DNA of 64,000 bases, taken from contig JAIUOC010000009.1 of NCBI GenBank assembly GCA_020161265.1, forward strand, positions 310,001 to 374,000, in the 5' to 3' direction. This stretch comes from Chloroflexota bacterium. Lineage in GTDB: Bacteria > Chloroflexota > Chloroflexia > Chloroflexales > Herpetosiphonaceae. The position numbers and the translations under genes were made by a program. Positions 1 to 64,000 of the stretch are shown piece by piece. The number at the start of each line of letters is the position of its first letter. Position 1 is the first letter of the stretch. The notes under the pieces were generated by a model, which saw only the letters and a list, made by a program, of their open reading frames with translations, was not told the DNA's origin and did no database searches.

Positions 1-1
1 G

Positions 2-925
2 CTGCCTGCGGCGCTCTCGGTGCCAAGTGTCGTAACCCTGCACGATTTGCGTATGCCCTATTTGGCTCCTAAAGTTGCGCCGTTGCGCCGCTATGTTACC
101 CGTCTGCTGATCGAAAATGCTCATGCCGTGGTGGTTACCAATGCCGAGGATGAATCGCGCTTGGCTGGCGATGCACCCAGCAGCAATCCCGATATTTATA
201 CCTTGACCCAGCCATTGGAGCCGCCAGCTCACTTAATTCCAATTGGCGCGAATATCGAGGTTGCGCCATTAGCCGACCGCCAGCAGCTACGCCAGCAGTT
301 GGGAGCCAACCCCGAAACGCTGTTATTGGGCTATTTTGGCTTGCTCAATAGCACCAAAGGCGTGCACACCATCGTTGAATCGTTGCAATATTTGCCAGCA
401 ACCACCCGCCTCGTGATTATCGGCGGTGGCACAGGCACGCCCGAAGATGAAACCTACGCTGAACAGTTACGCGCCACGATCAGCCGCCTCGAGCTTGATC
501 AGCGTATCCATTGGACGGGCTACCTGAGTGCTAGCGAGGTTTCCCGTACCTTGCAAGCACTCGATTGCGCGGCTCTGCCATTTAGCGATGGTGCATCATA
601 TCGCCGTGGTAGTTTGTTGGCGATGCTCGCCCATGGTGTGCCAACAATCACCACTCCACCGCATGTGCCAATCGATCCTTCGCTGCGCCATGAACGTGAT
701 GTGCTGTTAGTCGAGCCAGATGATGCAATTAATTTGGCTTTAGCGGTTGAGCAAATCGCCGCCAACCCCGAATTACGCCAACAATTGAGCCAAGCTGGCC
801 AACGCATCGCCTGCTCATTCCGCTGGGAAACCATTGCCCAATTGCATACGACGCTCTATCAACAATTGCTCGACGCGCAGCAAACCAAGCACGAGCATGA
901 TGAGGGGTCAGCATTCAGCGGCTAG
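2..925 (+). CDS. Family 4 glycosyltransferase, 5' truncated by window edge
   Basis: This is the C-terminal part of a GT-B fold glycosyltransferase that would move a sugar from a nucleotide-sugar donor to a cytosolic or membrane acceptor. The reading frame stays open to the window edge, so the true start lies upstream; a GTG at 20 is only an internal candidate. The motif VVTLHD near the beginning belongs to the N-terminal Rossmann domain. GYFGLLNSTKGV (about residues 104-115 counted from 20) opens the donor-binding domain, followed by LVIIGGGTG. The usual EX7E segment appears as ALPFSDGASYRRGSLL, which lacks the first glutamate, as in a divergent GT4 subgroup. The M23 peptidase gene follows after about 115 bp. 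The substrate cannot be told from sequence. Confidence 0.8.
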   Translation: MPAALSVPSVVTLHDLRMPYLAPKVAPLRRYVTRLLIENAHAVVVTNAEDESRLAGDAPSSNPDIYTLTQPLEPPAHLIPIGANIEVAPLADRQQLRQQLGANPETLLLGYFGLLNSTKGVHTIVESLQYLPATTRLVIIGGGTGTPEDETYAEQLRATISRLELDQRIHWTGYLSASEVSRTLQALDCAALPFSDGASYRRGSLLAMLAHGVPTITTPPHVPIDPSLRHERDVLLVEPDDAINLALAVEQIAANPELRQQLSQAGQRIACSFRWETIAQLHTTLYQQLLDAQQTKHEHDEGSAFSG

Positions 926-940
926 GGGTCAGAGAGACGG

Positions 941-971
941 AACCACGAAGACCACGAAGAGCACGAAGATC
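941..971. repeat. 9-bp periodic CACGAAG repeat (three units)
   Basis: Between the glycosyltransferase and the M23 peptidase lie three tandem 9-bp units of form AVCACGAAG. Related tracts occur in other gaps at 9748, 11341 and 55170. It is noncoding and is one block of a dispersed intergenic mosaic. Confidence 0.6.
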
Positions 972-1039
972 AAGGCTCATGCTGTCCGCCAAGCATTCGA
1001 CATCTGCTATACTGACGTGGCGAATGCTTGGTGAGGATT

Positions 1040-2932
1040 ATGCAACGTTTTAACCCCAAACGCTATTTCGATTTACGCAATCGGCTGCAAAGCGATCAAC
1101 AACGCCTCTGGGCTTTGTTCAGCACATTGATCATCAGTTTGGTGCTAACGACGCTGGTGCTACGGATCGCCCCACCTGCCACTGAAACTGGGCGCTTGAT
1201 TTTTCGGCCTGTTGATTCGGTGACCGAGGACGACCGCACCCAAGCTGAGCAACCACCACCAACCTTGCCCCCAGCGATCGAACCGCAAAATCTGGTCGAG
1301 GTGAGCACAGTTTTGCCTCGCGCCGCCGAAGCGCCGACGATTATCGATGATATTCGCTTTACATCCGAGCAAAATCTGACCGTCGCCAATATTCAAACTC
1401 TGCTAGATGCGCAGCCTGGCACGCTCAAAGCCGCTTTGGTAACAGTTGGCGATCGCAATTTATCGCTGGCCGAGGTTGTGGTTGGCCAAGCTTATTTGTA
1501 TAGTCTTAATCCCAAGTTGCTACTAGCCTTGCTCGAATTTCAACAAGGCCTGCTGACCAATCCAACTCCCAACCCCGATCAACTCGATTGGGCCATGAAA
1601 TATCAGGGTGAGGATGAAAAGTGGCGCGGCTTGCATGGCCAAATTCGTTGGGCCGCCCGCGAATTGCGGCGTGGCGTGCGCGATTTCGCCTACGTTACTG
1701 AGTTGCAATATCGCGATAAAGATGTCAAAGGCCCAATTCCCGCTGGTTTAAACCCTAGCTCGTATGCTGTGGTGCGGATGTTAGCCCAAACCATGACTCC
1801 CGAAGAATTGGCGAAAGTGCTCAGCGATGGCAGTTTTGTCGCAACTTACAGCAAATTTTTCGAAGATCCCCGCCAAACGTTGGGCCAAGTGCCAGCGCCA
1901 GCAACGCCATTTTTACGTTGGCCGCTACGCAATGTCACCTATATCACCTCATTTTTTGATCACGAATATCCCTTTCTAACGCCCAATCAATCCTTGGTGA
2001 GTTGGTGGGGACGACGCGAAACCCAAATTTCCTACGATGGTCATGATGGCTGGGATTATGGTGCACGACCGCCCGAAGCAGTGGTTGCCGCCGCTGATGG
2101 CACGGTGGTTTGGGCCAGCAACTCTGATGATGGTTGCGGTGTGCCAGCTAAAGGCGTGGTGCTCGATCATGGCAATGGCTATCGCACGCTCTATTGGCAT
2201 CTCAGCGAAATTTCGGTCGAGCTTGGCCAAGCCATCAAAGGCGGCGAACAATTAGGGATTGTTGGCTCAACTGGCTGTGCGATCGGCCCACACTTGCACT
2301 TTCAAACCCAGTATCTTGGCCGCAACACCGATCCGTATGGTTGGTGCTCAAGCGAACCCGACCCCTGGAGCAGTTATCCGGTTGGCACGGCTTCGCGTTG
2401 GCTTTGGGCCGATCGCCCGAATCCTTGCGATCTTGGGCAAACCATCGCGGTTCGGCCAAGCGACCAAGGTTTTAGCCGCAGCGAGGGCAATTGGCAAAAC
2501 GCCCCGATTGGCGCTGGTGGCGAAACGCTTTGGATCACCTCGCAAATTCCCATGACCAGCACTGAAACTCTGACCGATACGATCTCGGATTTGGCAGGCG
2601 TTGCGACACCCCAACCAACCCCCAGCCAGCCACCAAGCACCGCCACTTGGCAAACCAGCATTCCCAGCGCTGGGCGCTACCGCGTATTGACCTATATTCC
2701 CTACTACTACAACGGCCACGATGATGCAGTCGCCGCCCATTATGTGATTGAACATGCCGAAGGTCGCAGCGATGTGGTGGTCAATCAGTTTGTGTATGCC
2801 AACGAATGGGCCGATCTTGGCACGTACACCTTTGACCCTAGCAAACCGGCCAAGGTCGAGCTAAGCAACGAAACCAGCATGGCCGACCAAGGGATTTGGG
2901 TTGGCACAACCGTTTGGCTACCTGCCGATTGA
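1040..2932 (+). CDS. Membrane-anchored M23 (LytM) peptidase with golvesin-like C-terminus
   Basis: This is a probable peptidoglycan hydrolase or regulator acting outside the membrane. I chose the ATG at 1040 because GGTGAGG lies just upstream; an in-frame TTG at 1028 has no such site. One membrane helix spans about residues 20-43, followed by a Pro-rich linker. The middle region contains NPKLLLALLE, reminiscent of lytic transglycosylase folds. The LytM domain (about 330-430) has GHDGWDYG (H335, D339), YWHLSE and GPHLHF (H418, H420), so the zinc ligands and catalytic histidine appear intact. The last 90 residues (from GRYRVLTYIP, then WADLGTYTF) resemble the golvesin C-terminal domain found on secreted hydrolases. 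It appears to be a single-gene unit with its own site downstream of the repeat at 941. Confidence 0.85.
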   Translation: MQRFNPKRYFDLRNRLQSDQQRLWALFSTLIISLVLTTLVLRIAPPATETGRLIFRPVDSVTEDDRTQAEQPPPTLPPAIEPQNLVEVSTVLPRAAEAPTIIDDIRFTSEQNLTVANIQTLLDAQPGTLKAALVTVGDRNLSLAEVVVGQAYLYSLNPKLLLALLEFQQGLLTNPTPNPDQLDWAMKYQGEDEKWRGLHGQIRWAARELRRGVRDFAYVTELQYRDKDVKGPIPAGLNPSSYAVVRMLAQTMTPEELAKVLSDGSFVATYSKFFEDPRQTLGQVPAPATPFLRWPLRNVTYITSFFDHEYPFLTPNQSLVSWWGRRETQISYDGHDGWDYGARPPEAVVAAADGTVVWASNSDDGCGVPAKGVVLDHGNGYRTLYWHLSEISVELGQAIKGGEQLGIVGSTGCAIGPHLHFQTQYLGRNTDPYGWCSSEPDPWSSYPVGTASRWLWADRPNPCDLGQTIAVRPSDQGFSRSEGNWQNAPIGAGGETLWITSQIPMTSTETLTDTISDLAGVATPQPTPSQPPSTATWQTSIPSAGRYRVLTYIPYYYNGHDDAVAAHYVIEHAEGRSDVVVNQFVYANEWADLGTYTFDPSKPAKVELSNETSMADQGIWVGTTVWLPAD

Positions 2933-2957
2933 CAATCCGCTTCAATAATGATACATT
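2929..2957 (+). promoter_or_regulatory. Sigma-70-type promoter overlapping the end of the M23 gene
   Basis: A perfect -35 TTGACA (2929-2934) overlaps the M23 stop codon. It is followed after 17 bp by TACATT (2952-2957), a 4/6 match to -10. The -10 lies inside the first dyad described in the next entry. An alternative -10, TATAAT, sits at 3006-3011 without a good -35. Confidence 0.5.
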
Positions 2958-3025
2958 ATATCAATAATCTGGTCGTGCAAAGCGCGGCCACTTTTTTGGC
3001 AATTCTATAATGATATACAGTATCA
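2949..3025. promoter_or_regulatory. Pair of matching dyads TGATA-N5-TATCA
   Basis: Two 15-bp inverted repeats with identical arms (TGATA, TATCA) and 5-bp spacers occupy 2949-2963 and 3011-3025. Flanks are also shared (TAA before, ATA after). They are 62 bp apart, close to six helical turns. The first overlaps the -10 and the second overlaps the start of the next gene. This is the layout of an operator pair; the regulator is unknown. Confidence 0.5.
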
Positions 3026-3621
3026 ATATGAAGCAAAATAGCCCAAATTATCAATTGCCCAAGGCTGTGCATCAAGTAGGCCGACCACTATTCGAGCAAC
3101 AATGTTGGTGTTGGGGTCACGATGTGCGGCGTAGCGCAGGCAATTTGCTGCTGGAATATGGCGCAACGCGCAGCCGTGTGCCTACCGAGCAACGGGGCAG
3201 TAGCAATTATTATTTTCAATTGAGCTGTGGAGCGAGATTGGATTTGTGGGGTTGGGGTTTGTGGTATGGCGATGGCTATGCGCCAAGCCTGTTTTTGCGC
3301 CGCGATAAACTGCAAGTTGGATTGATTGAGCGGGCAGCGCCGCTGTGTGATGTTTGGTCGCTCAGCCAAATTCCAGCCGTTCGAGCGCCGCATACTTGGG
3401 CTGAATGGCTGTGTATGACCAGCTTGCTCGGTCATTGTTGCACATGGATTGCCGCCTACGAGCAGTGGGTTATCGCGCAGGCAGGGCTTAATTATCGCCA
3501 AACATGTGTCGCCGATTGGCAGAAACCAGCCTTGCCAGCCCACGAAATGGCTGAGCGCTGGCAACAACTAAACGATTTAATTATTGCCAGCCAAGAAAAC
3601 CTCAGCCTAACTGCGGTTTAG
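3010..3621 (+). CDS. Unknown protein, Trp/Cys-rich
   Basis: I do not recognise this 203-residue protein. It is rich in Trp and Cys (QQCWCWGHDVRR near residue 30, then GNLLLEYG, later LDLWGWGLWYGDGY). It has no clear signal peptide or membrane segment, so it is probably cytosolic. Two starts are possible, ATG at 3010 or ATG at 3028. Neither has a good ribosome binding site, and the second dyad (3011-3025) lies between them. Its stop overlaps the folD stop on the opposite strand by 4 bp, so the two genes converge tightly. It appears to be controlled by the preceding promoter and dyads. Confidence 0.6.
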   Translation: MIYSINMKQNSPNYQLPKAVHQVGRPLFEQQCWCWGHDVRRSAGNLLLEYGATRSRVPTEQRGSSNYYFQLSCGARLDLWGWGLWYGDGYAPSLFLRRDKLQVGLIERAAPLCDVWSLSQIPAVRAPHTWAEWLCMTSLLGHCCTWIAAYEQWVIAQAGLNYRQTCVADWQKPALPAHEMAERWQQLNDLIIASQENLSLTAV

Positions 3622-4478
3622 GCTTGATCAGCCAACCATTGGGCAGCTTGTAAGGTGTTTTGCAGCAACATCATATTAGTGACCGGGCCAGTACCGCCTG
3701 GTACCGGGGTAATTGCGCTCGCAACCTTGCTGGCACTTTCCCAATCAACATCACCAACCACTTGGCCTTCAGCCACTTCGTTGATGCCAAAATCGAGCAC
3801 CACTGCGCCAGGTTTGAGCATCTCGCCAGTGACCAAGCCAGCCTTGCCGACCGCCGCCGCCACAATATCGCCTTGGCAAATAACCTCGGCCAAATTGGCA
3901 GTACGTGAATGGCAAATCGTGACGGTGGCATGCCGCGCCAACAACAATTGAGCCAGCGGTTTGCCGACCACATTCGAGCGGCCAACCACCACCGCATGCT
4001 TGCCAGCCAGACTAATTTGATAGCGATCGAGCAAGGCCATGCCACCAGCAGGCGTATTGGGCACAAGCGCGGTCAAGCCTTGAGCCAAGCGGCCTGCGTT
4101 GGTCGGGTGCAACCCATCAACATCCTTTTGGGGATTGAGCGCGGCTACCGCACCATCAGCCGAGAGTTGGCTAGGCAACGGCATTTGAATGATAATGCCA
4201 TGAATCGCAGAATCGTTGCTGGCTTGTTGAATTGCCGCTTCTAAGGTCGCTTGATCGCAGGTTTCTGGCAAGCGTTGCAGGGCAAAGCCAAAGCCAACCC
4301 CTTCGCATGAACGCCGAATTGAACGCACATACCAATCGGAAGCAGCATTACCCGCCACTTGAATCACCACCAATTGGGGAGCATAACCAGTGCGAGCTTT
4401 GAATTCAGCCCCTTGTTGGCTAATTTGAGCCTTCAATTCCTTGGCCAACCCACGACCATCAAGCAAAAGCGCTGTCAT
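3618..4478 (-). CDS. folD: FolD-family methylene-THF dehydrogenase with catalytic Lys replaced by Ile
   Basis: FolD normally oxidises 5,10-methylene-THF to methenyl-THF and then hydrolyses it to 10-formyl-THF. I chose the ATG at 4478 (286 residues, usual length), preceded by AAAGGATG; an in-frame extension to 4520 would run through a terminator. Family motifs are present: Tyr50 in DWYVRS, IIIQMPLP (Gln98), KDVDGLHP (Asp121), VVVGRSNVVGKP and the C-terminal ITPVPGGTGPVT. At position 54, where E. coli has the catalytic lysine of YVASKRK, this protein reads YVRSIRR, and the codon is ATT. In this family that lysine is needed for cyclohydrolase, less so for dehydrogenase activity. I infer a dehydrogenase-only enzyme. 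The adjacent upstream gene encodes an FchA-type cyclohydrolase. Confidence 0.92.
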   Translation of the reverse strand: MTALLLDGRGLAKELKAQISQQGAEFKARTGYAPQLVVIQVAGNAASDWYVRSIRRSCEGVGFGFALQRLPETCDQATLEAAIQQASNDSAIHGIIIQMPLPSQLSADGAVAALNPQKDVDGLHPTNAGRLAQGLTALVPNTPAGGMALLDRYQISLAGKHAVVVGRSNVVGKPLAQLLLARHATVTICHSRTANLAEVICQGDIVAAAVGKAGLVTGEMLKPGAVVLDFGINEVAEGQVVGDVDWESASKVASAITPVPGGTGPVTNMMLLQNTLQAAQWLADQA

Positions 4479-4489
4479 AACATCCTTTA

Positions 4490-4518
4490 CAAATAAAAGG
4501 CGGAGCCTGCGCTCCGCC
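4490..4518 (-). terminator. Intrinsic terminator or attenuator between fchA and folD
   Basis: On the minus strand an 8-bp perfect GC-rich stem (GGCGGAGC/GCTCCGCC, loop of 4) is followed directly by TTTTATTT. It lies after the fchA stop and 11 bases before the folD start codon, so it should reduce or regulate read-through into folD. Confidence 0.65.
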
Positions 4519-4534
4519 ATCGTTGGAAAACCAT

Positions 4535-5167
4535 TTAGCCCTGAAGCTGTTGATTGACTAAGGCCATCACCGCCTCAGTATCGTCGTGCAGGGTTGCAGT
4601 TAGCTTGGCAACCTCGGCACGAGTTTCGCGCACATAAAATTGATCTTCGAGCGTGTTGAGATTAATTTCAACGTTGAGCAAGGCGCTGCGTACAGCCGCT
4701 TGAGCCAAGAGCACCGCCACGCCCACATCGCTCACTGCCGCTGAATTGCCTTTTTGAGCGGCTGGGCTACACAATGGCAAAATTGCCGCTGCCGCTTGGG
4801 CCGCCCTCAATGGCACATCAGTCGCAATCCGCGTCGCTTTTTGGATGGCATCGCGGCGAATCGCAATATCGGCGGTCGTTTCACGCGGCAATTTATAGGC
4901 TGCGCTCAAACGCCGAAATGCCTCAACATCAGCATCGGCTAGCTCTTGCAATTCGCGGCGCAACGACTCAGAGCGATCCATCAAACCACGAATTTCATCC
5001 TCGACCTCGGCATATTTCTTTTTGCCAAGCGTCAGCGAACAAACCATTGAAATCAAGCCTGCGGCCATTGCCCCAGACACGGCTGCAACACTACCGCCAC
5101 CTGGCACTGGCTCCTTGGTTGCAAGCTGATCCAAAAATTCGGTGATTGGCACCTGTAATAGGGTCAT
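4535..5167 (-). CDS. fchA: FTCD_C family protein, probable methenyl-THF cyclohydrolase FchA
   Basis: The protein of 210 residues belongs to the cyclodeaminase/cyclohydrolase family (C-terminal half of formiminotransferase-cyclodeaminase), which includes stand-alone methenyl-THF cyclohydrolases. Near the N-terminus it has EPVPGGGSVAAVSGAMAAG followed by LTLGKKKY, and in the C-terminal part a long helical segment with NVEINLNTLED, all typical of the family. It starts at an ATG preceded by the strong site AAGGAGGT. It lies upstream of folD on the same strand, 57 bp away. Because that FolD lacks the cyclohydrolase lysine, this gene is a natural partner that would convert methenyl-THF to 10-formyl-THF. 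A cyclodeaminase role in histidine degradation is the alternative, but no formiminotransferase is nearby. Confidence 0.82.
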   Translation of the reverse strand: MTLLQVPITEFLDQLATKEPVPGGGSVAAVSGAMAAGLISMVCSLTLGKKKYAEVEDEIRGLMDRSESLRRELQELADADVEAFRRLSAAYKLPRETTADIAIRRDAIQKATRIATDVPLRAAQAAAAILPLCSPAAQKGNSAAVSDVGVAVLLAQAAVRSALLNVEINLNTLEDQFYVRETRAEVAKLTATLHDDTEAVMALVNQQLQG

Positions 5168-5255
5168 AACGACCTCCTTGGTGTTGAATCAAGTTCATAT
5201 TGATCGTACCACATCTAAGCATACGTGCGGTTGAACGATTATGATCCATCGTTGC

Positions 5256-5927
5256 TTAAAGTGGGCCAAACTTGATCAAGTAGAGCAACATTCCAAGGCA
5301 TAAATAGGTACCATAGGCAATATACAGCGTGCCTTCGCCTTTGATTTGGCGCAGCGCCAAAATCCCAATTGAGGCGATCCCTGCCAAACCCATGCCATAC
5401 ATCAGCGCTCCGCCAAGGTGTCGCCAACCGACGGTTGCGCCCATAAAAAAGGCCAAATAAACATCGCCTAAGCCAAACGGCGCATCAGTATCAGGAAAAA
5501 GCAGCAGCGAGCCAGCAAAAAAGAGCAAAAACAACAAGCCAGCAATCAACGAGCCAATCAGCGAATCTTTAAAGCTAATCGTTAAAAAAGCCGAGCCAAG
5601 AAACGCAACCACAGTTGCAATCATCACCAGCAGCACATCAATCAGCCGTACCTTCCAATCGACTGCGCCAACCACAATATAAACCAAGCTGATTAGATAC
5701 CAATACAAGCCTTGCAGTGAAGCACCATAATCGTGATAGCAAACCCAAGCCATCAAGCCACTGGCTGCCGCAACCAACAAACCCACCCAAGTTGGGCCAC
5801 CAAGCAAGGGGTGACGTGGCGTTGGCAAAGGATTCGCAGCTTTGGGGTCGGTGGCGATTTGGGTAATCCATGGGTTGAGGCCAAAACCAAGCGCAATTCC
5901 AACCACAAGCACAATTGCTGGCAACAT
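5256..5927 (-). CDS. A24 prepilin peptidase (peptidase domain only)
   Basis: This is an integral membrane aspartic peptidase that cleaves type IV prepilin-like leaders. The 223-residue protein has six or so hydrophobic segments. The two catalytic aspartates appear in GAVDWKVRLID (about residue 91) and in FGLGDVYLAFFMG, the GxGD motif, where the usual GDVK has become GDVY. It lacks the N-terminal methyltransferase domain with the CxxC pair seen in bifunctional PilD. The start at 5927 follows AAGGATAA and comes 7 bases after the aroE stop, so it is probably the last gene of the mltG-aroE operon. No pilin genes occur nearby, so its substrate must be encoded elsewhere. Confidence 0.82.
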   Translation of the reverse strand: MLPAIVLVVGIALGFGLNPWITQIATDPKAANPLPTPRHPLLGGPTWVGLLVAAASGLMAWVCYHDYGASLQGLYWYLISLVYIVVGAVDWKVRLIDVLLVMIATVVAFLGSAFLTISFKDSLIGSLIAGLLFLLFFAGSLLLFPDTDAPFGLGDVYLAFFMGATVGWRHLGGALMYGMGLAGIASIGILALRQIKGEGTLYIAYGTYLCLGMLLYLIKFGPL

Positions 5928-5934
5928 AGGCTGA

Positions 5935-6759
5935 TTATCCTTGTAGAGCCGCTAGAGCTGCTGCTCGCATTATTTCAAGCGGTGCAGGCTGCTTGAACCA
6001 CAAACTAAACGCCAAACCTGCTTGCCGCACCAGCATATCAAGGCCATCGTAGTGGGCCGCACCACAAGCCGCCGCTACTCGCAGCAACGGCGTTTGGCGA
6101 TAAACCGTATCGTACACCATCAAGTCAGCATGCAACAGAGCTAAATCCAGCGGCGCAGGATCAGCATCCTTCCAGCCCAACGACGTGACGTTGATCAACA
6201 AGGTTGCAGCGGCAAGTTGTTCGGCCACTCGCTGATCATCGGCAGCTAACGCCAATTCATGTGGCAAAACTAAGGCTTGAGCACTGCTGAGCGTGCGGTT
6301 GATCAGGCTAATCTGTTGGCAACCTGCATTGCGTAAAGCCCAAAGTGCCGCCCGTGCCGCCCCACCTGCGCCGAGAATCACCGCCCGTTGGTTAGCGAGA
6401 TCTGCGCCATAGGCTTGCAATGAGGCTTGCAAGGCAGGGGCATCGGTGTTATGGCCAGTCAAACTTCCATCGGCTTCACGCACAACCGTGTTGACCGCCC
6501 CAAGTTCTTGGGCAATTGCCACTGTGCGATCAAGCAAACCAGCAATCGCCACTTTATGCGGCAAGGTTACGTTGGCTCCCAGCATACCCTCAGATCGCAA
6601 ACCGCGAACGCGGGCAGGCAGATCGGCGGCGGGAGTATGCCAACGATCATACTGCTGATTAATGCCAAGCGCCTGCAACGCAGCATTGTGCATTGCAGGC
6701 GAAAGACTATGAGCGACTGGATCGCCAATGATGCCAAGAGCAGCAGCTATTTGGGACAC
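5935..6759 (-). CDS. aroE: Shikimate dehydrogenase
   Basis: AroE reduces 3-dehydroshikimate to shikimate with NADPH in the cytosolic aromatic amino acid pathway. Length (274 residues) is normal. Substrate-site motifs are intact: GDPVAHSLSPAMHNAA at residues 12-27, NVTLPHK with its catalytic lysine near residue 68, and GHNTDAPAL (the catalytic aspartate). The NADP site is GAGGAARAAL, followed by INRTLSSA. The C-terminal GLDMLVRQAGLAF is also standard. Its start overlaps the end of mltG by 13 bp, which suggests translational coupling. Confidence 0.95.
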   Translation of the reverse strand: MSQIAAALGIIGDPVAHSLSPAMHNAALQALGINQQYDRWHTPAADLPARVRGLRSEGMLGANVTLPHKVAIAGLLDRTVAIAQELGAVNTVVREADGSLTGHNTDAPALQASLQAYGADLANQRAVILGAGGAARAALWALRNAGCQQISLINRTLSSAQALVLPHELALAADDQRVAEQLAAATLLINVTSLGWKDADPAPLDLALLHADLMVYDTVYRQTPLLRVAAACGAAHYDGLDMLVRQAGLAFSLWFKQPAPLEIMRAAALAALQG

Positions 6760-7826
6760 GCCAAAAACTCTTCTTGAAATTGCAAAAATTCGCTATAGTC
6801 GTTGGTGAAGTTGTGGGTTGGGCGTTCACCAGCAGCCACACACTTGGTCACAAAATAAGTCACATCTTCGGCGGCAGGCGAGGCAGCGGCTTGCAAGGCA
6901 AACAACCCAGGCGCACTAATTGGCCCAGGTGGCAAGCCGGGGTTGACCCGCGTGTTGTACGGACCAGCAGCACTATTAATTTGTTCAACCGTTAGCTGAT
7001 CAAGCTTTGGCCACCAATTACCCGATTCACCTAAAATATACTGAATCGTTGGATCGGCTCCCAGTTGATTGCCAGCAAATTCTGGTTTCAGACGATTCCA
7101 GAAGGCGGCAGCAATCCGTGGCATTTCCTCGTTATTGCTGGCTTCGCGCTGCACAATCGAGGCTAAAGTCACCACTTCATGGACAGAGCGTCCAGTCGTG
7201 GCGCTACTCAACGGCGAATCAGCCCAGCGAATTGCAAAGGTATCGAGCATTTTGCGCACAATCTCTTCGCTAGTTGCATCAGAAAAGATTTCATAGGTAT
7301 CAGGGAAGAGATAGCCTTCCAAGGTTGCACTATCTGGCAAGCTAGATAAAAAGCTATAATCGGCCTTGAATTGCGAGCCATCACGGGCCACAGCTAAGAA
7401 ATCATCAGCACTAACGACCCCAGTCGATTCAATCACCGCCGCAATTTCTTCGATCCGCAATCCTTCAGGCACGGTAAAGCGCACCGCAGTTTGAACTTCT
7501 GGGGCAACCCGAAACATCTCTAAAATCTGATTGATCGTCATATTTGGGCTAATTTTGTAGGTGCCAGGATACAAATCGGTCTCGGCATTACGTAAATCGG
7601 CGAATACGCGGAAAACAATTGCCCGCCGCACCAAACCTTCAGATTCCAGATTGCTGCTGATCACCGCCAAACTTTCGCTAGGAGCGATGGTAAAATTTTT
7701 GGCAATATCGCTCTCGCCAGCAGGCTGAGTTAACTCACGCAGAAACAGGGTTGCAACACACGCGACAACTAGTGCGCCGATAGTGGCAACAATCAACAAA
7801 GCTCGAATTAAACGTCTCACAAGCAT
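6747..7826 (-). CDS. mltG: Endolytic murein transglycosylase MltG (YceG-like)
   Basis: MltG cleaves nascent peptidoglycan glycan strands at the outer face of the membrane. The 359-residue protein begins with a short basic segment and one membrane helix (about residues 5-28). This is followed by the YceG region, which contains FTVPEGLRIEEIAAVIE (a LysM-like subdomain) and LEGYLFPDTYEI. The catalytic glutamate lies in LASIVQREASNNEEMPRIA. The C-terminal YNTRVNPGLPPGPISAPG is characteristic. It is the first gene of the mltG-aroE-prepilin peptidase operon, with a good promoter at 7896-7924. Confidence 0.93.
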   Translation of the reverse strand: MLVRRLIRALLIVATIGALVVACVATLFLRELTQPAGESDIAKNFTIAPSESLAVISSNLESEGLVRRAIVFRVFADLRNAETDLYPGTYKISPNMTINQILEMFRVAPEVQTAVRFTVPEGLRIEEIAAVIESTGVVSADDFLAVARDGSQFKADYSFLSSLPDSATLEGYLFPDTYEIFSDATSEEIVRKMLDTFAIRWADSPLSSATTGRSVHEVVTLASIVQREASNNEEMPRIAAAFWNRLKPEFAGNQLGADPTIQYILGESGNWWPKLDQLTVEQINSAAGPYNTRVNPGLPPGPISAPGLFALQAAASPAAEDVTYFVTKCVAAGERPTHNFTNDYSEFLQFQEEFLACPK

Positions 7827-7895
7827 CCCTTATTATCTATAGGTAGCGTTGGCACACGCCAACAATCGTCGATAGCAAGCCTCAAAACCTTGGCT

Positions 7896-7924
7896 ATTAT
7901 AGCCTTGCGTTATCTATTTGACAA
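7896..7924 (-). promoter_or_regulatory. Promoter of the mltG operon
   Basis: Reading the minus strand, TTGTCA (7919-7924) and a perfect TATAAT (7896-7901) are separated by 17 bp. A small hairpin (GTTGGC-ACAC-GCCAAC) occurs at the downstream end of the leader near 7849-7864. Confidence 0.7.
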
Positions 7925-8252
7925 CAACTGCTCCTTTCACAACCAGCGTTCACCCCATCCTAATAGGCTAAATCCTTAGGCAAGCATCTCGCTAAATCCT
8001 CACCTCTAGGGGTGAGTACCAAGTCGTCTCAACGAATGGGACTCACGCTTGTTAATGAGACTGCACAACGACTAGAAGTGTTGCTATACTAACAAGTATT
8101 CTTTTTGGATTCTTTGCTGGCTTGTTGCCAGTTGGATTGCGCTTGGCTGGTTGGTACGCCTGTATCAAGATATATTCCACGATTGAGTTTAGGCTAGGAT
8201 TAATACTTGCTAGTGATTCGATCAGCGGATTGACTGAATAGCTAGCTAGTCA
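7925..8252. other. Divergent intergenic spacer, no gene seen
   Basis: This is the spacer between the divergent mltG and DUF11 gene promoters. I see no reading frame with family resemblance, no tRNA and no strong hairpin. It may hold further regulatory sites for either promoter. Confidence 0.4.
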
Positions 8253-8281
8253 TTGACATGACTTAAGGCCTGAGTCATAAT
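8253..8281 (+). promoter_or_regulatory. Promoter of the DUF11 gene with an internal dyad
   Basis: A perfect -35 TTGACA (8253-8258), a 17-bp spacer and CATAAT (8276-8281, 5/6) precede the secreted protein gene. Within the promoter an imperfect dyad ATGACT-N9-AGTCAT (8258-8278) spans the spacer, a usual place for a repressor or activator. Confidence 0.6.
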
Positions 8282-8324
8282 AGTCCTACCGACATACCAA
8301 CCAATCATCGCAGGATGGTGTTTT

Positions 8325-9563
8325 ATGCAATGGAGCATGCGGCTACGTTCGCTCTGCATTCCTGCTCTATTGACGTTCATGATCGCTGGTTTTGCAGCGT
8401 TTATGCTCAGTCAACCGCACGCTAGCTTCGCTCAAGATAGCGAAGGTTCGCCACCTGATTGCCCTGGTTTGGGTGATCTCGGTGCTTGGTTCACCGCTGA
8501 AAACGAAGTTGTTATCATCAATCGTTCGAGTGTTTGTAGCTACGAGGTTGGTACGGCTGTCTATAAAAAATTCGATGCCGTGACCGATCATCAGGTGCTT
8601 TTCGCCTCACAAACTGATCAACTGCCCCCCAATACCCAACGCACCTATCGCCAAAGCTTAAACCCCTGTGCTGGCCAAATGAGTGCCTTTTTCGGGCCAG
8701 TGTTGCCAAGTTTAATGAACCAACGCTACAACGAGCGCTTGTTGGCAGCCAATCATTATGGCGGCACGAATTATTGTTTGCGCAGTTGTGATTCGGGTCA
8801 ATTGCTGGGTTGGGTCGGGGTCAGCTCGAATGCAATTTTGCAAAGTTCAGCCCGCATTGGCATGAAAATCACTGGTGCCCCACCATGGCAAGTTGAGTTT
8901 CGCCTGACTGGCCCGATGACCATGACTCATATTGAGCAAATTGATCCTTATTTGTTCACGGGCAATACCTGGAATTTAAGCGACGTGCCAATTGGCGATT
9001 ACACCATGAAGGCCACCTATATTGCCAATCCAGGCGTGCGCTGCGATAGCAAAACGATTCAATTTAAAGTTGCTAGCACCCCGCTGCCAACTCCTACGCC
9101 ATCGCCAACCCCAACCCCAGTGCCAGTTTATCGGGCGCGAATCGTGCTCAATTCATTGGTCATTTGGGATGCTAATCGTGGTGATGGGCTAGCCAATTTC
9201 GATGGGTTTGTCCGGCCAGGCGATACCATTTCCTACACCCTTGCCATTCAAAATACTGGCAATATGCCCCTGACCAATGTACAAATCGTCGATCCCTTCT
9301 CGAATGCAACCAGCTTCGCGGGATTAAGCCTACCAGCGCCCCAAATTCAGCCAAGCCCTGATGGCTCCGGCCCGATTGGCTGGCAAATTCCCGTCTTGCA
9401 ACCCAACCAGCGCATCGATGCCACCTTCCATGTGATCGTCAAAGAATCGATTCGCGGCACCTATACCCAAATTATCAATAATGCCAGCTTTGCCAGCAAC
9501 GAAACTGGCCAACAGTGGAGCAACACCACCGAGCATATTTACAATCCCGATTTTGATCAGTAA
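8325..9563 (+). CDS. Secreted protein with Pro/Thr linker and DUF11 repeat domain
   Basis: This 412-residue protein has a clear signal peptide: a basic start, a hydrophobic core about residues 12-30, and a likely cut after SFAQ near residue 37. The first domain (about 40-250) contains six or more cysteines and is not recognised; its opening resembles a carbohydrate- or lipid-binding beta fold (VVIINRSSVCSYEVG). A linker of alternating Pro and Thr (TPLPTPTPSPTPTPVP, about residue 255) leads to a DUF11-type beta-sandwich. That domain contains GDTISYTLAIQNTGN followed by LTNVQIVDP, typical of bacterial surface proteins. There is no C-terminal membrane anchor, so it is probably released or loosely bound. 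It has its own promoter and a strong terminator downstream. Confidence 0.75.
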   Translation: MQWSMRLRSLCIPALLTFMIAGFAAFMLSQPHASFAQDSEGSPPDCPGLGDLGAWFTAENEVVIINRSSVCSYEVGTAVYKKFDAVTDHQVLFASQTDQLPPNTQRTYRQSLNPCAGQMSAFFGPVLPSLMNQRYNERLLAANHYGGTNYCLRSCDSGQLLGWVGVSSNAILQSSARIGMKITGAPPWQVEFRLTGPMTMTHIEQIDPYLFTGNTWNLSDVPIGDYTMKATYIANPGVRCDSKTIQFKVASTPLPTPTPSPTPTPVPVYRARIVLNSLVIWDANRGDGLANFDGFVRPGDTISYTLAIQNTGNMPLTNVQIVDPFSNATSFAGLSLPAPQIQPSPDGSGPIGWQIPVLQPNQRIDATFHVIVKESIRGTYTQIINNASFASNETGQQWSNTTEHIYNPDFDQ

Positions 9564-9566
9564 CTC

Positions 9567-9600
9567 AGGGATCGGTTGTTGGGGATCGGGGATCGGAAAC
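9567..9600. repeat. GGGGATCGG-type dispersed repeat
   Basis: This tract contains several short units of GGGGATCGG and GGTTGTTGGGG. The same words occur at 11294-11330, 22732-22945, 34779-34806 and near 55120 and 55280, always between genes. Confidence 0.6.
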
Positions 9601-9653
9601 CCGTAATCTGAAGCCTATCGAATACCTACTGCTTTTCACAAACTAATCTTTAT

Positions 9654-9689
9654 AAAAATGCAGAGGGGTGAAAACCTCTCTGCATTTTT
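9654..9689. terminator. Strong intrinsic terminator (bidirectional)
   Basis: A 12-bp perfect stem (AAAAATGCAGAG paired with CTCTGCATTTTT), extended past one mismatch by GG/CC, has a T-run on one side and an A-run on the other. It ends the rightward DUF11 gene and could also stop transcripts from the leftward O-antigen ligase gene that converges on it. Confidence 0.8.
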
Positions 9690-9747
9690 CGGCTTAAAGC
9701 GGAACGGAAGGGTGGTGAACGAGGGTTCAGGGTTCAGCCACCCAGAA

Positions 9748-9774
9748 ACCGCGAAGAACACGAAGAACACGAAA
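9748..9774. repeat. 9-bp periodic CACGAAG repeat (three units)
   Basis: Three tandem 9-bp units (ACCGCGAAG, AACACGAAG, AACACGAAA) lie between the terminator and the next gene, matching those at 942, 11341 and 55170. Confidence 0.6.
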
Positions 9775-9833
9775 GGCGGGTCATGCCAGCAACAATTACA
9801 TAATTCTGAAATAAATAATAAGTCTCTGCTGCT

Positions 9834-11273
9834 TTATTTCAATGATGAGGCAGGCTGATCGATATTTGCCTCGCGCATAAACACCATTGCCAAGCCAACC
9901 ACACCCCAAAACAGCGTCCCCATATGCGGAAACTCAATATTGAAGAAATAGTGATCGAGCAAACCAACCGCTAGCGCTGCCAAAATTGCTGCCTGCAAAC
10001 CAATAATTGCATCGCTTACCGATCGTTCACAGCGGCGTGCAGCCTGAGTAGTTAGCACCAAAAAGGCCAGCGCAGTTAATATATAGAGGCCTAAGCCAAC
10101 CAAACCCATACGCGAGCCAAGCGCCAAATACACACTACTCACGCCTGTTGTGAGATCAATGTTGGGTGCACGGCCAAAACCCACCCCAAATATCGGATAC
10201 TCGCGCATAATCGCGATCGCATTGCGAAATTCGGCCAACCGCATTTGGTTCGCTTGATCTTTGAATTGAATGCCTTCGACGATCCGCTCGACAAAATCGC
10301 CACCCTTGCCTAAGCCCACAATCGCAATTGCCCCAGCAAGACCGCCAGCCCCAATTAACCACCACAATTGGCGATAGCGCACGGTTGCCAAAAACAAGCC
10401 TGCGATCATAAAGCCACCCAAGGCAGCTCGCGAGGAAGTCAAAAACACTGCCAAAGCAAAACTGGCGGTGATCAACCATAGCCATTTACGGCCTAGGACT
10501 GGGCGCTGAGCTAAGGCCTGACCAAGCGCAATCGCTCCCAGCAAGGCCATCATCCCACCAAAGCCATTGGGATCAACTGAGGTGCCAATCGCTCGCTCAA
10601 AGCCGCTGGGGTCGTCTTCGACATAGCGTAACACTCGACCACTCGTCGGATAACCAAGCGGAGCCAGAGCGGTCAAAAAGCGCAAGGCTAAAGCGTCGGG
10701 AGCAAAGCGCAAGCCAATGCCCAACAATGCCGCCGCCCAGCCAGCCAAAATCAGCAAGCGCAGCCACCAACGCGCCTGTTCCAGTGAATCAAGCGCATTT
10801 TGCACCCCCCAGAACAAGCAAATCCCTAGCAGCAATTTAAAATAATTATGCAGCAGCAAACTATCGGGTGAGCCATTCGAGCCGATGATGAAGGAGAAAA
10901 ACGAACTAGCTAGCAGCAAAATCACCCATGGGGCGAGGCTACCCCAACGCCAAGTACGCTCAGGGTCAGCCAAGCTGCGCACCACCAACATGGCATACAG
11001 CGCCAATAACGCTAGTTCGAGCAAGGCTGGAGTTAGCCCAACTTTGAAAGGCAAAGTGCCAAATGGCAAGAGCGTTGCAACCAAAACCGTGGCCGTCAGC
11101 ATCGAGTGGATCGAACGGGCAAACCATGCCCCGACCAACAGCGCCAGCAAACCAGCGACGACCAAAAAGCTCGGCACAAACGCGGCAGCAGCGCCTAAGC
11201 CAATGCCAACTAATGTGCCGCCAACAATCAAGCCAATTTCACGCCGCCGCCGCTGATCAAACGTTGCAAACAT
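9834..11273 (-). CDS. O-antigen ligase/polymerase-like membrane protein
   Basis: The 479-residue protein has about twelve hydrophobic segments and belongs to the Wzy/WaaL-like superfamily that joins or polymerises polysaccharide units at the outer face of the membrane. The signature region lies after a large extracytoplasmic loop: an arginine-containing segment, then YPIFGVGFGRAP, and SSVYLALGSRMGLVGLGLY, the usual GlxGl motif. WaaL proteins normally carry a histidine in this loop; here it is not obvious, so a polymerase-type role is equally possible. It is a single leftward gene. The glycosyltransferase at the window start is the nearest polysaccharide gene. Confidence 0.72.
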   Translation of the reverse strand: MFATFDQRRRREIGLIVGGTLVGIGLGAAAAFVPSFLVVAGLLALLVGAWFARSIHSMLTATVLVATLLPFGTLPFKVGLTPALLELALLALYAMLVVRSLADPERTWRWGSLAPWVILLLASSFFSFIIGSNGSPDSLLLHNYFKLLLGICLFWGVQNALDSLEQARWWLRLLILAGWAAALLGIGLRFAPDALALRFLTALAPLGYPTSGRVLRYVEDDPSGFERAIGTSVDPNGFGGMMALLGAIALGQALAQRPVLGRKWLWLITASFALAVFLTSSRAALGGFMIAGLFLATVRYRQLWWLIGAGGLAGAIAIVGLGKGGDFVERIVEGIQFKDQANQMRLAEFRNAIAIMREYPIFGVGFGRAPNIDLTTGVSSVYLALGSRMGLVGLGLYILTALAFLVLTTQAARRCERSVSDAIIGLQAAILAALAVGLLDHYFFNIEFPHMGTLFWGVVGLAMVFMREANIDQPASSLK

Positions 11274-11645
11274 ACCAAGCTACCTTTTATAACTGGGGAT
11301 CGGGGATCGGTTGTTGGGGATCAGGTCATCCTTTTTTTGATCCACGAAGAGCACGAAGAGCACAATGTCTTTAACTTTTGCCACAAATTGCTCAAATTAT
11401 AACTTCATCCCTCATAATTCATCCTTCATACTTCACCTGCTCTGCGCCTCTGCGTTAAAACTAAATTCCCTATGCTCTATGTTCTATGTTCTATGTTCTA
11501 TGTTCTTCTAGCCTAGCATAAACTATGACAGCCCGACAAGCTCAAAGGCCAATTATTGCAAAATTGCAACCGAGCAAAAGCCCGCTTAAATAAAAAAAGC
11601 GCCAGCAGGCCACCTGCACATGGCACGCTAGCGTTACCCTATAGC
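11274..11645. repeat. Repeat-mosaic intergenic region
   Basis: This noncoding stretch is a patchwork of short repeats. It has GGGGATCGG units (11294-11330), CACGAAG 9-mers (11341-11358), CTCTGCGCCTCTGCG (about 11442-11456) and tandem copies of TATGTTC (about 11472-11507). The same set reappears in the gap at 55046-55389 in the same general order. No gene is seen. Confidence 0.6.
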
Positions 11646-11675
11646 AAAAAAGGGGGCCAGAACCGATTCTGGCCC
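11646..11675 (-). terminator. Intrinsic terminator of the roadblock gene
   Basis: On the minus strand a 9-bp perfect stem (GGGCCAGAA/TTCTGGCCC, loop of 4) is followed by CC and six T residues, 28 bases past the stop codon at 11704. Confidence 0.85.
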
Positions 11676-11703
11676 GCGAACGGTCGTTCGGAGGTCGGCA
11701 GCC

Positions 11704-12072
11704 TTATACGAGATGGGCTAACTCGTTAGCGGTACGTTTCATGTCCAAGAAGATCAGCCCAAGCTTTGCCCGGCTCTGCGCCAAGGCGGTTAGCACTGCA
11801 TCTTCACCAATCGAAATCAGAATAACGTAGCCTTCTTCGCCTTGCACAAAGACGAGGTTAAGAGCGCCCCGCCGAAGCTCGCCAGCGATTCGTTCGCCCA
11901 GAGACAACATCGCGGCACTCATAGCAGACACACGATCTTCTTCCACATCGTTCGGAAGATTCGAGGCCATGATGAGACCATCAACGCTGACGACCGCCGA
12001 GGCTTCGATGTCAGGCGTATTCATCTGCAGTGCCTTGAGATGCCGCACCATCTCTTCGGTTCTGGTTGCCAT
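11704..12072 (-). CDS. Roadblock/LC7 domain protein
   Basis: The 122-residue protein is one roadblock/LC7 domain, the fold of MglB-like GTPase regulators and of small dynein light chains. Visible features are the N-terminal helix, then ASAVVSVDGLIMASNLP (the beta-hairpin with the family's glycine) and a central helix with SLGERIAGELRRG. The last strands contain YVILISIGEDAVLTALA. The start at 12072 follows AAGGAGGAG. It is flanked by its own promoter and terminator, so it is monocistronic. No Ras-like GTPase (MglA type) is adjacent, so the partner is unknown. Confidence 0.88.
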   Translation of the reverse strand: MATRTEEMVRHLKALQMNTPDIEASAVVSVDGLIMASNLPNDVEEDRVSAMSAAMLSLGERIAGELRRGALNLVFVQGEEGYVILISIGEDAVLTALAQSRAKLGLIFLDMKRTANELAHLV

Positions 12073-12164
12073 GCAACTCCTCCTTAGGCCGTAGGCCGGC
12101 GTGGAATCTATAATGAATGACTTGCTTGGAACGATCAGCCTTCAGCGGGTTGGCCGTCTGCGCC

Positions 12165-12193
12165 ATTCTACTACATCTTTTGCCAAATATCAA
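12165..12193 (-). promoter_or_regulatory. Promoter of the roadblock gene
   Basis: On the minus strand TTGATA (12188-12193) and TAGAAT (12165-12170) are 17 bp apart, about 90 bp before the start codon. Confidence 0.55.
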
Positions 12194-12264
12194 CTACAGA
12201 TCGCACCACAACGGGCTAATTTAGCCCTTGCTTGTCAAGCGCTTACTGTAATATGCTGGGTTGG

Positions 12265-13500
12265 CTACTCGCTCCGTAGCAGGCGATCGGCATTCGCGAT
12301 ACTTTCTTCCAAGGGTGCGCCGTTTAAGCTATTACGCACCAAAGCGATCAGGATATCCCATCCGTTGTTGAAACGAAGGGTGGTGGGCCAAGCGCTGGCT
12401 CGACTAACCGCCAGTTGAATTTGGCTGTACAGTGGATCGGCACTGGCTAAGTCGATTCGGACGCTTGGTATATCAGCGGCTTGAAAAGCCGTTTGCGCTT
12501 TCATCTCCACAAGAAACCGCATCACGTCAAGCGCGGCGTTTTGCTGTTGTTCAGTGCTGCGTGGGCTGATCACAAGCACGCTGCTCCGAACAAAGGGTTG
12601 CGGTTCTTGGCCGGTTTGGCTCAGGCGTGGCAATGGTTGCACGCCAACGTTCTCCCCCCACAATTGACGATAGGTTCCGATTTGATCTGCCCAGTCAATC
12701 GTCATGATCGCACTGTTTTGGCTCACGCTGCGAGCTATCAGTCGATGATCATCACGGGCTAACAAGCGTGGGTCTTGGGCTAATTCGTCAACCCACGTCA
12801 ACCACTGTAATGTTGGGGTATAGCTTTGGGTTCCCAGCACGACCTCGCCAGTAGTATCGAAGATTGCGCCTCCGAAGGCTGGGAGGTAGGGTTGGGTAAA
12901 GTATAGCGATAAATTATACGCTAATCCGTACTGTCCTTGATCATCGCTAAACCCGCGAGCGATCTCAAGCCATTCAGCAGTGCTTTGCGGCGGTGTGCTC
13001 ACAAAGTTTGCACGATTATAGTACAGCACAGGTAGATCTAGCGTCAATGGCAAGCCATATAATTTCTCGCCATAGCGGGCACCATCAAGCGCAGCTGGCG
13101 CAATTGACTCAAAGTTCTCGTCGCTTAGTCGTTCTGTCAGATCGATGATAAGCTGTTGATCTGCCAGTTCCCCTACCCAACGATTTTCGTTGAGCCAGAT
13201 CAGGTCTGGTGGTGTGCCTTCAAGCAGGGCCGCACGATAATCGTGTAGCAGGTTTGCCCCACGATTGACGATTTGAATCACAACGTTTGGATGCTCACGT
13301 TGATATTCTAACAGCAATCGGGTGAAAAGTTCACTCCGTTGGGCATCGGCTCCATGCCAAATGACCAGTTGCGTGCGTGCGGGAGGATTAGCGGTAGCCC
13401 CTGGGGTTAACAAAGTGTTATCATAGCTTGTCGTGCTACAACCAGCAACAATGAGAATCCCAATCATAAAAAGGCTAAAATACCGCCATACTGCCCTCAT
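12265..13500 (-). CDS. Sugar-type ABC transporter substrate-binding lipoprotein (orphan)
   Basis: This 411-residue protein is an extracytoplasmic family 1 solute-binding protein. It begins with a lipoprotein signal ending LIVAGC (lipidated Cys21). The first lobe has TQLVIWHGADAQRSELF and PPDLIWLNENRWVGELADQ. The hinge and second lobe have YGLPLTLDLPVLYYN, as in maltose and glycerol-3-phosphate binders. The conserved ligand loop LVISPRSTEQQQNAALDVMRFL is also present. No permease or ATPase gene is adjacent on either side, so the rest of the transporter is encoded elsewhere or the protein acts as a sensor partner. Confidence 0.85.
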   Translation of the reverse strand: MRAVWRYFSLFMIGILIVAGCSTTSYDNTLLTPGATANPPARTQLVIWHGADAQRSELFTRLLLEYQREHPNVVIQIVNRGANLLHDYRAALLEGTPPDLIWLNENRWVGELADQQLIIDLTERLSDENFESIAPAALDGARYGEKLYGLPLTLDLPVLYYNRANFVSTPPQSTAEWLEIARGFSDDQGQYGLAYNLSLYFTQPYLPAFGGAIFDTTGEVVLGTQSYTPTLQWLTWVDELAQDPRLLARDDHRLIARSVSQNSAIMTIDWADQIGTYRQLWGENVGVQPLPRLSQTGQEPQPFVRSSVLVISPRSTEQQQNAALDVMRFLVEMKAQTAFQAADIPSVRIDLASADPLYSQIQLAVSRASAWPTTLRFNNGWDILIALVRNSLNGAPLEESIANADRLLRSE

Positions 13501-13617
13501 GGGTGTATCCCGTTCTTTCGTTAATTGCGTTTTATCTCATTATAAAGGCATAAAACGCCAACGAATCACCAAAAGTATACCATGCTCATGCGTTACTGAC
13601 AAGCTGTCGTAAACCCC

Positions 13618-13648
13618 TTGACTTTGAGCACGCTCAAAGGTGTAGACT
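13618..13648 (+). promoter_or_regulatory. MerR-type promoter with 19-bp spacer and palindromic operator
   Basis: The -35 TTGACT (13618-13623) and -10 TAGACT (13643-13648) are 19 bp apart, the long spacing typical of promoters activated by MerR-family regulators. The spacer holds a perfect palindrome, CTTTGAGC-AC-GCTCAAAG (13622-13639). It drives the aldo/keto reductase gene starting at 13686. No merR-like gene is in the window. Confidence 0.75.
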
Positions 13649-13685
13649 GCCAATATCGCTTTGGTGTACTCACTTGGAGGTTGGA

Positions 13686-14639
13686 ATGGAACAACGGTCA
13701 CTTGGCACGCAAGGCCTCACAGTTAACCCGCTTGGCTTGGGTTGTATGGGCATGTCGGAGTTTTATGGCCCAACTGATGAGGCCGAATCGCTGGCAACAA
13801 TCGATCGCGCCTTGGAGCTTGGGGTCAACTTCTTCGATACTGCTGATATGTATGGGCCTTTTACCAACGAGCAATTGGTTGGCAAAGCCTTCAAAGGCCG
13901 CCGCGATCAAATCATCCTTGCAACGAAATTTGGTATTCAACGCGAAGCCAACAATCAACGCTCGATCAATGGCCGCCCTGAATATGTTAAGGCTGCCTGC
14001 GACGCTTCTTTGCAACGCTTAGGGGTCGATTATATTGATCTGTATTATCAGCATCGGGTCGATCCCAACGTGCCAATCGAGGAAACTGTCGGCGCAATGG
14101 CCGAATTGGTTCAGGCAGGCAAGGTGCGGTTTATCGGCTTATCCGAAGCCAATTCGGAAACGATTCGCCGCGCACACCAGGTACACCCAATTAGCGCTTT
14201 GCAAACTGAATATTCGCTCTGGTCGCGCGAGCCAGAAATTGATATTTTGGCGACAACTCGCGAATTAGGCATTGGTTTTGTGGCCTATAGTCCGCTTGGG
14301 CGGGGCTTCTTAACCGGTCAATTTCGCAGCATCGATGATTTTGCCGCCGATGATTATCGCCGCTACTCACCACGCTTTCAAGGTGAAAATTTTGGCAAGA
14401 ACTTGGCTTTGGTTGAACATATCGAGCAACTAGCTAGCCAAAAGGGCATCACGCCTGCTCAATTAGCCTTAGCTTGGGTCTTGAATCAAGGTGCTGATAT
14501 TGTGCCAATTCCAGGCACCAAGCGTCGGCGCTATCTCGAAGAAAACATGGCTGCGCTCAACGTGAGTTTCAGTGATGCCGAACTGGCAGCAATTAACGCG
14601 GTGCTGCCAATTAATGTCGCGGTTGGCACACGCTACTAG
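13686..14639 (+). CDS. Aldo/keto reductase (AKR, perakine reductase-like)
   Basis: This is an NADPH-dependent aldehyde/ketone reductase with a TIM barrel. The ATG at 13686 is preceded by GGAGG, giving 317 residues. The catalytic tetrad is visible: Asp and Tyr in DTADMYGPF, Lys in ILATKFGI and His in [11 protein letters not shown]. The cofactor site includes [11 protein letters not shown] and [13 protein letters not shown] near the C-terminus. It is a stand-alone gene behind a MerR-type promoter. In other bacteria such promoters respond to aldehydes, metals or oxidants, which fits an aldehyde detoxification role. Confidence 0.92.
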
Positions 14640-14779
14640 ATCTTGATAGCCGCATCCCCAGCTCCTCTCCGATCAATAAGACGAGGGGCTGGGCGATCGT
14701 AGCTCACCGATAACCCTCACAACCCGCTCCATCAAGCTCCTCGGCACAGTTCTGGCTCAAGCACCTGTTTGCGAACACC

Positions 14780-14788
14780 TGCTATAAT
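14780..14788 (+). promoter_or_regulatory. Extended -10 promoter of the GH57 gene
   Basis: A perfect TATAAT (14783-14788) is preceded by TGC, giving an extended -10 element; no good -35 is seen. It lies 53 bp before the start codon at 14841. Confidence 0.5.
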
Positions 14789-14840
14789 GGGAATCGACCT
14801 CTGCAACATGTCCCGCATGTTCCGCAAAGAAGGAGCATCT

Positions 14841-16790
14841 ATGCCAAAACAAGGTGCGTTCACGTTTGTCTTACATAGCCACTTGCCCTACTGTCGCAAG
14901 GCTGGCCGCTGGCCTCACGGTGAAGAATGGATTCACGAGGCCGCTTCCGAGACGTATATTCCACTACTCAATGCGCTCAACGATCTGATCAACGATGGGG
15001 TTACACCACGCTTGACGATTGGGATTACGCCAATTCTAACCGAGCAGCTTGCCGACCCCACCATTTTGCACAATTTTGAAGAATATCTCGACGAGAAGAT
15101 CACTGCGGCGCAAGCTGATATGGATCGGCTGGCCGATGTTCAGGCGGTTTGGGATGCTGCTCAAATTGCCGAACCAGAAACCGAGCCAACTCCTCTGCTC
15201 TCCAGCGAAGAGTTGGAAAGCTTGATTACCAAAAGCGATGCGCTGCTTTCTTCAACCGCTGGTGATGCCCCAGCTCCACTTCACGCTGGTTTGCTGAGCG
15301 CCACTGCTGCTGCTAGCACCGAAGCTGAAGCAGACGAGGAAGCGGAAGAAGAAGAAACCGAAGAAGAAGAAGTTGAAGAGCCAGCTCCGATCGAGCAGCC
15401 TGATCCACATAAAGCCTATTTGGCCATGTGGTATCGCGATTGGTACAGCATGATCAAGCGTTCGTTTATCGAGCGCTACAACCGCGATATTGTCGGAGCC
15501 TTCCGCCAATTGCAAGATGCTGGCTATATCGAAATTATCACCTGTGGCGCGACCCACGGCTACTTGCCCTTGGTCAGCCGCGATTCAACGATTTATGCTC
15601 AAATTGCGGTCGCTGTCCAAAGCTACGAACGTCATTATGGCCGCAAGCCGAAGGCGATTTGGCTACCTGAATGCGCCTATCGCCCAGCCTATTATCCTGA
15701 AAACCCCAGCGAAACCGAGCGCAAGCCTGGCATCGAGGAATTTCTCGAAGCCCAAGGCATCGAGTGCTTCTTCGTCGAAACCACCACCATCGAGGGTGGC
15801 GCACCAATGGATAAGGCTGAAGGCAAGATTCTTGGACCATATGGCGATACGCTGCGCCGCTATGTCGTGCCAGTCAGCCGCGAAATTCCGCCAACTGGCA
15901 ATAGCACACTCCAACCCTACTTGGTTGGTTTGAGCGATAAAGTTGCGGCAATTGGTCGCCATCACAAAACTGGCTTGCAAGTGTGGTCGGCTGAATGGGG
16001 CTACCCCGGCGAGGCCAACTACCGCGAGTTCCACCGCAAAGATAGCGAAAGCGGCATGCAATATTGGCGGATCACTGGGCCAAAAGTTGACCTTGGCTAT
16101 AAAGATTACTATCATCCCGATTGGGTCAGCGATAAAGTTAATGCTCACGCCGAGCACTTCACGGGCTTGGTGCAGCAAGTTATCAGCGAATATCGCGGCC
16201 AAACTGGGCGCTATGGCCTGATTTCATCAAACTACGATACCGAATTATTTGGTCACTGGTGGTTTGAAGGGGTCGATTGGATGCGCGAAGTGCTGCGGCG
16301 CTTGGCCGCTAATCCCGATATTGATCTCACCACGGCCTCGGAATATATCGCCAGCAACCCACCGCGTGAATCGTTGAACCTACCCGAAAGTTCGTGGGGT
16401 TCCAATGGCACGCACCAAACATGGCTCAACCCTGAAACCGAGTGGATGTGGCCAATTATTCATGCCGCTGAAAAACGCATGGAAGGCTTGGTCGCCAGCT
16501 ATCCACAGGCCGATGGCGCTTTAGCCGAAGCCTTGGCGCAAACTGCGCGTGAGTTGCTCTTGCTGCAATCCAGCGATTGGCCGTTCTTGGTCACGACTGG
16601 CCAAGCTCAAGATTACGCCACCAAGCGTTTCAACGAGCATGTCGATCGCTACAATCAATTGGCTGATGCAATTGAGGCCAATGATGCTGGCTTGATGGCC
16701 GAACTGACCGCCAGCTTCAACGAGCTTGATAATCCATTCCCCACGATTGATTATCATGTATTTGCCGCTCGTGAAGGCTCAGCAGCCTAA
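14841..16790 (+). CDS. GH57 glycoside hydrolase with acidic insertion
   Basis: This is a family 57 enzyme, probably an alpha-glucan branching enzyme or related glucanotransferase. The ATG at 14841 follows AAGGAG closely; earlier in-frame ATGs lack a site. Its 649 residues begin with FTFVLHSHLPYCRKAG (motif 1) and LTIGITPILTEQL. The likely nucleophile glutamate is in WLPECAYRP and the acid/base aspartate in YDTELFGHWWFEG. Residues about 105-190 interrupt the barrel with a low-complexity segment, and 161-180 are almost all Glu, Asp and Ala. Related proteins usually have a much shorter loop here. The following gene is PurD-like and may be co-transcribed, as a hairpin without a T-run separates them. 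Confidence 0.88.
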   Translation: MPKQGAFTFVLHSHLPYCRKAGRWPHGEEWIHEAASETYIPLLNALNDLINDGVTPRLTIGITPILTEQLADPTILHNFEEYLDEKITAAQADMDRLADVQAVWDAAQIAEPETEPTPLLSSEELESLITKSDALLSSTAGDAPAPLHAGLLSATAAASTEAEADEEAEEEETEEEEVEEPAPIEQPDPHKAYLAMWYRDWYSMIKRSFIERYNRDIVGAFRQLQDAGYIEIITCGATHGYLPLVSRDSTIYAQIAVAVQSYERHYGRKPKAIWLPECAYRPAYYPENPSETERKPGIEEFLEAQGIECFFVETTTIEGGAPMDKAEGKILGPYGDTLRRYVVPVSREIPPTGNSTLQPYLVGLSDKVAAIGRHHKTGLQVWSAEWGYPGEANYREFHRKDSESGMQYWRITGPKVDLGYKDYYHPDWVSDKVNAHAEHFTGLVQQVISEYRGQTGRYGLISSNYDTELFGHWWFEGVDWMREVLRRLAANPDIDLTTASEYIASNPPRESLNLPESSWGSNGTHQTWLNPETEWMWPIIHAAEKRMEGLVASYPQADGALAEALAQTARELLLLQSSDWPFLVTTGQAQDYATKRFNEHVDRYNQLADAIEANDAGLMAELTASFNELDNPFPTIDYHVFAAREGSAA

Positions 16791-16815
16791 CCTAACCAAG
16801 TAGATTTATTATTAC

Positions 16816-16848
16816 GCGATTGCTGTTAGCCCAAATAGCAGCAATCGC
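16816..16848 (+). other. Intercistronic hairpin
   Basis: A 10-bp perfect stem (GCGATTGCTG/CAGCAATCGC, 13-base loop) lies between the GH57 stop and the PurD-like start at 16866. There is no T-run, so it looks like an mRNA-processing or stability element more than a terminator. Confidence 0.45.
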
Positions 16849-16865
16849 GCTAGCAATTTAGGCCT

Positions 16866-18227
16866 ATGAAAGTACTTGTGCTTGGCAAAAATGGCGCAGC
16901 CCATGCCTATGTTTGGAAGTTGTTCAATAGCCAACGGATTGATAGTTTAGCAACCATGCCAGGCAATGGTGGTACAAGCTTGCTTGTGCCAAATGCTGAG
17001 CAAATTGAAAAAATTAACGAGTTGGCCAAATGGGCCTACGACGAACACTTCCAAGTAATTATTCCGGCTGAGGGCAGCTACCTCAGCGCGGGTTTGGCTG
17101 ATGCCGCCGCTGCCTATAAAATTCCGGTTTGTGGGCCGCCCAAAAATTCAGCAGTCCTAGAGCGCTCGCGGCTTTGGCTCAAAGAATTTCTCAATCGCCA
17201 CCAAATTCCGACCTCAACAGGCCGTGCCTTGGGCGATTTGGCCATGGCTGAGCGTTATGTGGCCTCGCAACCCATGCCACTCATGCTCTGGGGCGATTAT
17301 CCCTCAGAATACGATGGAGCCTATACCGACCGCGCCGAAGCCTTAGCTGCCTTGGCGGGCATTTTTGCCTTGCCGCCGCGCGAAGGCCACTATCGAGGTG
17401 TGGTGATTGAGCAGCCAGCACTTGGCCCAACCGTGGCACTTTCAGCAATTACTGATGGCACAACCCTGATTCCAATGCAAGCAGTCCGAATGTATGATCG
17501 ACTTGAGGATAACGATCAAGGCTGGGCAGCTGAAGGCATGGGGGCGCATACCACGCCTAGCGGAATTCTCAAACAACTTAGTGATTATCTCAGTGCCGCT
17601 ATTCTTGAGCCAATTCGCGCCGCTCTCTTGCGCGATAAAATGCCTTGGTGGGGAATTTTAGGGGTCGATTGTGCAATTACCGCCAGCGGGCCGCAAGTGC
17701 TGCGCATACGCACAACCTTGAGTGATCCTGAGGCGCAAGTTTTATTACCCTTGCTCGAAGACGATTTATTTCCCTTCTTGGTAGCGGCCAATAACCGCAG
17801 CTTGTTAAATGTGCCAGCTTTGCGTTGGCGCAATGAGGCGAGCGTTGGCGTAACCATGGTCGCCAATGGCTATCCGCATAGTTTTAACACTGGAATGGCG
17901 ATCGACGGCGTGATTGAGCTTGATGCTGGAGTCGTGGCATTTCAAAATGAAACCGCCAACCCCAATGGCTTGCGCTATGTCTCCGCTGAACTGCATATGC
18001 CTGAAAAACGTGGCTTATTCAGCGGGGTCAGCGATGCCTTAAACGATGCAATTCTGGTGCGATCGATGGGGCCAAATCGTTTATCAAGCCAAGCAGGACG
18101 CATCGTTACCGTCACCGCCCAAGCCTCAAGTTTGGCAGCCGCCCACGAAAAAGCCTACAACAACCTCAAACGGCTACGAGTCAACTCAGCAGTTTACCGC
18201 AACGATATCGGCCTACGCGAGCTATAG
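16866..18227 (+). CDS. PurD-like ATP-grasp protein lacking catalytic residues
   Basis: The 453-residue protein aligns along its length with phosphoribosylamine-glycine ligase (PurD). MKVLVLGKNGAAHAYVWKL matches the N domain, PGNGGTS the second loop and GPPKNSAVLERS the A domain. EGMGAHTTPSG stands in the place of GGMGAYSP and VGVTMVANGYP in the C domain. Key ATP-grasp residues are gone. The segment VKADGLAAGKG of true PurD reads MLWGDYPSEYDG here. The Mg-binding Glu and Asn of the EFNVRFGDPE-type motif are arginines 280 and 282 (VLRIRTTLSDPE). I infer a pseudoenzyme, or an enzyme with altered chemistry, and expect a normal purD elsewhere. There is no frameshift or stop, so the frame has been kept under selection. 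Confidence 0.8.
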   Translation: MKVLVLGKNGAAHAYVWKLFNSQRIDSLATMPGNGGTSLLVPNAEQIEKINELAKWAYDEHFQVIIPAEGSYLSAGLADAAAAYKIPVCGPPKNSAVLERSRLWLKEFLNRHQIPTSTGRALGDLAMAERYVASQPMPLMLWGDYPSEYDGAYTDRAEALAALAGIFALPPREGHYRGVVIEQPALGPTVALSAITDGTTLIPMQAVRMYDRLEDNDQGWAAEGMGAHTTPSGILKQLSDYLSAAILEPIRAALLRDKMPWWGILGVDCAITASGPQVLRIRTTLSDPEAQVLLPLLEDDLFPFLVAANNRSLLNVPALRWRNEASVGVTMVANGYPHSFNTGMAIDGVIELDAGVVAFQNETANPNGLRYVSAELHMPEKRGLFSGVSDALNDAILVRSMGPNRLSSQAGRIVTVTAQASSLAAAHEKAYNNLKRLRVNSAVYRNDIGLREL

Positions 18228-18250
18228 CAACGCTGGAATATCGGTCTTTG

Positions 18251-18278
18251 GTCGGTAGTATGGCCTATCACTACCGAC
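18251..18278. other. Hairpin downstream of the PurD-like gene
   Basis: A 9-bp perfect inverted repeat (GTCGGTAGT/ACTACCGAC, loop of 10) lies 23 bp past the stop. It lacks a T-run and could be a weak terminator or an operator for the lipoprotein genes downstream. Confidence 0.4.
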
Positions 18279-18316
18279 TATGCTTGGTTTAATTCTGCAA
18301 TTGAGGGAAGTTGAAT

Positions 18317-18952
18317 ATGCTACTATTCCGCAAAATCGGGCTTGGGCTGTTATTAATCGTGCTTACTGGCTGTTCGCTCACTGCCGAACCCCTGTCAATC
18401 CAAGAGGCCTACGATCAAGGATTAATCGATTTAGAGTTTAAAAACTCTGGCACATCAGGCGACGTAATGTTTATGATCGTCACTGGCAAAACTGATCGCT
18501 CGATTCGCATCACGATTCCTGCTGGCCAGATTTTGGATAATCAAACCGACTATCACGAAGATATGGTCTTGATTGCCTATGAAGGTCGGGTTGATACCCT
18601 AGAAGATACGTATATCCAACCAAAGGCGCTGATTACAAAACAGGCCACAGCTCGCTACGGCATTATTGAAGCCTACAGCCTTGAATTGTATGCAGATCCA
18701 GGCACTGATACTGATGTCTATGAATTTGATGGCTTTGTTGATGCAGAATTGCAACAGCTCGTTGACCATTTAGTGCTACAAAGCAGCGAAGAGTTTGTGG
18801 GCAAACAATTGGCAATCTGGGCCTTGACCGATAACCCTGATCGCGAAACGACCTCCGAGATTATCGAATTTACCGAGCATGATCTTGAACAAGCTCGCAG
18901 CTTTTTGCTTGGCGCAAACTTAAATCCCAACGATTATCGGATTTTTGAGTAA
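18317..18952 (+). CDS. Lipoprotein, paralog 1 of a tandem family of three
   Basis: This 211-residue protein begins with a lipoprotein signal ending VLTGC, so it should be anchored on the outer side of the membrane. I chose ATG 18317 (after GAGGG) over the TTG at 18311. The mature protein shares a pattern with the next two genes: SIQEAYDQGLIDLEF, then SGDVM, IRITIPAGQILDN, and GIIEAYSLELYA. Near the end it has KQLAIWALTDN followed by an acidic helix. The function is unknown; the regular strand pattern suggests a small beta-rich binding domain followed by helices. Confidence 0.75.
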   Translation: MLLFRKIGLGLLLIVLTGCSLTAEPLSIQEAYDQGLIDLEFKNSGTSGDVMFMIVTGKTDRSIRITIPAGQILDNQTDYHEDMVLIAYEGRVDTLEDTYIQPKALITKQATARYGIIEAYSLELYADPGTDTDVYEFDGFVDAELQQLVDHLVLQSSEEFVGKQLAIWALTDNPDRETTSEIIEFTEHDLEQARSFLLGANLNPNDYRIFE

Positions 18953-18998
18953 TCAATTAATCATTGCTATTAAAGTTTAGATTTGAGGGAAAACGAAT

Positions 18999-19649
18999 AT
19001 GTTACTACTCCGCAAAATCGGGCTTGGTTTAGTATTAATTGTGCTCGCTGGTTGTATGCTTAGCTATGAACAACTGACAATTCAAGAAACAATTACCCAA
19101 GAACGAATTGATGTGCGCTTTATGGCCAAAGACTTCACGGGTGATTCAATGATTGTTACTATGCGTGGGAAAGTTAATAAACCGACGAATGTCACTATTC
19201 CGCATGGAATTTTATTAAGCAATCGGAATAAACGTCAAGATTTAGTCGCAATTCGCTATAAAGGACGAACGAAATCAGTTGATGCAGAGAAATATCGTGC
19301 GGTTGAAGAAACATTTCTGAATGCTGAAAAGAAACAAACTGTCCATTTTGTTTTAGAAGTTTATAGCACAAACTTTTATCGCGATTACATTCAGGCAAAT
19401 GATCAATTTATGATCAACGGTATGGCAGAAGGTGATTTGAAAAAATTTGTTGATTTTTTAGCCGATCAAAAAGATGGAAATGATACTGCAAAACAGTTAG
19501 CCATTTGGGCGATTACCGATGATGCCACCCAAGATGAGGCCATAGAATATTACACAAATATTCGGCCTGAGCATTTTAAGCTGGCGGAAGAATTAATTAT
19601 TGAATCAGGCTTAGATACCGCAGATTATTTGATGTTTTACGAAGAATAG
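18999..19649 (+). CDS. Lipoprotein, paralog 2 of a tandem family of three
   Basis: This 216-residue lipoprotein (signal ending VLAGC) keeps the family landmarks TIQETITQERIDVRF, TNVTIPHGILLSN, VLEVYSTNFY and KQLAIWAITDD. Its DNA is visibly more AT-rich than the copies on either side, and several conserved aspartates and glycines have changed. It is therefore the most divergent of the three. The start follows GAGGG. Function unknown. Confidence 0.72.
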   Translation: MLLLRKIGLGLVLIVLAGCMLSYEQLTIQETITQERIDVRFMAKDFTGDSMIVTMRGKVNKPTNVTIPHGILLSNRNKRQDLVAIRYKGRTKSVDAEKYRAVEETFLNAEKKQTVHFVLEVYSTNFYRDYIQANDQFMINGMAEGDLKKFVDFLADQKDGNDTAKQLAIWAITDDATQDEAIEYYTNIRPEHFKLAEELIIESGLDTADYLMFYEE

Positions 19650-19661
19650 ATAAGGATTGTT

Positions 19662-20315
19662 ATGCTCACTATAATTAAATATCGATTACCCCAATTTGTG
19701 CTGTTAGCTGTAGTTCTTGCAGGATGTTCTTTGGGTACTAATCAGCGCAAAACGTTGAATCAAGCGATTGACCAAGGTTTAGTTGATGTTGAATTTACCA
19801 ATCTTGGTACCTTTGGCGATGTGATGATCGCCACAGTTTATGGCAAAGCCAATGATTCGGTTGAGTTGACAGTTCCCAGTGGATTAATTGTTAAGAATGA
19901 AAGCTCTGATGAAGATTTTGTTTTGGTGCGCTATCAAGGTATGCTCAGTGCCGCCGATGCCATCGATCCGCAGCTTGAGGAGCCACTAATTGCGCACAAG
20001 GATCAGGCTAGCTATGGCTTGATTGAAGCCTACAGCATTGAGGCCTACACGAATTCACCAGCAATCAGCGATACATTTCGGCTTGATGGCTTTGCTGATG
20101 GCGATTTGAAAATGCTAATCGATGTGCTTGCCCAAAAACCGCATGATCAATTTACTGCCAAACAAATTGCGATTTGGGCAATTACCGACGATGCTGATCG
20201 TGAAGTTATTTATTGGGCCAGTTCACTGTTTAAGGAAGAGGATTTCGAACAAGCCAAAGCGTTGTTAATCGAGGCCAAATTAGATCCCGCCAACTATCTG
20301 TTGTTTGCCGAATAA
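19662..20315 (+). CDS. Lipoprotein, paralog 3 of a tandem family of three
   Basis: This 217-residue lipoprotein (signal ending VVLAGC) starts only 12 bases after paralog 2 stops, so the two are co-transcribed. Shared landmarks are TLNQAIDQGLVDVEF, GTFGDVM, VELTVPSGLIV, GLIEAYSIEAY and KQIAIWAITDD. It is closer to paralog 1 than to paralog 2. A strong terminator follows directly. Function unknown. Confidence 0.73.
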   Translation: MLTIIKYRLPQFVLLAVVLAGCSLGTNQRKTLNQAIDQGLVDVEFTNLGTFGDVMIATVYGKANDSVELTVPSGLIVKNESSDEDFVLVRYQGMLSAADAIDPQLEEPLIAHKDQASYGLIEAYSIEAYTNSPAISDTFRLDGFADGDLKMLIDVLAQKPHDQFTAKQIAIWAITDDADREVIYWASSLFKEEDFEQAKALLIEAKLDPANYLLFAE

Positions 20316-20319
20316 ACAA

Positions 20320-20350
20320 AACCCCCGCCATGTTCTCAATGGCGGGGGTT
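20320..20350. terminator. Bidirectional terminator between convergent genes
   Basis: A 12-bp perfect stem (AACCCCCGCCAT/ATGGCGGGGGTT, loop of 7) is flanked by A residues on one side and T residues on the other. It sits between the lipoprotein cluster and the leftward Fe-S protein gene. Confidence 0.88.
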
Positions 20351-20369
20351 TTTGCTGCGTTAGCCGAAT

Positions 20370-22628
20370 CTAGGCGGCGGGTGGTTGCTCACCAACCGAT
20401 TGCAGCAGAATTTCGGCGACATCTTTGCGACCCAAGGTTTCTGATTGGTTGGTGTTCTTGGCGGCATCCTCAAACATCACCATACAGAAGGGGCAGCCCA
20501 TCGCCACGGTATCAGGCTTTTCAGTTTGCAGTTGCTCCAGCCGAATCACATTGACATGTTTATCGCCAAAGCCTTCGAGCCAAGCATTACCACCACCGCC
20601 ACCGCAACACATCGCTTTTTCACGATTGCGCGGGCCAGCTTCGACTAACTCCAAGCCAGGAATGCTATTTAGCACATTGCGTGGCTCTTCGTAAATATCG
20701 TTGTAGCGGCCAATGTAACAGGGGTCGTGGTAAACAACCTTTTCGTTGACTGGCACGGTTGGGTTGAGCTTGCCAGCTTCGACCAAATCATTCAAGAATT
20801 CGGTATGGTGCACCACTTCGTAATCCACGCCAGCTTTGCCGCCAAACTGCGGATACTCGTTTTTGACGGTGTTATAGCAGTGGGCACAGGTGGTGACGAT
20901 CTTCTTGAATTTGTATTGACCCATGGTTTCGATATTGGTGTTGGCTTGTTGTTCGTACAACAACTCCTCGCCCATGCGCCGTGCTGGGTCGCCAGTACAG
21001 GTTTCTTCATCGCCAAGAATGGCGAAATCAACCCCAGCTTTTTGCATCAACTGGACCATTGCACGGGCGGTTTTCTTCGAGCGATCATCATACGATGGAG
21101 CACAACCAACCCAATACAATACTTCGGCTTCTTCTTTTTCGGCCAAAGTTGGCACTTCCAAGCCATCAGCCCAAGCGGTACGCTGGCGTTGTGGCAACTT
21201 CCATGGATTGCCGTTGCGCTCGATCCCTTGCAACACCGTTTTGACACCCGATGGAATTTCGCCCATCACCATGGTCAAGTTGCGGCGGAAATCGATAATA
21301 TCATCAACATGTTCAATCGTTGCTGGACACTCGGTCATACACGCGCGACAGGTGGTACAAGCCCAAAGTTCGTTTTCGGTGACAATGCCATGTTCATACA
21401 ATGGCAAGGTTTCGGGCGTGCCTTCCAGCAATTCGATTTTTACGCCGTTGCTGGTGGTTGGGGCAGTGGCGGTTGCGCCAGCAGGCTGAACCATCACTAC
21501 CGTGCCATCGCGCTTCATCACTGGGCCGCCATGCATCAAATCGCTCATCTTGGTGATCAGCCATTTGGGCGAAAGCTCGGAGCCAGAGGCAAACGCCGGA
21601 CAATTATCCTGACAACGCCCACAGCGCATACAGGCATCAAAATCCATGCGGCGCTTCCATGAGAAGTCGCTCAGCGTGGTAATCCCCAATTTTGGCTCAT
21701 CTTTTTCCAGTTCCTCTTCCATATTTGGAATTCGATCAAGCGCACCTTTGGGGTCGCGATCGCGGAACAAGGTGTTGAGCGGGGTATAGAAAATGTGACG
21801 GAATTTGGTGAAGGGAATTGAGCCAACAAAGGCAAAAACCACCGCCATATGGCTCAGCCAGAGTACGCGGTGAATCCACAAGGCTACTTGGCTATGAATC
21901 AGCGTACCATCGGCGGCGCGTTCGACACCAAGGCCAATCGCGCGGGCAACGCTGGCCCCAGGATAACCAAAGATCGCCCATTTGGCCCAACCTTGCTCGT
22001 AGACGATCGCGGTGACAGCATCTGCGCCCTCGCCAACGGTCATGGTTTGGTTGGCCAAGCGCAAAATTTCAATAAAGTAACCGCCAACCACGATAAAAAT
22101 CATCGACCAAAGCACCCAAGCATCGGTCCGGCGATTATCCAAGCGGGTTGGTTTGGTTTTGTAGCGTCGCCACAACGCCCAGAGCAAACCAGCGAGAAAG
22201 ACCATCCCCATCACATCGAGAATCAGTTCATAATACTGATAAAAGCCACCAGTTAAAATCTTGCCTTGCTCTTCACCAGCAATTGGAATGGTGAAGTCGG
22301 CTTCAGCGGCGATGATATCGGTGCCGATAAACAGCGCCAAAAAGCCGTAGAAGATAAAGGTGTGCATGATGCCCGGGGTACGGTCACGTAAGACGCGCTT
22401 CTGCCCAAAAACCTCGGTCGTCGTTAACCACAAGCGACTGGCAAAATTGGTCGAGCGCACTGTTGCATGGCCGCGTCGCCACAACAGAATGTCTTGATAC
22501 ATCTTGTAGAACATCGTGCCAATTGAGGCGATGGCAAACAAGTACAACACATACTCAACCGCATGCGGTAAGTTCCAGTAAATCTCGCGAACGGCGATAA
22601 CTTGGCTGTTAAATAGAATCTCGTGCAT
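20370..22628 (-). CDS. Membrane Fe-S oxidoreductase with NarI-like and CCG domains (EMO-like)
   Basis: This 752-residue protein fuses an N-terminal cytochrome b-like membrane domain (about residues 20-290, six helices, NarI-like) to a soluble Fe-S part. Two [4Fe-4S] ferredoxin motifs are CMRCGRCQDNCPAF and CTTCRACMTECPA. They are followed by two CCG-type cysteine-rich domains (CTGDPARRMG with CAHCYNT, then HDPCYIGRYN with CCGGGGG). This is the architecture of HdrD/GlcF-like enzymes and of ETF:menaquinone oxidoreductases that pass electrons from acyl-CoA dehydrogenases to quinone. I infer that role without proof; no etfAB genes are in the window, though an acyl-CoA ligase and an enoyl-CoA hydratase are. 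It starts at 22628. Confidence 0.83.
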   Translation of the reverse strand: MHEILFNSQVIAVREIYWNLPHAVEYVLYLFAIASIGTMFYKMYQDILLWRRGHATVRSTNFASRLWLTTTEVFGQKRVLRDRTPGIMHTFIFYGFLALFIGTDIIAAEADFTIPIAGEEQGKILTGGFYQYYELILDVMGMVFLAGLLWALWRRYKTKPTRLDNRRTDAWVLWSMIFIVVGGYFIEILRLANQTMTVGEGADAVTAIVYEQGWAKWAIFGYPGASVARAIGLGVERAADGTLIHSQVALWIHRVLWLSHMAVVFAFVGSIPFTKFRHIFYTPLNTLFRDRDPKGALDRIPNMEEELEKDEPKLGITTLSDFSWKRRMDFDACMRCGRCQDNCPAFASGSELSPKWLITKMSDLMHGGPVMKRDGTVVMVQPAGATATAPTTSNGVKIELLEGTPETLPLYEHGIVTENELWACTTCRACMTECPATIEHVDDIIDFRRNLTMVMGEIPSGVKTVLQGIERNGNPWKLPQRQRTAWADGLEVPTLAEKEEAEVLYWVGCAPSYDDRSKKTARAMVQLMQKAGVDFAILGDEETCTGDPARRMGEELLYEQQANTNIETMGQYKFKKIVTTCAHCYNTVKNEYPQFGGKAGVDYEVVHHTEFLNDLVEAGKLNPTVPVNEKVVYHDPCYIGRYNDIYEEPRNVLNSIPGLELVEAGPRNREKAMCCGGGGGNAWLEGFGDKHVNVIRLEQLQTEKPDTVAMGCPFCMVMFEDAAKNTNQSETLGRKDVAEILLQSVGEQPPAA

Positions 22629-22741
22629 AGGCGTTCCTCATCGAACTGGTGAACACGGTGTGGGTCTATTGTATTACAAAAGAGGATACGCCGAGTTTAG
22701 CACGCATGACATCATGCGTCAAACGTTTAATTGGGGATCGA

Positions 22742-22900
22742 GCGTTGGCGGTCGGGGATCGGAATGCAACCACAATCAGCTATTTGGTCATCGGGCGTTG
22801 GCGGTCGAGGATCGGAATACAACCACAATCAGCTATTTGGTCATCGGGTGTTGGCGGTCGGGGATCGGAATGCAACCACAATCAGCTAATTTGGGGATCG
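22742..22900. repeat. Three tandem 53-bp repeats
   Basis: Units at 22742-22794, 22795-22847 and 22848-22900 share GTTGGCGGTCGRGGATCGG, then a stretch around ACAACCACAATCAGCT (from within AATRCAACCACAATCAGCT). Copies 1 and 2 differ at only two or three positions; the end of copy 3 diverges. The unit is not a multiple of three and the region is noncoding. It is built from the same GGGGATCGG word as the dispersed repeats, and a reverse-oriented run of that word follows at 22919-22950. Confidence 0.85.
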
Positions 22901-22958
22901 GAATGCAGCAAGAGCTAATTCCCGATCCCCAACAACCAATCCCCGACCCCCATCAACG

Positions 22959-24653
22959 TTAGGCACTCGCCGCGAAACGGCTTGTACGCAAGGCCGATGG
23001 GGCTTGACGACGACGGGCAGTCCGCAATGGTCGCACTGGCAATTGCTCGCAAACCACGGCTGTACGTGCCGGCATGGGTTTGCGCACTGGTTGCTCAATC
23101 GTGGCAATGCTATAACCCAAGGCACTCATTTGCGCCATCAAGTTTTGCGGAGCAATTTCGCGCATCACCAATTGATCGCCATCTTGCTCGATAATAATTC
23201 GGCGCATTTCGGGGTTCAAGCAGTGGTGCGCCCCACCTTTGCCGCCAATCATGGCTTGATATGCACCAACGCCACACACCGCCAAAACCATGCCAGCTTG
23301 GAATTCAGGCAACATCAAGGCTGGGCGATGCGAACGTGGATACAGATCATCAGAATCGCAGGTGCGGCGGCCACCCAAGCGCACTGCTTGCACCGCTGTA
23401 TCCCAACCATCCAAGGGCACAACTACAAATTCTTGGTCAACAATCAAGGTATCTGGAGCTGAAACCATCAACGAGCCATTCAACAAATACCACGGCTCGA
23501 TTGCGCCAGCTTCCTTGACGCGGCCAACTTCAATCAAATACAGATTATGGTTGGCAACGGTGTAGCGGCCACATTCGGCGATGATCATGGGTGCTGCCAC
23601 GCCATGCTCAACACAAATTGCTTGGGTATTGGCCATCAAGTTGGTCAAAAAGCCCACATAATCAAATTGGAAGGCCAAATCATAGCCTGACGTGGGCATG
23701 CCACCGCCAAAATTAAACATCGTTAGACTAGGGGTAGTGCTGGCCAAAGCGGCATAAGCATTGGCTGAACGAGCCAAACGAGCTTCCCATGCAGCAGCAT
23801 CTTCAATTTGCGAGCCAACCATGGCGTGATACACCACCAATTGATGCTGCGTGCCAGCCAAGCGTTGGGCGACAAGTTGCATTTCGGCGGGAGTTAAGCC
23901 AAAGCGCTCGGCTCCAGCATGGTTCCGATCCACGACTTCAGGGGCGTGGCGTTCACGAACACCGAACAACATCGGTACACGACAATGGGCCAAGATATAA
24001 TCAAGTTCATCGAGATCATCAAGCACCGCCACAACTCGCTCGTAGCCAGCCTGGCGCAAAGCCAAGATCCCATCGAGATACATCGGCTCTTTCGAGCCAT
24101 TACAGAAGATATAGCGATCTTCGGCAAGCACCCCTTGCCGCCAGAGATGGTGAGCAATCACCACATCGGCTGCCGCTGAGGTTTCGTAATGAGCACCAGC
24201 ATTCAAGGCTGTGCGCACCACTTCTTCCGAAAAATTGGCCTTGGTAGCATAAGCATACAAGAACGAGCCAGTATAGCTTGATGCCGCCTGTGCAGCCATC
24301 GCATAATCAAGCATATTCTGCACCTGCGTGGTAATTTGCGGGCAGAACGAAACCTCAAGGGGTGCACCAAATTGCTCAACTAATGCACCCAGATCGACCG
24401 TATCGCCTAAGAGCAAGCGCTCATTACGGCGCGTTAGAAAATCGGTCAAAGCCCCAGCACCCGAAAAGCCAAACGAATCATTCAGGTAGCCAGCATAGGT
24501 TTGCTCGATCAACTGGACATGTCCCTCCAAGCCGTGATGTCCACGACGATAGTGCTCAGCCACAACATGGGGCTGAGAGAACAAAGTGCAATCAAAATTA
24601 GCGGTGTTCGTGCGTGTGTTTATTGACGGAGACTCCCAAAGTGCTTTGCCCAT
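22959..24653 (-). CDS. PLP-dependent decarboxylase, arginine decarboxylase (SpeA)-like
   Basis: This is a fold-III PLP enzyme of the ornithine/DAP/arginine decarboxylase group. The PLP lysine is in YAYATKANF, followed by ETSAAADVVIAHH. The barrel continues with FCNGSKEPMYLDG, LDDLDELDYIL and FGVRERHA, all reminiscent of biosynthetic arginine decarboxylase. MFNFGGGMPTSGYD binds the phosphate and TCDSDDLYP is the substrate loop contributed across the dimer. The start is uncertain. The ATG at 24653 lies after both leader terminators and gives 564 residues; an ATG at 24689 lies inside the second terminator hairpin. Neither has a good ribosome site. The long structured leader implies regulation by attenuation. 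Lysine or diaminopimelate remain possible substrates. Confidence 0.78.
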   Translation of the reverse strand: MGKALWESPSINTRTNTANFDCTLFSQPHVVAEHYRRGHHGLEGHVQLIEQTYAGYLNDSFGFSGAGALTDFLTRRNERLLLGDTVDLGALVEQFGAPLEVSFCPQITTQVQNMLDYAMAAQAASSYTGSFLYAYATKANFSEEVVRTALNAGAHYETSAAADVVIAHHLWRQGVLAEDRYIFCNGSKEPMYLDGILALRQAGYERVVAVLDDLDELDYILAHCRVPMLFGVRERHAPEVVDRNHAGAERFGLTPAEMQLVAQRLAGTQHQLVVYHAMVGSQIEDAAAWEARLARSANAYAALASTTPSLTMFNFGGGMPTSGYDLAFQFDYVGFLTNLMANTQAICVEHGVAAPMIIAECGRYTVANHNLYLIEVGRVKEAGAIEPWYLLNGSLMVSAPDTLIVDQEFVVVPLDGWDTAVQAVRLGGRRTCDSDDLYPRSHRPALMLPEFQAGMVLAVCGVGAYQAMIGGKGGAHHCLNPEMRRIIIEQDGDQLVMREIAPQNLMAQMSALGYSIATIEQPVRKPMPARTAVVCEQLPVRPLRTARRRQAPSALRTSRFAASA

Positions 24654-24664
24654 TTTTTGGGCAT

Positions 24665-24693
24665 AAAAAAACCAAGTGTCGGGCGACATTTGG
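24665..24693 (-). terminator. Leader terminator T2 before the decarboxylase gene
   Basis: On the minus strand a 10-bp stem with one mismatch (CCAAATGTCG/CGACACTTGG, 2-base turn as drawn) is followed by seven T residues. It sits 12 bases before the chosen start codon at 24653. Confidence 0.7.
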
Positions 24694-24709
24694 CCTAAGC
24701 ACTGGGCAT

Positions 24710-24734
24710 AAAAAACCTGCCCAATCGCGGCAGG
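24710..24734 (-). terminator. Leader terminator T1 before the decarboxylase gene
   Basis: On the minus strand CCTGCC-N7-GGCAGG is followed by six T residues. The sequence CTCACC that overlaps its left arm by two bases can instead pair with an upstream GGTGAG (24785-24790), a possible antiterminator. Confidence 0.72.
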
Positions 24735-25024
24735 TGAGGAGATAGACAGAGAACCATTGCTAGTCTGCTAGCATGATTGCAAAGCTCACCAACCTAGATT
24801 GAGGGAGGTTCAGCACAGCGCCGCGCAATTTGTCGCAGCGTGCAAAAATTCTGTCTACCGTTCATATAGCCTCGTTGAAAGCCCGCTCGGAAGTCAAAAA
24901 CCAGCGCTCAAAACGTTGTGATGCGCCCCAGAAAACAACTACACTCATCGTTACAATCGATGCAGCCCCCTGCTGCCGATGAGTGCCGAGAAGGCACGGA
25001 ACCTGTTGGCGAATTACTTCACCG
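24735..25024 (-). ncRNA. Long structured leader RNA, candidate cis-regulatory element
   Basis: Transcript from the promoter at 25031-25058 would carry about 290 nt of leader before terminator T1. Pairings seen by eye include an 8-bp stem ACTCATCG/CGATGAGT (24943-24950 with 24977-24984) enclosing GCAGC/GCTGC, and a hairpin GTGCC/GGCAC just before it. A 10-bp closing helix (24850-24859 with 24741-24750) encloses small hairpins such as GCTAG-CAGA-CTAGC. It does not show the conserved cores I know for T-box, cobalamin, SAM, lysine, c-di-AMP, RNase P, tmRNA or SRP RNA. A free-standing small RNA is the alternative to a leader. Confidence 0.5.
24794..24865 (-). promoter_or_regulatory. Possible leader peptide frame (23 codons)
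   Basis: Inside the leader an ATG preceded by ACGAGG opens a 23-codon frame ending in TAG. It contains four arginine codons (positions 4, 11, 15, 16, the last two adjacent). It covers one arm of the 10-bp closing helix, so translation would disturb the fold. Arginine-dependent attenuation is conceivable but unproven, and chance occurrence is possible. Confidence 0.3.
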
Positions 25025-25030
25025 CTGCAT

Positions 25031-25058
25031 ATTTTAGCCTAATTTTGGTGCTTGTCAA
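25031..25058 (-). promoter_or_regulatory. Promoter of the structured leader
   Basis: On the minus strand a perfect TTGACA (25053-25058) and TAAAAT (25031-25036, 5/6) are 16 bp apart. Transcription should begin near 25024. Confidence 0.72.
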
Positions 25059-25140
25059 ATAAGCAATTAGTATGAATTTAGTGGCAAAATCATGGGGGAT
25101 ACTCGCAGCAATTCAGTTGATTACAAAGGGCTAAATTGGG

Positions 25141-26301
25141 TTACATGGCTGTAACAGGCGCTAATTGAAACGCTGGCACAATTAATTGAAAATTCGCACC
25201 CTGCCCCAGCACGCTCACAACCATAATATCGCCGCCTAAAAGCCGAGCCAGCGAACGGCTAATTGCCAAGCCCAAACCAGTGCCGCCAAAGCGTGCCGCT
25301 GTCGATTGTTCAGCTTGCACAAAGGGCTGAAACAGGTTGGCAACTTGTTCGCTGCTCATACCAATCCCAGTATCAGCTACTTCAAAATGCAGCCAATCGC
25401 CATCGCGTTTGGCTCGTAAGGTAATTGTGCCTTGTTGGGTAAATTTGCTAGCATTAGTTAATAAATTAAGTAAGATTTGGCGTAACTTTTGCAAATCGCT
25501 GTGCATCACCCCCAAATCTTCAGCCACATCCAACACAAGGCGATTGTTGTTCTTGGCAATTTGCGGCTGAATATACAATTCCAGATCGTTGATCAACTCA
25601 ATCGCACGAAAATCCTGACCGAACAATTCCATGCGGCCAGCCTCAATTTTAGAAAGATCCAGCACATCGTTGATTAAACCCAACAGATGCACGCCAGCAT
25701 TGCGAATCGTGCTGAGATCTTGTACATAATTGGGTAATTGATCAGCCTCGGCATCTTCTTGCAGCAGTTCGCTATAGCCGATAATTGCATTCAGCGGCGT
25801 GCGCAGTTCATGGCTCATCATGGCCAGAAATTGGCTTTTGGAGCGATTGGCCAACTCAGCATCTTCTTTAGCTGCCAGCAACGATTGCTCAATCTGTTTA
25901 CGCTGGCTAATTTCGTTGGCCAACAATTCGCGCTCATGTTGAATCTCGGCAGTTTGGGCCTGAATTTTATTAATCAGCGAGCGCAACCAGCCAATCATCC
26001 AGACCAAAAAACAACTCATCAAGGCTGGCGGCCAGAATGAGCGCAACTGAACCCAATTCATGCCAAGCCAACGAAACAGGCCCAAATTAACCGAAAGCCC
26101 GATCACTGCTGCCGCCAAGCCTCTGCGCCAGCCAAACGACCATGCCACCAAGCCCACGGGTATCAGCACAAACGAGCCAACCGCCCCGCCAATAATTGAG
26201 TATAACCATGGAAACGCCAGCAAATAGACCAGCACAATCCCAAGGATTATGCCAATCCGATAGACCTGATTGATCGATTGGTTAATTGTTCGACGTTTCA
26301 T
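25141..26301 (-). CDS. Membrane-bound sensor histidine kinase
   Basis: The 386-residue protein has an N-terminal membrane region of three or four helices (about residues 15-105) without a large outer domain. A coiled coil rich in Gln and Glu follows, then the kinase core. The phospho-accepting histidine is in MMSHELRTPLNAIIGYSELL. The ATP-binding domain has LLNLLTNASKFT (N box), DTGIGMSSEQ and GGTGLGLAISRSL. I chose ATG 26301 over a TTG at 26310. The gene follows the DUF2721 gene after about 17 bases and may be its operon partner. No response regulator is adjacent. Confidence 0.88.
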   Translation of the reverse strand: MKRRTINQSINQVYRIGIILGIVLVYLLAFPWLYSIIGGAVGSFVLIPVGLVAWSFGWRRGLAAAVIGLSVNLGLFRWLGMNWVQLRSFWPPALMSCFLVWMIGWLRSLINKIQAQTAEIQHERELLANEISQRKQIEQSLLAAKEDAELANRSKSQFLAMMSHELRTPLNAIIGYSELLQEDAEADQLPNYVQDLSTIRNAGVHLLGLINDVLDLSKIEAGRMELFGQDFRAIELINDLELYIQPQIAKNNNRLVLDVAEDLGVMHSDLQKLRQILLNLLTNASKFTQQGTITLRAKRDGDWLHFEVADTGIGMSSEQVANLFQPFVQAEQSTAARFGGTGLGLAISRSLARLLGGDIMVVSVLGQGANFQLIVPAFQLAPVTAM

Positions 26302-26318
26302 AGCAGCCAATTCTAGCG

Positions 26319-26708
26319 TTATTCATCGAGATCGGCAATTTCAAGGCTAAGGGCATCGATCGAAACCTGAATTTCACGCAACGATAAGCCCAACGAGGTC
26401 AAAAGCAGTAATAAACTTATGGCAAATGTGCCTTTACCTAATAGCTCTTGGCCTGCGAAAAGTACAAACATACACAGCACACAAAAGAAAAATGCTGCAA
26501 CGCCGCAAATCTGCATACTACGAATAATCCCGATGCGGTAGCGCAAATTTTCCAACTGGCCGCGAATCCGTGGATCACGATCAAGTTTATAGCGACTTTT
26601 GAGTTCGCGCATGAGGGCGGCAATTGAAAGAAAGCGGTTGGTATAGGCCAAAAACAGCAACGAAATTGCTGGAAACAACAGCGCTGGCGTGGTGAAAGTC
26701 AGTTCCAT
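26319..26708 (-). CDS. DUF2721 family membrane protein
   Basis: The 129-residue protein has a helix near the N-terminus (PALLFPAISLLFLAYTNRF, residues 9-27) with the FLAYTNRF word typical of DUF2721. A basic cytoplasmic loop follows, then two more helices (about 68-85 and 92-108). The end, SLREIQVSIDALSLEI, is also typical. Function is unknown; the family is common in cyanobacteria and Chloroflexota. It lies just upstream of the histidine kinase. Confidence 0.8.
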   Translation of the reverse strand: MELTFTTPALLFPAISLLFLAYTNRFLSIAALMRELKSRYKLDRDPRIRGQLENLRYRIGIIRSMQICGVAAFFFCVLCMFVLFAGQELLGKGTFAISLLLLLTSLGLSLREIQVSIDALSLEIADLDE

Positions 26709-26826
26709 GATGAGCCTGCTTTGATGCTAAATTGAACTCCATAACCAGATAGTTTAGCACTTTTAGCGCAGGCGATTGGATGCAAACCGACACCGTGCGG
26801 CGCTAGATCATCACAATTAACGCCAA

Positions 26827-26854
26827 AACCGCCCATTCGAGCGAATGAGCGGTT
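26827..26854 (-). terminator. Terminator of the WXG100-lipase operon
   Basis: A 13-bp stem with one G-T type pair (AACCGCCCATTCG/CGAATGAGCGGTT, 2-base turn as drawn) lies just past the EspG-like stop. On the minus strand it is followed by a short T-rich tract. Confidence 0.7.
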
Positions 26855-26872
26855 TGGTACAGGCGAACCAAC

Positions 26873-27658
26873 TTATGAAAGCGACTCATAGATAATGCCA
26901 CCAAGCCCCATATAATCGATGCCCTTGAGTTGATAGCGCTCAATTTCAAGGTCGGCTTGGGTCATCAAAAACGAGCCAATTTCATTCTTAAATAGGGTAT
27001 ATTCACGGGCCATGGCATGGCTGCCACTATATTGGATGGTTACAAACACGGTGGTCGTTGAAGGCAAGCGGAACATACGCACCAACAATTCGGCTTCAGT
27101 CGGCGAAACACCGCTGCGCACCAAGGTATCGGCTGATTGCGCTGTTTGGCCTTGCTCAGCCAATTGGCGTGCCATAACTAATTTTTCGCGGCTAATATCA
27201 ACATGCAAATTAACCGCTGGCGTGTTCGCCGCGTAATCGCTCAGTTGAAACACCGTTTCAATCAATCGATCAAGATTGGGCATCTGCGCGAGGTTGTGAA
27301 CTTCAGGGTTAATCACCGTATGCACAACTAAAGAATCATCGCGCACATGGCCAAACCCTTGCAGTACCACCCCATCGGCACGAGTATGATAAACCACCAG
27401 TGAGCGTTGTGGATACGCGCAACTTGCCACAACTCCAAGCAAATCTCGAACAATTAATAATTGACCATTTTCATCTACCGCCGCAGCGTTGCGAGCACGG
27501 AGCGAATGTTCAGCCTGCAACAACTCCAAAGCGCGTTGATTCTCATCGGCGGTGGTCGCTTGAACACCCATCAAAGCGGGAGCTTTCAAGAGTGCACTAA
27601 TTAACAGCAATTCACTGCGTGAAAGTGTTACTGCGACCAAGGGTTGGGGGGTTGTCAT
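26873..27658 (-). CDS. Possible EspG-like type VII secretion accessory protein
   Basis: This 261-residue soluble protein has no signal or membrane segment. Its order of elements recalls EspG-type chaperones of ESX secretion systems: VAVTLSRSELLLISALLKAP, a helix ending HSLRARNAAAVDENGQL and RDLLGVVASCAYPQRSLVVY. A second half follows, with a helix in LVRSGVSPTEAELLVRM. The match is weak and by pattern only. Context helps: it starts 11 bases after the lipoprotein gene, which follows a WXG100-lipase gene. A chaperone for the WXG100 protein is my inference; an unrelated cytosolic immunity or regulator protein is possible. Confidence 0.5.
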   Translation of the reverse strand: MTTPQPLVAVTLSRSELLLISALLKAPALMGVQATTADENQRALELLQAEHSLRARNAAAVDENGQLLIVRDLLGVVASCAYPQRSLVVYHTRADGVVLQGFGHVRDDSLVVHTVINPEVHNLAQMPNLDRLIETVFQLSDYAANTPAVNLHVDISREKLVMARQLAEQGQTAQSADTLVRSGVSPTEAELLVRMFRLPSTTTVFVTIQYSGSHAMAREYTLFKNEIGSFLMTQADLEIERYQLKGIDYMGLGGIIYESLS

Positions 27659-27669
27659 GCCCTAATCTC

Positions 27670-28314
27670 CTACGGTACAACCGCAAAGGTACTGTCAATT
27701 GCAATCGGGTTGGAATATTGATGGTCCCATTCGTGGCCCGAAGCATTGCGATCATCGACCCCACGTTGGCGCGATTCACGAGTGTTCACCGCAATCCGTT
27801 GGACCGTTGGCCATTGCGCTTGTTCATTCGGGGCGATTGGAATCACAAATGTCCGTTTATTAAGTTTACTAACTTTTAATGCTTCTAACCAACGAGTTTG
27901 ATCTGGTTCTTCACGTTCAAATTCGATCGTTGTGAGTTCACCCATAACACTATCATCAACCAAGCCAACAATCAGCCGATAGCCATCGATCTCGAATAAG
28001 GCTGTTTGCAGCGGGGCTTCGGGAAAAGTCTGAGTCAAAGGAAGCGCAAACGCCGCTGCACCAGCATTTGGCTCAAGGTAGGCAATCGTTGTTGGTTCGC
28101 CAGCCACGGTTTGAGCTCGAATCAAGCTTAAACGGCGATAGCGTGGTTTGTCACCCAACCACGGGCTGATATCAAGTGTGCCAATTGTTTGAATCGACTG
28201 TTCATCGAGGCCGTTACGCACGGCCTCGGGAACAGCACTTGATCCACATCCAAAGAGTGATGCCAACAATCCCATTGCAAGCATCCCCCACCATACTCTA
28301 CACACAACCTGCAT
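27670..28314 (-). CDS. Lipoprotein, candidate immunity partner of the WXG100-lipase
   Basis: The 214-residue protein starts with a lipoprotein signal ending ASLFGC (Cys23). The mature part is probably beta-rich, with phrases such as TIGTLDISPWLG, RLSLIRAQTVAG and PTTIAYLEP, and no enzymatic motif is seen. Its start lies 3 bases after the lipase gene stops, so the two must be translated together. In staphylococcal type VII systems a secreted lipase toxin is neutralised by a lipoprotein encoded next to it, and this pair has the same form. The role is inferred from context and topology. Confidence 0.65.
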   Translation of the reverse strand: MQVVCRVWWGMLAMGLLASLFGCGSSAVPEAVRNGLDEQSIQTIGTLDISPWLGDKPRYRRLSLIRAQTVAGEPTTIAYLEPNAGAAAFALPLTQTFPEAPLQTALFEIDGYRLIVGLVDDSVMGELTTIEFEREEPDQTRWLEALKVSKLNKRTFVIPIAPNEQAQWPTVQRIAVNTRESRQRGVDDRNASGHEWDHQYSNPIAIDSTFAVVP

Positions 28315-28317
28315 GGA

Positions 28318-29592
28318 TTACTTCAGGTATGGAGCAACTTGGGGATAGCTGTTTTTAATGATGCTAACCACATCGTTGCTCGTCCAATAGGAGTTGTGAT
28401 TGCTAATTGGGTTGCCCGCATTGGCGTTGGTCGTAAAGTAATTGATGCCAGCATCACGGGAGGCGTTATCGGCTCCAAGCACCCCTGGTACAACCAATGG
28501 CAAGGATTTAGGCGCTAAGATCCCAGTCATCAAGCCTGGAGTTAGGAAATTACGCCCTTCATCGGAGCGAATCCATGGTTGGCCAATATAATCGCCTTTG
28601 TCGCTAACGCTGAGGAATTTGGCATATTGCATCGCCCGATCAGCGTTGGCTACCGGCGATCCGAGCGTAACCACCCCAGAAACATCAACGCCCATGTTAT
28701 TTTCAAGCATTGGCGCGAGGTTACTGACAACCGCCCCACCGCCGCTATGCCCAATCAGCATGACGGTTTGGCCAGGCAATAATGGGTTACGGGCAAGGTC
28801 TTGTTGAATAAAGTTGTAGCTTTCTTGAGTATACTTGCCTTGATCTTGCATTGTATACTCTTGCACAACTTCGCTGACCCCGACTCCAGTATTAAACAAC
28901 ATTGAAGCCCCGTTGACAACCGTTGCACCAGCGCCTGTAATCCCATTAACAACTGAGGCTCCGGCTCCGGTCAGCCAATCGACGGGCGACAACCAACCAC
29001 CATGATTGGTGCCTTGCAGATTGGTGCCTTGCAAGTTGGTGGTGTAGTTGGTATTGTAAATTGCTGGCATCGCCTTGATTTGGCTAGGATCATAGCCGTG
29101 GGAAGCCAACAAGCCAGCCAGTTGCTGTGGCCCTTCGCCTGGAGTACCATCTGGCTCGCTGGCGTTAATCCCATTGACAATGTACATGCGTGGTGGTGGC
29201 AACTGATTCGCCGCCGCCGAGCCTGCTGCATTACCTGCCGCAGCGCTGAACGAAACACCGCTACCAGCGCTTGAGCTAGCTCCGCCATCGCCAAACGAGA
29301 TACCTTTAGCCGCCTCTTGTTCAGCTTGCTGAAAGACTGTGCTAATTTGTTGGGTTACCGTTTGAGCTTCCCGCAATACATTAGTGAGACGTTGCATTGT
29401 GGGAAAAATTTCCGTCTGCATTTCATTAAAAAATGCCTTTGCCGCATCACCCATCCATCCGCCATTGGCTAAACTTTCATAGCTCTGGCGAATCTGGCTG
29501 TTGATTTGATCAACTACCTCCGATTGCTTGCCAAACCGACTTGCAACTTGAGTGAGTTGGTCATACTGAGCTTGAACGATTTCAGCTCCCAT
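28318..29592 (-). CDS. WXG100-domain protein fused to an alpha/beta-hydrolase (lipase) domain
   Basis: The 424-residue protein begins with a helical hairpin of WXG100 type (residues 1-100, GGWMGDAAKAFF at 44-55 with the W-x-G turn at 46-48), the targeting module of type VII secretion. A Gly/Ser/Ala linker (101-130) leads to an alpha/beta hydrolase. The nucleophile elbow is GHSGG (Ser283), a candidate acid is Asp331 and the histidine is probably His399 in SNHNSYW. A short internal repeat, GTNLQ, occurs at 189-195. The start at 29592 follows AAGGAGT. It is probably a secreted antibacterial or phospholipid-cleaving toxin. No EccC-like ATPase is in the window, so the secretion machine is encoded elsewhere. 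Confidence 0.82.
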   Translation of the reverse strand: MGAEIVQAQYDQLTQVASRFGKQSEVVDQINSQIRQSYESLANGGWMGDAAKAFFNEMQTEIFPTMQRLTNVLREAQTVTQQISTVFQQAEQEAAKGISFGDGGASSSAGSGVSFSAAAGNAAGSAAANQLPPPRMYIVNGINASEPDGTPGEGPQQLAGLLASHGYDPSQIKAMPAIYNTNYTTNLQGTNLQGTNHGGWLSPVDWLTGAGASVVNGITGAGATVVNGASMLFNTGVGVSEVVQEYTMQDQGKYTQESYNFIQQDLARNPLLPGQTVMLIGHSGGGAVVSNLAPMLENNMGVDVSGVVTLGSPVANADRAMQYAKFLSVSDKGDYIGQPWIRSDEGRNFLTPGLMTGILAPKSLPLVVPGVLGADNASRDAGINYFTTNANAGNPISNHNSYWTSNDVVSIIKNSYPQVAPYLK

Positions 29593-29844
29593 GCCAATAC
29601 TCCTTAAAAGTGCGCTTCAACCTCGGGAATGCCCTTGCTCTCGTTGACCGAATGTGGGGTAAAAAACCGAAATGTAGCAGTATCATCGTATAAAAACCAG
29701 CTTACGTCAAGATCTTTATTAAGAAAAAGCTGCAATCTAGCAGCTAGCTAGTTAGTTATTGTTAAGTATCTTGATCAGGTTAGTCTTTTTAGGCTAAAGC
29801 CTGTTTTGCCCCAGCTAGCGCGTTGCAAGAACAAGACCAAGCAA
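29593..29844. other. Spacer upstream of the WXG100-lipase operon
   Basis: No gene is seen. On the minus strand a TTGACG near 29734 could be a -35, but no convincing -10 at standard spacing was found. The A/T-rich character suits a promoter region. Confidence 0.35.
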
Positions 29845-29872
29845 AACCCCTTGATCGGTTGATCAAGGGGTT
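29845..29872 (-). terminator. Terminator of the pentapeptide-repeat gene
   Basis: A 12-bp perfect stem (AACCCCTTGATC/GATCAAGGGGTT, loop of 4) lies about 35 bases past the stop codon. On the minus strand the stem runs into TTTT. Confidence 0.8.
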
Positions 29873-29906
29873 AACTAAATTGCGCCACTCATTTGATCAA
29901 ATTGAT

Positions 29907-30626
29907 TCAAGCCTCAAGCAGCTTGGCTCGCATCCAATCAGCATCGTGGCGTTGGCTGCCATCGGCCTCAGGGCTGGCATCAAACCAACCAGTAAACCGC
30001 CCACCCTCAACCACCACATCCTTAGCTTGCAAATTAGCCACCGCTACATGCTCAAAGCTTTTGAGCTTGCGTAAACTGGCTGCATTTAAGTTTGCACCCC
30101 GTAAATCGCAAGCGTAAATCGTCGCAAAATCAAGGATGGCATGATCAAATTGGGCGTTACGAGCTGAGCTACGGCTCAGACTAAAACGCACCGCATGGGT
30201 ATAACTAAGCCTTGTCTGATCCAAAACGCTGGTCTCAAAACTGGTTTTGTTCAGATCGGCATAGGTCAGATTGGCTTGGCTAAAATCGCTGAGTTTAATG
30301 ATTGCACTGATCAGATCAGCCTGTTGCCAATTGCTGTCACGGGCATCAATTTGCTCGCAAAAGCTCGAAGCAAAACAGGCCTTACGCAAATCGGCAGTTT
30401 GTAAATCGACCTTGCGCAACGTTGCCCCAAAAAAATTACAATCACGCAAATCGCAGCCTGCCAACACCACGTTTTCAAACTGCATACGCATCAACGAACG
30501 TCCACGCAAATCCATGCCCCGCAAATCACAATTGCGCAAGCTCAAGGCTTCGCCAAGCGGTTCTTGCAACCATTCGGCGTGCGCAGCCAGCAGTTGATCA
30601 AGCTTTTGTTGCGAAAAATAGCGCAT
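29907..30626 (-). CDS. Pentapeptide-repeat protein
   Basis: This 239-residue soluble protein is largely a right-handed quadrilateral beta-helix. It has many A(D/N)LxX units, for example CDLRGMDLRGRSL, CDLRDCNFFGATL, ADLRKACF, ANLTYADLNKTSF and CDLRGANLNAASL. The first 25 residues form a helical cap. Such proteins are structural; some mimic DNA and protect gyrase, but nothing here points to that. The gene lies 28 bp after the start of the glycosyltransferase operon's last gene region and has its own terminator. Confidence 0.88.
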   Translation of the reverse strand: MRYFSQQKLDQLLAAHAEWLQEPLGEALSLRNCDLRGMDLRGRSLMRMQFENVVLAGCDLRDCNFFGATLRKVDLQTADLRKACFASSFCEQIDARDSNWQQADLISAIIKLSDFSQANLTYADLNKTSFETSVLDQTRLSYTHAVRFSLSRSSARNAQFDHAILDFATIYACDLRGANLNAASLRKLKSFEHVAVANLQAKDVVVEGGRFTGWFDASPEADGSQRHDADWMRAKLLEA

Positions 30627-30653
30627 TGCGAGCGCCTCACTAGCATTCCAAAA

Positions 30654-31919
30654 CTAAGCTTGTATCCGTTGTTCAATAATTTCGACGGCGCGGCTGATAC
30701 CTTGCTCGGCTTGCAACGTTTTGGCCATAGCTTGGGCATTGTGCTGCATGCTCGGTGTATTAGCGGCCTGCGAAATCGCCCAAGCCAAACGATCAACAGT
30801 GAGTTTATTGCGCGGAATCCCCTTTGGCCCTAAGCCCAAATCATACACGCGCTGCCCCCAACGCAACTGGTCGCCCAAGTGCGGCACGATGACGGTTGGC
30901 AAACCAGCGGCCAAGCTTGCAGCCGTTGTGCCAGCCCCGCCATGATGCACCGCCGCTTTGACATGGCGAAAAAGTCGTTCATGCGGCGCTGAGCCAATCC
31001 GAAAAACCGTTTTGGGTAGTTCGATTTGGCCTAAGCCAGCCCAACCAGTTTGGATAATTGCCCGCTGCCCGCTATGCGCCACAGCTTTGAGCAGCAGTTC
31101 GGTAAAAGCATCGGGATTGGCTCCGGTCATACTGCCAAAACCAATATAGATTGGAGTTGGGCCATCGGCCAAAAATTGCTCAAGCTCAGGCGGCATTTGC
31201 CAAGCTTCATCTGGCGGCAACATCCAATAACCAACCGTCTGAATATTGGCGGGCCAATCGCTAGGATGCGGAATAATTGCCGAGCTATAGCCTTGAATGA
31301 TGGTGGTTTGACGTAAGCGCTGAGCATATTCGCGCACACTTTGGGCTGGCAATTTGAGCTGTTGCTGGCGAAACTGATTAATAAAATCGCCGCCAACTTG
31401 CCACATAAATGGCTCAAGCACCCAGCGCCCAAACCAATAATTAATGATGCTCTCGTGGTTTGGTAGAATTGCTGCCGCACTGGCAGGGCCGCAACGGGTG
31501 GCCAACATCGCTGGTTGCAGTGGCGTGCTAATATGCACCACATTCAACACTTCAGCCAAGGTCACTGCAAAGACATCCGAGGTAAAACTGCTGATCAAAA
31601 CATCGCAGTTTTGGGCCGCTTGCCAAGCATCTTCAACCATGGTCAAGGCATGTTGCTTCAACAAACGGCGCATCGCATTGCGCTGTTTAATTGGATTAGC
31701 CCCATGTTTGACCCAATCGTTGCCATGATCGCTCAACATCATTTGCTGAATATCGACCCGCGCAGTCGCCACTTGTAACCCAAACTCCTCAACCCAGCTT
31801 TTAAAATTGCTGCTGACCAACAGGGTTATCGAATGCCCACGCGCTTGCAAGGCCAAGCCCAAGGCCACCATCGGCTGAACATCGCCGCGTGTGCCAAAGG
31901 CAATAATTAAAATTCTCAC
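30654..31919 (-). CDS. GT1-type (UGT/MGT-like) glycosyltransferase
   Basis: The 421-residue enzyme belongs to the family that glycosylates small lipophilic acceptors such as sterols, macrolides or carotenoids. The N-terminal domain starts ILIIAFGTRGDVQPMVALG, as in sterol and macrolide transferases. The donor-binding domain carries PIYIGFGSM and VHHGGAGTTAASLAAGLP, followed by DQLRWGQRVYDLGLG. The active-site base may be a histidine or aspartate in the N-domain but cannot be fixed by eye. Its ATG overlaps the stop of the esterase gene by 4 bp, so the two are coupled. Confidence 0.9.
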   Translation of the reverse strand: MRILIIAFGTRGDVQPMVALGLALQARGHSITLLVSSNFKSWVEEFGLQVATARVDIQQMMLSDHGNDWVKHGANPIKQRNAMRRLLKQHALTMVEDAWQAAQNCDVLISSFTSDVFAVTLAEVLNVVHISTPLQPAMLATRCGPASAAAILPNHESIINYWFGRWVLEPFMWQVGGDFINQFRQQQLKLPAQSVREYAQRLRQTTIIQGYSSAIIPHPSDWPANIQTVGYWMLPPDEAWQMPPELEQFLADGPTPIYIGFGSMTGANPDAFTELLLKAVAHSGQRAIIQTGWAGLGQIELPKTVFRIGSAPHERLFRHVKAAVHHGGAGTTAASLAAGLPTVIVPHLGDQLRWGQRVYDLGLGPKGIPRNKLTVDRLAWAISQAANTPSMQHNAQAMAKTLQAEQGISRAVEIIEQRIQA

Positions 31920-32749
31920 ACGCTCGCTCCCAATAAAAAGGCCAGCGGCAATTCAGCTCGTTCGCGCCAAGCCAACTCAGAATGGCCCGCCCCCACAAAT
32001 TTCTGGGTAAGCCAATCGTCGCCTTGAATATATCCTGCTGCCTGCATAAACCCATCCATCTCAATTTGATAGGGTTCGTACTCAGCGTCAAGATCCTCAG
32101 TGCCAAAATCGAAATAGATTCGATGCTTGCCAGCCTTAGGCAAACGTTTGCCCAGCCAAGCCACCAATCGGCTAGCCCCAATCGGCCAGTGGGTTGAAAC
32201 ACAACCAGCATTGCCAAAAACTTTGGGATATTGCACCAAGGCATACAGCGAAATCAGCCCGCCCATACTTGCACCCATAATGCTGGTATGCTCAGGCTCA
32301 GGGTGAGTGCGATAGCGTGTATCAATCTGCGGCTTGAGCGTTTTGACGATCCATGCTAAATATTCGTCGGAAAGCGGGCCACCACCAACCGCTGCTTCAA
32401 ATTGGGCTTGCATCGCGGCACTAGCAGAATGAAATGGCTTGGCTGGCAAATAATCACGAATCCGTTGCTCGCTATTCCAAATGCCAACCACAATTGCCCC
32501 GTTGATCGTTTGGCTGGCAATCAGATTTTCGAGCGCCTCGTCAATTCCCCAATCAACTCCGATATAGGCTAAGGCTGGGTCAAACAAGTTTTGGCCATCG
32601 TGCATATAAATTACCGGAAAAGCTTCGCTGCTACTATGATAGTTGGCCGGCAACCAAACATCGACATTGCGCGGCAACAGGCCAGGAATGGGCATATCGG
32701 CGTAGCGTTCTAAAAATCCAGTTGCATCGGATAATTCAATCGATTGCAT
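31916..32749 (-). CDS. Esterase of the Fes/enterochelin-esterase-like family
   Basis: The 277-residue alpha/beta hydrolase has the family opening VWLPANYHSSSEAFPVIYMHDGQNLFD and ends with HSELAWRERAELPLAFLL; only part of each is quoted. Its nucleophile elbow is SIMGASMGG (Ser in GASMG). The histidine is probably in GAGHSELAW and the acid in FDFGTEDLDAEY. There is no signal peptide, so it acts inside the cell. It is translationally coupled to the GT1 gene. Together they might acylate or de-esterify and glycosylate one metabolite, an inference from context only. Confidence 0.8.
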   Translation of the reverse strand: MQSIELSDATGFLERYADMPIPGLLPRNVDVWLPANYHSSSEAFPVIYMHDGQNLFDPALAYIGVDWGIDEALENLIASQTINGAIVVGIWNSEQRIRDYLPAKPFHSASAAMQAQFEAAVGGGPLSDEYLAWIVKTLKPQIDTRYRTHPEPEHTSIMGASMGGLISLYALVQYPKVFGNAGCVSTHWPIGASRLVAWLGKRLPKAGKHRIYFDFGTEDLDAEYEPYQIEMDGFMQAAGYIQGDDWLTQKFVGAGHSELAWRERAELPLAFLLGASV

Positions 32750-32760
32750 AGCTACCTCAA

Positions 32761-33273
32761 CTACGAATCTAAGGTTTTCAGCATTGTTTGGACGAAATCA
32801 ATCGCTATTTTGGGTGGCAGGCTTGAGCGCGGCCAAGTTCGCTGATGAATAATGCTATAGCCACGTGGGTTGAGCAAGATCATCGAACAAGCATAGCCAC
32901 CAGTCCAAGCAAAAAACGGTTGCTCAACCAATTTAATGCATTCGGCGCTAAATTTACGGGCGCTCACGGCAACCGTAACTGCATTCGGAAGATGCAAGCG
33001 TAGCCAGCGTTTCCGCACAAAATTAGCCTCGACCAAGGTTAATTGGGCCAAATTGGCTTGTTCTAAGGCATAGGCTTGATGCTCAGGCTCAATCGCCAGC
33101 CGATCAAAATCCCAAAAAGCGAGATCATTGGTCACTTTGCCAATTAGTGGCAGCGGCGCAACCCAACGCAGATGCACATCGGCAGCCTGCGGGTTGGTTT
33201 GCATCGGACGAGTATAATCCATACCTCGCCGTTCCAGCCAGCGGGTTAATTGGTCAAAGAAGTAATAATTCAT
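32761..33273 (-). CDS. Unknown protein coupled to the ArsB-type permease
   Basis: I do not recognise this 170-residue protein. It is cytosolic by appearance, with FFDQLTRWLERRG at the start and WDFDRLAIEPEHQ in the middle, then KRWLRLHLPNAVTVAV. The ATG at 33273 overlaps the permease stop as ATGA; an upstream TTG at 33291 is less likely. The coupling suggests it works with the permease. It is followed after 11 bases by the esterase gene. Confidence 0.6.
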   Translation of the reverse strand: MNYYFFDQLTRWLERRGMDYTRPMQTNPQAADVHLRWVAPLPLIGKVTNDLAFWDFDRLAIEPEHQAYALEQANLAQLTLVEANFVRKRWLRLHLPNAVTVAVSARKFSAECIKLVEQPFFAWTGGYACSMILLNPRGYSIIHQRTWPRSSLPPKIAIDFVQTMLKTLDS

Positions 33274-34529
33274 GCCATCAGCCACATCCAAAATGTACCA
33301 ATTAATAAGGATGGTAGCACAAACAGCAAGCCCAATTTAAAGTATTGTTTGGCACTAATTTCCAGACCCTTGCGCCGTAAAATCACCAACCACAGCATGG
33401 TAGCCAACGAGCCAACAATCGTTAAATTTGGCCCAAGGTCAGCCCCAAAAATGGTGGCATAAATCAAAGCAGGCTCGGGCGTGCTGGGCAAATGTTCAAG
33501 GGTCGAGGTCATCACCAAGGTCATTGGCACATTGTTGATCATATTCGAGCCAAGCGCACTACCGAAAATCACCCGCGCAATATTGCCCAAACTCGCGCCG
33601 CTGCCCTGTAACAAACTCGCGCCAAAGCGTTCAGTCCAGCCTAATTGCTCAATCGCCCGTACAACCAAAAACATGCCGCTAATAAAGCCAAACAATGCTG
33701 GTGATAATTCATGTAAGGCTTGTTTGGGTTTAAACGTGCCGTTCCACCAACTAATTGCCGCTAAGAGAGCGGCCCCAGCCAAAGCCACAAAGGCCAATGG
33801 CACATGCCACAACGAGCCAGCCACATAGGCCACAGCGATGCTTGCCAAGCCAAAAAGGGTTGCCCGATAAAGGCGTGGGTTGGCGATAGTTAAATCATCA
33901 AGCAGCGCCAAATCATAGCTGCCCTGCAAATCGCGCCGAAACAACCAGGCAAATAGCCCAATATTCCAGCCAATACACACCAGCGATGGCACCAACAAAT
34001 AGGCCCAATATTCTAGCAACTCACGATTAAAGCGGGTTAGCACCAAAATATTAATCGGGTTGGAAACGGGCAGCAAAGTCGAGGCAGTATCGGCAATAAA
34101 GGTACAAGCAAACATAAATGGCAAAGCTGGCAAGCGTAAACGGCTGGCCAAAGTCCAAACCACTGGGGTTAAAATCAAGGCTGTCGCATCATTGGAGAGC
34201 ACCGCCGTAATCAGCGTGCCCACCAAAAATACTGCCAAATATAAACGCTGTGCTGAGCCATTGGCCCAACGCGCCGCCTGTAACGCCAAGGCTTGAAACA
34301 CCCCAGCTTGCTCGGCAAAAAAGGCAATCAGCATCAAGCCCACAAAAAAACCATACACATTCCATTCGCGGACAAGCGTCGGCAAAATTGCCTTCAGTGG
34401 CAAAATCCCGACCAATAACATGGCAACTGCGCCAAGTAACGCGACCCAAGCTTCCGAAATATTGCGCGGACGAACCATCACGCCCAAGAGCGTGGCCCCA
34501 AAAATTGTTCCACCAAGTAGCAGTTGCAT
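33270..34529 (-). CDS. ArsB/NhaD-superfamily anion permease
   Basis: This 419-residue protein has about eleven membrane segments and belongs to the ion transporter superfamily with ArsB, NhaD and SLC13-like members. Diagnostic words are VLSNDATALILTPVVW in the first half, LLPVSNPINILVL in the re-entrant loop and SALGSNMINNVPMTLVM in the matching position of the second half. These show the two inverted repeats. Arsenite or another anion may be the substrate, but no arsR or arsC gene is nearby. It heads a leftward run of permease, unknown protein, esterase and GT1 genes. Confidence 0.83.
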   Translation of the reverse strand: MQLLLGGTIFGATLLGVMVRPRNISEAWVALLGAVAMLLVGILPLKAILPTLVREWNVYGFFVGLMLIAFFAEQAGVFQALALQAARWANGSAQRLYLAVFLVGTLITAVLSNDATALILTPVVWTLASRLRLPALPFMFACTFIADTASTLLPVSNPINILVLTRFNRELLEYWAYLLVPSLVCIGWNIGLFAWLFRRDLQGSYDLALLDDLTIANPRLYRATLFGLASIAVAYVAGSLWHVPLAFVALAGAALLAAISWWNGTFKPKQALHELSPALFGFISGMFLVVRAIEQLGWTERFGASLLQGSGASLGNIARVIFGSALGSNMINNVPMTLVMTSTLEHLPSTPEPALIYATIFGADLGPNLTIVGSLATMLWLVILRRKGLEISAKQYFKLGLLFVLPSLLIGTFWMWLMA

Positions 34530-34813
34530 GATCTTCCTATTAAATGAGGGGTTAGTTGTCAGGGTTCAGATTTTTAACCGCGAAGCATTTATGGTACTAG
34601 GCTTTTGGCTATAGAATTAATAACTTATAGACATACCAATAAATCTCCGATAGTCTATAGCCCATAGCCATTTTTTAGCCACGAATTGCCCGAATTCCAC
34701 AAATTGATCGCCACATAGCCCAAAGCCTTGAGCCAATAGCCCCATTCTCTAAGCCCTATATATTCTAAGGTTTTTTCCGATCCCCAACCCCCGACAACCG
34801 ATCCCCAGCATAT
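34530..34813. other. Intergenic spacer with repeat fragments
   Basis: No gene is seen. It contains an ACCGCGAAG fragment (about 34579), runs of CTATAG- and AGCC-type words in variable copies, and a reverse-oriented GATCCCC repeat tract at 34779-34806 of the same family as at 9567 and 22742. Confidence 0.5.
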
Positions 34814-34847
34814 AAAAAAACCGCCAACCACAGCCGTGGTGACGGTT
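34814..34847 (-). terminator. Terminator of the signalling operon
   Basis: On the minus strand a stem of about 12 bp with one bulge (AACCG-CACCAC paired with GTGG-CGGTT) is followed by seven T residues, 25 bases past the hydrolase stop. Confidence 0.8.
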
Positions 34848-34872
34848 GCTACGAATCATCGTTTTTAAGCGC

Positions 34873-35706
34873 CTACAAATACTCGAATTGGCTAATCCGT
34901 CGCCGCCACTCTTCCTTAATTTGGACAGTGTTTGCGCCACGACTGGTAAAGAAATCGAGAATCAAGCGGTTGAACTGCGAATTAATATCCAAGAATGGAA
35001 AGTGGGTACTATTTTCCATTGTCAGCACTTGGTGTTCAATCGCCGCAGTTTCAAACAATTGAGCATGATCGCGGGCAACAATTTGATCATTGCCACTATA
35101 AATGCCCAAAGTTGGGGTTTTGAGTGTTTCAAGGGTCGAGCGCAAGTCAGCTGCTAGCACCGAATCAAACACCCGCTGAATCACATCGCCCGAAGTAGCG
35201 TTGGTATCTTCCAGCACTTCGCGATAGGTGTCATCATCGATTTTGATATTTTTGAGCAGCTTGCTCCACGTTTCATTGGGGTTCGATTTGCCCATCAAGC
35301 GCGAAAGCGTGCTGGGCTTCACCAAGGTGCTCAACGGCTCGCCATACACGGGCATGTTCGAGGTGATCACTTTGATAAAACTATTGGGAGCTTGCGCCGC
35401 CGCCCGAATTGCCACCATGCCGCCAAGGCCATGGCCAACCAGGTTGGTGCGAACCATCCCCAATTCGCGCATAAAGGCTAAAAGTTGCTCAACATAGGCA
35501 TCGATATTGTAGGTACCGATCGATCGATCCGAATCGCCAAAACCCCAAAAATCGAGAGCATAGGCCCGAAAGCGATCGGAGACCATCTCCATCGATGGAA
35601 CCCAATAGCGCCAAGAGCCAAGCCAACTATGCAAGAAGATAATTGGCTGACCACGGCCAAAAACCTCGTAATGCACGACCCGATTTTCGATAAAAATTGC
35701 ACTCAT
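34873..35706 (-). CDS. Alpha/beta hydrolase lacking the nucleophile serine
   Basis: The 277-residue protein has a full alpha/beta-hydrolase fold: PIIFLHSWLGSWRYW (oxyanion strand), ALDFWGFGDSD, and the elbow LVGHGLGGMV. The consensus elbow is G-x-S-x-G, but position 93 is glycine (codon GGC). The other triad members appear present in GIYSGNDQIV and NSTHFPFLD. I infer loss of classical esterase activity and perhaps a binding or sensing role, by analogy with non-catalytic hydrolase-fold receptors. It is the last gene of the signalling operon and overlaps the response regulator by 4 bp. It is cytosolic, without a signal peptide. Confidence 0.85.
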   Translation of the reverse strand: MSAIFIENRVVHYEVFGRGQPIIFLHSWLGSWRYWVPSMEMVSDRFRAYALDFWGFGDSDRSIGTYNIDAYVEQLLAFMRELGMVRTNLVGHGLGGMVAIRAAAQAPNSFIKVITSNMPVYGEPLSTLVKPSTLSRLMGKSNPNETWSKLLKNIKIDDDTYREVLEDTNATSGDVIQRVFDSVLAADLRSTLETLKTPTLGIYSGNDQIVARDHAQLFETAAIEHQVLTMENSTHFPFLDINSQFNRLILDFFTSRGANTVQIKEEWRRRISQFEYL

Positions 35707-36083
35707 GCCCGCGTACTCAACAATTCGCGCACCCGACCAATGAGTGTTGCTGGGGCATAGGGCTTGAGCATATACTCAGTCGCGCCTGATTCCCAGCCTT
35801 CCTCAATTTCGGTTTTTTGCCCTTTAGCCGATAGCAAAATAATTGGTGTCGAAGCAAATTGTGGATACTTGCGCAACTCACGACATGCTTCGTAGCCAGT
35901 CATCCGTGGCATTTTAATATCAAGAACCAGCAACTCTGGAGTAACCTGAAGGGCTAGTTCAACCGCTTCTGCTCCATTATGTGCTTCGATCACCTCAAAC
36001 CCGCCAAGGCTCCGCAGGCTGAAGCTGGTCATAAACAGCACATCTGGCTCATCGTCTGCAACGAGAATTTTGATCATGCCCAT
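35703..36083 (-). CDS. Single-domain response regulator (CheY-like)
   Basis: The 126-residue receiver domain has the acidic pair in VADDEPDV (Asp10, Asp11), the phospho-acceptor Asp55 in LVLDIKMP, a Ser/Thr position in LLSAKG and the conserved Lys in MLKPYAP. There is no output domain. The ATG at 36083 follows AGGAGC. It lies 24 bases after the giant kinase and is its most likely phosphorylation target. It overlaps the alpha/beta hydrolase gene by 4 bp. Confidence 0.93.
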   Translation of the reverse strand: MGMIKILVADDEPDVLFMTSFSLRSLGGFEVIEAHNGAEAVELALQVTPELLVLDIKMPRMTGYEACRELRKYPQFASTPIILLSAKGQKTEIEEGWESGATEYMLKPYAPATLIGRVRELLSTRA

Positions 36084-36107
36084 CGAAGCTCCTGTGTTCT
36101 GCCGATG

Positions 36108-39100
36108 CTAGACCTCATCACGTTCGCCTAAGTCGGGGCGTGGTTGCACTTCTGGTAGCGAGAAGCTGAATGTACTGCCCTCACCATAGATACTTTGCAC
36201 CCACATATCGCCATTATGCAATTCGATAAACGACTTAGCGATGGAAAGCCCTAAGCCTGTGCCGCCAACTTCATCACGTAGGGGACTATCGGCTCGATAG
36301 AATCGTTTGAACATGCTCTTTTGTTGCTCGGCTGTCAAACCGACCCCGGTATCTTTGACATCAAGCTGGATCATTTTGTCTTCGTTGATGAAGGTGCGGA
36401 TTATCACATCGCCACCAGCGTAGGTATACTTGATCGCATTCGAAACCATGTTCGTCAAGACCTGTCCAATCCGCTTACTATCATACTCGATTAATGGCAA
36501 TGTGTCGTCAAGCTCGAGTTTCAGCGTCATATTCTTCTTCTCGATCTCAAGGCCCCATGTCGCCACGATATCGCGTACCAATTGGTTGATTTGGTTCGGC
36601 GCAGTGTTCAAGACGATCTTGCCTGCTTCCAAGCGCCCAATTTCTAACAGGTCTTCGACCAAGCCCACCATGCGCATTGCATTGGTCTTGACGGTGTTCA
36701 ACATTTCGCGTTGTGGGTCGGAGAGTTGACCAACTGCACCGAGCAAGAGCAAATCGACAAAGCCGCGAATTGGGGTAAGTGGTGTGCGCAACTCGTGCGA
36801 AACCGTAGCCACAAAGTCGCGTTTAGCTCGATCGGCTTCAACTTCACGGGTGATATCGCGCAAGACCACCACAACCCCGAAGCGTGAGCTTTCTTCGCCA
36901 ACCACTGGGGCAAAGTTGGCCGCAATCGATTGGCCTGGCAATTCGATCATGCTGCGATGCACGCCTTCGGAGCGTTGCACCACCTGAATACCTTCGTGCA
37001 AACCAGCATACAGCAGCAACGAACGGCCTTCTTCGTGGAGTTCTTCTTCGTTGCGCGGAGCCGCCACCACTTGCAAGCTGTTGTGCATCACTTCCGAGCG
37101 TGGAATCCGCAGCACATCTTCGGCGGCTGGATTATACAGAATGATCTTCTCGGTTTGGTGGTCGAGCACCATAACCCCTTCCGAAACACTCTGGAGAATA
37201 GCGGCGGTCTTGCTAGCTTCTTCGCGTTGTTGCCACATCGCATCAGAGAGTCGGTCAGCCGAATCATAAACCAAGGTGTAAAGGTCGGCGTTGTGCAAGG
37301 CCGAAGAAACTTCGCCGCCAATCGTCGAAAGGAAGCGCAGGTGATCTTGGGTGAAGAAGCCAATTTCGTTGCTATAGAGCATCAACACGCCTTGCGGTGC
37401 GTCGCTCGAAAGCAAGGGCACGGCAATCACCGAGCGTACATCGTCGCCGCGACCACTTTGAGCATTCGTCCAGCGCTCATCCAACCAAACATCGGAGATC
37501 ACCACGCCTTCGTTGTGCTCGATGATCCAGTTGGCCAAGCCTGGGTGTTGGAAGCGTACTCGCGTTTCGATTGATTTCAAGCCCAATTCTTCGTTGAGCA
37601 CTGCATGACACACCAAATCTTTGGATTCGCGGTCGAGCAAGAAGACCGCCCCACGTCGGACCATCAAGGCCGAAGCCGCGAGATCAAGTGTGCGCAACAA
37701 GAGTTCATCGCGGTCGAGGGTCGTCCCAAGTTCGGTTGCAATATTGTAGAGCGCTTCGACCCGTTCCTTTTCGCCCTTAAGTTCCAAAGTCCGTTGATCA
37801 ACAATTTCTTCGAGTTCAAGGTTGAAACGGCGAATTTGATCGAACAATTGAGCATTATTGATCGCTTGGCCAATTTGGGTTGCCAAAATCATCAAGCTCG
37901 AAATTGTGCGTTCGTTGAAGGTAAATGGTTCGTCCATCCCCACGAACACCACGCCGCGCAAACCTTCGCGCAACATTGGCAAGAAGATCGAGCCACGCAT
38001 GCCGATGCTATTGACGAATGGCGCTAAGCCTTCGTCGGTGCTGGCATCGAACAAGGCCAATGGATGGCCTGAGCGCAATGGCCGCAAAATTTCCATGCTG
38101 CCAACATCAAGCTCGTTGGTATCAGGCAGTTCCAATTCCATGTGGTCGCGATTGAGCGCCAACGAGTTGGTAATTGTGTAGCCATCGCCTGCAACCACGA
38201 TAATTCCGCCGAAATCGGCCCGCGACATTTCGATTGCGCTCGAAGCACTGATCGCCATCAATTCGTCGATTTCCAAGGTACTGGCCAAGGAAACGCTGGT
38301 TTCTGAAAGCGTCGAAAGTTCGCGCACGCTTTGGCGTGATTCCGAGAAGAGCCGCGCATTTTCTAGGGCTTGGGCGGCTTGCGAGGCAATCGTGAGCAAC
38401 AATTGCACCAATTCATCGCTATAGGCATTATCCTGCTCATAGCTTTGAACCGTCATAACCCCGACAACCTTATCAGCGGCGATCAGCGGAATCCCTAGCC
38501 ATGAACGAGCCATATCGCCAACTTGATCGACCTTCATTTCGGTCATGCGTTCGGCGATATGTGGGCCTTGCAGCAACAATGGTTGGCGCTTACGAATGAC
38601 ATATTCAGTCAAGCCATTTACGCCGCGCTGTGGCATGACGTTGATTGCATGGCCATATTCGTAATACAGCGGGAAGGTCACTTCTTTATTGCGCTCATCA
38701 TACAGCGCCAGATAGAAGTTTTCGGTTTTGACCAACTTGCCAGTTTGCTCGTAAATCACCCGCAGCAAGTCGTCGAAACGCACCGTTGAACTCAAGGCTT
38801 GACCGATATTGTTCAAGGTGTTCAAGCGCTGAATCGATTGTTCGCGTTCGGAGAATAGGCGAGCATTGGCAATCGCCGCGCCTGCCTGCGCCGCCACCGT
38901 GGTGACGAAGCTCATATCATATTCAGAGAACGAATATTCTTCATAGCTCTGAATATTGATAATCCCAATTACATCAACGCCAACCACAATTGGCACAACC
39001 AGATACGATTGTTCAATCTCACCTTGGCCACCAACCCGCATGGCGCTGGTTTCCGAGGTGATTTGGGTTTGGGCATCACGATATTCGTTGGCCTCTTCCG

Positions 39101-42100
39101 AGGTATTCAGCAACAACGGCTGGCGATGCTCGATAACCCACGCTGGCACGCCAACCGACAATCGACGTGAACCAATCGTGACTGGTGCACCCCGATCATG
39201 AGCTTCGCGGAATTCCATCGAGTGGGTTTGCGGATCGTACAAGCCAATGAAGGCAGTGCTAACATCGACAATTTCGCCCAAACCAGCATACAAGCGTTCT
39301 AAGATTTCATCCAAACTAATGGTTGAGGTAATCCCTTGGCTGATGCGGTTAAGCGTATCCAATTCGCGAATCCGGCGCTCACGTTCGGTAAACAGCATGG
39401 CTTTTTGCACTGCTGCCGACGATTGGTTAGCCAATGATTCAAGGAACTGAAGTTGTGCCCGACTAAATGTGTTGGGTTGCGGGCTTTGAATGACAATCAC
39501 GCCCAACGGCTGATTGATATTCATCCCATAGGTTTGGCTACCCATGGTGATCGAAGCCGCAATCACCGATTCTGGCTCAATTGCATCGGGAATGCCCTCT
39601 AGCCGTGGCGAGAAGCGCTCATTCAATAAATCGCTGCTGCTGTTGAACATCAATGGACGTTGCTCAAACAACATCGTTTTGAGGAAGTTATTGCTCAACA
39701 CATGCGAAATCAACGAATAGGGCTGACCATTGCTAAAGCCAACCGTAGTCGAGATCATATTGGTTGGCGCATCGTAGAACACGATATAGGCATTGTCAGT
39801 ATTGTAGATTTCAGTCAAGCCTTTCAAAATTGAGCTAGCCAATTCCTCAGGCGAGAGCGTTGCAGTCATCGATTGGCTGATCGACGACAAAATTGCCGCT
39901 TCGGTTACTTGACGTTCGCGATCAGCAAACAAGCGGGCATTTTCAAGCGCGATTGCGGTTTGGCTGGCGACTGCTTGCAAGAATTGAATGGTTTCAGTGC
40001 TAAATGCCCGTTGATTTGGGCTTTGGATGGTGATAACCCCCAAAACCATATCGCCCAGCATAATCGGAATCCCGACCCACGAAGCCATCGGGGTGTCGTG
40101 GCCCAGCAAGAAACGCGAGGCATTGGCAGTTTCTTCGCTTGTGTTCAACACAATCGTGCGCCGACCGCGAATCACTCGGCTTAACACGCCTTCAGCCAAC
40201 GCTTGCGGCTCTAGCCGCTCCTCACGGCCAGCATTCATCACCACTGGGAAGGTCAGCACATTATGATCGCTGTCGTAGAGCACGATGAACGAGTAGCGCG
40301 TATCGACCACACTACTCAAACGCAGGTGCAATTGGCGCAGCAAAGTTTGTGGATCAAGCGTCGAAGTGATCGCTTGGGTCACATCATTTAATGCTTGCAG
40401 CACCGTGATTTGGCGTTCGCGCTCCACGAACAGGCGGGTATTTTCAATTGCGATTGCCGCTTGGTCGGCCAAAGCACTCAACAGCGCCGTATCATCTTCG
40501 CTGAATAATGCTCCTGTGCCCGACATCACGCTCAGCACACCTAACAATTCATTGCGATAAACAATCGGCACACCCATAAAGACCGAGAGGCCATGGTCGC
40601 GATTGAATTCAGTATATTGTGAGATGATTGATGAATTGCCATCGGTGGCGCTGGTGGTCAGTGGTTTGCGTTGCTCAGCGACTGTACCAACCAAGCCCTC
40701 GCCGCGCTTGACCCGTAAGCCTTGCACAAAATCGCTTGGCAGACCCAACGAAGCTACTGGCTGGAGTTCTTCATCGCCAGTAAACAGAATCACAGTTTCG
40801 ATATTGAGTTGGCGACCCACCAAGCGCACCAAGGTATCTAAGACTTGGGTTGGTTCGTGGATTGAGCTAAGTGCTTGACCTGCTTCCAAGAGCACCGACA
40901 ATTCACCAACTTTGCGGCTCAGCACATGGGCTTGACGCTCAGTTTCAGCAAACAAACGGGCATTTTCCAAGCCTTGCGAAATCTGGTTGGCGATGGTTTG
41001 ACAGGTTTCAGCATCGCGTTGGCTAAAATGACGGCTCTCGCCAATATGATCAAGCCCAATCGAGCCAACCACTTCGCCCTTGACGATCAGCGGAACCAAC
41101 ATCAACGCCTGAATGCCCAATTGGTTGATCGTTTCGCGGAACGATTCAGTTAATTCGTGCTCAAGCGGCTTGTTGATCACCAATGGGCGACGATGGCGCT
41201 GCATCCATGGAATTGTGCCGTTGTTGGCAACCGGAACTTCGATGCTCAGATCGCCTTTGGGGAATTCGGCGCGGGTATAGCCAACTTGGGCTTCGTAATC
41301 AAAAATCACCAAGCGAGCTTGCGAAGCATCGGTCACTTGGGCCATTTCTTCAACCGCCAAATCGTAGAGCACTTGGGTATCAAGCGTCGAGGCGGTCAGA
41401 TCAGAAACGTGATTGATCAGCGCCAAACGTTCAGCTTCAGTTGCTAGTTGCTCCAAACCATCCTGAGTTTGGCTATACAACAACACATTTTGCATCCCCA
41501 ACGTTACCTGATAGGCCACGTTGATCAGCAATTGCAAATCACGTTCATCGAACATTGCTTGCTTATAGTGTTGAAGCAGTAAAATTCCCAGTGGTTCATC
41601 ACTGCTGGTGAGCAATGGCACACCCATCAACGATTGTGAAAGCACGGTATCGGCAGATTGCACCCGTGGGTGAATATCAGGATAGGCCTTCATTTCCTCG
41701 TCAACATGCTTGAACAGCAAAGGTTGACGATGCTCCAAAATCCAAGCAGTCAGCGAGTGTGGCGTAATCGGCGTAGCTTTGGGATATTGAATAATCAAGC
41801 CACGATCGATCACAAAGCTATGGCTACGCACCGTCAAATCACTATCGAAAACGCTGAGATTGAAGATATCAATCGGCAAGAATTCACGCAGCACGTTATA
41901 CACGCCTTGCATCAATTCATCAGCGTTCAAGGTTGAGCTGGTGACTTGGCCGACGCGGCGAATCACATCCAGCTCTTTAATTTGGCGATCACGTTCGTTG
42001 AACAGCTGAACCTTTTGCACGCCCAAACTAATGTGCGAAACCACGTTGGTTAAGAAGGCGACAGTTCGCTGATCAAAGGCATTTGGCCGATAATCTTGCA

Positions 42101-45100
42101 ACGAGAGCATCCCAATCGGTGCGCCGTCGCGAGCAATAATCGGCACGCCAATCCATGAGCGTGGCGATTTATTTTTGCCCTCGATTGGATTAGCCATTGG
42201 CTGAACGCCCTTTTGTTGCAATTCAGCTTTGTTAGTTACATCGGCCAAAATCAAGGGCGCACGATTTTGCACCACCCACGCGCTTGGGCTGCCTGGGCGT
42301 GGCTTACCACGTGGCGTTCGTTCGGCTGGCACACCTTCTTGGACTGCATAGCCATCGGTAATTTGGTCGTGCTCAGCATCGTAGATCATGGTGTAGAAGA
42401 CTGGAGCTGAAGTTACTTCTTGCAAGTATTCAGCGGTCAAGCCCAGCATTTCACTCAGATCAAGTGAGGCACTCATCAACTGGCCAATTTGGCTAATTGC
42501 ATCCAACTCGCGAATTTGGCGTTCGCGGTCACCGAAGAGTCGGGCATTTTGCACCGCCAAGGCCACTTGGCTAGCGATCGTTTGCAGCAACTCAGCTTCG
42601 CGTTCGCTATAGATATTTGGCTCGTAGTGCTGAACCGAGAGCATCCCCACAGCGGTGTCATCGCGAATCTTCAGTGGCACGCCAACCCACGAGCGCACCC
42701 ATTTATCGGGGTTGCCAAAGCGCTTGATCGTATATTTACCCTCAATTTCTTGGGGCATATCACGGAAGACCAAGGGTTCAAGGGCATTGACAACATGGGC
42801 TGATGGTGAGTTGGGCAACAGTTTCTCGCGTTGCTCCTCGATGAAGAATTTGCCTTCTTCAACATTGACCCGCAGCACAATCTCGCCATGAGTTGGATCG
42901 TAGACGAAGCTATAAAAGACGTTCAATTCCAAGGTTGTGCGCAATGATTCGTAAACACCCTTGAGAATTTCGACAAAATCAAGCGTTGAATTGGTCAGGC
43001 TACCAATTTTGTTGATCAGCGCCAATTCATTCAAGCGCGATTGGGTATCGGTGTAGAGGCGCGAATTTTCAATTGCCACAGCCAATTGGTTGGCAATCGT
43101 ATCGAGCACTGCCGCATCGCGTTCGCCATAGCGCCCAGCTTCATTATGTTGCAGCGAAAGCACCCCACGCACCGTACCATCACCCAGCAACAGCGGCACG
43201 CCAATCCACGAACGCGGAACATCGGTGCTATTGCCTTCATCATTACGCGGTGGGCTATTATCCTCGTCATAATGAAATTCAGTGGTCATATCATTGAAAT
43301 ACAACGTTTTGCGCTGCTTGATGATTCGTGCCATCAACGAGCTTTCGTTAATTGGCCCATTGACCACATCGGGCATAAAGTGTTCGTCATCAATCGCCAA
43401 CGATTTGACCACACTATTGCGCTGGGTATCAAAAACTGCCAAATAGTAGGCGCGAATTGGCAGGTTTTCACGTAGCACATTGTAGACTTCACGCGCCAAA
43501 TCATTAAATTCGAGGCTAGCAGTTGCCGCACGGCTAATGCGGTTGATAATCGCCAGCTCGGCAATTTGGCGTGAACGCTGATCAAACAGCCAAGCATTTT
43601 CGATTGCAATCGCAGCTTGGTTGGCGAAAATTTCCAATGTTTCAACCGTGCGGCGGGTTGGCGCTTCGTGGGTAAACGGATCATCGACCGTCATGATCCC
43701 AATCAATTCGCGTTCGGTCGAGTAGAGCGGCACAAGCAGTTGATCGCCATCGTGCCAAGCATTCGAATCGCTGCCGCGGGTGATGTAATAGGCCCGACCA
43801 ATCCGATACTGGGGATCGAGCAAGGGGTGCACAGTTTCAATCGAAATATCTTCGCTGCGCAATTGTTCCAAATCAGAGAGCGCAATCCCTGCCCCAGCGG
43901 CAGTGCGCATAATCGTCGGATGCACCGGATCGATTAGATTGAACAAGACCATGCGATAGCCAGCGGCTTCGGTCACACTAAAGGCGATTTGCTCAAGCAG
44001 ATTGCTCAGCTCCATATCGGCCCGTAGCGCGTTACCGATTTCCAGCACTTCATTTAAGAGGCTAGCGCGTTGTTGCAACAATTCACGTTGCTTAACTTGC
44101 TCCTCATAGTGTTGGGCATTACCAATCGCCAAAGCGGCTTGGTCGGCCACAGCTCGGACGAAATCGAGCGCAGCGTGATCGAAGGAATAACCCTTAGCAT
44201 CGCCGGCAATAATTGCCCCAGCCACCCGATTTTCATACAAAATTGGAGCCATGAGCAACGAACGAATTTCGCCCCAGGCAATATTCGCTTCTAAGACGGT
44301 TACATCATCATAAATCAGGGCTTCGGCGCGTTGCATTGGCGCACTCAGCAAGCCATTATTCAGCAATGGTAGCGCCAACACGCCAGCAGCTTCGGATGAG
44401 TTGTAGCCAGTTTGCGCGATAACTTGCAGCGATTCATCCTCGTTATGTAGCACCACAATCCCATAGCCACAACCTGTAGCTTGGGTGATTTCGGTCAACA
44501 TCGCGGGCAGCAATTGCTCAAGCTGCAAGGTCGAGGTTAGTTCACGGCTAATGCGTTGAAGTGCCAAAAGCTCGCGTACCCGTTCGCGTAACACCTCGTC
44601 GGTGGCTTCGTAGCGTTGAACATTGCGCAACGCTTGGGCTGCTTGCGAAGAAATAATATTCAACAAGCGCTCATCTTCAGCATCAAACCGCCCAACCGTG
44701 CTTGAACCAAGCTCCAACGTCCCAATCAATTGATCGCCAATCAACATTGGCACGCCCAAGAATGAGCGGAAAGCCAAGCCGCTTTCAGTTTCGTGCGGAC
44801 GAATTGGCTTAACAATTTTTTGACGTTGCAAATCGTCGATGCGCAAGGTTGAGCGATGCCGCGCCAGCCAACCAGTCAAGCCTTGATCGATGCCATATGA
44901 ACCACCTTCGCTAGCATAGTGCTGGCGAGTGCGTGGGGTGGCAAATTGGCTATTCAAAACCTGATTTTGCGGATCGTAGAGACAAATTTCAAGGTCGATA
45001 TTATCAAAGAGCTGGACAACGCTTTCGCCGATGCTTTCGAGCGCAACTTGCAGGCTCACGCCTGAGGTCAATTTGGCGCTCAGCGATTGCAGCACTGAAA

Positions 45101-46562
45101 GCTCAGCATTGCGGCGGCGCTCATCGTTTAATAAGCGGGTATTGCCAATCGCTGTGGCAGCTTGAGCCGCCAAGGTTTGGGCCAAGGTAATTTCGCCAGG
45201 GTTGAAGGTACGAGTTTTCGAGGTGGTGGTACACAACAACGTCCCAATTACCCGCTCCTTGAGCAGCATCGGCAAGCCCAAGGCGCTGCGAATGCCACGG
45301 GCCTTGAGCCATGAACGTTGAGCATTAATCCGTGGGTCAGTATCAATATCGACAACCACGACCGGTTGTTGCGTATCAAATGATAATTTCAAAATCGATT
45401 CAGGCCGCAACTCATAGGTTGCCCCAATCGAGAGATCGAGCGAATTAGCAGCATCGTCGTCAGTTGCTTGGGCCACCAACTCACAGAGCTTGCGTCGATC
45501 ATCCCATAGCAACAGCAAACATTGCTCAACCCCAAGGGCCAGCAAAACATTTTCAGTTAATCGATTGAGAATATGGCTAAGATCAAGTGAGGAGCCAACC
45601 GTCAAGCTATTTTCATACAGCAAATACAATTCGCGCGAGCGTTGACGTTGGGCATCGAAGAGTTTAGCTGTGCGCATCGCCAACGAAGCTTGGGCGGCGA
45701 ATGATTCAAGCAACGCCAAATCAGCATTTTGAAAACCGCGATCAGGCTCGATATGCACCAACACTAAGACCCCAATAATCGCCTCGTCGGCGCGGAGCGG
45801 TGCGGCCATCACAGCGGTGAAGTTAATGCCCTCGGGCAGATTATCGTATTTTTCTTTCGCTTGGGCATAATCATTGACCAGCATCGGCTTGCCACTTTGG
45901 GCCACCTTGCCAGCCACACCCTTGCCAACCTGAATTCGGGCACCATTCCAATTGGCCGGAAATTGCACAACTTGGCGCAACTCCAAATATTGCTGGTTGG
46001 AATCGGTCATGTAGACCCCACCGCCAGCAGCGCCCAGTAATTCGGTTGCTTGAGTGACCAACGTTTGCAAGAAATCGTCGGCATTGAGTTGCTGAGCCAA
46101 ACCTTGCAACGATTCAGTCATGGCCGCGACCGTGCGTTCACGGCGGGCAAATTCCTCTTGCAAGGCCACGCCCTGCCACAAACTGGTTAGTTGAGCGACC
46201 AAAACCGTAAGTGGTTCAGGCTCAATCGTGACTGGAGCGACCAAAACGCCAGGCACCTCGGCAGTGCCAATCTCAAACATCTGCCAACCATCGGGTAGGC
46301 GAACCTCACTTCCACCATTTAAAACGCGAGCAGGCAACAACCGATTGGTTGCGCGTTTATTCATGCCCCATGCAGTCAACAACGAACGTTGTTGACCAAG
46401 GCGTAAGATCGCCCCTTGAGCAAACATACCGCTTTGCTTGAGCAAATCGGCACAGCGCTGCGCGAACGTTGGCAAATCAGGCGATTGCTCACGGGCGAGG
46501 TGAGCAATGCCTGTTAACACGTGCCAAATTGCGGTGGAAGGAGGAGAGATTTTCATGGGCAT
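36108..46562 (-). CDS. Giant cytosolic histidine kinase with about 17 tandem GAF domains
   Basis: This 3484-residue protein occupies 10.5 kb. After a degenerate N-terminal segment (residues 1-140) I count 17 GAF modules of about 185 residues. Each ends in a helix of form QAxxAIxNAxLF followed by a connecting coiled coil with LNxIS-type words. Modules 6, 7, 8 and 15 share RSWxGxP. A PAS-like domain (EGVMVLDHQTEKIILYN) follows, then HisKA with VATVSHELRTPLTPIRGF and a HATPase with LTNMVSNAIKYT, DTGVGLT and GGTGLGLS. There is no membrane segment. GAF domains bind small ligands or cyclic nucleotides, so it may integrate many signals or act as a long dimeric rod. It is flanked by two response regulators in one operon. 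Confidence 0.95.
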   Translation of the reverse strand: MPMKISPPSTAIWHVLTGIAHLAREQSPDLPTFAQRCADLLKQSGMFAQGAILRLGQQRSLLTAWGMNKRATNRLLPARVLNGGSEVRLPDGWQMFEIGTAEVPGVLVAPVTIEPEPLTVLVAQLTSLWQGVALQEEFARRERTVAAMTESLQGLAQQLNADDFLQTLVTQATELLGAAGGGVYMTDSNQQYLELRQVVQFPANWNGARIQVGKGVAGKVAQSGKPMLVNDYAQAKEKYDNLPEGINFTAVMAAPLRADEAIIGVLVLVHIEPDRGFQNADLALLESFAAQASLAMRTAKLFDAQRQRSRELYLLYENSLTVGSSLDLSHILNRLTENVLLALGVEQCLLLLWDDRRKLCELVAQATDDDAANSLDLSIGATYELRPESILKLSFDTQQPVVVVDIDTDPRINAQRSWLKARGIRSALGLPMLLKERVIGTLLCTTTSKTRTFNPGEITLAQTLAAQAATAIGNTRLLNDERRRNAELSVLQSLSAKLTSGVSLQVALESIGESVVQLFDNIDLEICLYDPQNQVLNSQFATPRTRQHYASEGGSYGIDQGLTGWLARHRSTLRIDDLQRQKIVKPIRPHETESGLAFRSFLGVPMLIGDQLIGTLELGSSTVGRFDAEDERLLNIISSQAAQALRNVQRYEATDEVLRERVRELLALQRISRELTSTLQLEQLLPAMLTEITQATGCGYGIVVLHNEDESLQVIAQTGYNSSEAAGVLALPLLNNGLLSAPMQRAEALIYDDVTVLEANIAWGEIRSLLMAPILYENRVAGAIIAGDAKGYSFDHAALDFVRAVADQAALAIGNAQHYEEQVKQRELLQQRASLLNEVLEIGNALRADMELSNLLEQIAFSVTEAAGYRMVLFNLIDPVHPTIMRTAAGAGIALSDLEQLRSEDISIETVHPLLDPQYRIGRAYYITRGSDSNAWHDGDQLLVPLYSTERELIGIMTVDDPFTHEAPTRRTVETLEIFANQAAIAIENAWLFDQRSRQIAELAIINRISRAATASLEFNDLAREVYNVLRENLPIRAYYLAVFDTQRNSVVKSLAIDDEHFMPDVVNGPINESSLMARIIKQRKTLYFNDMTTEFHYDEDNSPPRNDEGNSTDVPRSWIGVPLLLGDGTVRGVLSLQHNEAGRYGERDAAVLDTIANQLAVAIENSRLYTDTQSRLNELALINKIGSLTNSTLDFVEILKGVYESLRTTLELNVFYSFVYDPTHGEIVLRVNVEEGKFFIEEQREKLLPNSPSAHVVNALEPLVFRDMPQEIEGKYTIKRFGNPDKWVRSWVGVPLKIRDDTAVGMLSVQHYEPNIYSEREAELLQTIASQVALAVQNARLFGDRERQIRELDAISQIGQLMSASLDLSEMLGLTAEYLQEVTSAPVFYTMIYDAEHDQITDGYAVQEGVPAERTPRGKPRPGSPSAWVVQNRAPLILADVTNKAELQQKGVQPMANPIEGKNKSPRSWIGVPIIARDGAPIGMLSLQDYRPNAFDQRTVAFLTNVVSHISLGVQKVQLFNERDRQIKELDVIRRVGQVTSSTLNADELMQGVYNVLREFLPIDIFNLSVFDSDLTVRSHSFVIDRGLIIQYPKATPITPHSLTAWILEHRQPLLFKHVDEEMKAYPDIHPRVQSADTVLSQSLMGVPLLTSSDEPLGILLLQHYKQAMFDERDLQLLINVAYQVTLGMQNVLLYSQTQDGLEQLATEAERLALINHVSDLTASTLDTQVLYDLAVEEMAQVTDASQARLVIFDYEAQVGYTRAEFPKGDLSIEVPVANNGTIPWMQRHRRPLVINKPLEHELTESFRETINQLGIQALMLVPLIVKGEVVGSIGLDHIGESRHFSQRDAETCQTIANQISQGLENARLFAETERQAHVLSRKVGELSVLLEAGQALSSIHEPTQVLDTLVRLVGRQLNIETVILFTGDEELQPVASLGLPSDFVQGLRVKRGEGLVGTVAEQRKPLTTSATDGNSSIISQYTEFNRDHGLSVFMGVPIVYRNELLGVLSVMSGTGALFSEDDTALLSALADQAAIAIENTRLFVERERQITVLQALNDVTQAITSTLDPQTLLRQLHLRLSSVVDTRYSFIVLYDSDHNVLTFPVVMNAGREERLEPQALAEGVLSRVIRGRRTIVLNTSEETANASRFLLGHDTPMASWVGIPIMLGDMVLGVITIQSPNQRAFSTETIQFLQAVASQTAIALENARLFADRERQVTEAAILSSISQSMTATLSPEELASSILKGLTEIYNTDNAYIVFYDAPTNMISTTVGFSNGQPYSLISHVLSNNFLKTMLFEQRPLMFNSSSDLLNERFSPRLEGIPDAIEPESVIAASITMGSQTYGMNINQPLGVIVIQSPQPNTFSRAQLQFLESLANQSSAAVQKAMLFTERERRIRELDTLNRISQGITSTISLDEILERLYAGLGEIVDVSTAFIGLYDPQTHSMEFREAHDRGAPVTIGSRRLSVGVPAWVIEHRQPLLLNTSEEANEYRDAQTQITSETSAMRVGGQGEIEQSYLVVPIVVGVDVIGIINIQSYEEYSFSEYDMSFVTTVAAQAGAAIANARLFSEREQSIQRLNTLNNIGQALSSTVRFDDLLRVIYEQTGKLVKTENFYLALYDERNKEVTFPLYYEYGHAINVMPQRGVNGLTEYVIRKRQPLLLQGPHIAERMTEMKVDQVGDMARSWLGIPLIAADKVVGVMTVQSYEQDNAYSDELVQLLLTIASQAAQALENARLFSESRQSVRELSTLSETSVSLASTLEIDELMAISASSAIEMSRADFGGIIVVAGDGYTITNSLALNRDHMELELPDTNELDVGSMEILRPLRSGHPLALFDASTDEGLAPFVNSIGMRGSIFLPMLREGLRGVVFVGMDEPFTFNERTISSLMILATQIGQAINNAQLFDQIRRFNLELEEIVDQRTLELKGEKERVEALYNIATELGTTLDRDELLLRTLDLAASALMVRRGAVFLLDRESKDLVCHAVLNEELGLKSIETRVRFQHPGLANWIIEHNEGVVISDVWLDERWTNAQSGRGDDVRSVIAVPLLSSDAPQGVLMLYSNEIGFFTQDHLRFLSTIGGEVSSALHNADLYTLVYDSADRLSDAMWQQREEASKTAAILQSVSEGVMVLDHQTEKIILYNPAAEDVLRIPRSEVMHNSLQVVAAPRNEEELHEEGRSLLLYAGLHEGIQVVQRSEGVHRSMIELPGQSIAANFAPVVGEESSRFGVVVVLRDITREVEADRAKRDFVATVSHELRTPLTPIRGFVDLLLLGAVGQLSDPQREMLNTVKTNAMRMVGLVEDLLEIGRLEAGKIVLNTAPNQINQLVRDIVATWGLEIEKKNMTLKLELDDTLPLIEYDSKRIGQVLTNMVSNAIKYTYAGGDVIIRTFINEDKMIQLDVKDTGVGLTAEQQKSMFKRFYRADSPLRDEVGGTGLGLSIAKSFIELHNGDMWVQSIYGEGSTFSFSLPEVQPRPDLGERDEV

Positions 46563-46596
46563 TTGTGTTCTTTAGGCACAGGAATTAACTCCTGGC

Positions 46597-47532
46597 TTAG
46601 CGGCCAAATTTCACAGCGCTACGAACTGAACCATCTTGCAGGTTTGGCAATGGGCGCACACTTTCAGCCGTTTCGCTGAGTTCACGGATATCGTAGAATG
46701 GCCCATCGTTGCTATCGAGCACCCCGATTGAAACCGTCATCAGTGGTTCTTGGCGTTCAGTACCATCGGCATTTTTGGCCAAAATATAGCCACGTTTACG
46801 GTCAGGATAGCTATAGTGCAAGCCAATTTCTTGATCAAAGCGTTCGGCGATGCGATCGACAATTGCTTTGGCGCGTTCAGGCATCGACGTAATCAAGAAA
46901 TCTGGCCCAGTGACCAATTGACCAATAAACTCCTCTTGGCCACCCAACTCACTGACGACTTCGTTGATCAACAATGCGCCAAACTTCAGCACATCCTCGC
47001 CGACGACCGAGCCATAGACTTGGGTAAAGGTATCGAAGCCATTGATATGCACGGTTGCTAGCGTCCAAATTTCGGCTGAGAGCAAACGGCGGAGTTCTTC
47101 GTTAATCAATTCGGCGGTTGGCAGGCCAGTCACCGGGTGGGTGCGGCTTTTTTCGCGAGCCAAGGCTAAGTTATTGCGCACCCGCATATGGACTTCTTCG
47201 ATATCGAAGGGCTTGACGATATAGTCATTGGCTTGGACTTCACCGAGGCCAATCCCTTTATCGCTTTTTTCACCACGGGCGGTCAAGAAAATGATTGGAA
47301 TATGCTTTGTACGGGCATTGGCACGCAGTGCTTTTCCAATATCATACCCGGTCATATCGGGCAAATTCACATCAAGCAAGGCCAAATGCGGCGGCGTGCG
47401 TTTCACAAGATCGAGCGCTACCTGCCCGCGCATCGCGGTCATCACTTCATAACCTTGCGAGGTGAAGTAAATTTTGAGCAAGCCAGAGATATCGGCTTGG
47501 TCTTCGACGACTAAGATGCGTTCTTTGCTCAC
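46597..47532 (-). CDS. Response regulator with degenerate GGDEF domain
   Basis: The receiver domain (residues 1-120) has VVEDQADI, phospho-acceptor Asp54 in ALLDVNLP and the Lys in IVKPFD. After a short linker, HPVTGLPTAELINEELRRLL opens a diguanylate cyclase fold. The active loop that should read RxGGDEF is QLVTGPDFLIT, so catalysis is not expected. I chose a GTG start at 47532 because GGAGG lies 6 bases upstream; an ATG at 47544 or 47547 has that site inside the coding frame. A product of 311 residues results. It is probably a signal receiver or a GTP-sensing effector working with the giant kinase encoded just downstream. Confidence 0.85.
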   Translation of the reverse strand: MSKERILVVEDQADISGLLKIYFTSQGYEVMTAMRGQVALDLVKRTPPHLALLDVNLPDMTGYDIGKALRANARTKHIPIIFLTARGEKSDKGIGLGEVQANDYIVKPFDIEEVHMRVRNNLALAREKSRTHPVTGLPTAELINEELRRLLSAEIWTLATVHINGFDTFTQVYGSVVGEDVLKFGALLINEVVSELGGQEEFIGQLVTGPDFLITSMPERAKAIVDRIAERFDQEIGLHYSYPDRKRGYILAKNADGTERQEPLMTVSIGVLDSNDGPFYDIRELSETAESVRPLPNLQDGSVRSAVKFGR

Positions 47533-47544
47533 AGTATCCTCCAT

Positions 47545-47565
47545 CATCGCACGCCGCGTGCGATG
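47545..47565. other. Perfect hairpin before the response regulator start
   Basis: A 9-bp perfect inverted repeat (CATCGCACG/CGTGCGATG, loop of 3) lies between the two operon genes, directly before the GGAGG site. It has no T-run. It might protect mRNA ends or tune translation. Confidence 0.5.
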
Positions 47566-47570
47566 CAGCG

Positions 47571-48869
47571 TTAATCACGGAATTGTTCTGCTGGGTACTC
47601 ATCTGCGACGCGATCGTTAACTGGAATACGTTGAACGCGCGGATCGCGGTCGGGATAGAAAACTGGTGGGCGCGTATAAATACCACTCGAAACATTTTTA
47701 GGAATAACCGAATGGTCATCGCCATAAATCAAGACCGTGCCTGATTCAATATTACGGGCTGGGTAAATGACAAAGCCTGAGCCAATTTTACAATTATGGC
47801 CAATTGCCGAGCCGATGACTGGCAGACCAACTTCTTCCAAGCGCCCGCGATGGAGCGTCTTGATTGGCTTGCCCAGCAGATCGAAATCGGTACAGGTATT
47901 GCCAGCCCCGATAAAGGTATTACGGCCAACGACGCATAACTGCAAACAGGTATTTTGCGCCACCATCGAATTTTCCATCAAGACAGTCATGAACAGAGCA
48001 GCCCGGAATGGTAAATAACAACGATCGCTGACTACGCTAAGCATCACTTGAGAGCCTTGCATAATCGTCACGTTATTACCGATCAAGCTATTCGTAATCA
48101 CCACTCCAGCGCCAATATTCACGTTGTTACCGATCTCAGTTGGCCCTTGAATAATCGCCGAAGGATCGATTGAGCAGTTCTTGCCAATCTTGACCACCGG
48201 AGATGATGAAAGAAAGTGCTTACGTTCGATGAACGAGCGAAAGCCAATCTTCAACTTCAAACGCCAACTTGCGGCAACTTCTTGCTCGAGCTTCCGACCC
48301 CATGCAAACACCCCGAGCGGAGAGTTTGTCATGAAAATATGGACCCAGCTTTCGATTGAACAAAACGCACGAATTGGCACCTGGAATACCAAATCCCCTT
48401 GGTTGGGCGCCATATAGCTTGGAATATGGTAGTAGCCCATCTCCATGGCATTGGTATCGATCACCAGCGGTTGTGGATTCGGGACAACGCCGCGAGGGAA
48501 ATAGTAGAGGTCGGCGATAAAATGGTTGCCATGCTTGCGAATACCCTCTTGTAATCGCAAAGCATGGGCCGTAATCATCGCATCATCAGCAGCAAAAGCC
48601 ACTTGGCAAGGTTGCCCAGTGGCGCGTGCCTCAGCGATAAACGTCTCAATGAAATCGCGGTTGAAATAGAGATTATCTTTATGCACCAAGAGTTCATCAC
48701 TACTTGGTGAAATTTCAGACCAATCGTCTACTTCCGCAACACTTTGGCAGTGGCGTGCAAGCAGATCACGGTGTAGCAGCCACAGCGGCTTATTGAGAAT
48801 CCGCAAATCACGCGCTGGTTCTCCAAAGGGAGCGATAAGCGTAGGATCGCGGAGAACAATCCGTTTCAT
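47571..48869 (-). CDS. Left-handed beta-helix (hexapeptide repeat) transferase-like protein
   Basis: The 432-residue protein resembles nucleotidyl/acyl-transferase fusions of the GlmU type. The first 200 residues contain RIVLRDPTLIAPFGEPAR and a region with HKDNLYFNRDF and AFAADDAMITAHAL but no clear GxGTRMxP nucleotide motif. From about 245 the hexapeptide repeats begin: SIDPSAIIQGPTEIGNNVNIG, GAGVVITNSLIGNNVTI, then a second block FIGAGNTCTDFD and SAIGHNCKIGSGFV. The ATG at 48869 is preferred over one at 48926 since family-like sequence starts there. It is the first gene of the signalling operon. Its substrate is unknown. Confidence 0.72.
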   Translation of the reverse strand: MKRIVLRDPTLIAPFGEPARDLRILNKPLWLLHRDLLARHCQSVAEVDDWSEISPSSDELLVHKDNLYFNRDFIETFIAEARATGQPCQVAFAADDAMITAHALRLQEGIRKHGNHFIADLYYFPRGVVPNPQPLVIDTNAMEMGYYHIPSYMAPNQGDLVFQVPIRAFCSIESWVHIFMTNSPLGVFAWGRKLEQEVAASWRLKLKIGFRSFIERKHFLSSSPVVKIGKNCSIDPSAIIQGPTEIGNNVNIGAGVVITNSLIGNNVTIMQGSQVMLSVVSDRCYLPFRAALFMTVLMENSMVAQNTCLQLCVVGRNTFIGAGNTCTDFDLLGKPIKTLHRGRLEEVGLPVIGSAIGHNCKIGSGFVIYPARNIESGTVLIYGDDHSVIPKNVSSGIYTRPPVFYPDRDPRVQRIPVNDRVADEYPAEQFRD

Positions 48870-49033
48870 AACGAGTCCCTGCAGCTCAAGACGTTTCGAC
48901 CACCGAAACCACCTGGTATCTACCATGTACTATACTCGCATTTGCACGAATATGGGAATCTAGCAGATTACAGTTGGATGTCTGTGAGCGTCCTGCTCGT
49001 CGCCAGCGCACAGATTGGCAGACTTACATCGTC

Positions 49034-49684
49034 CTAATCTATTGGCTCCTTGTCAATGGCAAACGCACAATATGGATCGCCATTGCGTGGACTTGCAACT
49101 TGTTCGACCTTGAAGTTATGACCGCCGGTCACCCACGTCAAGGCTTCTTCGATAATCCCTTGCGCCAAATAGAAGATCGGGGTGCTATTGCCGCGTCCCC
49201 AGAACACTGGCGATTTATCAATGTAATAGAGGAAACGACCTTTTTGATCTTCCACCCGACTCGGCTGATCGCTGAAGCGGTCAAACGTTTGTGCTACCGC
49301 ATTCAACACGATCTTCATTTTCATGGTCATGGGCATCAGTTTGAGCGCAAGGTCGGCCATCCCCAATAGTGGGCCAAATTCTTTCAACCCAAGACTGAAC
49401 GCATACCGTCCGGCCCGCAGTTCCATCCCACGCGCACCCCGTGGACCGAACATTGTTTCGGTGGCTTCGCTGATCGTTGCCAGATCAAAGAACGAAAATT
49501 CGCGTTTCAAGTCGTTGGGCGGATAGTTATTGACGAGGTGTTTCATCCCTGCCATATTTAGCAGCGCATTGACCCCCGTGCGGCCCATAACATCTTCCAA
49601 ACTGAGAAGATACAATCGTGCGATTTTATTGGGGTAGAACAGGCGCTCAAGCTCGTCAGACGTATTGGTGCGCTCTTCTGCCAT
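49034..49684 (-). CDS. V4R (4-vinyl reductase-like) domain protein
   Basis: The 216-residue protein has the fold of small-molecule sensing V4R/heme-NO-binding-like domains. A helical N-terminal half contains YLLSLEDVMGRTGVNALL and LKREFSFFDLATISEA. The second half has GRYAFSLGLKEFGPLLG and ends with DPYCAFAIDK, matching the V4R ending with a cysteine near the C-terminus. The start follows AAGGAG. It has its own promoter framed by an inverted repeat. The ligand is unknown; it is not itself expected to reduce a vinyl group. Confidence 0.72.
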   Translation of the reverse strand: MAEERTNTSDELERLFYPNKIARLYLLSLEDVMGRTGVNALLNMAGMKHLVNNYPPNDLKREFSFFDLATISEATETMFGPRGARGMELRAGRYAFSLGLKEFGPLLGMADLALKLMPMTMKMKIVLNAVAQTFDRFSDQPSRVEDQKGRFLYYIDKSPVFWGRGNSTPIFYLAQGIIEEALTWVTGGHNFKVEQVASPRNGDPYCAFAIDKEPID

Positions 49685-49761
49685 GAGTAACTCCTTGCAC
49701 TATGCTGTGAGCTTCGCAGTGGGGCAACACGGCGTGGTTCGGAACGTGGCCCGGCCAGCAC

Positions 49762-49803
49762 GCACATTGTACATTAAGGCTATACCTTCGTCAACACAAT
49801 GTG
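49762..49803 (-). promoter_or_regulatory. V4R gene promoter framed by a 9-bp inverted repeat
   Basis: On the minus strand TTGACG (49789-49794) and TACAAT (49766-49771) are 17 bp apart. Perfect 9-bp arms GCACATTGT (49762-49770) and ACAATGTGC (49795-49803) flank the promoter, one covering the -10 and the other just upstream of the -35. Their centres are 33 bp apart, close to three helical turns. Confidence 0.65.
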
Positions 49804-49854
49804 CCTTTATAATGCCCCAAATTCACAGTTGCTGTTCACGCTTTGGGCATACCG

Positions 49855-52713
49855 TCAAGCTAACACGGTTTGAAGGAAGCGGCCAGTCCATGAAGCTTGA
49901 TTCATAGCGACTACTTCCGGCGTACCAGCCACTACCAGCCGGCCACCAGTGTCCCCACCTTCCGGCCCTAAATCGATCACCCAATCGGCGGTCTTGATCA
50001 GGTCGAGATGATGTTCGATCACCACAACGCTGTTTCCTGTATCAACCAATCGTTGCAATATCGCAATTAACCGTTCGACATCCGTCCAATATAATCCGGT
50101 GGTTGGTTCATCAAGGATATACAGGGTTCGGCCTGTTCCTCGACGCGCTAGCTCTGCCGCCAGTTTTACCCGTTGCGCTTCGCCTCCCGAAAGAGTCGCC
50201 GCTGGCTGCCCTAACGTCAAATAGCTTAACCCGACCTCAACCAAGCTCTCTAGTTTTCGCGCCAAAGCCGGTAGCCGTTCAAAAACGCTTAAGGCTTGGC
50301 CTACGGTCATGGCGAGCACATCAGCAATGGTATACCCACGATAGCGAATATCAAGGGTTTCTCGATTATAACGCAACCCGCTGCATGCGTCGCAGGTCAC
50401 TGCTAAATCTGGTAGAAATTGCATGGCAATCGTTACCACACCTTCGCCGCGACATTGTTCGCACCGCCCTCCCTTAAGATTAAAGGAAAATCGACTGGCT
50501 CCATAGCCTCGCGCTTTGGCTTCAGGTGTCCCAGCAAACAATTGACGCAATGCGTCGAAAATACCGGTGTAGGTGGCAGCGTTGGAACGACCTGAGCGCC
50601 CCAGTGGCGTTTGATCAACTGCAATTACTTTTTCAAGTTGATCATAGCCTTCAAGGCTGCGATGTCGGCCCACTGGCAGGCGGCTTCCATGCAGTTCGTT
50701 GGCCAGCCGTGGGTAGAGAATCTCATGAATAAGTGTCGATTTCCCCGAACCTGATACTCCCGTAATCGCAACCAAACACCCCAATGGAATCGCTACATCC
50801 AGATCTTTGAGATTATGCTGTTTGGCTCCACGTAGCATTAGTGTAGCATGGGTTGGCTTTCGCCGTGTTTGAGGCAGGCGTAGCTGCCGTTGCCCAGCCA
50901 AATACTGGCCTGTTTGAGAATTGGGTTGCGCCATCAGTTGTTCAAGCGTGCCGCTGGCCATAATATAGCCACCTTGCACGCCTGCCGTCGGCCCAACTTC
51001 AACCACCCAATCAGCAGCAGCAATGATCGCTGGATCATGCTCGACTACGAAAACTGAATTGCCAAGGTCGCGTAGTTGCAATAATGTCTGTAATAAACGC
51101 TCAGTATCGCGTGGATGCAAGCCAATTGATGGCTCATCCAACACATACAAGACCCCGGATAATCCAGCTCCAATATGCGTGGCCAATTGAATCCGTTGAG
51201 CCTCGCCGCCCGATAGGCTCTCAGCAGTTCGCGCTAAACTCAAATAGTCTAGGCCAACTTCGCGCAAGAACTGTAAACGCAAGCCCATTTCACGCACAAT
51301 CGGCGCTGCAATCTGTTGATCACGCTCGCGCCGCAATTTGTTTGGTAGTTCACTAACCCAAGCAAAACTAGCCTCAATCGACATTGCTGTGACTTGATCA
51401 ATTGCTAGCCCCTGTAGTGTAACTGCCCGCGCCTCTGGTCGCAAGCGCGAACCTTCACAGGCTGAGCAAACGGTACCTTGACGATAAATGCTGAGGCTTT
51501 CGCGCTCTTGTTCGCTTGCTTGTTGCCAATGTTGACGCAACCAACCGATCAAACCTGACCAGTTGGCAAGTTGTTGGCGGAGCTTTTTGCTTAAATGCAG
51601 TTGATCGTCGCTTGGAATTGTGCCTTCTAGCCATAAATCTAACGCCCAGCTAGCCATTGTGTCAACAGGCTGTTCGAGATCGTTGCCCAAAGCTTCGGCT
51701 AAACCTTGGATGGTTTCTTCCCAATATTGTTGGTAGGTCGTGGTGCTGGCGCGAAGTGGATTCGAAAGCAGTTCGCCAAGGGTTTGCGCTGCCTGAGATT
51801 GTAACAGGTTCCGGTCAAAATCATCAACTGTGCCTAATCCATCGCAAATAGGGCAAGCACCATGTGGGCTATTAAATGAAAAGCTGCGTGGTTCGATCGC
51901 GCCGCTGGCCAATGGCCCATGTTCAGGGCAAGCAGCATGTTCGCTATAACGCAGCTGTTGGCCATCAAGCGGCTGAACCCAGACCATTCCCGCACCAGTT
52001 TTCAAGGCTGTTTCAACCGAATCGCTCACCCGCACCCGATCTGGATGATCATTCAAGCTCACGGCCTCGCTGTGGCGAATAATCAGCCGATCAACCACCA
52101 CATCTATGCTATGGGTTTGACGATGATCCAAATCAATTGGTTCATCAAGATCAACAATTGCTCCATCCACTCGTACCCGCACAAAGCCAGCCCGTCGCGT
52201 TTGCTCAAGCACCGTGGCATGCGAACCAAGTTCTTCGTTGACCAAGGGCGCTAAGATCATCAGGCGTGTGCCATCGGGATAGCCCAAAATCTGATCGACA
52301 ATTTGGCTAGCAGTTTGTTGTTCAATCGCGCGGCCACAAACCGGACAATGCGGCTTGCCAATTCGCGCATACAACAAGCGCAAATGATCATAAATTTCGG
52401 TGATTGTGCCAACGGTCGAGCGCGGCGAACGATTAATCGTTTGTTGGGCGACGGCAATTGCTGGCGCTAAACCACGAATGCTATCCACTTCAGGTCGGGG
52501 CAATTGACCCAAAAATTGGCGGGCATAGCTCGAAAGCGATTCAACATAGCGACGCTGGCCTTCAGCATAAATCGTATCAAAGGCAAGTGTCGATTTGCCA
52601 GCCCCCGATGGGCCGGTGAATACCACCAATTTGCCTTTGGGAATGGCTAAATCAATATTTTTGAGATTATGCTGGCGTGCGCCAACAATCTGAATCGAAT
52701 CAATTTCGGCCAT
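49855..52713 (-). CDS. uvrA: Excinuclease ABC subunit A
   Basis: UvrA is the dimeric damage-recognition ATPase of nucleotide excision repair. From the ATG at 52713 (after AGAGGAAG) it has 952 residues. The first ATPase has GPSGAGKSTLAFDT, the UvrB-binding region, LSGGEAQRIQLATHIG and VLDEPSIGLHPRD. The second has GVSGSGKSTL, the zinc module CEQC with CDAC, LSGGEAQRVKLAAEL and ILDEPTTGLYW. Two departures are visible. The first zinc motif reads CPEH where CPxC is usual (paired with CPIC), and the last Walker B segment has GLY for GLH. It lies 11 bases after a P450 gene. Confidence 0.93.
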   Translation of the reverse strand: MAEIDSIQIVGARQHNLKNIDLAIPKGKLVVFTGPSGAGKSTLAFDTIYAEGQRRYVESLSSYARQFLGQLPRPEVDSIRGLAPAIAVAQQTINRSPRSTVGTITEIYDHLRLLYARIGKPHCPVCGRAIEQQTASQIVDQILGYPDGTRLMILAPLVNEELGSHATVLEQTRRAGFVRVRVDGAIVDLDEPIDLDHRQTHSIDVVVDRLIIRHSEAVSLNDHPDRVRVSDSVETALKTGAGMVWVQPLDGQQLRYSEHAACPEHGPLASGAIEPRSFSFNSPHGACPICDGLGTVDDFDRNLLQSQAAQTLGELLSNPLRASTTTYQQYWEETIQGLAEALGNDLEQPVDTMASWALDLWLEGTIPSDDQLHLSKKLRQQLANWSGLIGWLRQHWQQASEQERESLSIYRQGTVCSACEGSRLRPEARAVTLQGLAIDQVTAMSIEASFAWVSELPNKLRRERDQQIAAPIVREMGLRLQFLREVGLDYLSLARTAESLSGGEAQRIQLATHIGAGLSGVLYVLDEPSIGLHPRDTERLLQTLLQLRDLGNSVFVVEHDPAIIAAADWVVEVGPTAGVQGGYIMASGTLEQLMAQPNSQTGQYLAGQRQLRLPQTRRKPTHATLMLRGAKQHNLKDLDVAIPLGCLVAITGVSGSGKSTLIHEILYPRLANELHGSRLPVGRHRSLEGYDQLEKVIAVDQTPLGRSGRSNAATYTGIFDALRQLFAGTPEAKARGYGASRFSFNLKGGRCEQCRGEGVVTIAMQFLPDLAVTCDACSGLRYNRETLDIRYRGYTIADVLAMTVGQALSVFERLPALARKLESLVEVGLSYLTLGQPAATLSGGEAQRVKLAAELARRGTGRTLYILDEPTTGLYWTDVERLIAILQRLVDTGNSVVVIEHHLDLIKTADWVIDLGPEGGDTGGRLVVAGTPEVVAMNQASWTGRFLQTVLA

Positions 52714-52724
52714 AACCGCTTCCT

Positions 52725-54014
52725 CTAAAAGCGCTGGATTGTGATCAGGCCACCTGAACGCGGCTGATTGGTTGGCAACCACACAGGCCGTAAATCTTGG
52801 TTAGGCACAAGTTGCCATTGATAATTAGCCAGCAATTCGCGTAACACCAAACGCATTTCAATTTGAGCCAACGCCAAACCAATGCAAATCCGTGGCCCGC
52901 CGCCAAAACCAACCAAACTATAGGCTTGTTTGCCTTCGTTCCAAGGCGCTGCAAACCGATCGGGATTGAACTGAGTAGGATTATGCCACAGACTTGGCAT
53001 CTGGTGAGTATAGACTGATGAATACATCGCCAGCCAGCCCTGCGGCACATGATAGCCAGCATATTCAAAAGCTTCAACGACCCCGCGAAAACCACCAGGT
53101 GCTGGCGGATGCAAACGCTCAGCCTCACGCAATACGTGATCGAGCAAACTATGTTGATTAGTACTTAATTCTTGGCGCAAACGTTGCAACATATCAGGGT
53201 GCTGCCCCAATTCGATACAAATCCACGTCAGCAACGAGGCAACAGTATCGTGGCCAGCCCATAGCAACAATAATAACTCGCTGATGAGTTGATCATCAGG
53301 GCGATTTGGCTCAGCTTGGAGCATCAAACTTAAGCTATCCAAGGCATCAGCTGCTAGGTTCAAACGGCGGAGTTCGATCAAATAGCTCAAGGTTTGGCGT
53401 AGCCGCTCGCCAGCTTTTTTCGCCCGAAAATAAGGTGTTGCTGGAATTGGGTAGGGCAACGGGGTAAACAAACCAGCGGTAAACGCCGCAAAATCATGAT
53501 GCAAGGCTGCGGCAATTGGGGCTGGCGTGCGGCCACAAACCACCAGTAATGCCACATCAAATGCTAAGGTTTGCAAGCGTTCCAACAAACAAATCGGTTG
53601 AGCATCAAGCCATGTTTGCAATTGTTGCCGAATCAGGTGTTGAATTTGTGGTTGCAGTTGCTGAAGGGCGGCATGGGCAAAAGCAGGTTTGAGCAAGCTA
53701 CGTTGCTGATCGTGCTGATGACCATCAGTCAATGATAAACCACCACCCATGAGCCGCAACATGGCTCTGCCCCAGCCCGCTCGCCACGAAAAATACTGTG
53801 AACCTTGGCTCAGCATAAAGCGATTGCCTGCTGGCTCCAATAAAACGACACAAGGCCGACCCAAAAGATGGGTCGACCAAATCGGACCATAACGTTGGGC
53901 GCGTGCTTGGGCAAATTGCAATGGGTCAGCGGCCCACTCGCGAATCTCGCCAATCACGGGAGCACCAAACGAACCTGGCGGGCAGCCAGCCTGAGGAGCT
54001 AAACGCCGTTTCAC
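52725..54014 (-). CDS. Cytochrome P450
   Basis: The 429-residue soluble P450 has the three family hallmarks: the I-helix LLWAGHDTVAS, the ExxR motif in REAERLHPPAPG and the heme-binding loop FGGGPRICIGLALAQIEMR with the axial cysteine. A Pro-rich start (GCPPGSFGAPVIGE) resembles bacterial CYP110/CYP120-like enzymes that act on fatty acids or terpenes. No ferredoxin or reductase gene is adjacent. It follows the LPDTG protein gene after 3 bases and precedes uvrA by 11, so all three are probably one transcript despite unrelated roles. Confidence 0.93.
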   Translation of the reverse strand: MKRRLAPQAGCPPGSFGAPVIGEIREWAADPLQFAQARAQRYGPIWSTHLLGRPCVVLLEPAGNRFMLSQGSQYFSWRAGWGRAMLRLMGGGLSLTDGHQHDQQRSLLKPAFAHAALQQLQPQIQHLIRQQLQTWLDAQPICLLERLQTLAFDVALLVVCGRTPAPIAAALHHDFAAFTAGLFTPLPYPIPATPYFRAKKAGERLRQTLSYLIELRRLNLAADALDSLSLMLQAEPNRPDDQLISELLLLLWAGHDTVASLLTWICIELGQHPDMLQRLRQELSTNQHSLLDHVLREAERLHPPAPGGFRGVVEAFEYAGYHVPQGWLAMYSSVYTHQMPSLWHNPTQFNPDRFAAPWNEGKQAYSLVGFGGGPRICIGLALAQIEMRLVLRELLANYQWQLVPNQDLRPVWLPTNQPRSGGLITIQRF

Positions 54015-54017
54015 CTG

Positions 54018-54485
54018 CTAGCGCATCAATTTCAAGCCAAAGCGTCCAGCCAAGCCCAACACCACCAAACTCACACCCAGCCACAACCAAGTATTTGAGC
54101 TTTGGGGAGCACTGGTTACTGGCAAAGCAACAGGCACAGGTTTGACCACCCCAGTATCAGGCAAGGTCACCGGTGGCACTGGCGTAGCAGTCGCCGGAAT
54201 TGGCGTGGCAGTTGGCAAGGCAGTTGCGGTTGGTTCAACGGTTGCCGTTGGTAAAGCAGTTGCGGTTGGCTCAAGAGTTGGCTCAGCCGTTGCACCTGGC
54301 ACTGCTGTTACTGGTGCCCGAGTTGCCGTTGGCAACGGTGTTTCTGTCGGCAGCGGCGTGGGCGTTAACGTTGGGCGGGGTGGTTGAGCCAGGCTACTAG
54401 CAGCCGCAGGCTGGAGCAAGACCAAACTAAGCACTCCTAGCAGGGCGGCAGCAAACAAGCCAGAGAAACGACGAAACATAAGCAA
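54018..54485 (-). CDS. Surface stalk protein with LPDTG motif and C-terminal anchor
   Basis: The 155-residue protein has a signal peptide (residues 1-34, cut near LAQ). A Pro/Thr stalk of TPTPLPTE- and EPTATALPTAT-type repeats (38-106) follows, then LPDTG at 108-112, a linker, a membrane helix (about 133-147) and a basic tail ending in Arg. This is the outline of a sortase-processed wall protein, although the 20-residue gap between LPDTG and the helix is longer than usual. No sortase is in the window. It may simply be a membrane-anchored spacer. It is first in the operon with the P450 and uvrA. Confidence 0.7.
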   Translation of the reverse strand: MLMFRRFSGLFAAALLGVLSLVLLQPAAASSLAQPPRPTLTPTPLPTETPLPTATRAPVTAVPGATAEPTLEPTATALPTATVEPTATALPTATPIPATATPVPPVTLPDTGVVKPVPVALPVTSAPQSSNTWLWLGVSLVVLGLAGRFGLKLMR

Positions 54486-54537
54486 CCTCTCGACAAAACT
54501 GATTCTGCTAAGTTAGGGTTCAGGTGGGTATAAGGCT

Positions 54538-54546
54538 ATTATACCA
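54538..54546 (-). promoter_or_regulatory. Extended -10 promoter of the LPDTG-P450-uvrA operon
   Basis: On the minus strand TGGTATAAT combines the extended TGn element with a perfect -10. No -35 is evident. It lies about 50 bp before the start codon at 54485. Confidence 0.55.
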
Positions 54547-54622
54547 GTTTGAACGCCCAAATTCTGATTAATATTCGGGTGTTTTGCAAAGAGCCTAGCC
54601 TTGGCAAAATCTTGCACTAGGC

Positions 54623-55045
54623 CTAACCACGACTAGGAATAATCACCACAGCAATTTGCACATCATCCGGGTTAATCGCATGGTCACTATACAATTTACG
54701 CGCAGCCTCGCTGGTTGCCGATTGCCAGCAACGTTCTGCCGCCAACACAATTTTGTCGATGCCCTGAATTGCTGAAAAACTGGTAAAGGCTGTAACAGCT
54801 TCGGCTGGCGCAGTGCCCGCAAATGCTGGCGAGGCGATCAGATCAACTTTTTCAACCGCCAATTGGGCATAGGCTTGGGCAATTTCGGCTTCTACATCGG
54901 GGGTGATTTCGCCATGCGGCGCAGTATGGTACACCTTGGTATTCAGCACAAAACCAGGGGTTGTGCCAGCTAAATCGAGAGCAACTAAACCAACTAAGGC
55001 TGGATCAACAGTAGCAGCCTGATCAAGAGCAATCAGAAAATTCAC
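54623..55045 (-). CDS. Unknown small protein
   Basis: I do not recognise this 140-residue cytosolic protein. It begins MNFLIALDQAATVDPALVG and has alternating strands and Ala-rich helices (EAEIAQAYAQLAVEKVD, SEAARKLYSDHAI) ending in a beta strand IAVVIIPSRG. The look is of a compact alpha/beta fold. It stands alone between the stalk operon and a repeat-rich gap. Base composition and codon use match its neighbours. Confidence 0.6.
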   Translation of the reverse strand: MNFLIALDQAATVDPALVGLVALDLAGTTPGFVLNTKVYHTAPHGEITPDVEAEIAQAYAQLAVEKVDLIASPAFAGTAPAEAVTAFTSFSAIQGIDKIVLAAERCWQSATSEAARKLYSDHAINPDDVQIAVVIIPSRG

Positions 55046-55389
55046 AACACGCCTCCATCAGCGATTAATAACACTTGTCACAAGGTATTATAACAATCGT
55101 TGAATGGAGGAGTTAGGGATCAGGGGTCAGTTTTCAGGGTTTAGATCCACAAAGGACACGCAGAGTTTAACCGCGAAGGCCACGAAGAATGCGAAGAAAA
55201 GCTTTTAGCCATAGAGTGCCACAGATGGGATTATTCTGCTACCCCATCTACTTCCTGTTTCGCCACCGCATTTCCTGATCCCCGATCCCCAATCCCTGAC
55301 CCCTACCTCGCTCTGCGCCGCTGCGTTAAATGCTCTCTGTTCTATGCTCTATGCTCTTATTCCCCTCCTCTCCCATCGCTCACTTGGGC
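55046..55389. repeat. Repeat-mosaic intergenic region
   Basis: Noncoding gap with the same repeat set as 11274-11645: GGGATCAGGGGTCAG (about 55118-55132), 9-mers of CACGAAG type (55170-55196), reverse GATCCCC tracts (55276-55304), CTCTGCGCCGCTGCG (about 55311-55325) and CTATGCTC-type repeats (55332-55360). No gene is seen. Confidence 0.6.
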
Positions 55390-56973
55390 TTAGCGTAATT
55401 CGCGCTTGAGAATTTTGCCAGTGGCGCTAATTGGCAGTTGCTCTCGGAATTCGACGAGGCGGGGGTATTTGTAGGCGGCGAATTGTTCACGACACCATGC
55501 CACCACTTCTTCCTCGGTTGCTTCGGCTCCTGGTTTTTTGACGATAAAGGCCTTGACTTCTTCGCCCAGTTTTTCGTCGGGCACACCCAAGACCGCAACC
55601 AACGAAACTGCTGGGTGAGTCATCAGCACTTCTTCAAGCTCACGTGGATAGACGTTGTAGCCACCACGCAAAATCATATCTTTTTTGCGATCAACGATTG
55701 CCAGATAACCCTCTTCGTCGATCACCCCGACATCGCCAGTGTGGAGCCAGCCATCTTGCAACGCGGCAGCGGTGGCATCGGGGCGCTTGTAGTAGCCCTT
55801 CATCACATTATGGCCACGAATCAGAATCTCACCCTTTTCGCCAGCGGGCACAGGTTTGCCAGCATCATCAACGCAGCAAACTTCAACGCCCCAAACTGGT
55901 TGGCCAACCGTCCCAGGCTTTGAGGGCAAATCGATGTGATTGAATGTGGCAATCGGTGAACATTCGGAAAGCCCATAGCCTTCGAGCACCCGCACGCCAA
56001 AGGTTTCTTCAAATTGGCGCATCACTTCGACAGGCATTGGTGCACCGCCAGATGAGGTCAGGCGCAAGTTGGCAGCAATCGGTGTGGGATCGATCTTATT
56101 GGCAGCGATATATTGCAAGAGTGCCCAGAACATGGTTGGCACGCCCGTCCAAAGGTTGACTTTATCGCGCTCCATGACGGCCAAGACAGCGGCTGGCTCG
56201 AAACGGGGCAGCAAGGTCAGGGTTGCGCCAGCAAAAATATTGGCATTCATCTGAGCCGTTTGGCCGGTTGAGTGGAACAATGGCAGGGTAATCAACACCA
56301 CATTTGAGCCATCGAGGCTGTTATCAAGAATTGGCCAGGCCAAATCGCGAGCAACCATAGCGTTGAAAAACATATTGGCGTGGGTTAACTCAGCGCCTTT
56401 GGGTTGGCCAGTTGTGCCCGATGTATAAAAAATTACTGCTGTATCGTCGGCTTTGGTGGCGTGGGTAGTAAAACTTGGGGCTTGATTGTACATCAATTGG
56501 CCCAAGGTTTTAACCCCTTCGATTGGCGATGGAGCCGCCGGATTGGTCGTCAGCATAATCATATGCTCACAGTTTGGCGCTTCATCAAAGCCAGCTTTGC
56601 CCATTTGACCCAGTGGCAACTCGGCAGTGCCTTCAAAACAGAAGAAGGCCTTGGCATCACAATCGCTCAAGTGATAGGCGATTTCGCGCGGCTTCAACAT
56701 AATATTCAAACAGATGATCACTGCGCCAACTTTGAGCGCCGCATAATAAACCATGGGGAAATAGGGCAAGTTGGGGCAGGAAAGCGCTACATGATCACCA
56801 GGTTTGATACCCAACGCAACCATACCATTGGCAATTTGGTTGGTCATGGCATTGAGTTGGGCGTAACTGAAGCGCATATCGTTGAAAATGAGGGCAGTGC
56901 GGTTGGGGCGTTTCCGGGCATGATCTTCGAGCATTGTGGCCAAATTAAGCGTCGTAGCCGTCTGGGGAATCAT
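55390..56973 (-). CDS. Long-chain acyl-CoA ligase (AMP-binding enzyme)
   Basis: The 527-residue enzyme activates a carboxylic acid as an acyl-adenylate and then an acyl-CoA. The ATG at 56973 is preceded by AGGAGGT. Motifs in order are FYTSGTTGQPKGAELTH (phosphate loop), VLEGYGLSECSP (adenine site), GWLHTGDVG, VDRKKDMILRGGYNVYP (hinge) and GKILKREL with the catalytic lysine near the end. All are intact. The specificity is probably for medium- or long-chain fatty acids. With the enoyl-CoA hydratase and the membrane Fe-S oxidoreductase it suggests fatty acid oxidation, though they are not one operon. Confidence 0.92.
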   Translation of the reverse strand: MIPQTATTLNLATMLEDHARKRPNRTALIFNDMRFSYAQLNAMTNQIANGMVALGIKPGDHVALSCPNLPYFPMVYYAALKVGAVIICLNIMLKPREIAYHLSDCDAKAFFCFEGTAELPLGQMGKAGFDEAPNCEHMIMLTTNPAAPSPIEGVKTLGQLMYNQAPSFTTHATKADDTAVIFYTSGTTGQPKGAELTHANMFFNAMVARDLAWPILDNSLDGSNVVLITLPLFHSTGQTAQMNANIFAGATLTLLPRFEPAAVLAVMERDKVNLWTGVPTMFWALLQYIAANKIDPTPIAANLRLTSSGGAPMPVEVMRQFEETFGVRVLEGYGLSECSPIATFNHIDLPSKPGTVGQPVWGVEVCCVDDAGKPVPAGEKGEILIRGHNVMKGYYKRPDATAAALQDGWLHTGDVGVIDEEGYLAIVDRKKDMILRGGYNVYPRELEEVLMTHPAVSLVAVLGVPDEKLGEEVKAFIVKKPGAEATEEEVVAWCREQFAAYKYPRLVEFREQLPISATGKILKRELR

Positions 56974-57032
56974 CAATGAAACCTCCTAAAAAAGCCCAAT
57001 ATAGAAAAAGCTACCACCGCACTGCTCAAACC

Positions 57033-57413
57033 TTAGCTTGCCAGCGCCGCAGCAATTGTTGATTCAATTTCTCGAATATCAAAGGGTTTGGTGAGATACC
57101 GCCAGCAGCCCGCTTGGAGTGCCCGATCACGGTCGTGACTATGGGCACGGGCGCTCACGCCAGCCACCCGCATCTGTTGGCGTTGTGGGTGCTGGGCTAG
57201 CTCTTGCAAAAATTCAAAGCCATCCATCTCTGGCATCATCATGTCAAGCAAAATCAGGCTCGGCAGTTTGCTCTGACCCATGATCCAATTGAGTGCTTCA
57301 CGCCCATTGGTGGTTTCCACAATCTCACAATCGGCGTAATCCTCAAGAATTTCGCGCAAAATATCACGGTTGTATGGATCGTCTTCGACCAGCAAGAAAA
57401 CTGGTGTGTTCAT
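57033..57413 (-). CDS. Single-domain response regulator
   Basis: The 126-residue receiver has the acidic pair in LVEDDPYN, phospho-acceptor Asp57 in LILLDMMMPEMDG, the Ser position in GVSARAH and the Lys in YLTKPFD. No output domain is present. It overlaps the hybrid kinase stop by 4 bp (ATGA), so it is translated with it and is presumably its output partner. Confidence 0.93.
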   Translation of the reverse strand: MNTPVFLLVEDDPYNRDILREILEDYADCEIVETTNGREALNWIMGQSKLPSLILLDMMMPEMDGFEFLQELAQHPQRQQMRVAGVSARAHSHDRDRALQAGCWRYLTKPFDIREIESTIAAALAS

Positions 57414-60400
57414 GGGGTATCCGATTCCTTCAACGGGGCAAACCGTTGGACTTCAGCAACCAGCTTACGCATACTGAGGGTATGTTTGGTCTGAATGGCT
57501 TGCGCAGCTTGGCGCAATTGGCGAATTTCTTCATTGGTTAAGTCACGGGCAGTTACGATGATCACAGGAATATTGCGAGTTTCAGGATTTGCTCGCAGTT
57601 TTTCGAGTAGCTGAAAGCCGTCAACCACTGGCATCATCAGATCAAGCAAAATCAGTTGGGGATAATTGCCCTGTTGAATCAGATCGAGCGCCGCCGCCCC
57701 ATCATATGAGGCTTGGGTAACGTAGCCATGCTCTTGCAGGGTAGCACACAGCAGTTCGGCCATATCATAATCATCATCAACGACCAAGATAAACCCTGTT
57801 TGGCCTTGCGCCCCAATCAGTTGACGAATAATCCGAATCAGAATTTGGCTATCAATTGGCTTGACGACATATGTGGAGACACCAACCCCTGGTAGCTCAT
57901 TGTATACCGAAGCATCGCTTGCGATCAAGACGGGAACTTGCGCTAAATGGTCAATTTCGCGCAACGCCGCCAAGGTTTCCCAGCTCTCGCTATTGGGCAT
58001 GAGCAAATCGAGGGTGATTGCCGCTGGCGAATGTTTGTTGGCCCAAGCCAAGGCACTATGGCGATCGGCGGCTACAATCACTTCAAAACCAGCCGCTTGT
58101 AGTTGTTCTTCCAAGTATTGGGCGGTTTGTTGATCGTTTTCAATCACTAAAATCGAGCGCCGCAAGCCTTGATTGAGGCTCACAAATTGGGTTCCTCGGC
58201 TAACTGGCAACATAATCGTGAAGCTACTGCCTCGATTTTCACCAGCGCTAGTCGCCCAGGTGCGACCACCATGTAATTCAACTAATTGCTGAACGATCGA
58301 TAAACCTAAGCCTGTGCCACCAAAACGCCGCGTCGAGCCACCCTCAACTTGATAAAAACGATCCCACAATTTTACGAGCGCTTCGGCTGGCACACCAACC
58401 CCACTATCGCTGACCTGAATCAAGACATATTGGCCTGCCAACATCGGCGGCACTTCGGTCGCCAACACTTGATCCAGCCAAGCAACTTGGCCATGCTCAT
58501 CGATGCTCAAGGCGGTCGAGGTTAGGGTGATTGTGCCTTGCTCAGGCGTGAATTTAATGGCATTGCTCAGCAAATTGGTCACCGCTTGGCCAATCCGCTC
58601 AGGATCAATCATCAACAAGGGTAGCTGTTCGCCTAGTTGTAAAATCAAGTGTTGCTGTTTCTCGCGGATCATTGGCTGCAAAATTGCCACTTGCTCTTGC
58701 AGCAAGCTATTGATCATGGTGGTTTGGCGTTGCAACTCGATGCGTCCAGCATCAAGCTTGGCAATATCCAGCAGATCGTTGACTAAACTTAGCAAACGCT
58801 GGCCGCCAGTACGAATCCCCTCTATTTTGGTGGTATGCCAAGGCGTAAGCACTTCGGTGCGGCGTTTGAGCAACAATTCGCTATAGCCCAAAATGGCGGT
58901 GAGCGGCGTGCGCAACTCGTGGCTCATATTGGCAACCAGTTCTTCTTTGAGCCGATCAAGCTCCTTGCGAGCGCTCAAATCTCGCGCCACCAACACAATG
59001 CCTTCAATTGAACCATCGGCAGATCGCAGCGGCGAAACGCTAACTTCGTGAATAATTGGCACACCATCGGAGCGCGATAACGAAACTTCAACATCACGCA
59101 CGGTTGTACCAGCCAAAGCCTGCTGAATCGGATGCTCATCAAAGCCCAGCACATTGCCCTTGGCCGTGCGCCAAACCAAATTAGTTGAAAGAAAATCGAA
59201 GTGGCGACCAGCAAAAAACTGCGTGCCCGCCTCGTTGATCCGCGTTTGATGGCCACGGCTATCGTAGGCCACCACAATATCGTCGAGGCTATCGAAGCTC
59301 GTTTGCAGCTCGTTGGCCTGTTGTTTGAGCAAATAAAATAATTGAATATTTTCAAGCCAAGCGGCTAAACGATCAGCAACTTGGCGCACAAACAAGGTTT
59401 GATCATGGTCAAACAGCCGTTCAGGCGAATCCGAGGCTGCCGAAATCAGGCCAACTGCTTCATCCTGAATTTTAATCGGCACAGCGATATACGAATAGAG
59501 CGTGAATGGCGCCAAGTGTTCGCGAACCTCGTTGGTCAAATAGTTGGGGTGACGTTGCTCAACGGGCACATTGAAGAGCTCAACCAAAGGAGCACGCTCG
59601 GTAAAGACTGGCGAATACAAACCATTATCGATGCGAAATTGAACAGTTTGCACCATTTGGTCGATGTAGGCTTGGCGGCTGGGCAACGAATGATACGAGG
59701 CCACCACATCGAGAAATTCCTCGCGAGGCGGGGGCAAACGCAGCGCAATACTACACCAGGTATTCAGCACATTACCAACAGTTTGCGCCACAAAGCTATA
59801 GGCTTCAGCTGGCGTAGGATTATTGACCAAATAATCGCTGATTTCACGCAACACCCGCGACTCGTTGATTCGCACGCCCAAAATACTGTTGATAATTGAA
59901 AGTTGATTGGTATTGAAATTCAATTCATGGTTGCTTTGCAGCAGTTGGCTACCTTTATCTTCAATCTCGTGAATTAAGTGCTGTTGAGTACGCCAGAAGC
60001 GCACCGTCACAATCATCGAAACCACAATCAACGCACAAAGCAAGCCAATTGAGGCCAGTTTAATCCAATTGTAAGTATCAATTTGGTTGCGATAGGCTTC
60101 CGAGCGTTGGCGCAATTCAGTGCGCAAGCTGGTTGTCGTGTTGACCACCGCTTCAATTTGTGGGCGACCCTGCTCAAGCGTCAATTCAGCCAACAGCATT
60201 TCTTGGTTGGCCACCGCATCCAGCACTGGTTGATAGGTATTGAGCAACCACTGATCGACCTGCTCAGCAACTTGGGGCAAGCTCGGGTCGGGCGGGTTGA
60301 CTAAGAGAAATTGCAAACCCTCGGTAACAACTGCCTGTTCTTTTTGAATTTCAGCGTAGAAAATATCTGAGCCTGTGCTGGTATAGCCGCGCAAATTGTT

Positions 60401-60604
60401 GTGCAACGCCAGCAAGGCAATATTAACGTCGTTTAAACGAACCCGATAGCTCAGCAACGTTTCATCACGATCGCGTAAACGGTTCATGCCAACCGTCAAG
60501 AGGGTTGAGGCGATCAGCAACACAACCACCAAGACCGCTTGAATGCCCATTAACCAGATAAAACGTGAGCGTTGTTGATCTGAGCTATACAGGTTAGCTA
60601 GCAC
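57410..60604 (-). CDS. Hybrid histidine kinase (4HB/CHASE3-like, GAF, PAS, HisKA, HATPase, two REC)
   Basis: The 1064-residue protein has a membrane helix at about 16-38, an outer four-helix sensor region to about 178 and a second helix at about 182-203. A GAF-like domain (about 250-425) precedes a PAS domain with VVAYDSRGHQTRINEAG and SIEGIVLVARDLSARKEL. The kinase core has VANMSHELRTPLTAILGY, LLSNAIKFT, DSGVGVP and GGTGLGLSIVQQL. Two receiver domains follow, with aspartates in AITLDLLMP and LILLDLMMP. It is a phosphorelay kinase whose internal and separate receivers give several outputs. The enoyl-CoA hydratase gene ends 3 bases upstream. Confidence 0.93.
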   Translation of the reverse strand: MLANLYSSDQQRSRFIWLMGIQAVLVVVLLIASTLLTVGMNRLRDRDETLLSYRVRLNDVNIALLALHNNLRGYTSTGSDIFYAEIQKEQAVVTEGLQFLLVNPPDPSLPQVAEQVDQWLLNTYQPVLDAVANQEMLLAELTLEQGRPQIEAVVNTTTSLRTELRQRSEAYRNQIDTYNWIKLASIGLLCALIVVSMIVTVRFWRTQQHLIHEIEDKGSQLLQSNHELNFNTNQLSIINSILGVRINESRVLREISDYLVNNPTPAEAYSFVAQTVGNVLNTWCSIALRLPPPREEFLDVVASYHSLPSRQAYIDQMVQTVQFRIDNGLYSPVFTERAPLVELFNVPVEQRHPNYLTNEVREHLAPFTLYSYIAVPIKIQDEAVGLISAASDSPERLFDHDQTLFVRQVADRLAAWLENIQLFYLLKQQANELQTSFDSLDDIVVAYDSRGHQTRINEAGTQFFAGRHFDFLSTNLVWRTAKGNVLGFDEHPIQQALAGTTVRDVEVSLSRSDGVPIIHEVSVSPLRSADGSIEGIVLVARDLSARKELDRLKEELVANMSHELRTPLTAILGYSELLLKRRTEVLTPWHTTKIEGIRTGGQRLLSLVNDLLDIAKLDAGRIELQRQTTMINSLLQEQVAILQPMIREKQQHLILQLGEQLPLLMIDPERIGQAVTNLLSNAIKFTPEQGTITLTSTALSIDEHGQVAWLDQVLATEVPPMLAGQYVLIQVSDSGVGVPAEALVKLWDRFYQVEGGSTRRFGGTGLGLSIVQQLVELHGGRTWATSAGENRGSSFTIMLPVSRGTQFVSLNQGLRRSILVIENDQQTAQYLEEQLQAAGFEVIVAADRHSALAWANKHSPAAITLDLLMPNSESWETLAALREIDHLAQVPVLIASDASVYNELPGVGVSTYVVKPIDSQILIRIIRQLIGAQGQTGFILVVDDDYDMAELLCATLQEHGYVTQASYDGAAALDLIQQGNYPQLILLDLMMPVVDGFQLLEKLRANPETRNIPVIIVTARDLTNEEIRQLRQAAQAIQTKHTLSMRKLVAEVQRFAPLKESDTP

Positions 60605-60607
60605 GAG

Positions 60608-61393
60608 TTATCGTCCTTTCCACACAGGTGGGCGTTTTTGCAAGAAGGCCTGAAAGCCCTCAAAGCCATCCTCACTATTAAAAATCTCGCGTTGATATTC
60701 AGCTTCACGCCGCAGCGCATCGGCAAAACTTTGATCATTTTGGGCGGCCAACATTGCACGTTTACCACGAGTTAACGCCAAAGGAGCCTGTGCTGCAATT
60801 GTTGCAGCATAAGCTTGCACCTCGTTGGCAAAATTTGCTTCATCAAAGACTGCATTGGCCATACCCCAAGCCAAAGCTCGTTCAGCCTCTACCATCGCCC
60901 CGGTAAACATCAACTCCATCGCCCGCCCAAGGCCAATCAGGCGCGGCAACGAATAAGTTCCACCGCCATCGGGAATTAAGCCAACTTTGATAAATATTTC
61001 TGAGAAGCGCCCACGGCTTGAGACCAAGCGTAAATCGCAGGCTAAGGCCAAATCCGAGCCAATGCCAGCCGCTACGCCATCGACGGCAGCAATCACAGGC
61101 CACGACGATTGGCGAATTGCTAACAGCGTTGGGCCATACGATTCAGTTAAAACCCGATATACATCATTTGCCGTGCCACCAGATTGGAGCGCCGCCATAA
61201 TATCGGCCCCCGACGAAAATGCCCCACCAGCGCCAGCAATCACAATACAGCGCGTGCCATCATGCTCGCAAGCCTCAATTTCCGCTCGTAGCGCGTCCAT
61301 GGTTGGCTGATCAACGGCATTGCGCACCGCTGGGCGATTAATCGTGAGGGTGGTTACATTGTCGGCTTTGCTAATCAGAAGCGTGTCAGTCAT
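60608..61393 (-). CDS. Enoyl-CoA hydratase/isomerase family protein
   Basis: The 261-residue crotonase-fold enzyme has the CoA-binding oxyanion strands in GAFSSGADI and in AAVDGVAAGIGSDLALACDL. At the second catalytic site it has GLIPDGGGTYSLPRLIG; the aspartate there, rather than glutamate, is as in PaaG-type isomerases. So a double-bond isomerase or ring-opening isomerase role is as likely as hydration. Start 61393 is standard. It is first in a run with the hybrid kinase and response regulator, an odd combination that may only reflect compact spacing. Confidence 0.88.
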   Translation of the reverse strand: MTDTLLISKADNVTTLTINRPAVRNAVDQPTMDALRAEIEACEHDGTRCIVIAGAGGAFSSGADIMAALQSGGTANDVYRVLTESYGPTLLAIRQSSWPVIAAVDGVAAGIGSDLALACDLRLVSSRGRFSEIFIKVGLIPDGGGTYSLPRLIGLGRAMELMFTGAMVEAERALAWGMANAVFDEANFANEVQAYAATIAAQAPLALTRGKRAMLAAQNDQSFADALRREAEYQREIFNSEDGFEGFQAFLQKRPPVWKGR

Positions 61394-61522
61394 TGACGAT
61401 CTTCCTTTGTGCTAAAGAATTTGGTGTTAAACAGCGAGGAAAGGCAGTGGTTTAGCCTTATCATAGGCCATCTTATGCAGCGCGTCAACGCAAGCAGCAA
61501 CCCCAAAAAATGCCGATTCCGT

Positions 61523-61528
61523 TATAAT
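61523..61528 (+). promoter_or_regulatory. Possible -10 of carA
   Basis: A perfect TATAAT lies 58 bp before the carA start. No matching -35 was found, so an activator or an unusual promoter may be involved. Confidence 0.35.
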
Positions 61529-61586
61529 ACTCGGTTGGTACTCAGTTTTGGCTGAACCACCCGATTGCTTCTAGCTTGGAGTTGCC

Positions 61587-62717
61587 ATGACACGCGCATT
61601 ACTGGCATTGGAAGATGGACGCACCTTTTGGGGGCGGGCTGTCGGTGCACGCGGCGAACGTGCAGGTGAAGTTGTATTCAATACCAGCATGACTGGCTAC
61701 GCTGAAATTTTGACCGATCCTTCATATCGCGGTCAGTTAGTAACCTTAACCGCCTCGCATATTGGCAATTATGGCATTGACGAGGTTGATCTTGAGGCAG
61801 CCATGCCTTGGGCCGAAGCCTTGATCGTGCGTTCATTTACCGAGCGACCATCCAACTGGCGTTCTAGTGAATCTCTCAGCGAGCTATTAGCACGGCGCGG
61901 TGTTATGGCGGTGGCTGATTTAGATACCCGAGCCTTGACTCGGCATATTCGGGCAGCAGGCGCAATGCGGGCGGTACTCTCAACCGAGGATCTTGATCCA
62001 GCTAGTTTGGTAGCCAAAGCTCAAGCCATCCCGGTGATGGAGGGCCGCGATTTGGCTAGCGATGTGGGAACTCAAAGCATCTATGAGTGGAATGAAGGCA
62101 CACCTGCCGATTTCACGACCTTGCAACTAGCGATTCCTGAGCAATTGCACAACCGCCATATTGTAGTTTACGATTTTGGAGTCAAACGCAATACCCTGCG
62201 GCGTTTGGTCGATCTTGGTTGTAAAGTCACGGTTGTACCCAATCGTACTTCAGCCGAAGCGACCTTAGCCTTAAAACCTGATGGTATTTTGATTTCGAAT
62301 GGCCCAGGCGATCCTGCCACCTTGGAGTATGCGGTCGAAACGATTCGCCAGTTGATCGGCAATGTGCCAGTGTTTGGCATCTGCCTTGGGCATCAATTGA
62401 TTGGTCAAGCCTTGGGTGGCACAACCTTTAAATTGCCCTTTGGTCATCACGCTGGCAATCATCCAGTGTGCGATACCAGCACTGGCAAAGTGCGGATCAC
62501 TGCTCAAAATCATGGCTTTGCCCTCGATCCAGCCAGCTTGCCCAGCGATGTGCAGGTGACCGAAGTGAGTGGCAACGACCAAACCTGCGAAGGCTTACAA
62601 CACAATAGCCTACCAGTTTTCAGCGTGCAATATCACCCTGAGGCTGGGCCTGGCCCTCACGATGGCGATCAACACTTCCGGCGGTTTATCAGCCTCGTTG
62701 ATCAACAGCGTATCTAA
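61587..62717 (+). CDS. carA: Carbamoyl-phosphate synthase small (glutaminase) subunit
   Basis: CarA hydrolyses glutamine and feeds ammonia to the large subunit CarB for arginine and pyrimidine synthesis. The 376-residue length is normal. The N-domain has VVFNTSMTGYAEILTDPSY and the switch region RGVMAVADLDTRALTRHIR. The class I glutaminase domain carries the nucleophile in FGICLGHQLIGQALGG and the catalytic His/Glu in VQYHPEAGPGPHD. carB is not adjacent downstream: a terminator and an ECF sigma gene follow, so the two subunits are encoded apart. Confidence 0.96.
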   Translation: MTRALLALEDGRTFWGRAVGARGERAGEVVFNTSMTGYAEILTDPSYRGQLVTLTASHIGNYGIDEVDLEAAMPWAEALIVRSFTERPSNWRSSESLSELLARRGVMAVADLDTRALTRHIRAAGAMRAVLSTEDLDPASLVAKAQAIPVMEGRDLASDVGTQSIYEWNEGTPADFTTLQLAIPEQLHNRHIVVYDFGVKRNTLRRLVDLGCKVTVVPNRTSAEATLALKPDGILISNGPGDPATLEYAVETIRQLIGNVPVFGICLGHQLIGQALGGTTFKLPFGHHAGNHPVCDTSTGKVRITAQNHGFALDPASLPSDVQVTEVSGNDQTCEGLQHNSLPVFSVQYHPEAGPGPHDGDQHFRRFISLVDQQRI

Positions 62718-62737
62718 ATTTCCAAACCGATTACACC

Positions 62738-62772
62738 AAAACCTCGATAATCGGCAAAATTATCGAGGTTTT
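62738..62772 (+). terminator. Intrinsic terminator of carA
   Basis: A 14-bp perfect stem (AAAACCTCGATAAT/ATTATCGAGGTTTT, loop of 7) ends in a T-run, 21 bases past the stop codon. Confidence 0.88.
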
Positions 62773-62854
62773 CTATTTAATCCCAATTTAAAACTGAACT
62801 TTTTAACGTTACCCTCAGTTTAGTTCAGCAAGCATGCATGAGGGACAGCTTCTA

Positions 62855-63382
62855 ATGAATTCATCTGTTATGACAGAATTTCAGCAATTGCACAGCGAAA
62901 CACTCGAATCATTGCATAGTCGCTATCATACAATGGTACTCCGAACTGCCTACTTGATACTGGCAGATTGGGGCCATGCTGAAGATGTCGCCCAAGAAGT
63001 TTGGATGCGAGTTAATCGGGCGTTGGTGCGCTTTGACCCTGAACGAGGAGCATGGTCAACCTGGTTGCATCACATCACGGTTAATTGCTGTTTAAGCACC
63101 CGCAAACGACTAAGCCGCTGGCTAGGCGAACAATTACGGCCTGAGACAGAACAGCCTCAAGCCACGACCCTTGATAATTTGTTGCGCAGCGAGGAGGAGC
63201 AAGTTATCTGGAACGCTATTGGTAATTTATCGTTGAAATTGCGCAGCGTCATCGTCTTGCGCTACTTTCACGACCTAAGTTACGAACAAATCGCAGCTAT
63301 TTTAGAATGCCCAATTGGTACAGTGCGGTCGCGTTTACACACTGCCCATGCACAACTACGCAACCACTTGGAGGATGTATGA
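62855..63382 (+). CDS. ECF-type RNA polymerase sigma factor
   Basis: This is a two-domain extracytoplasmic-function sigma factor of 175 residues. I prefer ATG 62855, which follows GAGGGA, over ATG 62834. Sigma region 2 has MVLRTAYLILADWGHAED and DVAQEVWMRVNRAL. A linker (RWLGEQLRPETEQP) leads to region 4, with RSVIVLRYFHDLSYEQIA and the recognition helix ECPIGTVRSRLHTAHA. Its stop overlaps the start of the next gene (ATGA), so the pair is coupled. It resembles the general ECF group with membrane anti-sigma partners. Confidence 0.93.
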   Translation: MNSSVMTEFQQLHSETLESLHSRYHTMVLRTAYLILADWGHAEDVAQEVWMRVNRALVRFDPERGAWSTWLHHITVNCCLSTRKRLSRWLGEQLRPETEQPQATTLDNLLRSEEEQVIWNAIGNLSLKLRSVIVLRYFHDLSYEQIAAILECPIGTVRSRLHTAHAQLRNHLEDV

Positions 63383-64000
63383 ACCACGATCTAGCGGCAG
63401 TGCTTGATTATCTTGATCAGCGTTTTGGCTCGTCTGATCGGCAAGCTTTTGAAGAACGCTTAGCCCAAGAACCACAATTACGTGAGTTGTTGGAAAAAAC
63501 CAAATCCATGCAACGCAACTTACGCTCGATCTTCGGTCAGAGCGAGCGTTTAGTTGCGCCAAGCCAGAGCCGGCGACGAGTGGCCAAATTTAGCAGATTC
63601 AAATACACAATCAATGCGCTGATGTTGGTTGTGTTGCTTTTAGGTGGGGTCTATTTGAAAAAGCAATTGGATATCGCGCCTCAAATCAGCAACGAGCCAA
63701 CCTATTTAGCCTTAGCCAACGAGGAAACATCGCTGCCCCAGCAACAAATGCTGTTAGTGAAAGGCATCGATCACGAGCAAAATCACTTTGTCCGCGCCAT
63801 GCAAGACGATCAAGTGATGTGGCAAGCCAATAATGTCGAAGCATTAATCATGGCTGATAATGGCGATCGGATTGAGTTGAGTAAAACCCAATCACATTAT
63901 GTCTTAAGTCGTAAAAGCAGCGACGATAACCCTACGTGGCAACAATCTCTACCACTTGAACCAGATTCAAGCATTATGCTGGGGTTATATCAAAGTTCCG
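63379..64000 (+). CDS. Putative membrane anti-sigma factor, truncated by window edge
   Basis: The frame opens with an ATG overlapping the sigma stop and stays open for at least 207 codons to the window edge. The N-terminal part (residues 1-70) is helical, with VLDYLDQRFGSSDRQAFEERL, like the cytosolic sigma-binding region of anti-sigma factors; the zinc HxxxCxxC signature is absent. A basic stretch (SRRRVAKFSRFKY) precedes one membrane helix (about 78-95, NALMLVVLLLGGVYLKK). The outer part is beta-rich (MLLVKGID, ALIMADNGDRIELSK). Position and topology support the anti-sigma call. Confidence 0.72.
   Translation, partial: MNHDLAAVLDYLDQRFGSSDRQAFEERLAQEPQLRELLEKTKSMQRNLRSIFGQSERLVAPSQSRRRVAKFSRFKYTINALMLVVLLLGGVYLKKQLDIAPQISNEPTYLALANEETSLPQQQMLLVKGIDHEQNHFVRAMQDDQVMWQANNVEALIMADNGDRIELSKTQSHYVLSRKSSDDNPTWQQSLPLEPDSSIMLGLYQSS

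Follow-up and report, generated by a model that had tools for sequence, protein, structure and literature searches.

The 64,000-nucleotide stretch of DNA analyzed here, which we refer to as the window, encodes a PurD-like protein that, judged by its residues, would be an ATP-grasp pseudoenzyme, having lost its catalytic residues while selection has kept the gene across the order Chloroflexales. The preliminary description of this DNA had proposed a maintained pseudoenzyme, and that proposal is upheld by a canonical purD at another locus of the genome, by the loss of active-site residues in all relatives, by purifying selection and by a single ancient split between the two kinds of gene. Loss of GAR synthetase (GARS) chemistry is well supported, and GAR synthetase activity of the PurD-like protein appears very unlikely.

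The gene lies at positions 16866 to 18227 on the + strand and is, as had been described, full length and in frame, extending from ATG to stop with no internal stop codons and specifying 453 amino acids (protein P0001). The protein has the complete GARS_N, GARS_A and GARS_C architecture, with the domains in that order and each above its Pfam cut-off (71.2 bits for GARS_N), and it misses the NCBIfam TIGR00877 cut-off for the purD equivalog (230.9 vs 288 bits). The source genome (6.04 Mb in 13 contigs, 99.98% complete, with the window in contig 9) has Herpetosiphon species as its nearest named relatives, and the PurD-like protein is present with 96% identity in H. aurantiacus DSM 785 (CP000875.1). 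With PurD/GAR synthetase (EC 6.3.4.13; 2YW2 of A. aeolicus and 2YRW of G. kaustophilus) the protein shares the fold, the domain order and the PGN-G, GMGA, GYP and C-terminal motifs, but it differs in its replaced catalytic and metal residues, in an insert at residues 368-403 (17967 to 18074, + strand) that is missing from canonical PurD and predicted with low confidence, in its sub-cut-off equivalog score, and in coexisting with a canonical purD.

The structure of the protein was predicted with AF2 from its own sequence, those of four orthologs in Herpetosiphon and seven viral-contig PurD rows. The model (mean pLDDT 85.2, pTM 0.86, poor only at 368-403) matches ATP-bound 2yw2, the A. aeolicus GAR synthetase, with a VIA Z of 51.3 at 1.9 A over 411 residues, and ranks 1-15 of a Foldseek search with the model are all GAR synthetases. 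The whole PurD fold is thus kept in the prediction, which, given the seven canonical rows in the alignment, indicates a compatible fold and is not independent proof. The same superfamily fold is found in PurT, PurK and biotin carboxylase, which match the predicted structure at Z ~28-30 and have 10-14% identity to the PurD-like protein among the matches listed; these enzymes keep their Mg-ATP ligands.

Active-site motifs were aligned in three ways: solved PurDs were compared with the single sequence and with a profile built from 20 relatives, and a profile was set against one of the order's canonical PurDs. In all three (HMMER and profile-profile) the canonical EFNARFGDPE corresponds without gaps to RIRTTLSDPE, placing codons 280-282 (R-I-R; 17703 to 17711, + strand) at the positions of canonical E-F-N, whose Glu and Asn we take, as in ATP-grasp enzymes generally, to be metal ligands. 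The change of both ligands to arginine, Arg280 and Arg282, had been noticed from the letters alone; it is real in this protein, but it does not hold as a mark of the family. This became apparent from a residue table of 28 paralogs from three families of the order, f1 (the Herpetosiphon family), f3 and f4, set against 19 canonical PurDs with positions mapped by motif. Glu is found at the first position in 19/19 canonical PurDs and 0/28 paralogs, which have there Gly (11), Arg (7), Ala (6), Asp (2), Asn (1) or Thr (1). At the second, Asn in 19/19 canonical PurDs is Arg in 28/28 paralogs, and codon 268 (17667 to 17669, + strand), Gly in 19/19 canonical PurDs, is Asp in 28/28 paralogs, making Arg282 and Asp268 the invariant charged residues new to the paralogs. 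The double arginine is a feature of Herpetosiphon and one close genus, and the mark of the family is the change of Asn to Arg together with Gly to Asp. Asp268 presumably stands at the place of the first metal ligand of other ATP-grasp enzymes (e.g., biotin carboxylase), 12 residues before the Glu. In the AF2 model, Asp268 is predicted on strand 263-272 and Arg280 and Arg282 on strand 275-282, the facing strands of the ATP-grasp hairpin. Copies in a fourth family, f2, have His at the Arg282 place (4/4) and Thr or Ile at that of Asp268, so either the role of the f2 protein differs or these residues are not at the core of that role. The f2 paralogs (L032, L054, L055, L056 and L085) have diverged further than the others, and a subtilase gene adjoins in three of the loci.

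Changes extend to the remainder of the site. Two further observations made from the sequence at the outset were confirmed: the ATP-binding KADGLAAGKG segment is replaced, by WGDYPSEYDG, with the replacement spanning codons 142-152 (WGDYPSEYDGA; 17289 to 17321, + strand) in the alignment and residue table, and the GEE hinge is lost, its second Glu being Thr189. In A. aeolicus PurD, according to the available text of PMC8880213, ATP is contacted by Lys103, Lys143, Glu185, Glu192 and Lys214, glycine by Asp212, Arg287 and Glu292, and Mg by Glu100 and Lys214. All mapped contacts and the E-x-N pair are retained in 19/19 canonical PurDs. Among the 28 paralogs (A. aeolicus numbering), Glu192 and the glycine-binding residues Asp212 and Arg287 are each found in 0/28, the place of Asp212 being hydrophobic in 27/28 and that of Arg287 taken by Ser, Thr or Asn. 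Lys214 has become Asp in 23/28 and Glu in 5/28, Lys103 has become Arg in 26/28, and the Lys143 position is Lys in 12, Trp in 8 and Arg in 8. Retained are Glu100, in 24/28, and both Glu185 and Glu292, in 28/28. In the window protein, codons 209-211 (M-Y-D; 17490 to 17498, + strand) stand in the residue table at canonical D-H-K, to which the available text of PMC8880213 gives roles in glycine and ATP binding. PROSITE pattern PS00184, printed as R[LF]GDPEx[EQIM] in the portion of PMC3261824 available, is unmatched by TLSDPEAQ of the window protein; Asp287, the Asp of GDPE, is present here and kept in 21/28 paralogs.

The pseudoenzyme proposal had been made to depend in part on whether the genome contains another purD, and one was found beside purN. 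This canonical gene encodes 420 amino acids at a separate locus, has purN directly downstream and scores 473 bits in the purD model, so the genome has no need of the PurD-like protein for GAR synthesis. In a survey of 41 genomes, the source and 40 relatives, the paralog was detected in 33: nine from f1, thirteen from f4, seven from f3 (a fragment in G031) and four from f2. The eight in which none was detected are six f3 genomes from a single genus (2.8-3.5 Mb) and two f2 genomes (G012: a 36-residue match only). The same search found a canonical purD alongside the paralog in 30/33 genomes, with no complete canonical purD seen in G006, G008 and G013. Absence from G013 was considered as a sign of an active isozyme and rejected, 10,000 masked bases lying directly upstream of purN, which is the place of purD in its relative G019. 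In G008 a contig end encodes the C-terminal 123 residues of a canonical PurD. As for G006 (L041), the assembly is 75% complete and keeps the PurD-like gene, which is adjoined by a glycerate-2-kinase-like gene; searches of it for canonical purD, purN and folD gave neither of the first two and no good match to the third.

When a profile of the paralog was run against 301 Chloroflexota genomes, the listed matches of 662-755 bits were all from Chloroflexales and the next scored 359 bits or less. Full-length matches among the latter, in G192, G120 and G075, have canonical motifs in all three. Copies in f2 score low with this profile, and score alone cannot tell them apart; motifs were read at 19 loci, 11 of them outside f1, f3 and f4 or canonical copies within those families. 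No paralog was found outside Chloroflexales in the 301 genomes, the lower matches having been motif-checked in part. Plasmid records gave 59 matches, the best 10 of 59 all having less than 31% identity and the annotated ones being purD, and the same profile gave no matches in a viral collection. IMG/VR contigs of up to 312 kb (L180-L186) carry PurD proteins with canonical E-x-N and GDPE motifs.

A maximum-likelihood tree of PurD homologs was built from 70 rows, 32 paralogs and 38 canonical PurDs. A single branch with 100/100 support divides the paralogs, as one group, from the canonical PurDs, and f1, f3 and f4 are recovered on the paralog side; a long branch (1.32) carries the four f2 rows and makes their exact placement uncertain. 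The simplest reading of this topology is that one duplication preceded the divergence of f1, f3 and f4 and was probably followed by vertical descent. Selection was assessed by pairwise Nei-Gojobori omega, in which some dS values exceed 1 and are rough. Across six Herpetosiphon genomes, median omega is 0.058 for the PurD-like gene and 0.053 for canonical purD (15/15 pairs each), and across five it is 0.066 for the GH57 gene discussed below (10/10 pairs). In genus g12 of f4, omega is 0.031 for the PurD-like gene (8/10 pairs computable) vs 0.030 for canonical purD (3/3). Given that dN of the PurD-like gene is ~1-5x that of canonical purD in the same genome pairs and omega is low, the PurD-like protein is faster-evolving yet constrained.

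Gene neighborhoods differ among the families. In the window, a GH57 1,4-alpha-glucan branching-enzyme-like gene (14769 to 16790, + strand) lies directly upstream of the PurD-like gene with a gap of 75 bp, in agreement with the adjacency first described. GH57 is directly upstream in 8/9 f1 genomes, with a gap of 65-116 bp or, in G007, a 4-bp overlap; the ninth, G006, has at this place a 1191-amino-acid protein with a weak alpha-amylase match, likewise overlapping the PurD-like gene by 4 bp. The GH57 protein contains a long acidic, Glu-rich stretch within its catalytic domain, at roughly residues 180-215. A 14-bp stem-loop (16815 to 16849, + strand) occupies the intergenic space in the window, with a z of -4.87 and 0/200 shuffles as stable; it is without a clear T-run, and three other Herpetosiphon species have a stem of other sequence in the corresponding position. 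No Rfam family or riboswitch reached the gathering threshold within 13000-20400, and promoter and terminator scans gave counts near chance (12 vs 8.9 expected and 6 vs 8.6 expected, respectively). Downstream, at 18311-20315, a tandem array of three related ORFs encodes lipoprotein-like products of 213-217 amino acids; ORF clustering showed one copy in H. aurantiacus (L034) and three in H. geysericola (L035).

The f4 arrangement is fchA-folD-PurD-like on one strand in 12/12 genomes examined, with a FolD-to-PurD-like gap of -4 to 185 bp and overlap in 4/12. A folD search of 11 f4 genomes gave the operon gene as the sole strong match, with these exceptions: G011, G014 and G020 each contain another strong match, and in G026, whose PurD-like gene stands at the end of its contig, folD is found on a different contig. 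At 4/5 f3 loci the neighboring genes encode an RlmD-like methyltransferase and a protein with a STAS domain, with ORFs that overlap, and fchA is elsewhere in the f3 and f2 genomes examined. The window itself contains folD (THF dehydrogenase/cyclohydrolase; 3618 to 4520, - strand), 12.3 kb from the PurD-like gene, and, 14 bp from folD, an fchA-like gene for methenyl-THF cyclohydrolase (FTCD_C; 4535 to 5167, - strand). In G001 the distance from fchA-folD to the PurD-like gene is similar to the ~12 kb of the window, and the location of the pair on the other strand at this distance may reflect former linkage or be accidental. ORFs that read by sequence as MltG-like, shikimate-dehydrogenase-like and prepilin-peptidase-like precede fchA and folD within 3618-7826 (- strand).

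We put at about even the chances that the protein is a PurD-derived pseudoenzyme serving as a ligand sensor or scaffold for one-carbon folate and purine enzymes, a reading in which we infer the ligand, the partners and the direction of regulation. In it, an ancient, order-wide purD duplicate has lost its glycine-, ATP- and metal-binding chemistry and retained the fold. The reshaped pocket (Asp268, Arg282, Asp/Glu211, Glu182 and Glu289) could hold an anionic ligand without Mg, or salt bridges could lock it, and the product may modulate or scaffold one-carbon folate and purine enzymes, with FolD and FchA as the best candidates. A partner or sensor role is favored by retention of the gene, by the strictly conserved new charged residues of the pocket and by the folate operon, and the restriction of strict folate linkage to f4 counts against a folate partner. 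A more detailed version, that an order-specific, Mg-independent pseudoenzyme, whose f4 gene belongs to the fchA-folD operon, senses PRA, GAR or folate through Arg282 and Asp268 and so couples the 10-formyl-THF output of FchA and FolD to purine synthesis, or else chaperones unstable PRA between PurF and PurD, is doubtful as formulated. The same new residues, charged and invariant in the paralogs, could belong to a re-purposed enzyme whose rebuilt pocket (Asp268, Arg282, Tyr210, Asp/Glu211, Glu182 and Glu289) carries out a different reaction, such as phosphotransfer or ligation with one metal on Asp268, and the position of Asp268 on the facing strand, where other ATP-grasp enzymes have a first metal ligand, would suit this. 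We regard such an enzyme as somewhat unlikely, given that the ATP lysines at 103 and 143 are weakened, the glycine-rich loop is gone and the f2 clade is without both new residues.

The preliminary description had instead looked to the GH57 neighbor and suggested binding of a nucleotide or sugar phosphate, and a role in glucan metabolism through a sugar phosphate or nucleotide sugar would fit the upstream GH57 genes of f1, the overlap in G007 and the alpha-amylase-like neighbor in G006. This suggestion does not carry over to the order: the adjacency is confined to f1, no GH57 neighbor was seen in the other three families, the partners being FchA and FolD in f4 and STAS and RlmD-like proteins in f3, and the window has a stem-loop between the two genes, leaving a glucan role quite improbable. 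That the protein is a GAR synthetase isozyme that works through an atypical active site is highly improbable. The full fold is retained and three genomes have the paralog with no complete canonical purD seen, but loss of glycine and metal residues is seen in 28/28 paralogs and each of those genomes has its own qualification, namely the masked bases at purN in G013, the PurD end piece in G008 and the incomplete assembly of G006, which is also without purN or a good folD match. Loss of active-site residues and the elevated dN might further be taken for a functionless duplicate in decay, an explanation we find scarcely credible; the evidence on selection and retention contradicts it, with frames intact throughout, an omega of ~0.06 and order-wide retention.

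Extra PurD-like proteins have a precedent in haloarchaea, where Haloarcula marismortui rrnAC0307 and Halorubrum lacusprofundi Hlac_1553 are, in the available text of PMC3261824, not GAR synthetases despite their annotation and are described as being without GARS_N, the Mg sites and the Asp of the GDPE motif. These are likewise second PurD-like proteins beside a presumed functional purD. A non-GARS PurD paralog is a kind of protein already known, and on the features given in that text the Chloroflexales family is distinct from the haloarchaeal proteins in keeping GARS_N, in usually keeping the Asp and in being order-wide. No description of the PurD-like protein was found among the papers listed on PurD paralogs, ATP-grasp pseudoenzymes (where the subject was TTLL12), and Chloroflexus and Herpetosiphon purine and folate genes, a set with few subscription titles. 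Its Pfam domains would label the gene PurD, and assignment as GAR synthetase would lead to wrong metabolic models of Chloroflexales. The strict replacements of Asn by Arg and Gly by Asp make the regulator idea directly testable, and if a role in regulating one-carbon or purine flux is true, the Chloroflexales would have kept a pseudoenzyme derived from a purine enzyme across an entire order.

Follow-up and report, generated by a model that had tools for sequence, protein, structure and literature searches.

A conserved Chloroflexota gene cassette around a 17-GAF histidine kinase with phase-conserved helical linkers

How a single histidine kinase could make use of some 17 tandem GAF domains is the question raised by a gene on the minus strand (36108..46562) of the window, a stretch of 64,000 nucleotides from a Chloroflexota contig. 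Counted from the first ATG, the gene has 3484 codons; in three sister genomes codon 1 reads ACG, so that Met3, at ~46556, is probably the conserved and true start. An earlier note, which left the strand unstated, had described a giant protein with about 17 GAFs and one PAS-HisKA-HATPase unit, and this architecture is confirmed by Pfam, segmentation and HMM. Pfam recognizes 16 GAF_2 and 16 GAF stretches followed by PAS (PF00989; residues 3120-3237; 36852..37205), HisKA (residues 3246-3314) and HATPase_c (residues 3361-3471), the latter two making up the catalytic core (residues 3246-3471; 36150..36827). Manual segmentation and an array-specific HMM built from the family resolve 17 full GAF modules of 167-188 aa each, with helical linkers between them (residues ~149-3091; 37290..46118); modules 1-9 end at residues 298, 474, 647, 815, 989, 1166, 1339, 1517 and 1692, and modules 10-17 at residues 1867, 2041, 2208, 2387, 2566, 2735, 2903 and 3091. 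Residues 1-146 (46125..46562) match no Pfam family and are predicted by AF2 to fold as a short α-β-β-α-β-β-α unit, which makes 17 plus one degenerate GAF-like unit the best count. The H, N, G1, F and G2 boxes are conserved across 61 kinase sequences, placing the protein among HisKA-type kinases, and its 17 GAFs with long connecting helices place it among tandem-GAF proteins, which have at least two. NCBIfam matches (NifA, WalK, etc.) do not reach the cut-off and reflect nothing beyond shared domains. The kinase is the longest frame among the 70 HisKA matches of its own genome (the runner-up has 1901 aa), and no other cassette kinase examined exceeds it (see below); the 3677-residue frame of genome G007, likewise with 17 GAFs, is a stop-to-stop length.

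An open reading frame of this size could reflect an assembly collapse or chimera, the doubt that the earlier note itself had raised. A stop-to-stop frame of the same length, 3487 residues, with 17 GAFs and in gap-free alignment, is shared by six Herpetosiphon genomes, one of which has a chromosome of 6,346,587 bp, the length published for the H. aurantiacus genome finished by Sanger sequencing (PMC2253699; PMC3368417). Additionally, pairwise identity between modules of the kinase is only 13-36%, and collapse is implausible because no two modules share more than 36%. Assembly collapse was rejected on these two grounds, and the probability that an artefact or chimera explains the gene is negligible. 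In every module, dN/dS between Herpetosiphon species lies between 0.004 and 0.12, being lowest in GAF 17 (0.004-0.014) and about as low in the distal modules as in the kinase core. Judged by these ratios, all modules are under strong purifying selection; dN/dS gives no separation of expandable from position-specific modules (see below).

The absence of a membrane segment, claimed previously, also stands. A hydropathy scan revealed no convincing membrane-spanning segment: the strongest hydrophobic 19-mer (residues 2519-2537, mean KD 2.1) lies inside GAF 14 in predicted β-strands, and the hydrophobic peaks correspond to GAF core strands, so that a transmembrane sensor kinase was rejected. As for ligands, no GAF module matches the NKFDE motif of cyclic-nucleotide GAFs, Pfam detects no phytochrome or PHY family, and none of the 8 cysteines in the 3484 residues is recognized by inspection as a bilin site; with so few cysteines and no NKFDE, bilin or cyclic-nucleotide GAFs are unsupported. 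Conserved GAF residues are located mainly at helix ends and in core strands. The kinase is a genuine, conserved, unusually long soluble GAF histidine kinase, that is, a protein of an already known kind.

The similarity of some modules to each other, including an RSWxGxP motif in several of them (found here in modules 6, 7, 8 and 15), had suggested growth by internal duplication. A tree built from 138 modules of 12 kinases, complemented by reciprocal best hits, supports such growth. Modules 6-9 (block A, residues 990-1692; 41487..43595) and 12-15 (block B, residues 2042-2735; 38358..40439) fall into a single clade of 42 modules (support 100/98), within which modules 12 and 13 are sisters (100/85). 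Neighbouring modules are more alike than chance predicts (mean identity 24.6% vs 21.6%; permutation p = 0.0004), and the wider trend of identity with distance is weak (Spearman -0.13, p = 0.09). Modules 2, 3, 4, 5, 10, 11, 16 and 17 have position-specific, 1:1 counterparts in other families of the order; modules 3, 4, 5 and 17 are among those that also group with Anaerolineae modules, and GAF 17 is present in every kinase on the tree. The duplications are old, since all 17 modules recur in a member of the same family that belongs to a different genus, and for the same reason a recent repeat expansion was rejected. In Chloroflexus-type kinases, modules 16 and 17 are separated by a further module type, absent from Herpetosiphon. 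Collectively, the comparison of module sequences points to a history in which both growth by duplication and loss are seen.

Whether each GAF binds a ligand or the array is a long signalling rod had been left open, and the linkers bear on this choice. AF2 models of residues 1-815 (mean pLDDT 78.5, pTM 0.45) and 2388-3484 (mean pLDDT 76.5, pTM 0.35) have pTM values at which the relative placement of domains is unreliable and only the helices are reliable. In these models, single helices of 45-52 residues run from one GAF to the next (279-323, 455-499, 628-676, ~2547-2592 and ~2716-2761) and from GAF 17 into PAS. Were such helices in phase, changes in linker length would be expected to come in helical steps, and coiled coils are known to accommodate insertions as four-residue stutters and seven-residue steps (PMC6798134). 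Linker length, taken as the distance between fixed HMM anchors, was determined for 602 linkers in 69 proteins, which represent far fewer independent events, as linker lengths are inherited. Deviations from the consensus were 0 (343 linkers), 7 (114), 4 (54), 25 (39) or 18 (21) residues, more rarely 42 (13), 39 (2) or another value (16). In total, 586 of the 602 equal 0 or 4 modulo 7, a proportion that is still 97% when each distinct linker profile is counted once, whereas an intradomain loop used as a control in 638 modules is near uniform modulo 7 (64-104 per class). The last linker exceeds the consensus by 18, 25 or 39 residues in all 63 proteins complete at this point; these values, found in different lineages, are always 4 modulo 7 and differ in steps of 7, with at least about five changes of class by inspection. 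Taken with the near-uniform control, the linker lengths indicate a helical rod of conserved register, and their heptad periodicity assigns the protein to the coiled-coil-coupled kinases, in which coupling is heptad-dependent (PMC6798134). A linker phase kept phylum-wide favours a signal-transmitting rod, in which individual GAFs may or may not bind ligands.

The kinase does not stand alone, a circumstance that the earlier note had not seen. It is preceded by RR1 (46597..47547), with a receiver and a degenerate GGDEF-like domain, and followed after 24 bp by the single-domain response regulator RR2 (35703..36083) and by an α/β-hydrolase-fold protein without a nucleophile serine (GHGLGG; 34873..35706). 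All four genes lie on the minus strand, separated by 34, 24 and -4 bp, an arrangement that suggests an operon; a conserved neighbour encoding a left-handed β-helix (hexapeptide-repeat) protein, LbH (47571..48926, same strand), lies 23 bp before RR1. With RR1 as the search handle, most of the order-level relatives examined proved to have a poly-GAF kinase directly downstream of it, among them named assemblies of Chloroflexus, Chloroploca, Oscillochloris, Viridilinea and Roseiflexus; the pairing also occurs in Anaerolineae. From Chloroflexia into Anaerolineae the conserved order is [LbH]-RR1-poly-GAF kinase-(RR2)-α/β hydrolase; many Chloroflexia lack RR2 and have the hydrolase gene directly after the kinase. 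Cassette kinases complete at both ends contain from 3 to 17 GAFs. In Herpetosiphonaceae bacterium KatS3mg057 (L095/L046) the kinase is split into three overlapping frames of 1510, 786 and 596 aa, most likely by frameshifts in the metagenome assembly, and at locus L209 (G070:C237) three GAF-containing ORFs in a row come after RR1, with 2, 13 and at least 3 GAFs; they may represent a poly-GAF kinase that was duplicated or split. A literature search of open-licence papers returned no published description of the kinase or the cassette.

Two of the partners have lost the motifs of the enzymes they resemble. RR1 keeps the phospho-acceptor Asp and the Lys of its receiver, and GG(D/E)EF is lost in all 111 aligned sequences; the copy in the window reads TGPDF at this position and scores below the PF00990 cut-off. 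Likewise, at the nucleophile position of the hydrolase, 84 aligned copies (some genomes being counted in two collections) have Gly in 76 cases, Ala in 4, Thr in 2, Asp in 1 and Ser in 1, and the His is retained in 84/84, so that the intact Ser-Asp-His triad of the RsbQ type is not present. These losses led to the rejection of both enzymatic readings, diguanylate cyclase activity for RR1 and serine esterase activity for the hydrolase; as far as the alignments reach, the losses are almost phylum-wide. Cofactor-free dioxygenases use the His/Asp of the α/β-hydrolase fold for nucleophile-independent chemistry, and by analogy it is possible that the retained His/Asp do so here. RR1 being no standard diguanylate cyclase and the hydrolase no standard serine hydrolase, both probably act by binding.

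Several other genes of the window deserve mention. A protein 94-100% conserved in close relatives, with a weak V4R-like match (E 0.04), is encoded at 49034-49684, often upstream of the LbH gene, and a UvrA paralogue, which adjoins the cassette in Chloroflexus loci too, shares 58 bp with a cytochrome P450 gene (49855-54014). The gene at 54018-54485 encodes a small predicted surface protein, rich in Pro and Thr, that has an LPDTG motif, a C-terminal hydrophobic stretch and no Pfam match. A second large kinase of 1064 aa, a GAF-PAS-HisKA-HATPase hybrid with two C-terminal receivers, occupies 57033-60604 and is followed by a single-domain receiver. At 28318-29592, an N-terminal WXG100 domain is fused to a C-terminal α/β-hydrolase (PGAP1/lipase-like) domain; next come two proteins to which Pfam gives no match (27670-28314 and 26873-27658), and the whole is possibly a secreted WXG100-fused lipase locus.

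Taken together, the kinase is probably a multi-input, coiled-coil-coupled integrator. Beyond the features observed directly, we infer that this cytoplasmic protein presumably forms a homodimer, its 17 GAFs being mounted on a near-continuous parallel helical spine whose helical phase would stay fixed along the array. The input would come from ligands or partner proteins that bind to certain GAFs, and would travel as twist or register shifts down the spine to the lone PAS-HisKA-HATPase unit; this would autophosphorylate and pass phosphate to the co-encoded receivers of RR1 and RR2. RR1 would then serve as an effector or adaptor through binding, and the pseudo-hydrolase as a ligand receptor docking on the kinase. 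Eight modules keep their positions throughout the order, and blocks 6-9 and 12-15 have expanded through duplication. Since module number varies from 3 to 17 with the same partners, many modules cannot be essential to the core output. More tentatively, and with less than even confidence, we propose that the whole is an undescribed phylum-wide cassette, in which a phase-locked rod of 3-17 modules acts as an expandable integrator with an intact kinase and two pseudo-enzymes (a response regulator whose GGDEF domain is dead and a hydrolase-fold receptor without nucleophile), signals entering and leaving by binding alone.

Other readings explain part of the same evidence. The conserved identity and order of the eight position-specific modules, together with purifying selection on every module, would suit an array in which most of the 17 GAFs bind distinct small molecules and the kinase computes a combined output; yet NKFDE is absent, the scarcity of cysteines makes bilin attachment at most rare, conservation concentrates at helix ends and core strands, and module count is free to vary, which leaves this reading unlikely. 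Variation in length with constant partners and the maintained helical phase could also be accounted for if the GAFs were mainly structural, setting distance or providing surfaces for docking, while sensing fell to one or two modules close to the kinase; GAF 17, ubiquitous on the tree and the most constrained of the array, would be a candidate. Nevertheless, position-specific conservation of at least eight modules exceeds the need of a spacer and the distal modules are about as constrained as the kinase core, so that we regard this option as rather improbable. A neutral ratchet, enlarging the array by duplication without functional gain, might have produced the two blocks of related modules and the gains and losses between families, but it is very hard to reconcile with a length unchanged in six Herpetosiphon genomes and with purifying selection on the duplicated modules, and we give it little credence.

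The cassette matters since work on coiled-coil linker signalling has usually dealt with proteins carrying one sensor or two. Of the new facts, the most useful are the phase-conserved linkers, the 3-17 length series and the two motif-dead partners. The cassette offers a natural series of one kinase with the same partners, in which the reach of a conformational signal along a helical spine and the summing of inputs become testable. The co-conserved pseudo-enzymes point to a cassette common to many Chloroflexota, a phylum with little-studied signalling.

Foldseek places the array nearest to the tandem-GAF cyclase CyaB2, PDE5A/PDE2A and phytochromes, and the C-terminal part nearest to WalK and HK853-like kinases. 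Tandem-GAF cyclase, PDE and phytochrome structures are dimeric. CyaB2 (1ykd, a cyanobacterial adenylyl cyclase), PDE2A and PDE5A, the best matches, also have long helices joining their GAFs; however, they contain two GAFs instead of 17, drive another output and differ in NKFDE, which the kinase lacks. Bacteriophytochrome and cyanobacteriochrome kinases are likewise soluble and GAF-containing, with a helical spine and heptad periodicity of linkers (PMC6798134), whereas here there is no recognized bilin Cys site, no PHY domain and a far larger number of GAFs. YF1 and related coiled-coil PAS/LOV kinases share the dependence on linker length in sevens and the PAS-HisKA-HATPase output, but carry no more than two sensors and are either engineered or, if natural, short. 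Among the partners, the hydrolase recalls RsbQ-RsbP, in which an α/β-hydrolase-fold protein is co-encoded with a cytoplasmic sensor and RsbQ requires its catalytic triad (PMC3183031); in the cassette, by contrast, the nucleophile is lost and the sensor is a GAF array with a PAS-kinase rather than a PAS-phosphatase. Finally, RR1 resembles REC-GGDEF regulators of the PleD/WspR type in having a receiver followed by a GGDEF-like domain, and departs from them in the motif that all its aligned homologues have lost.
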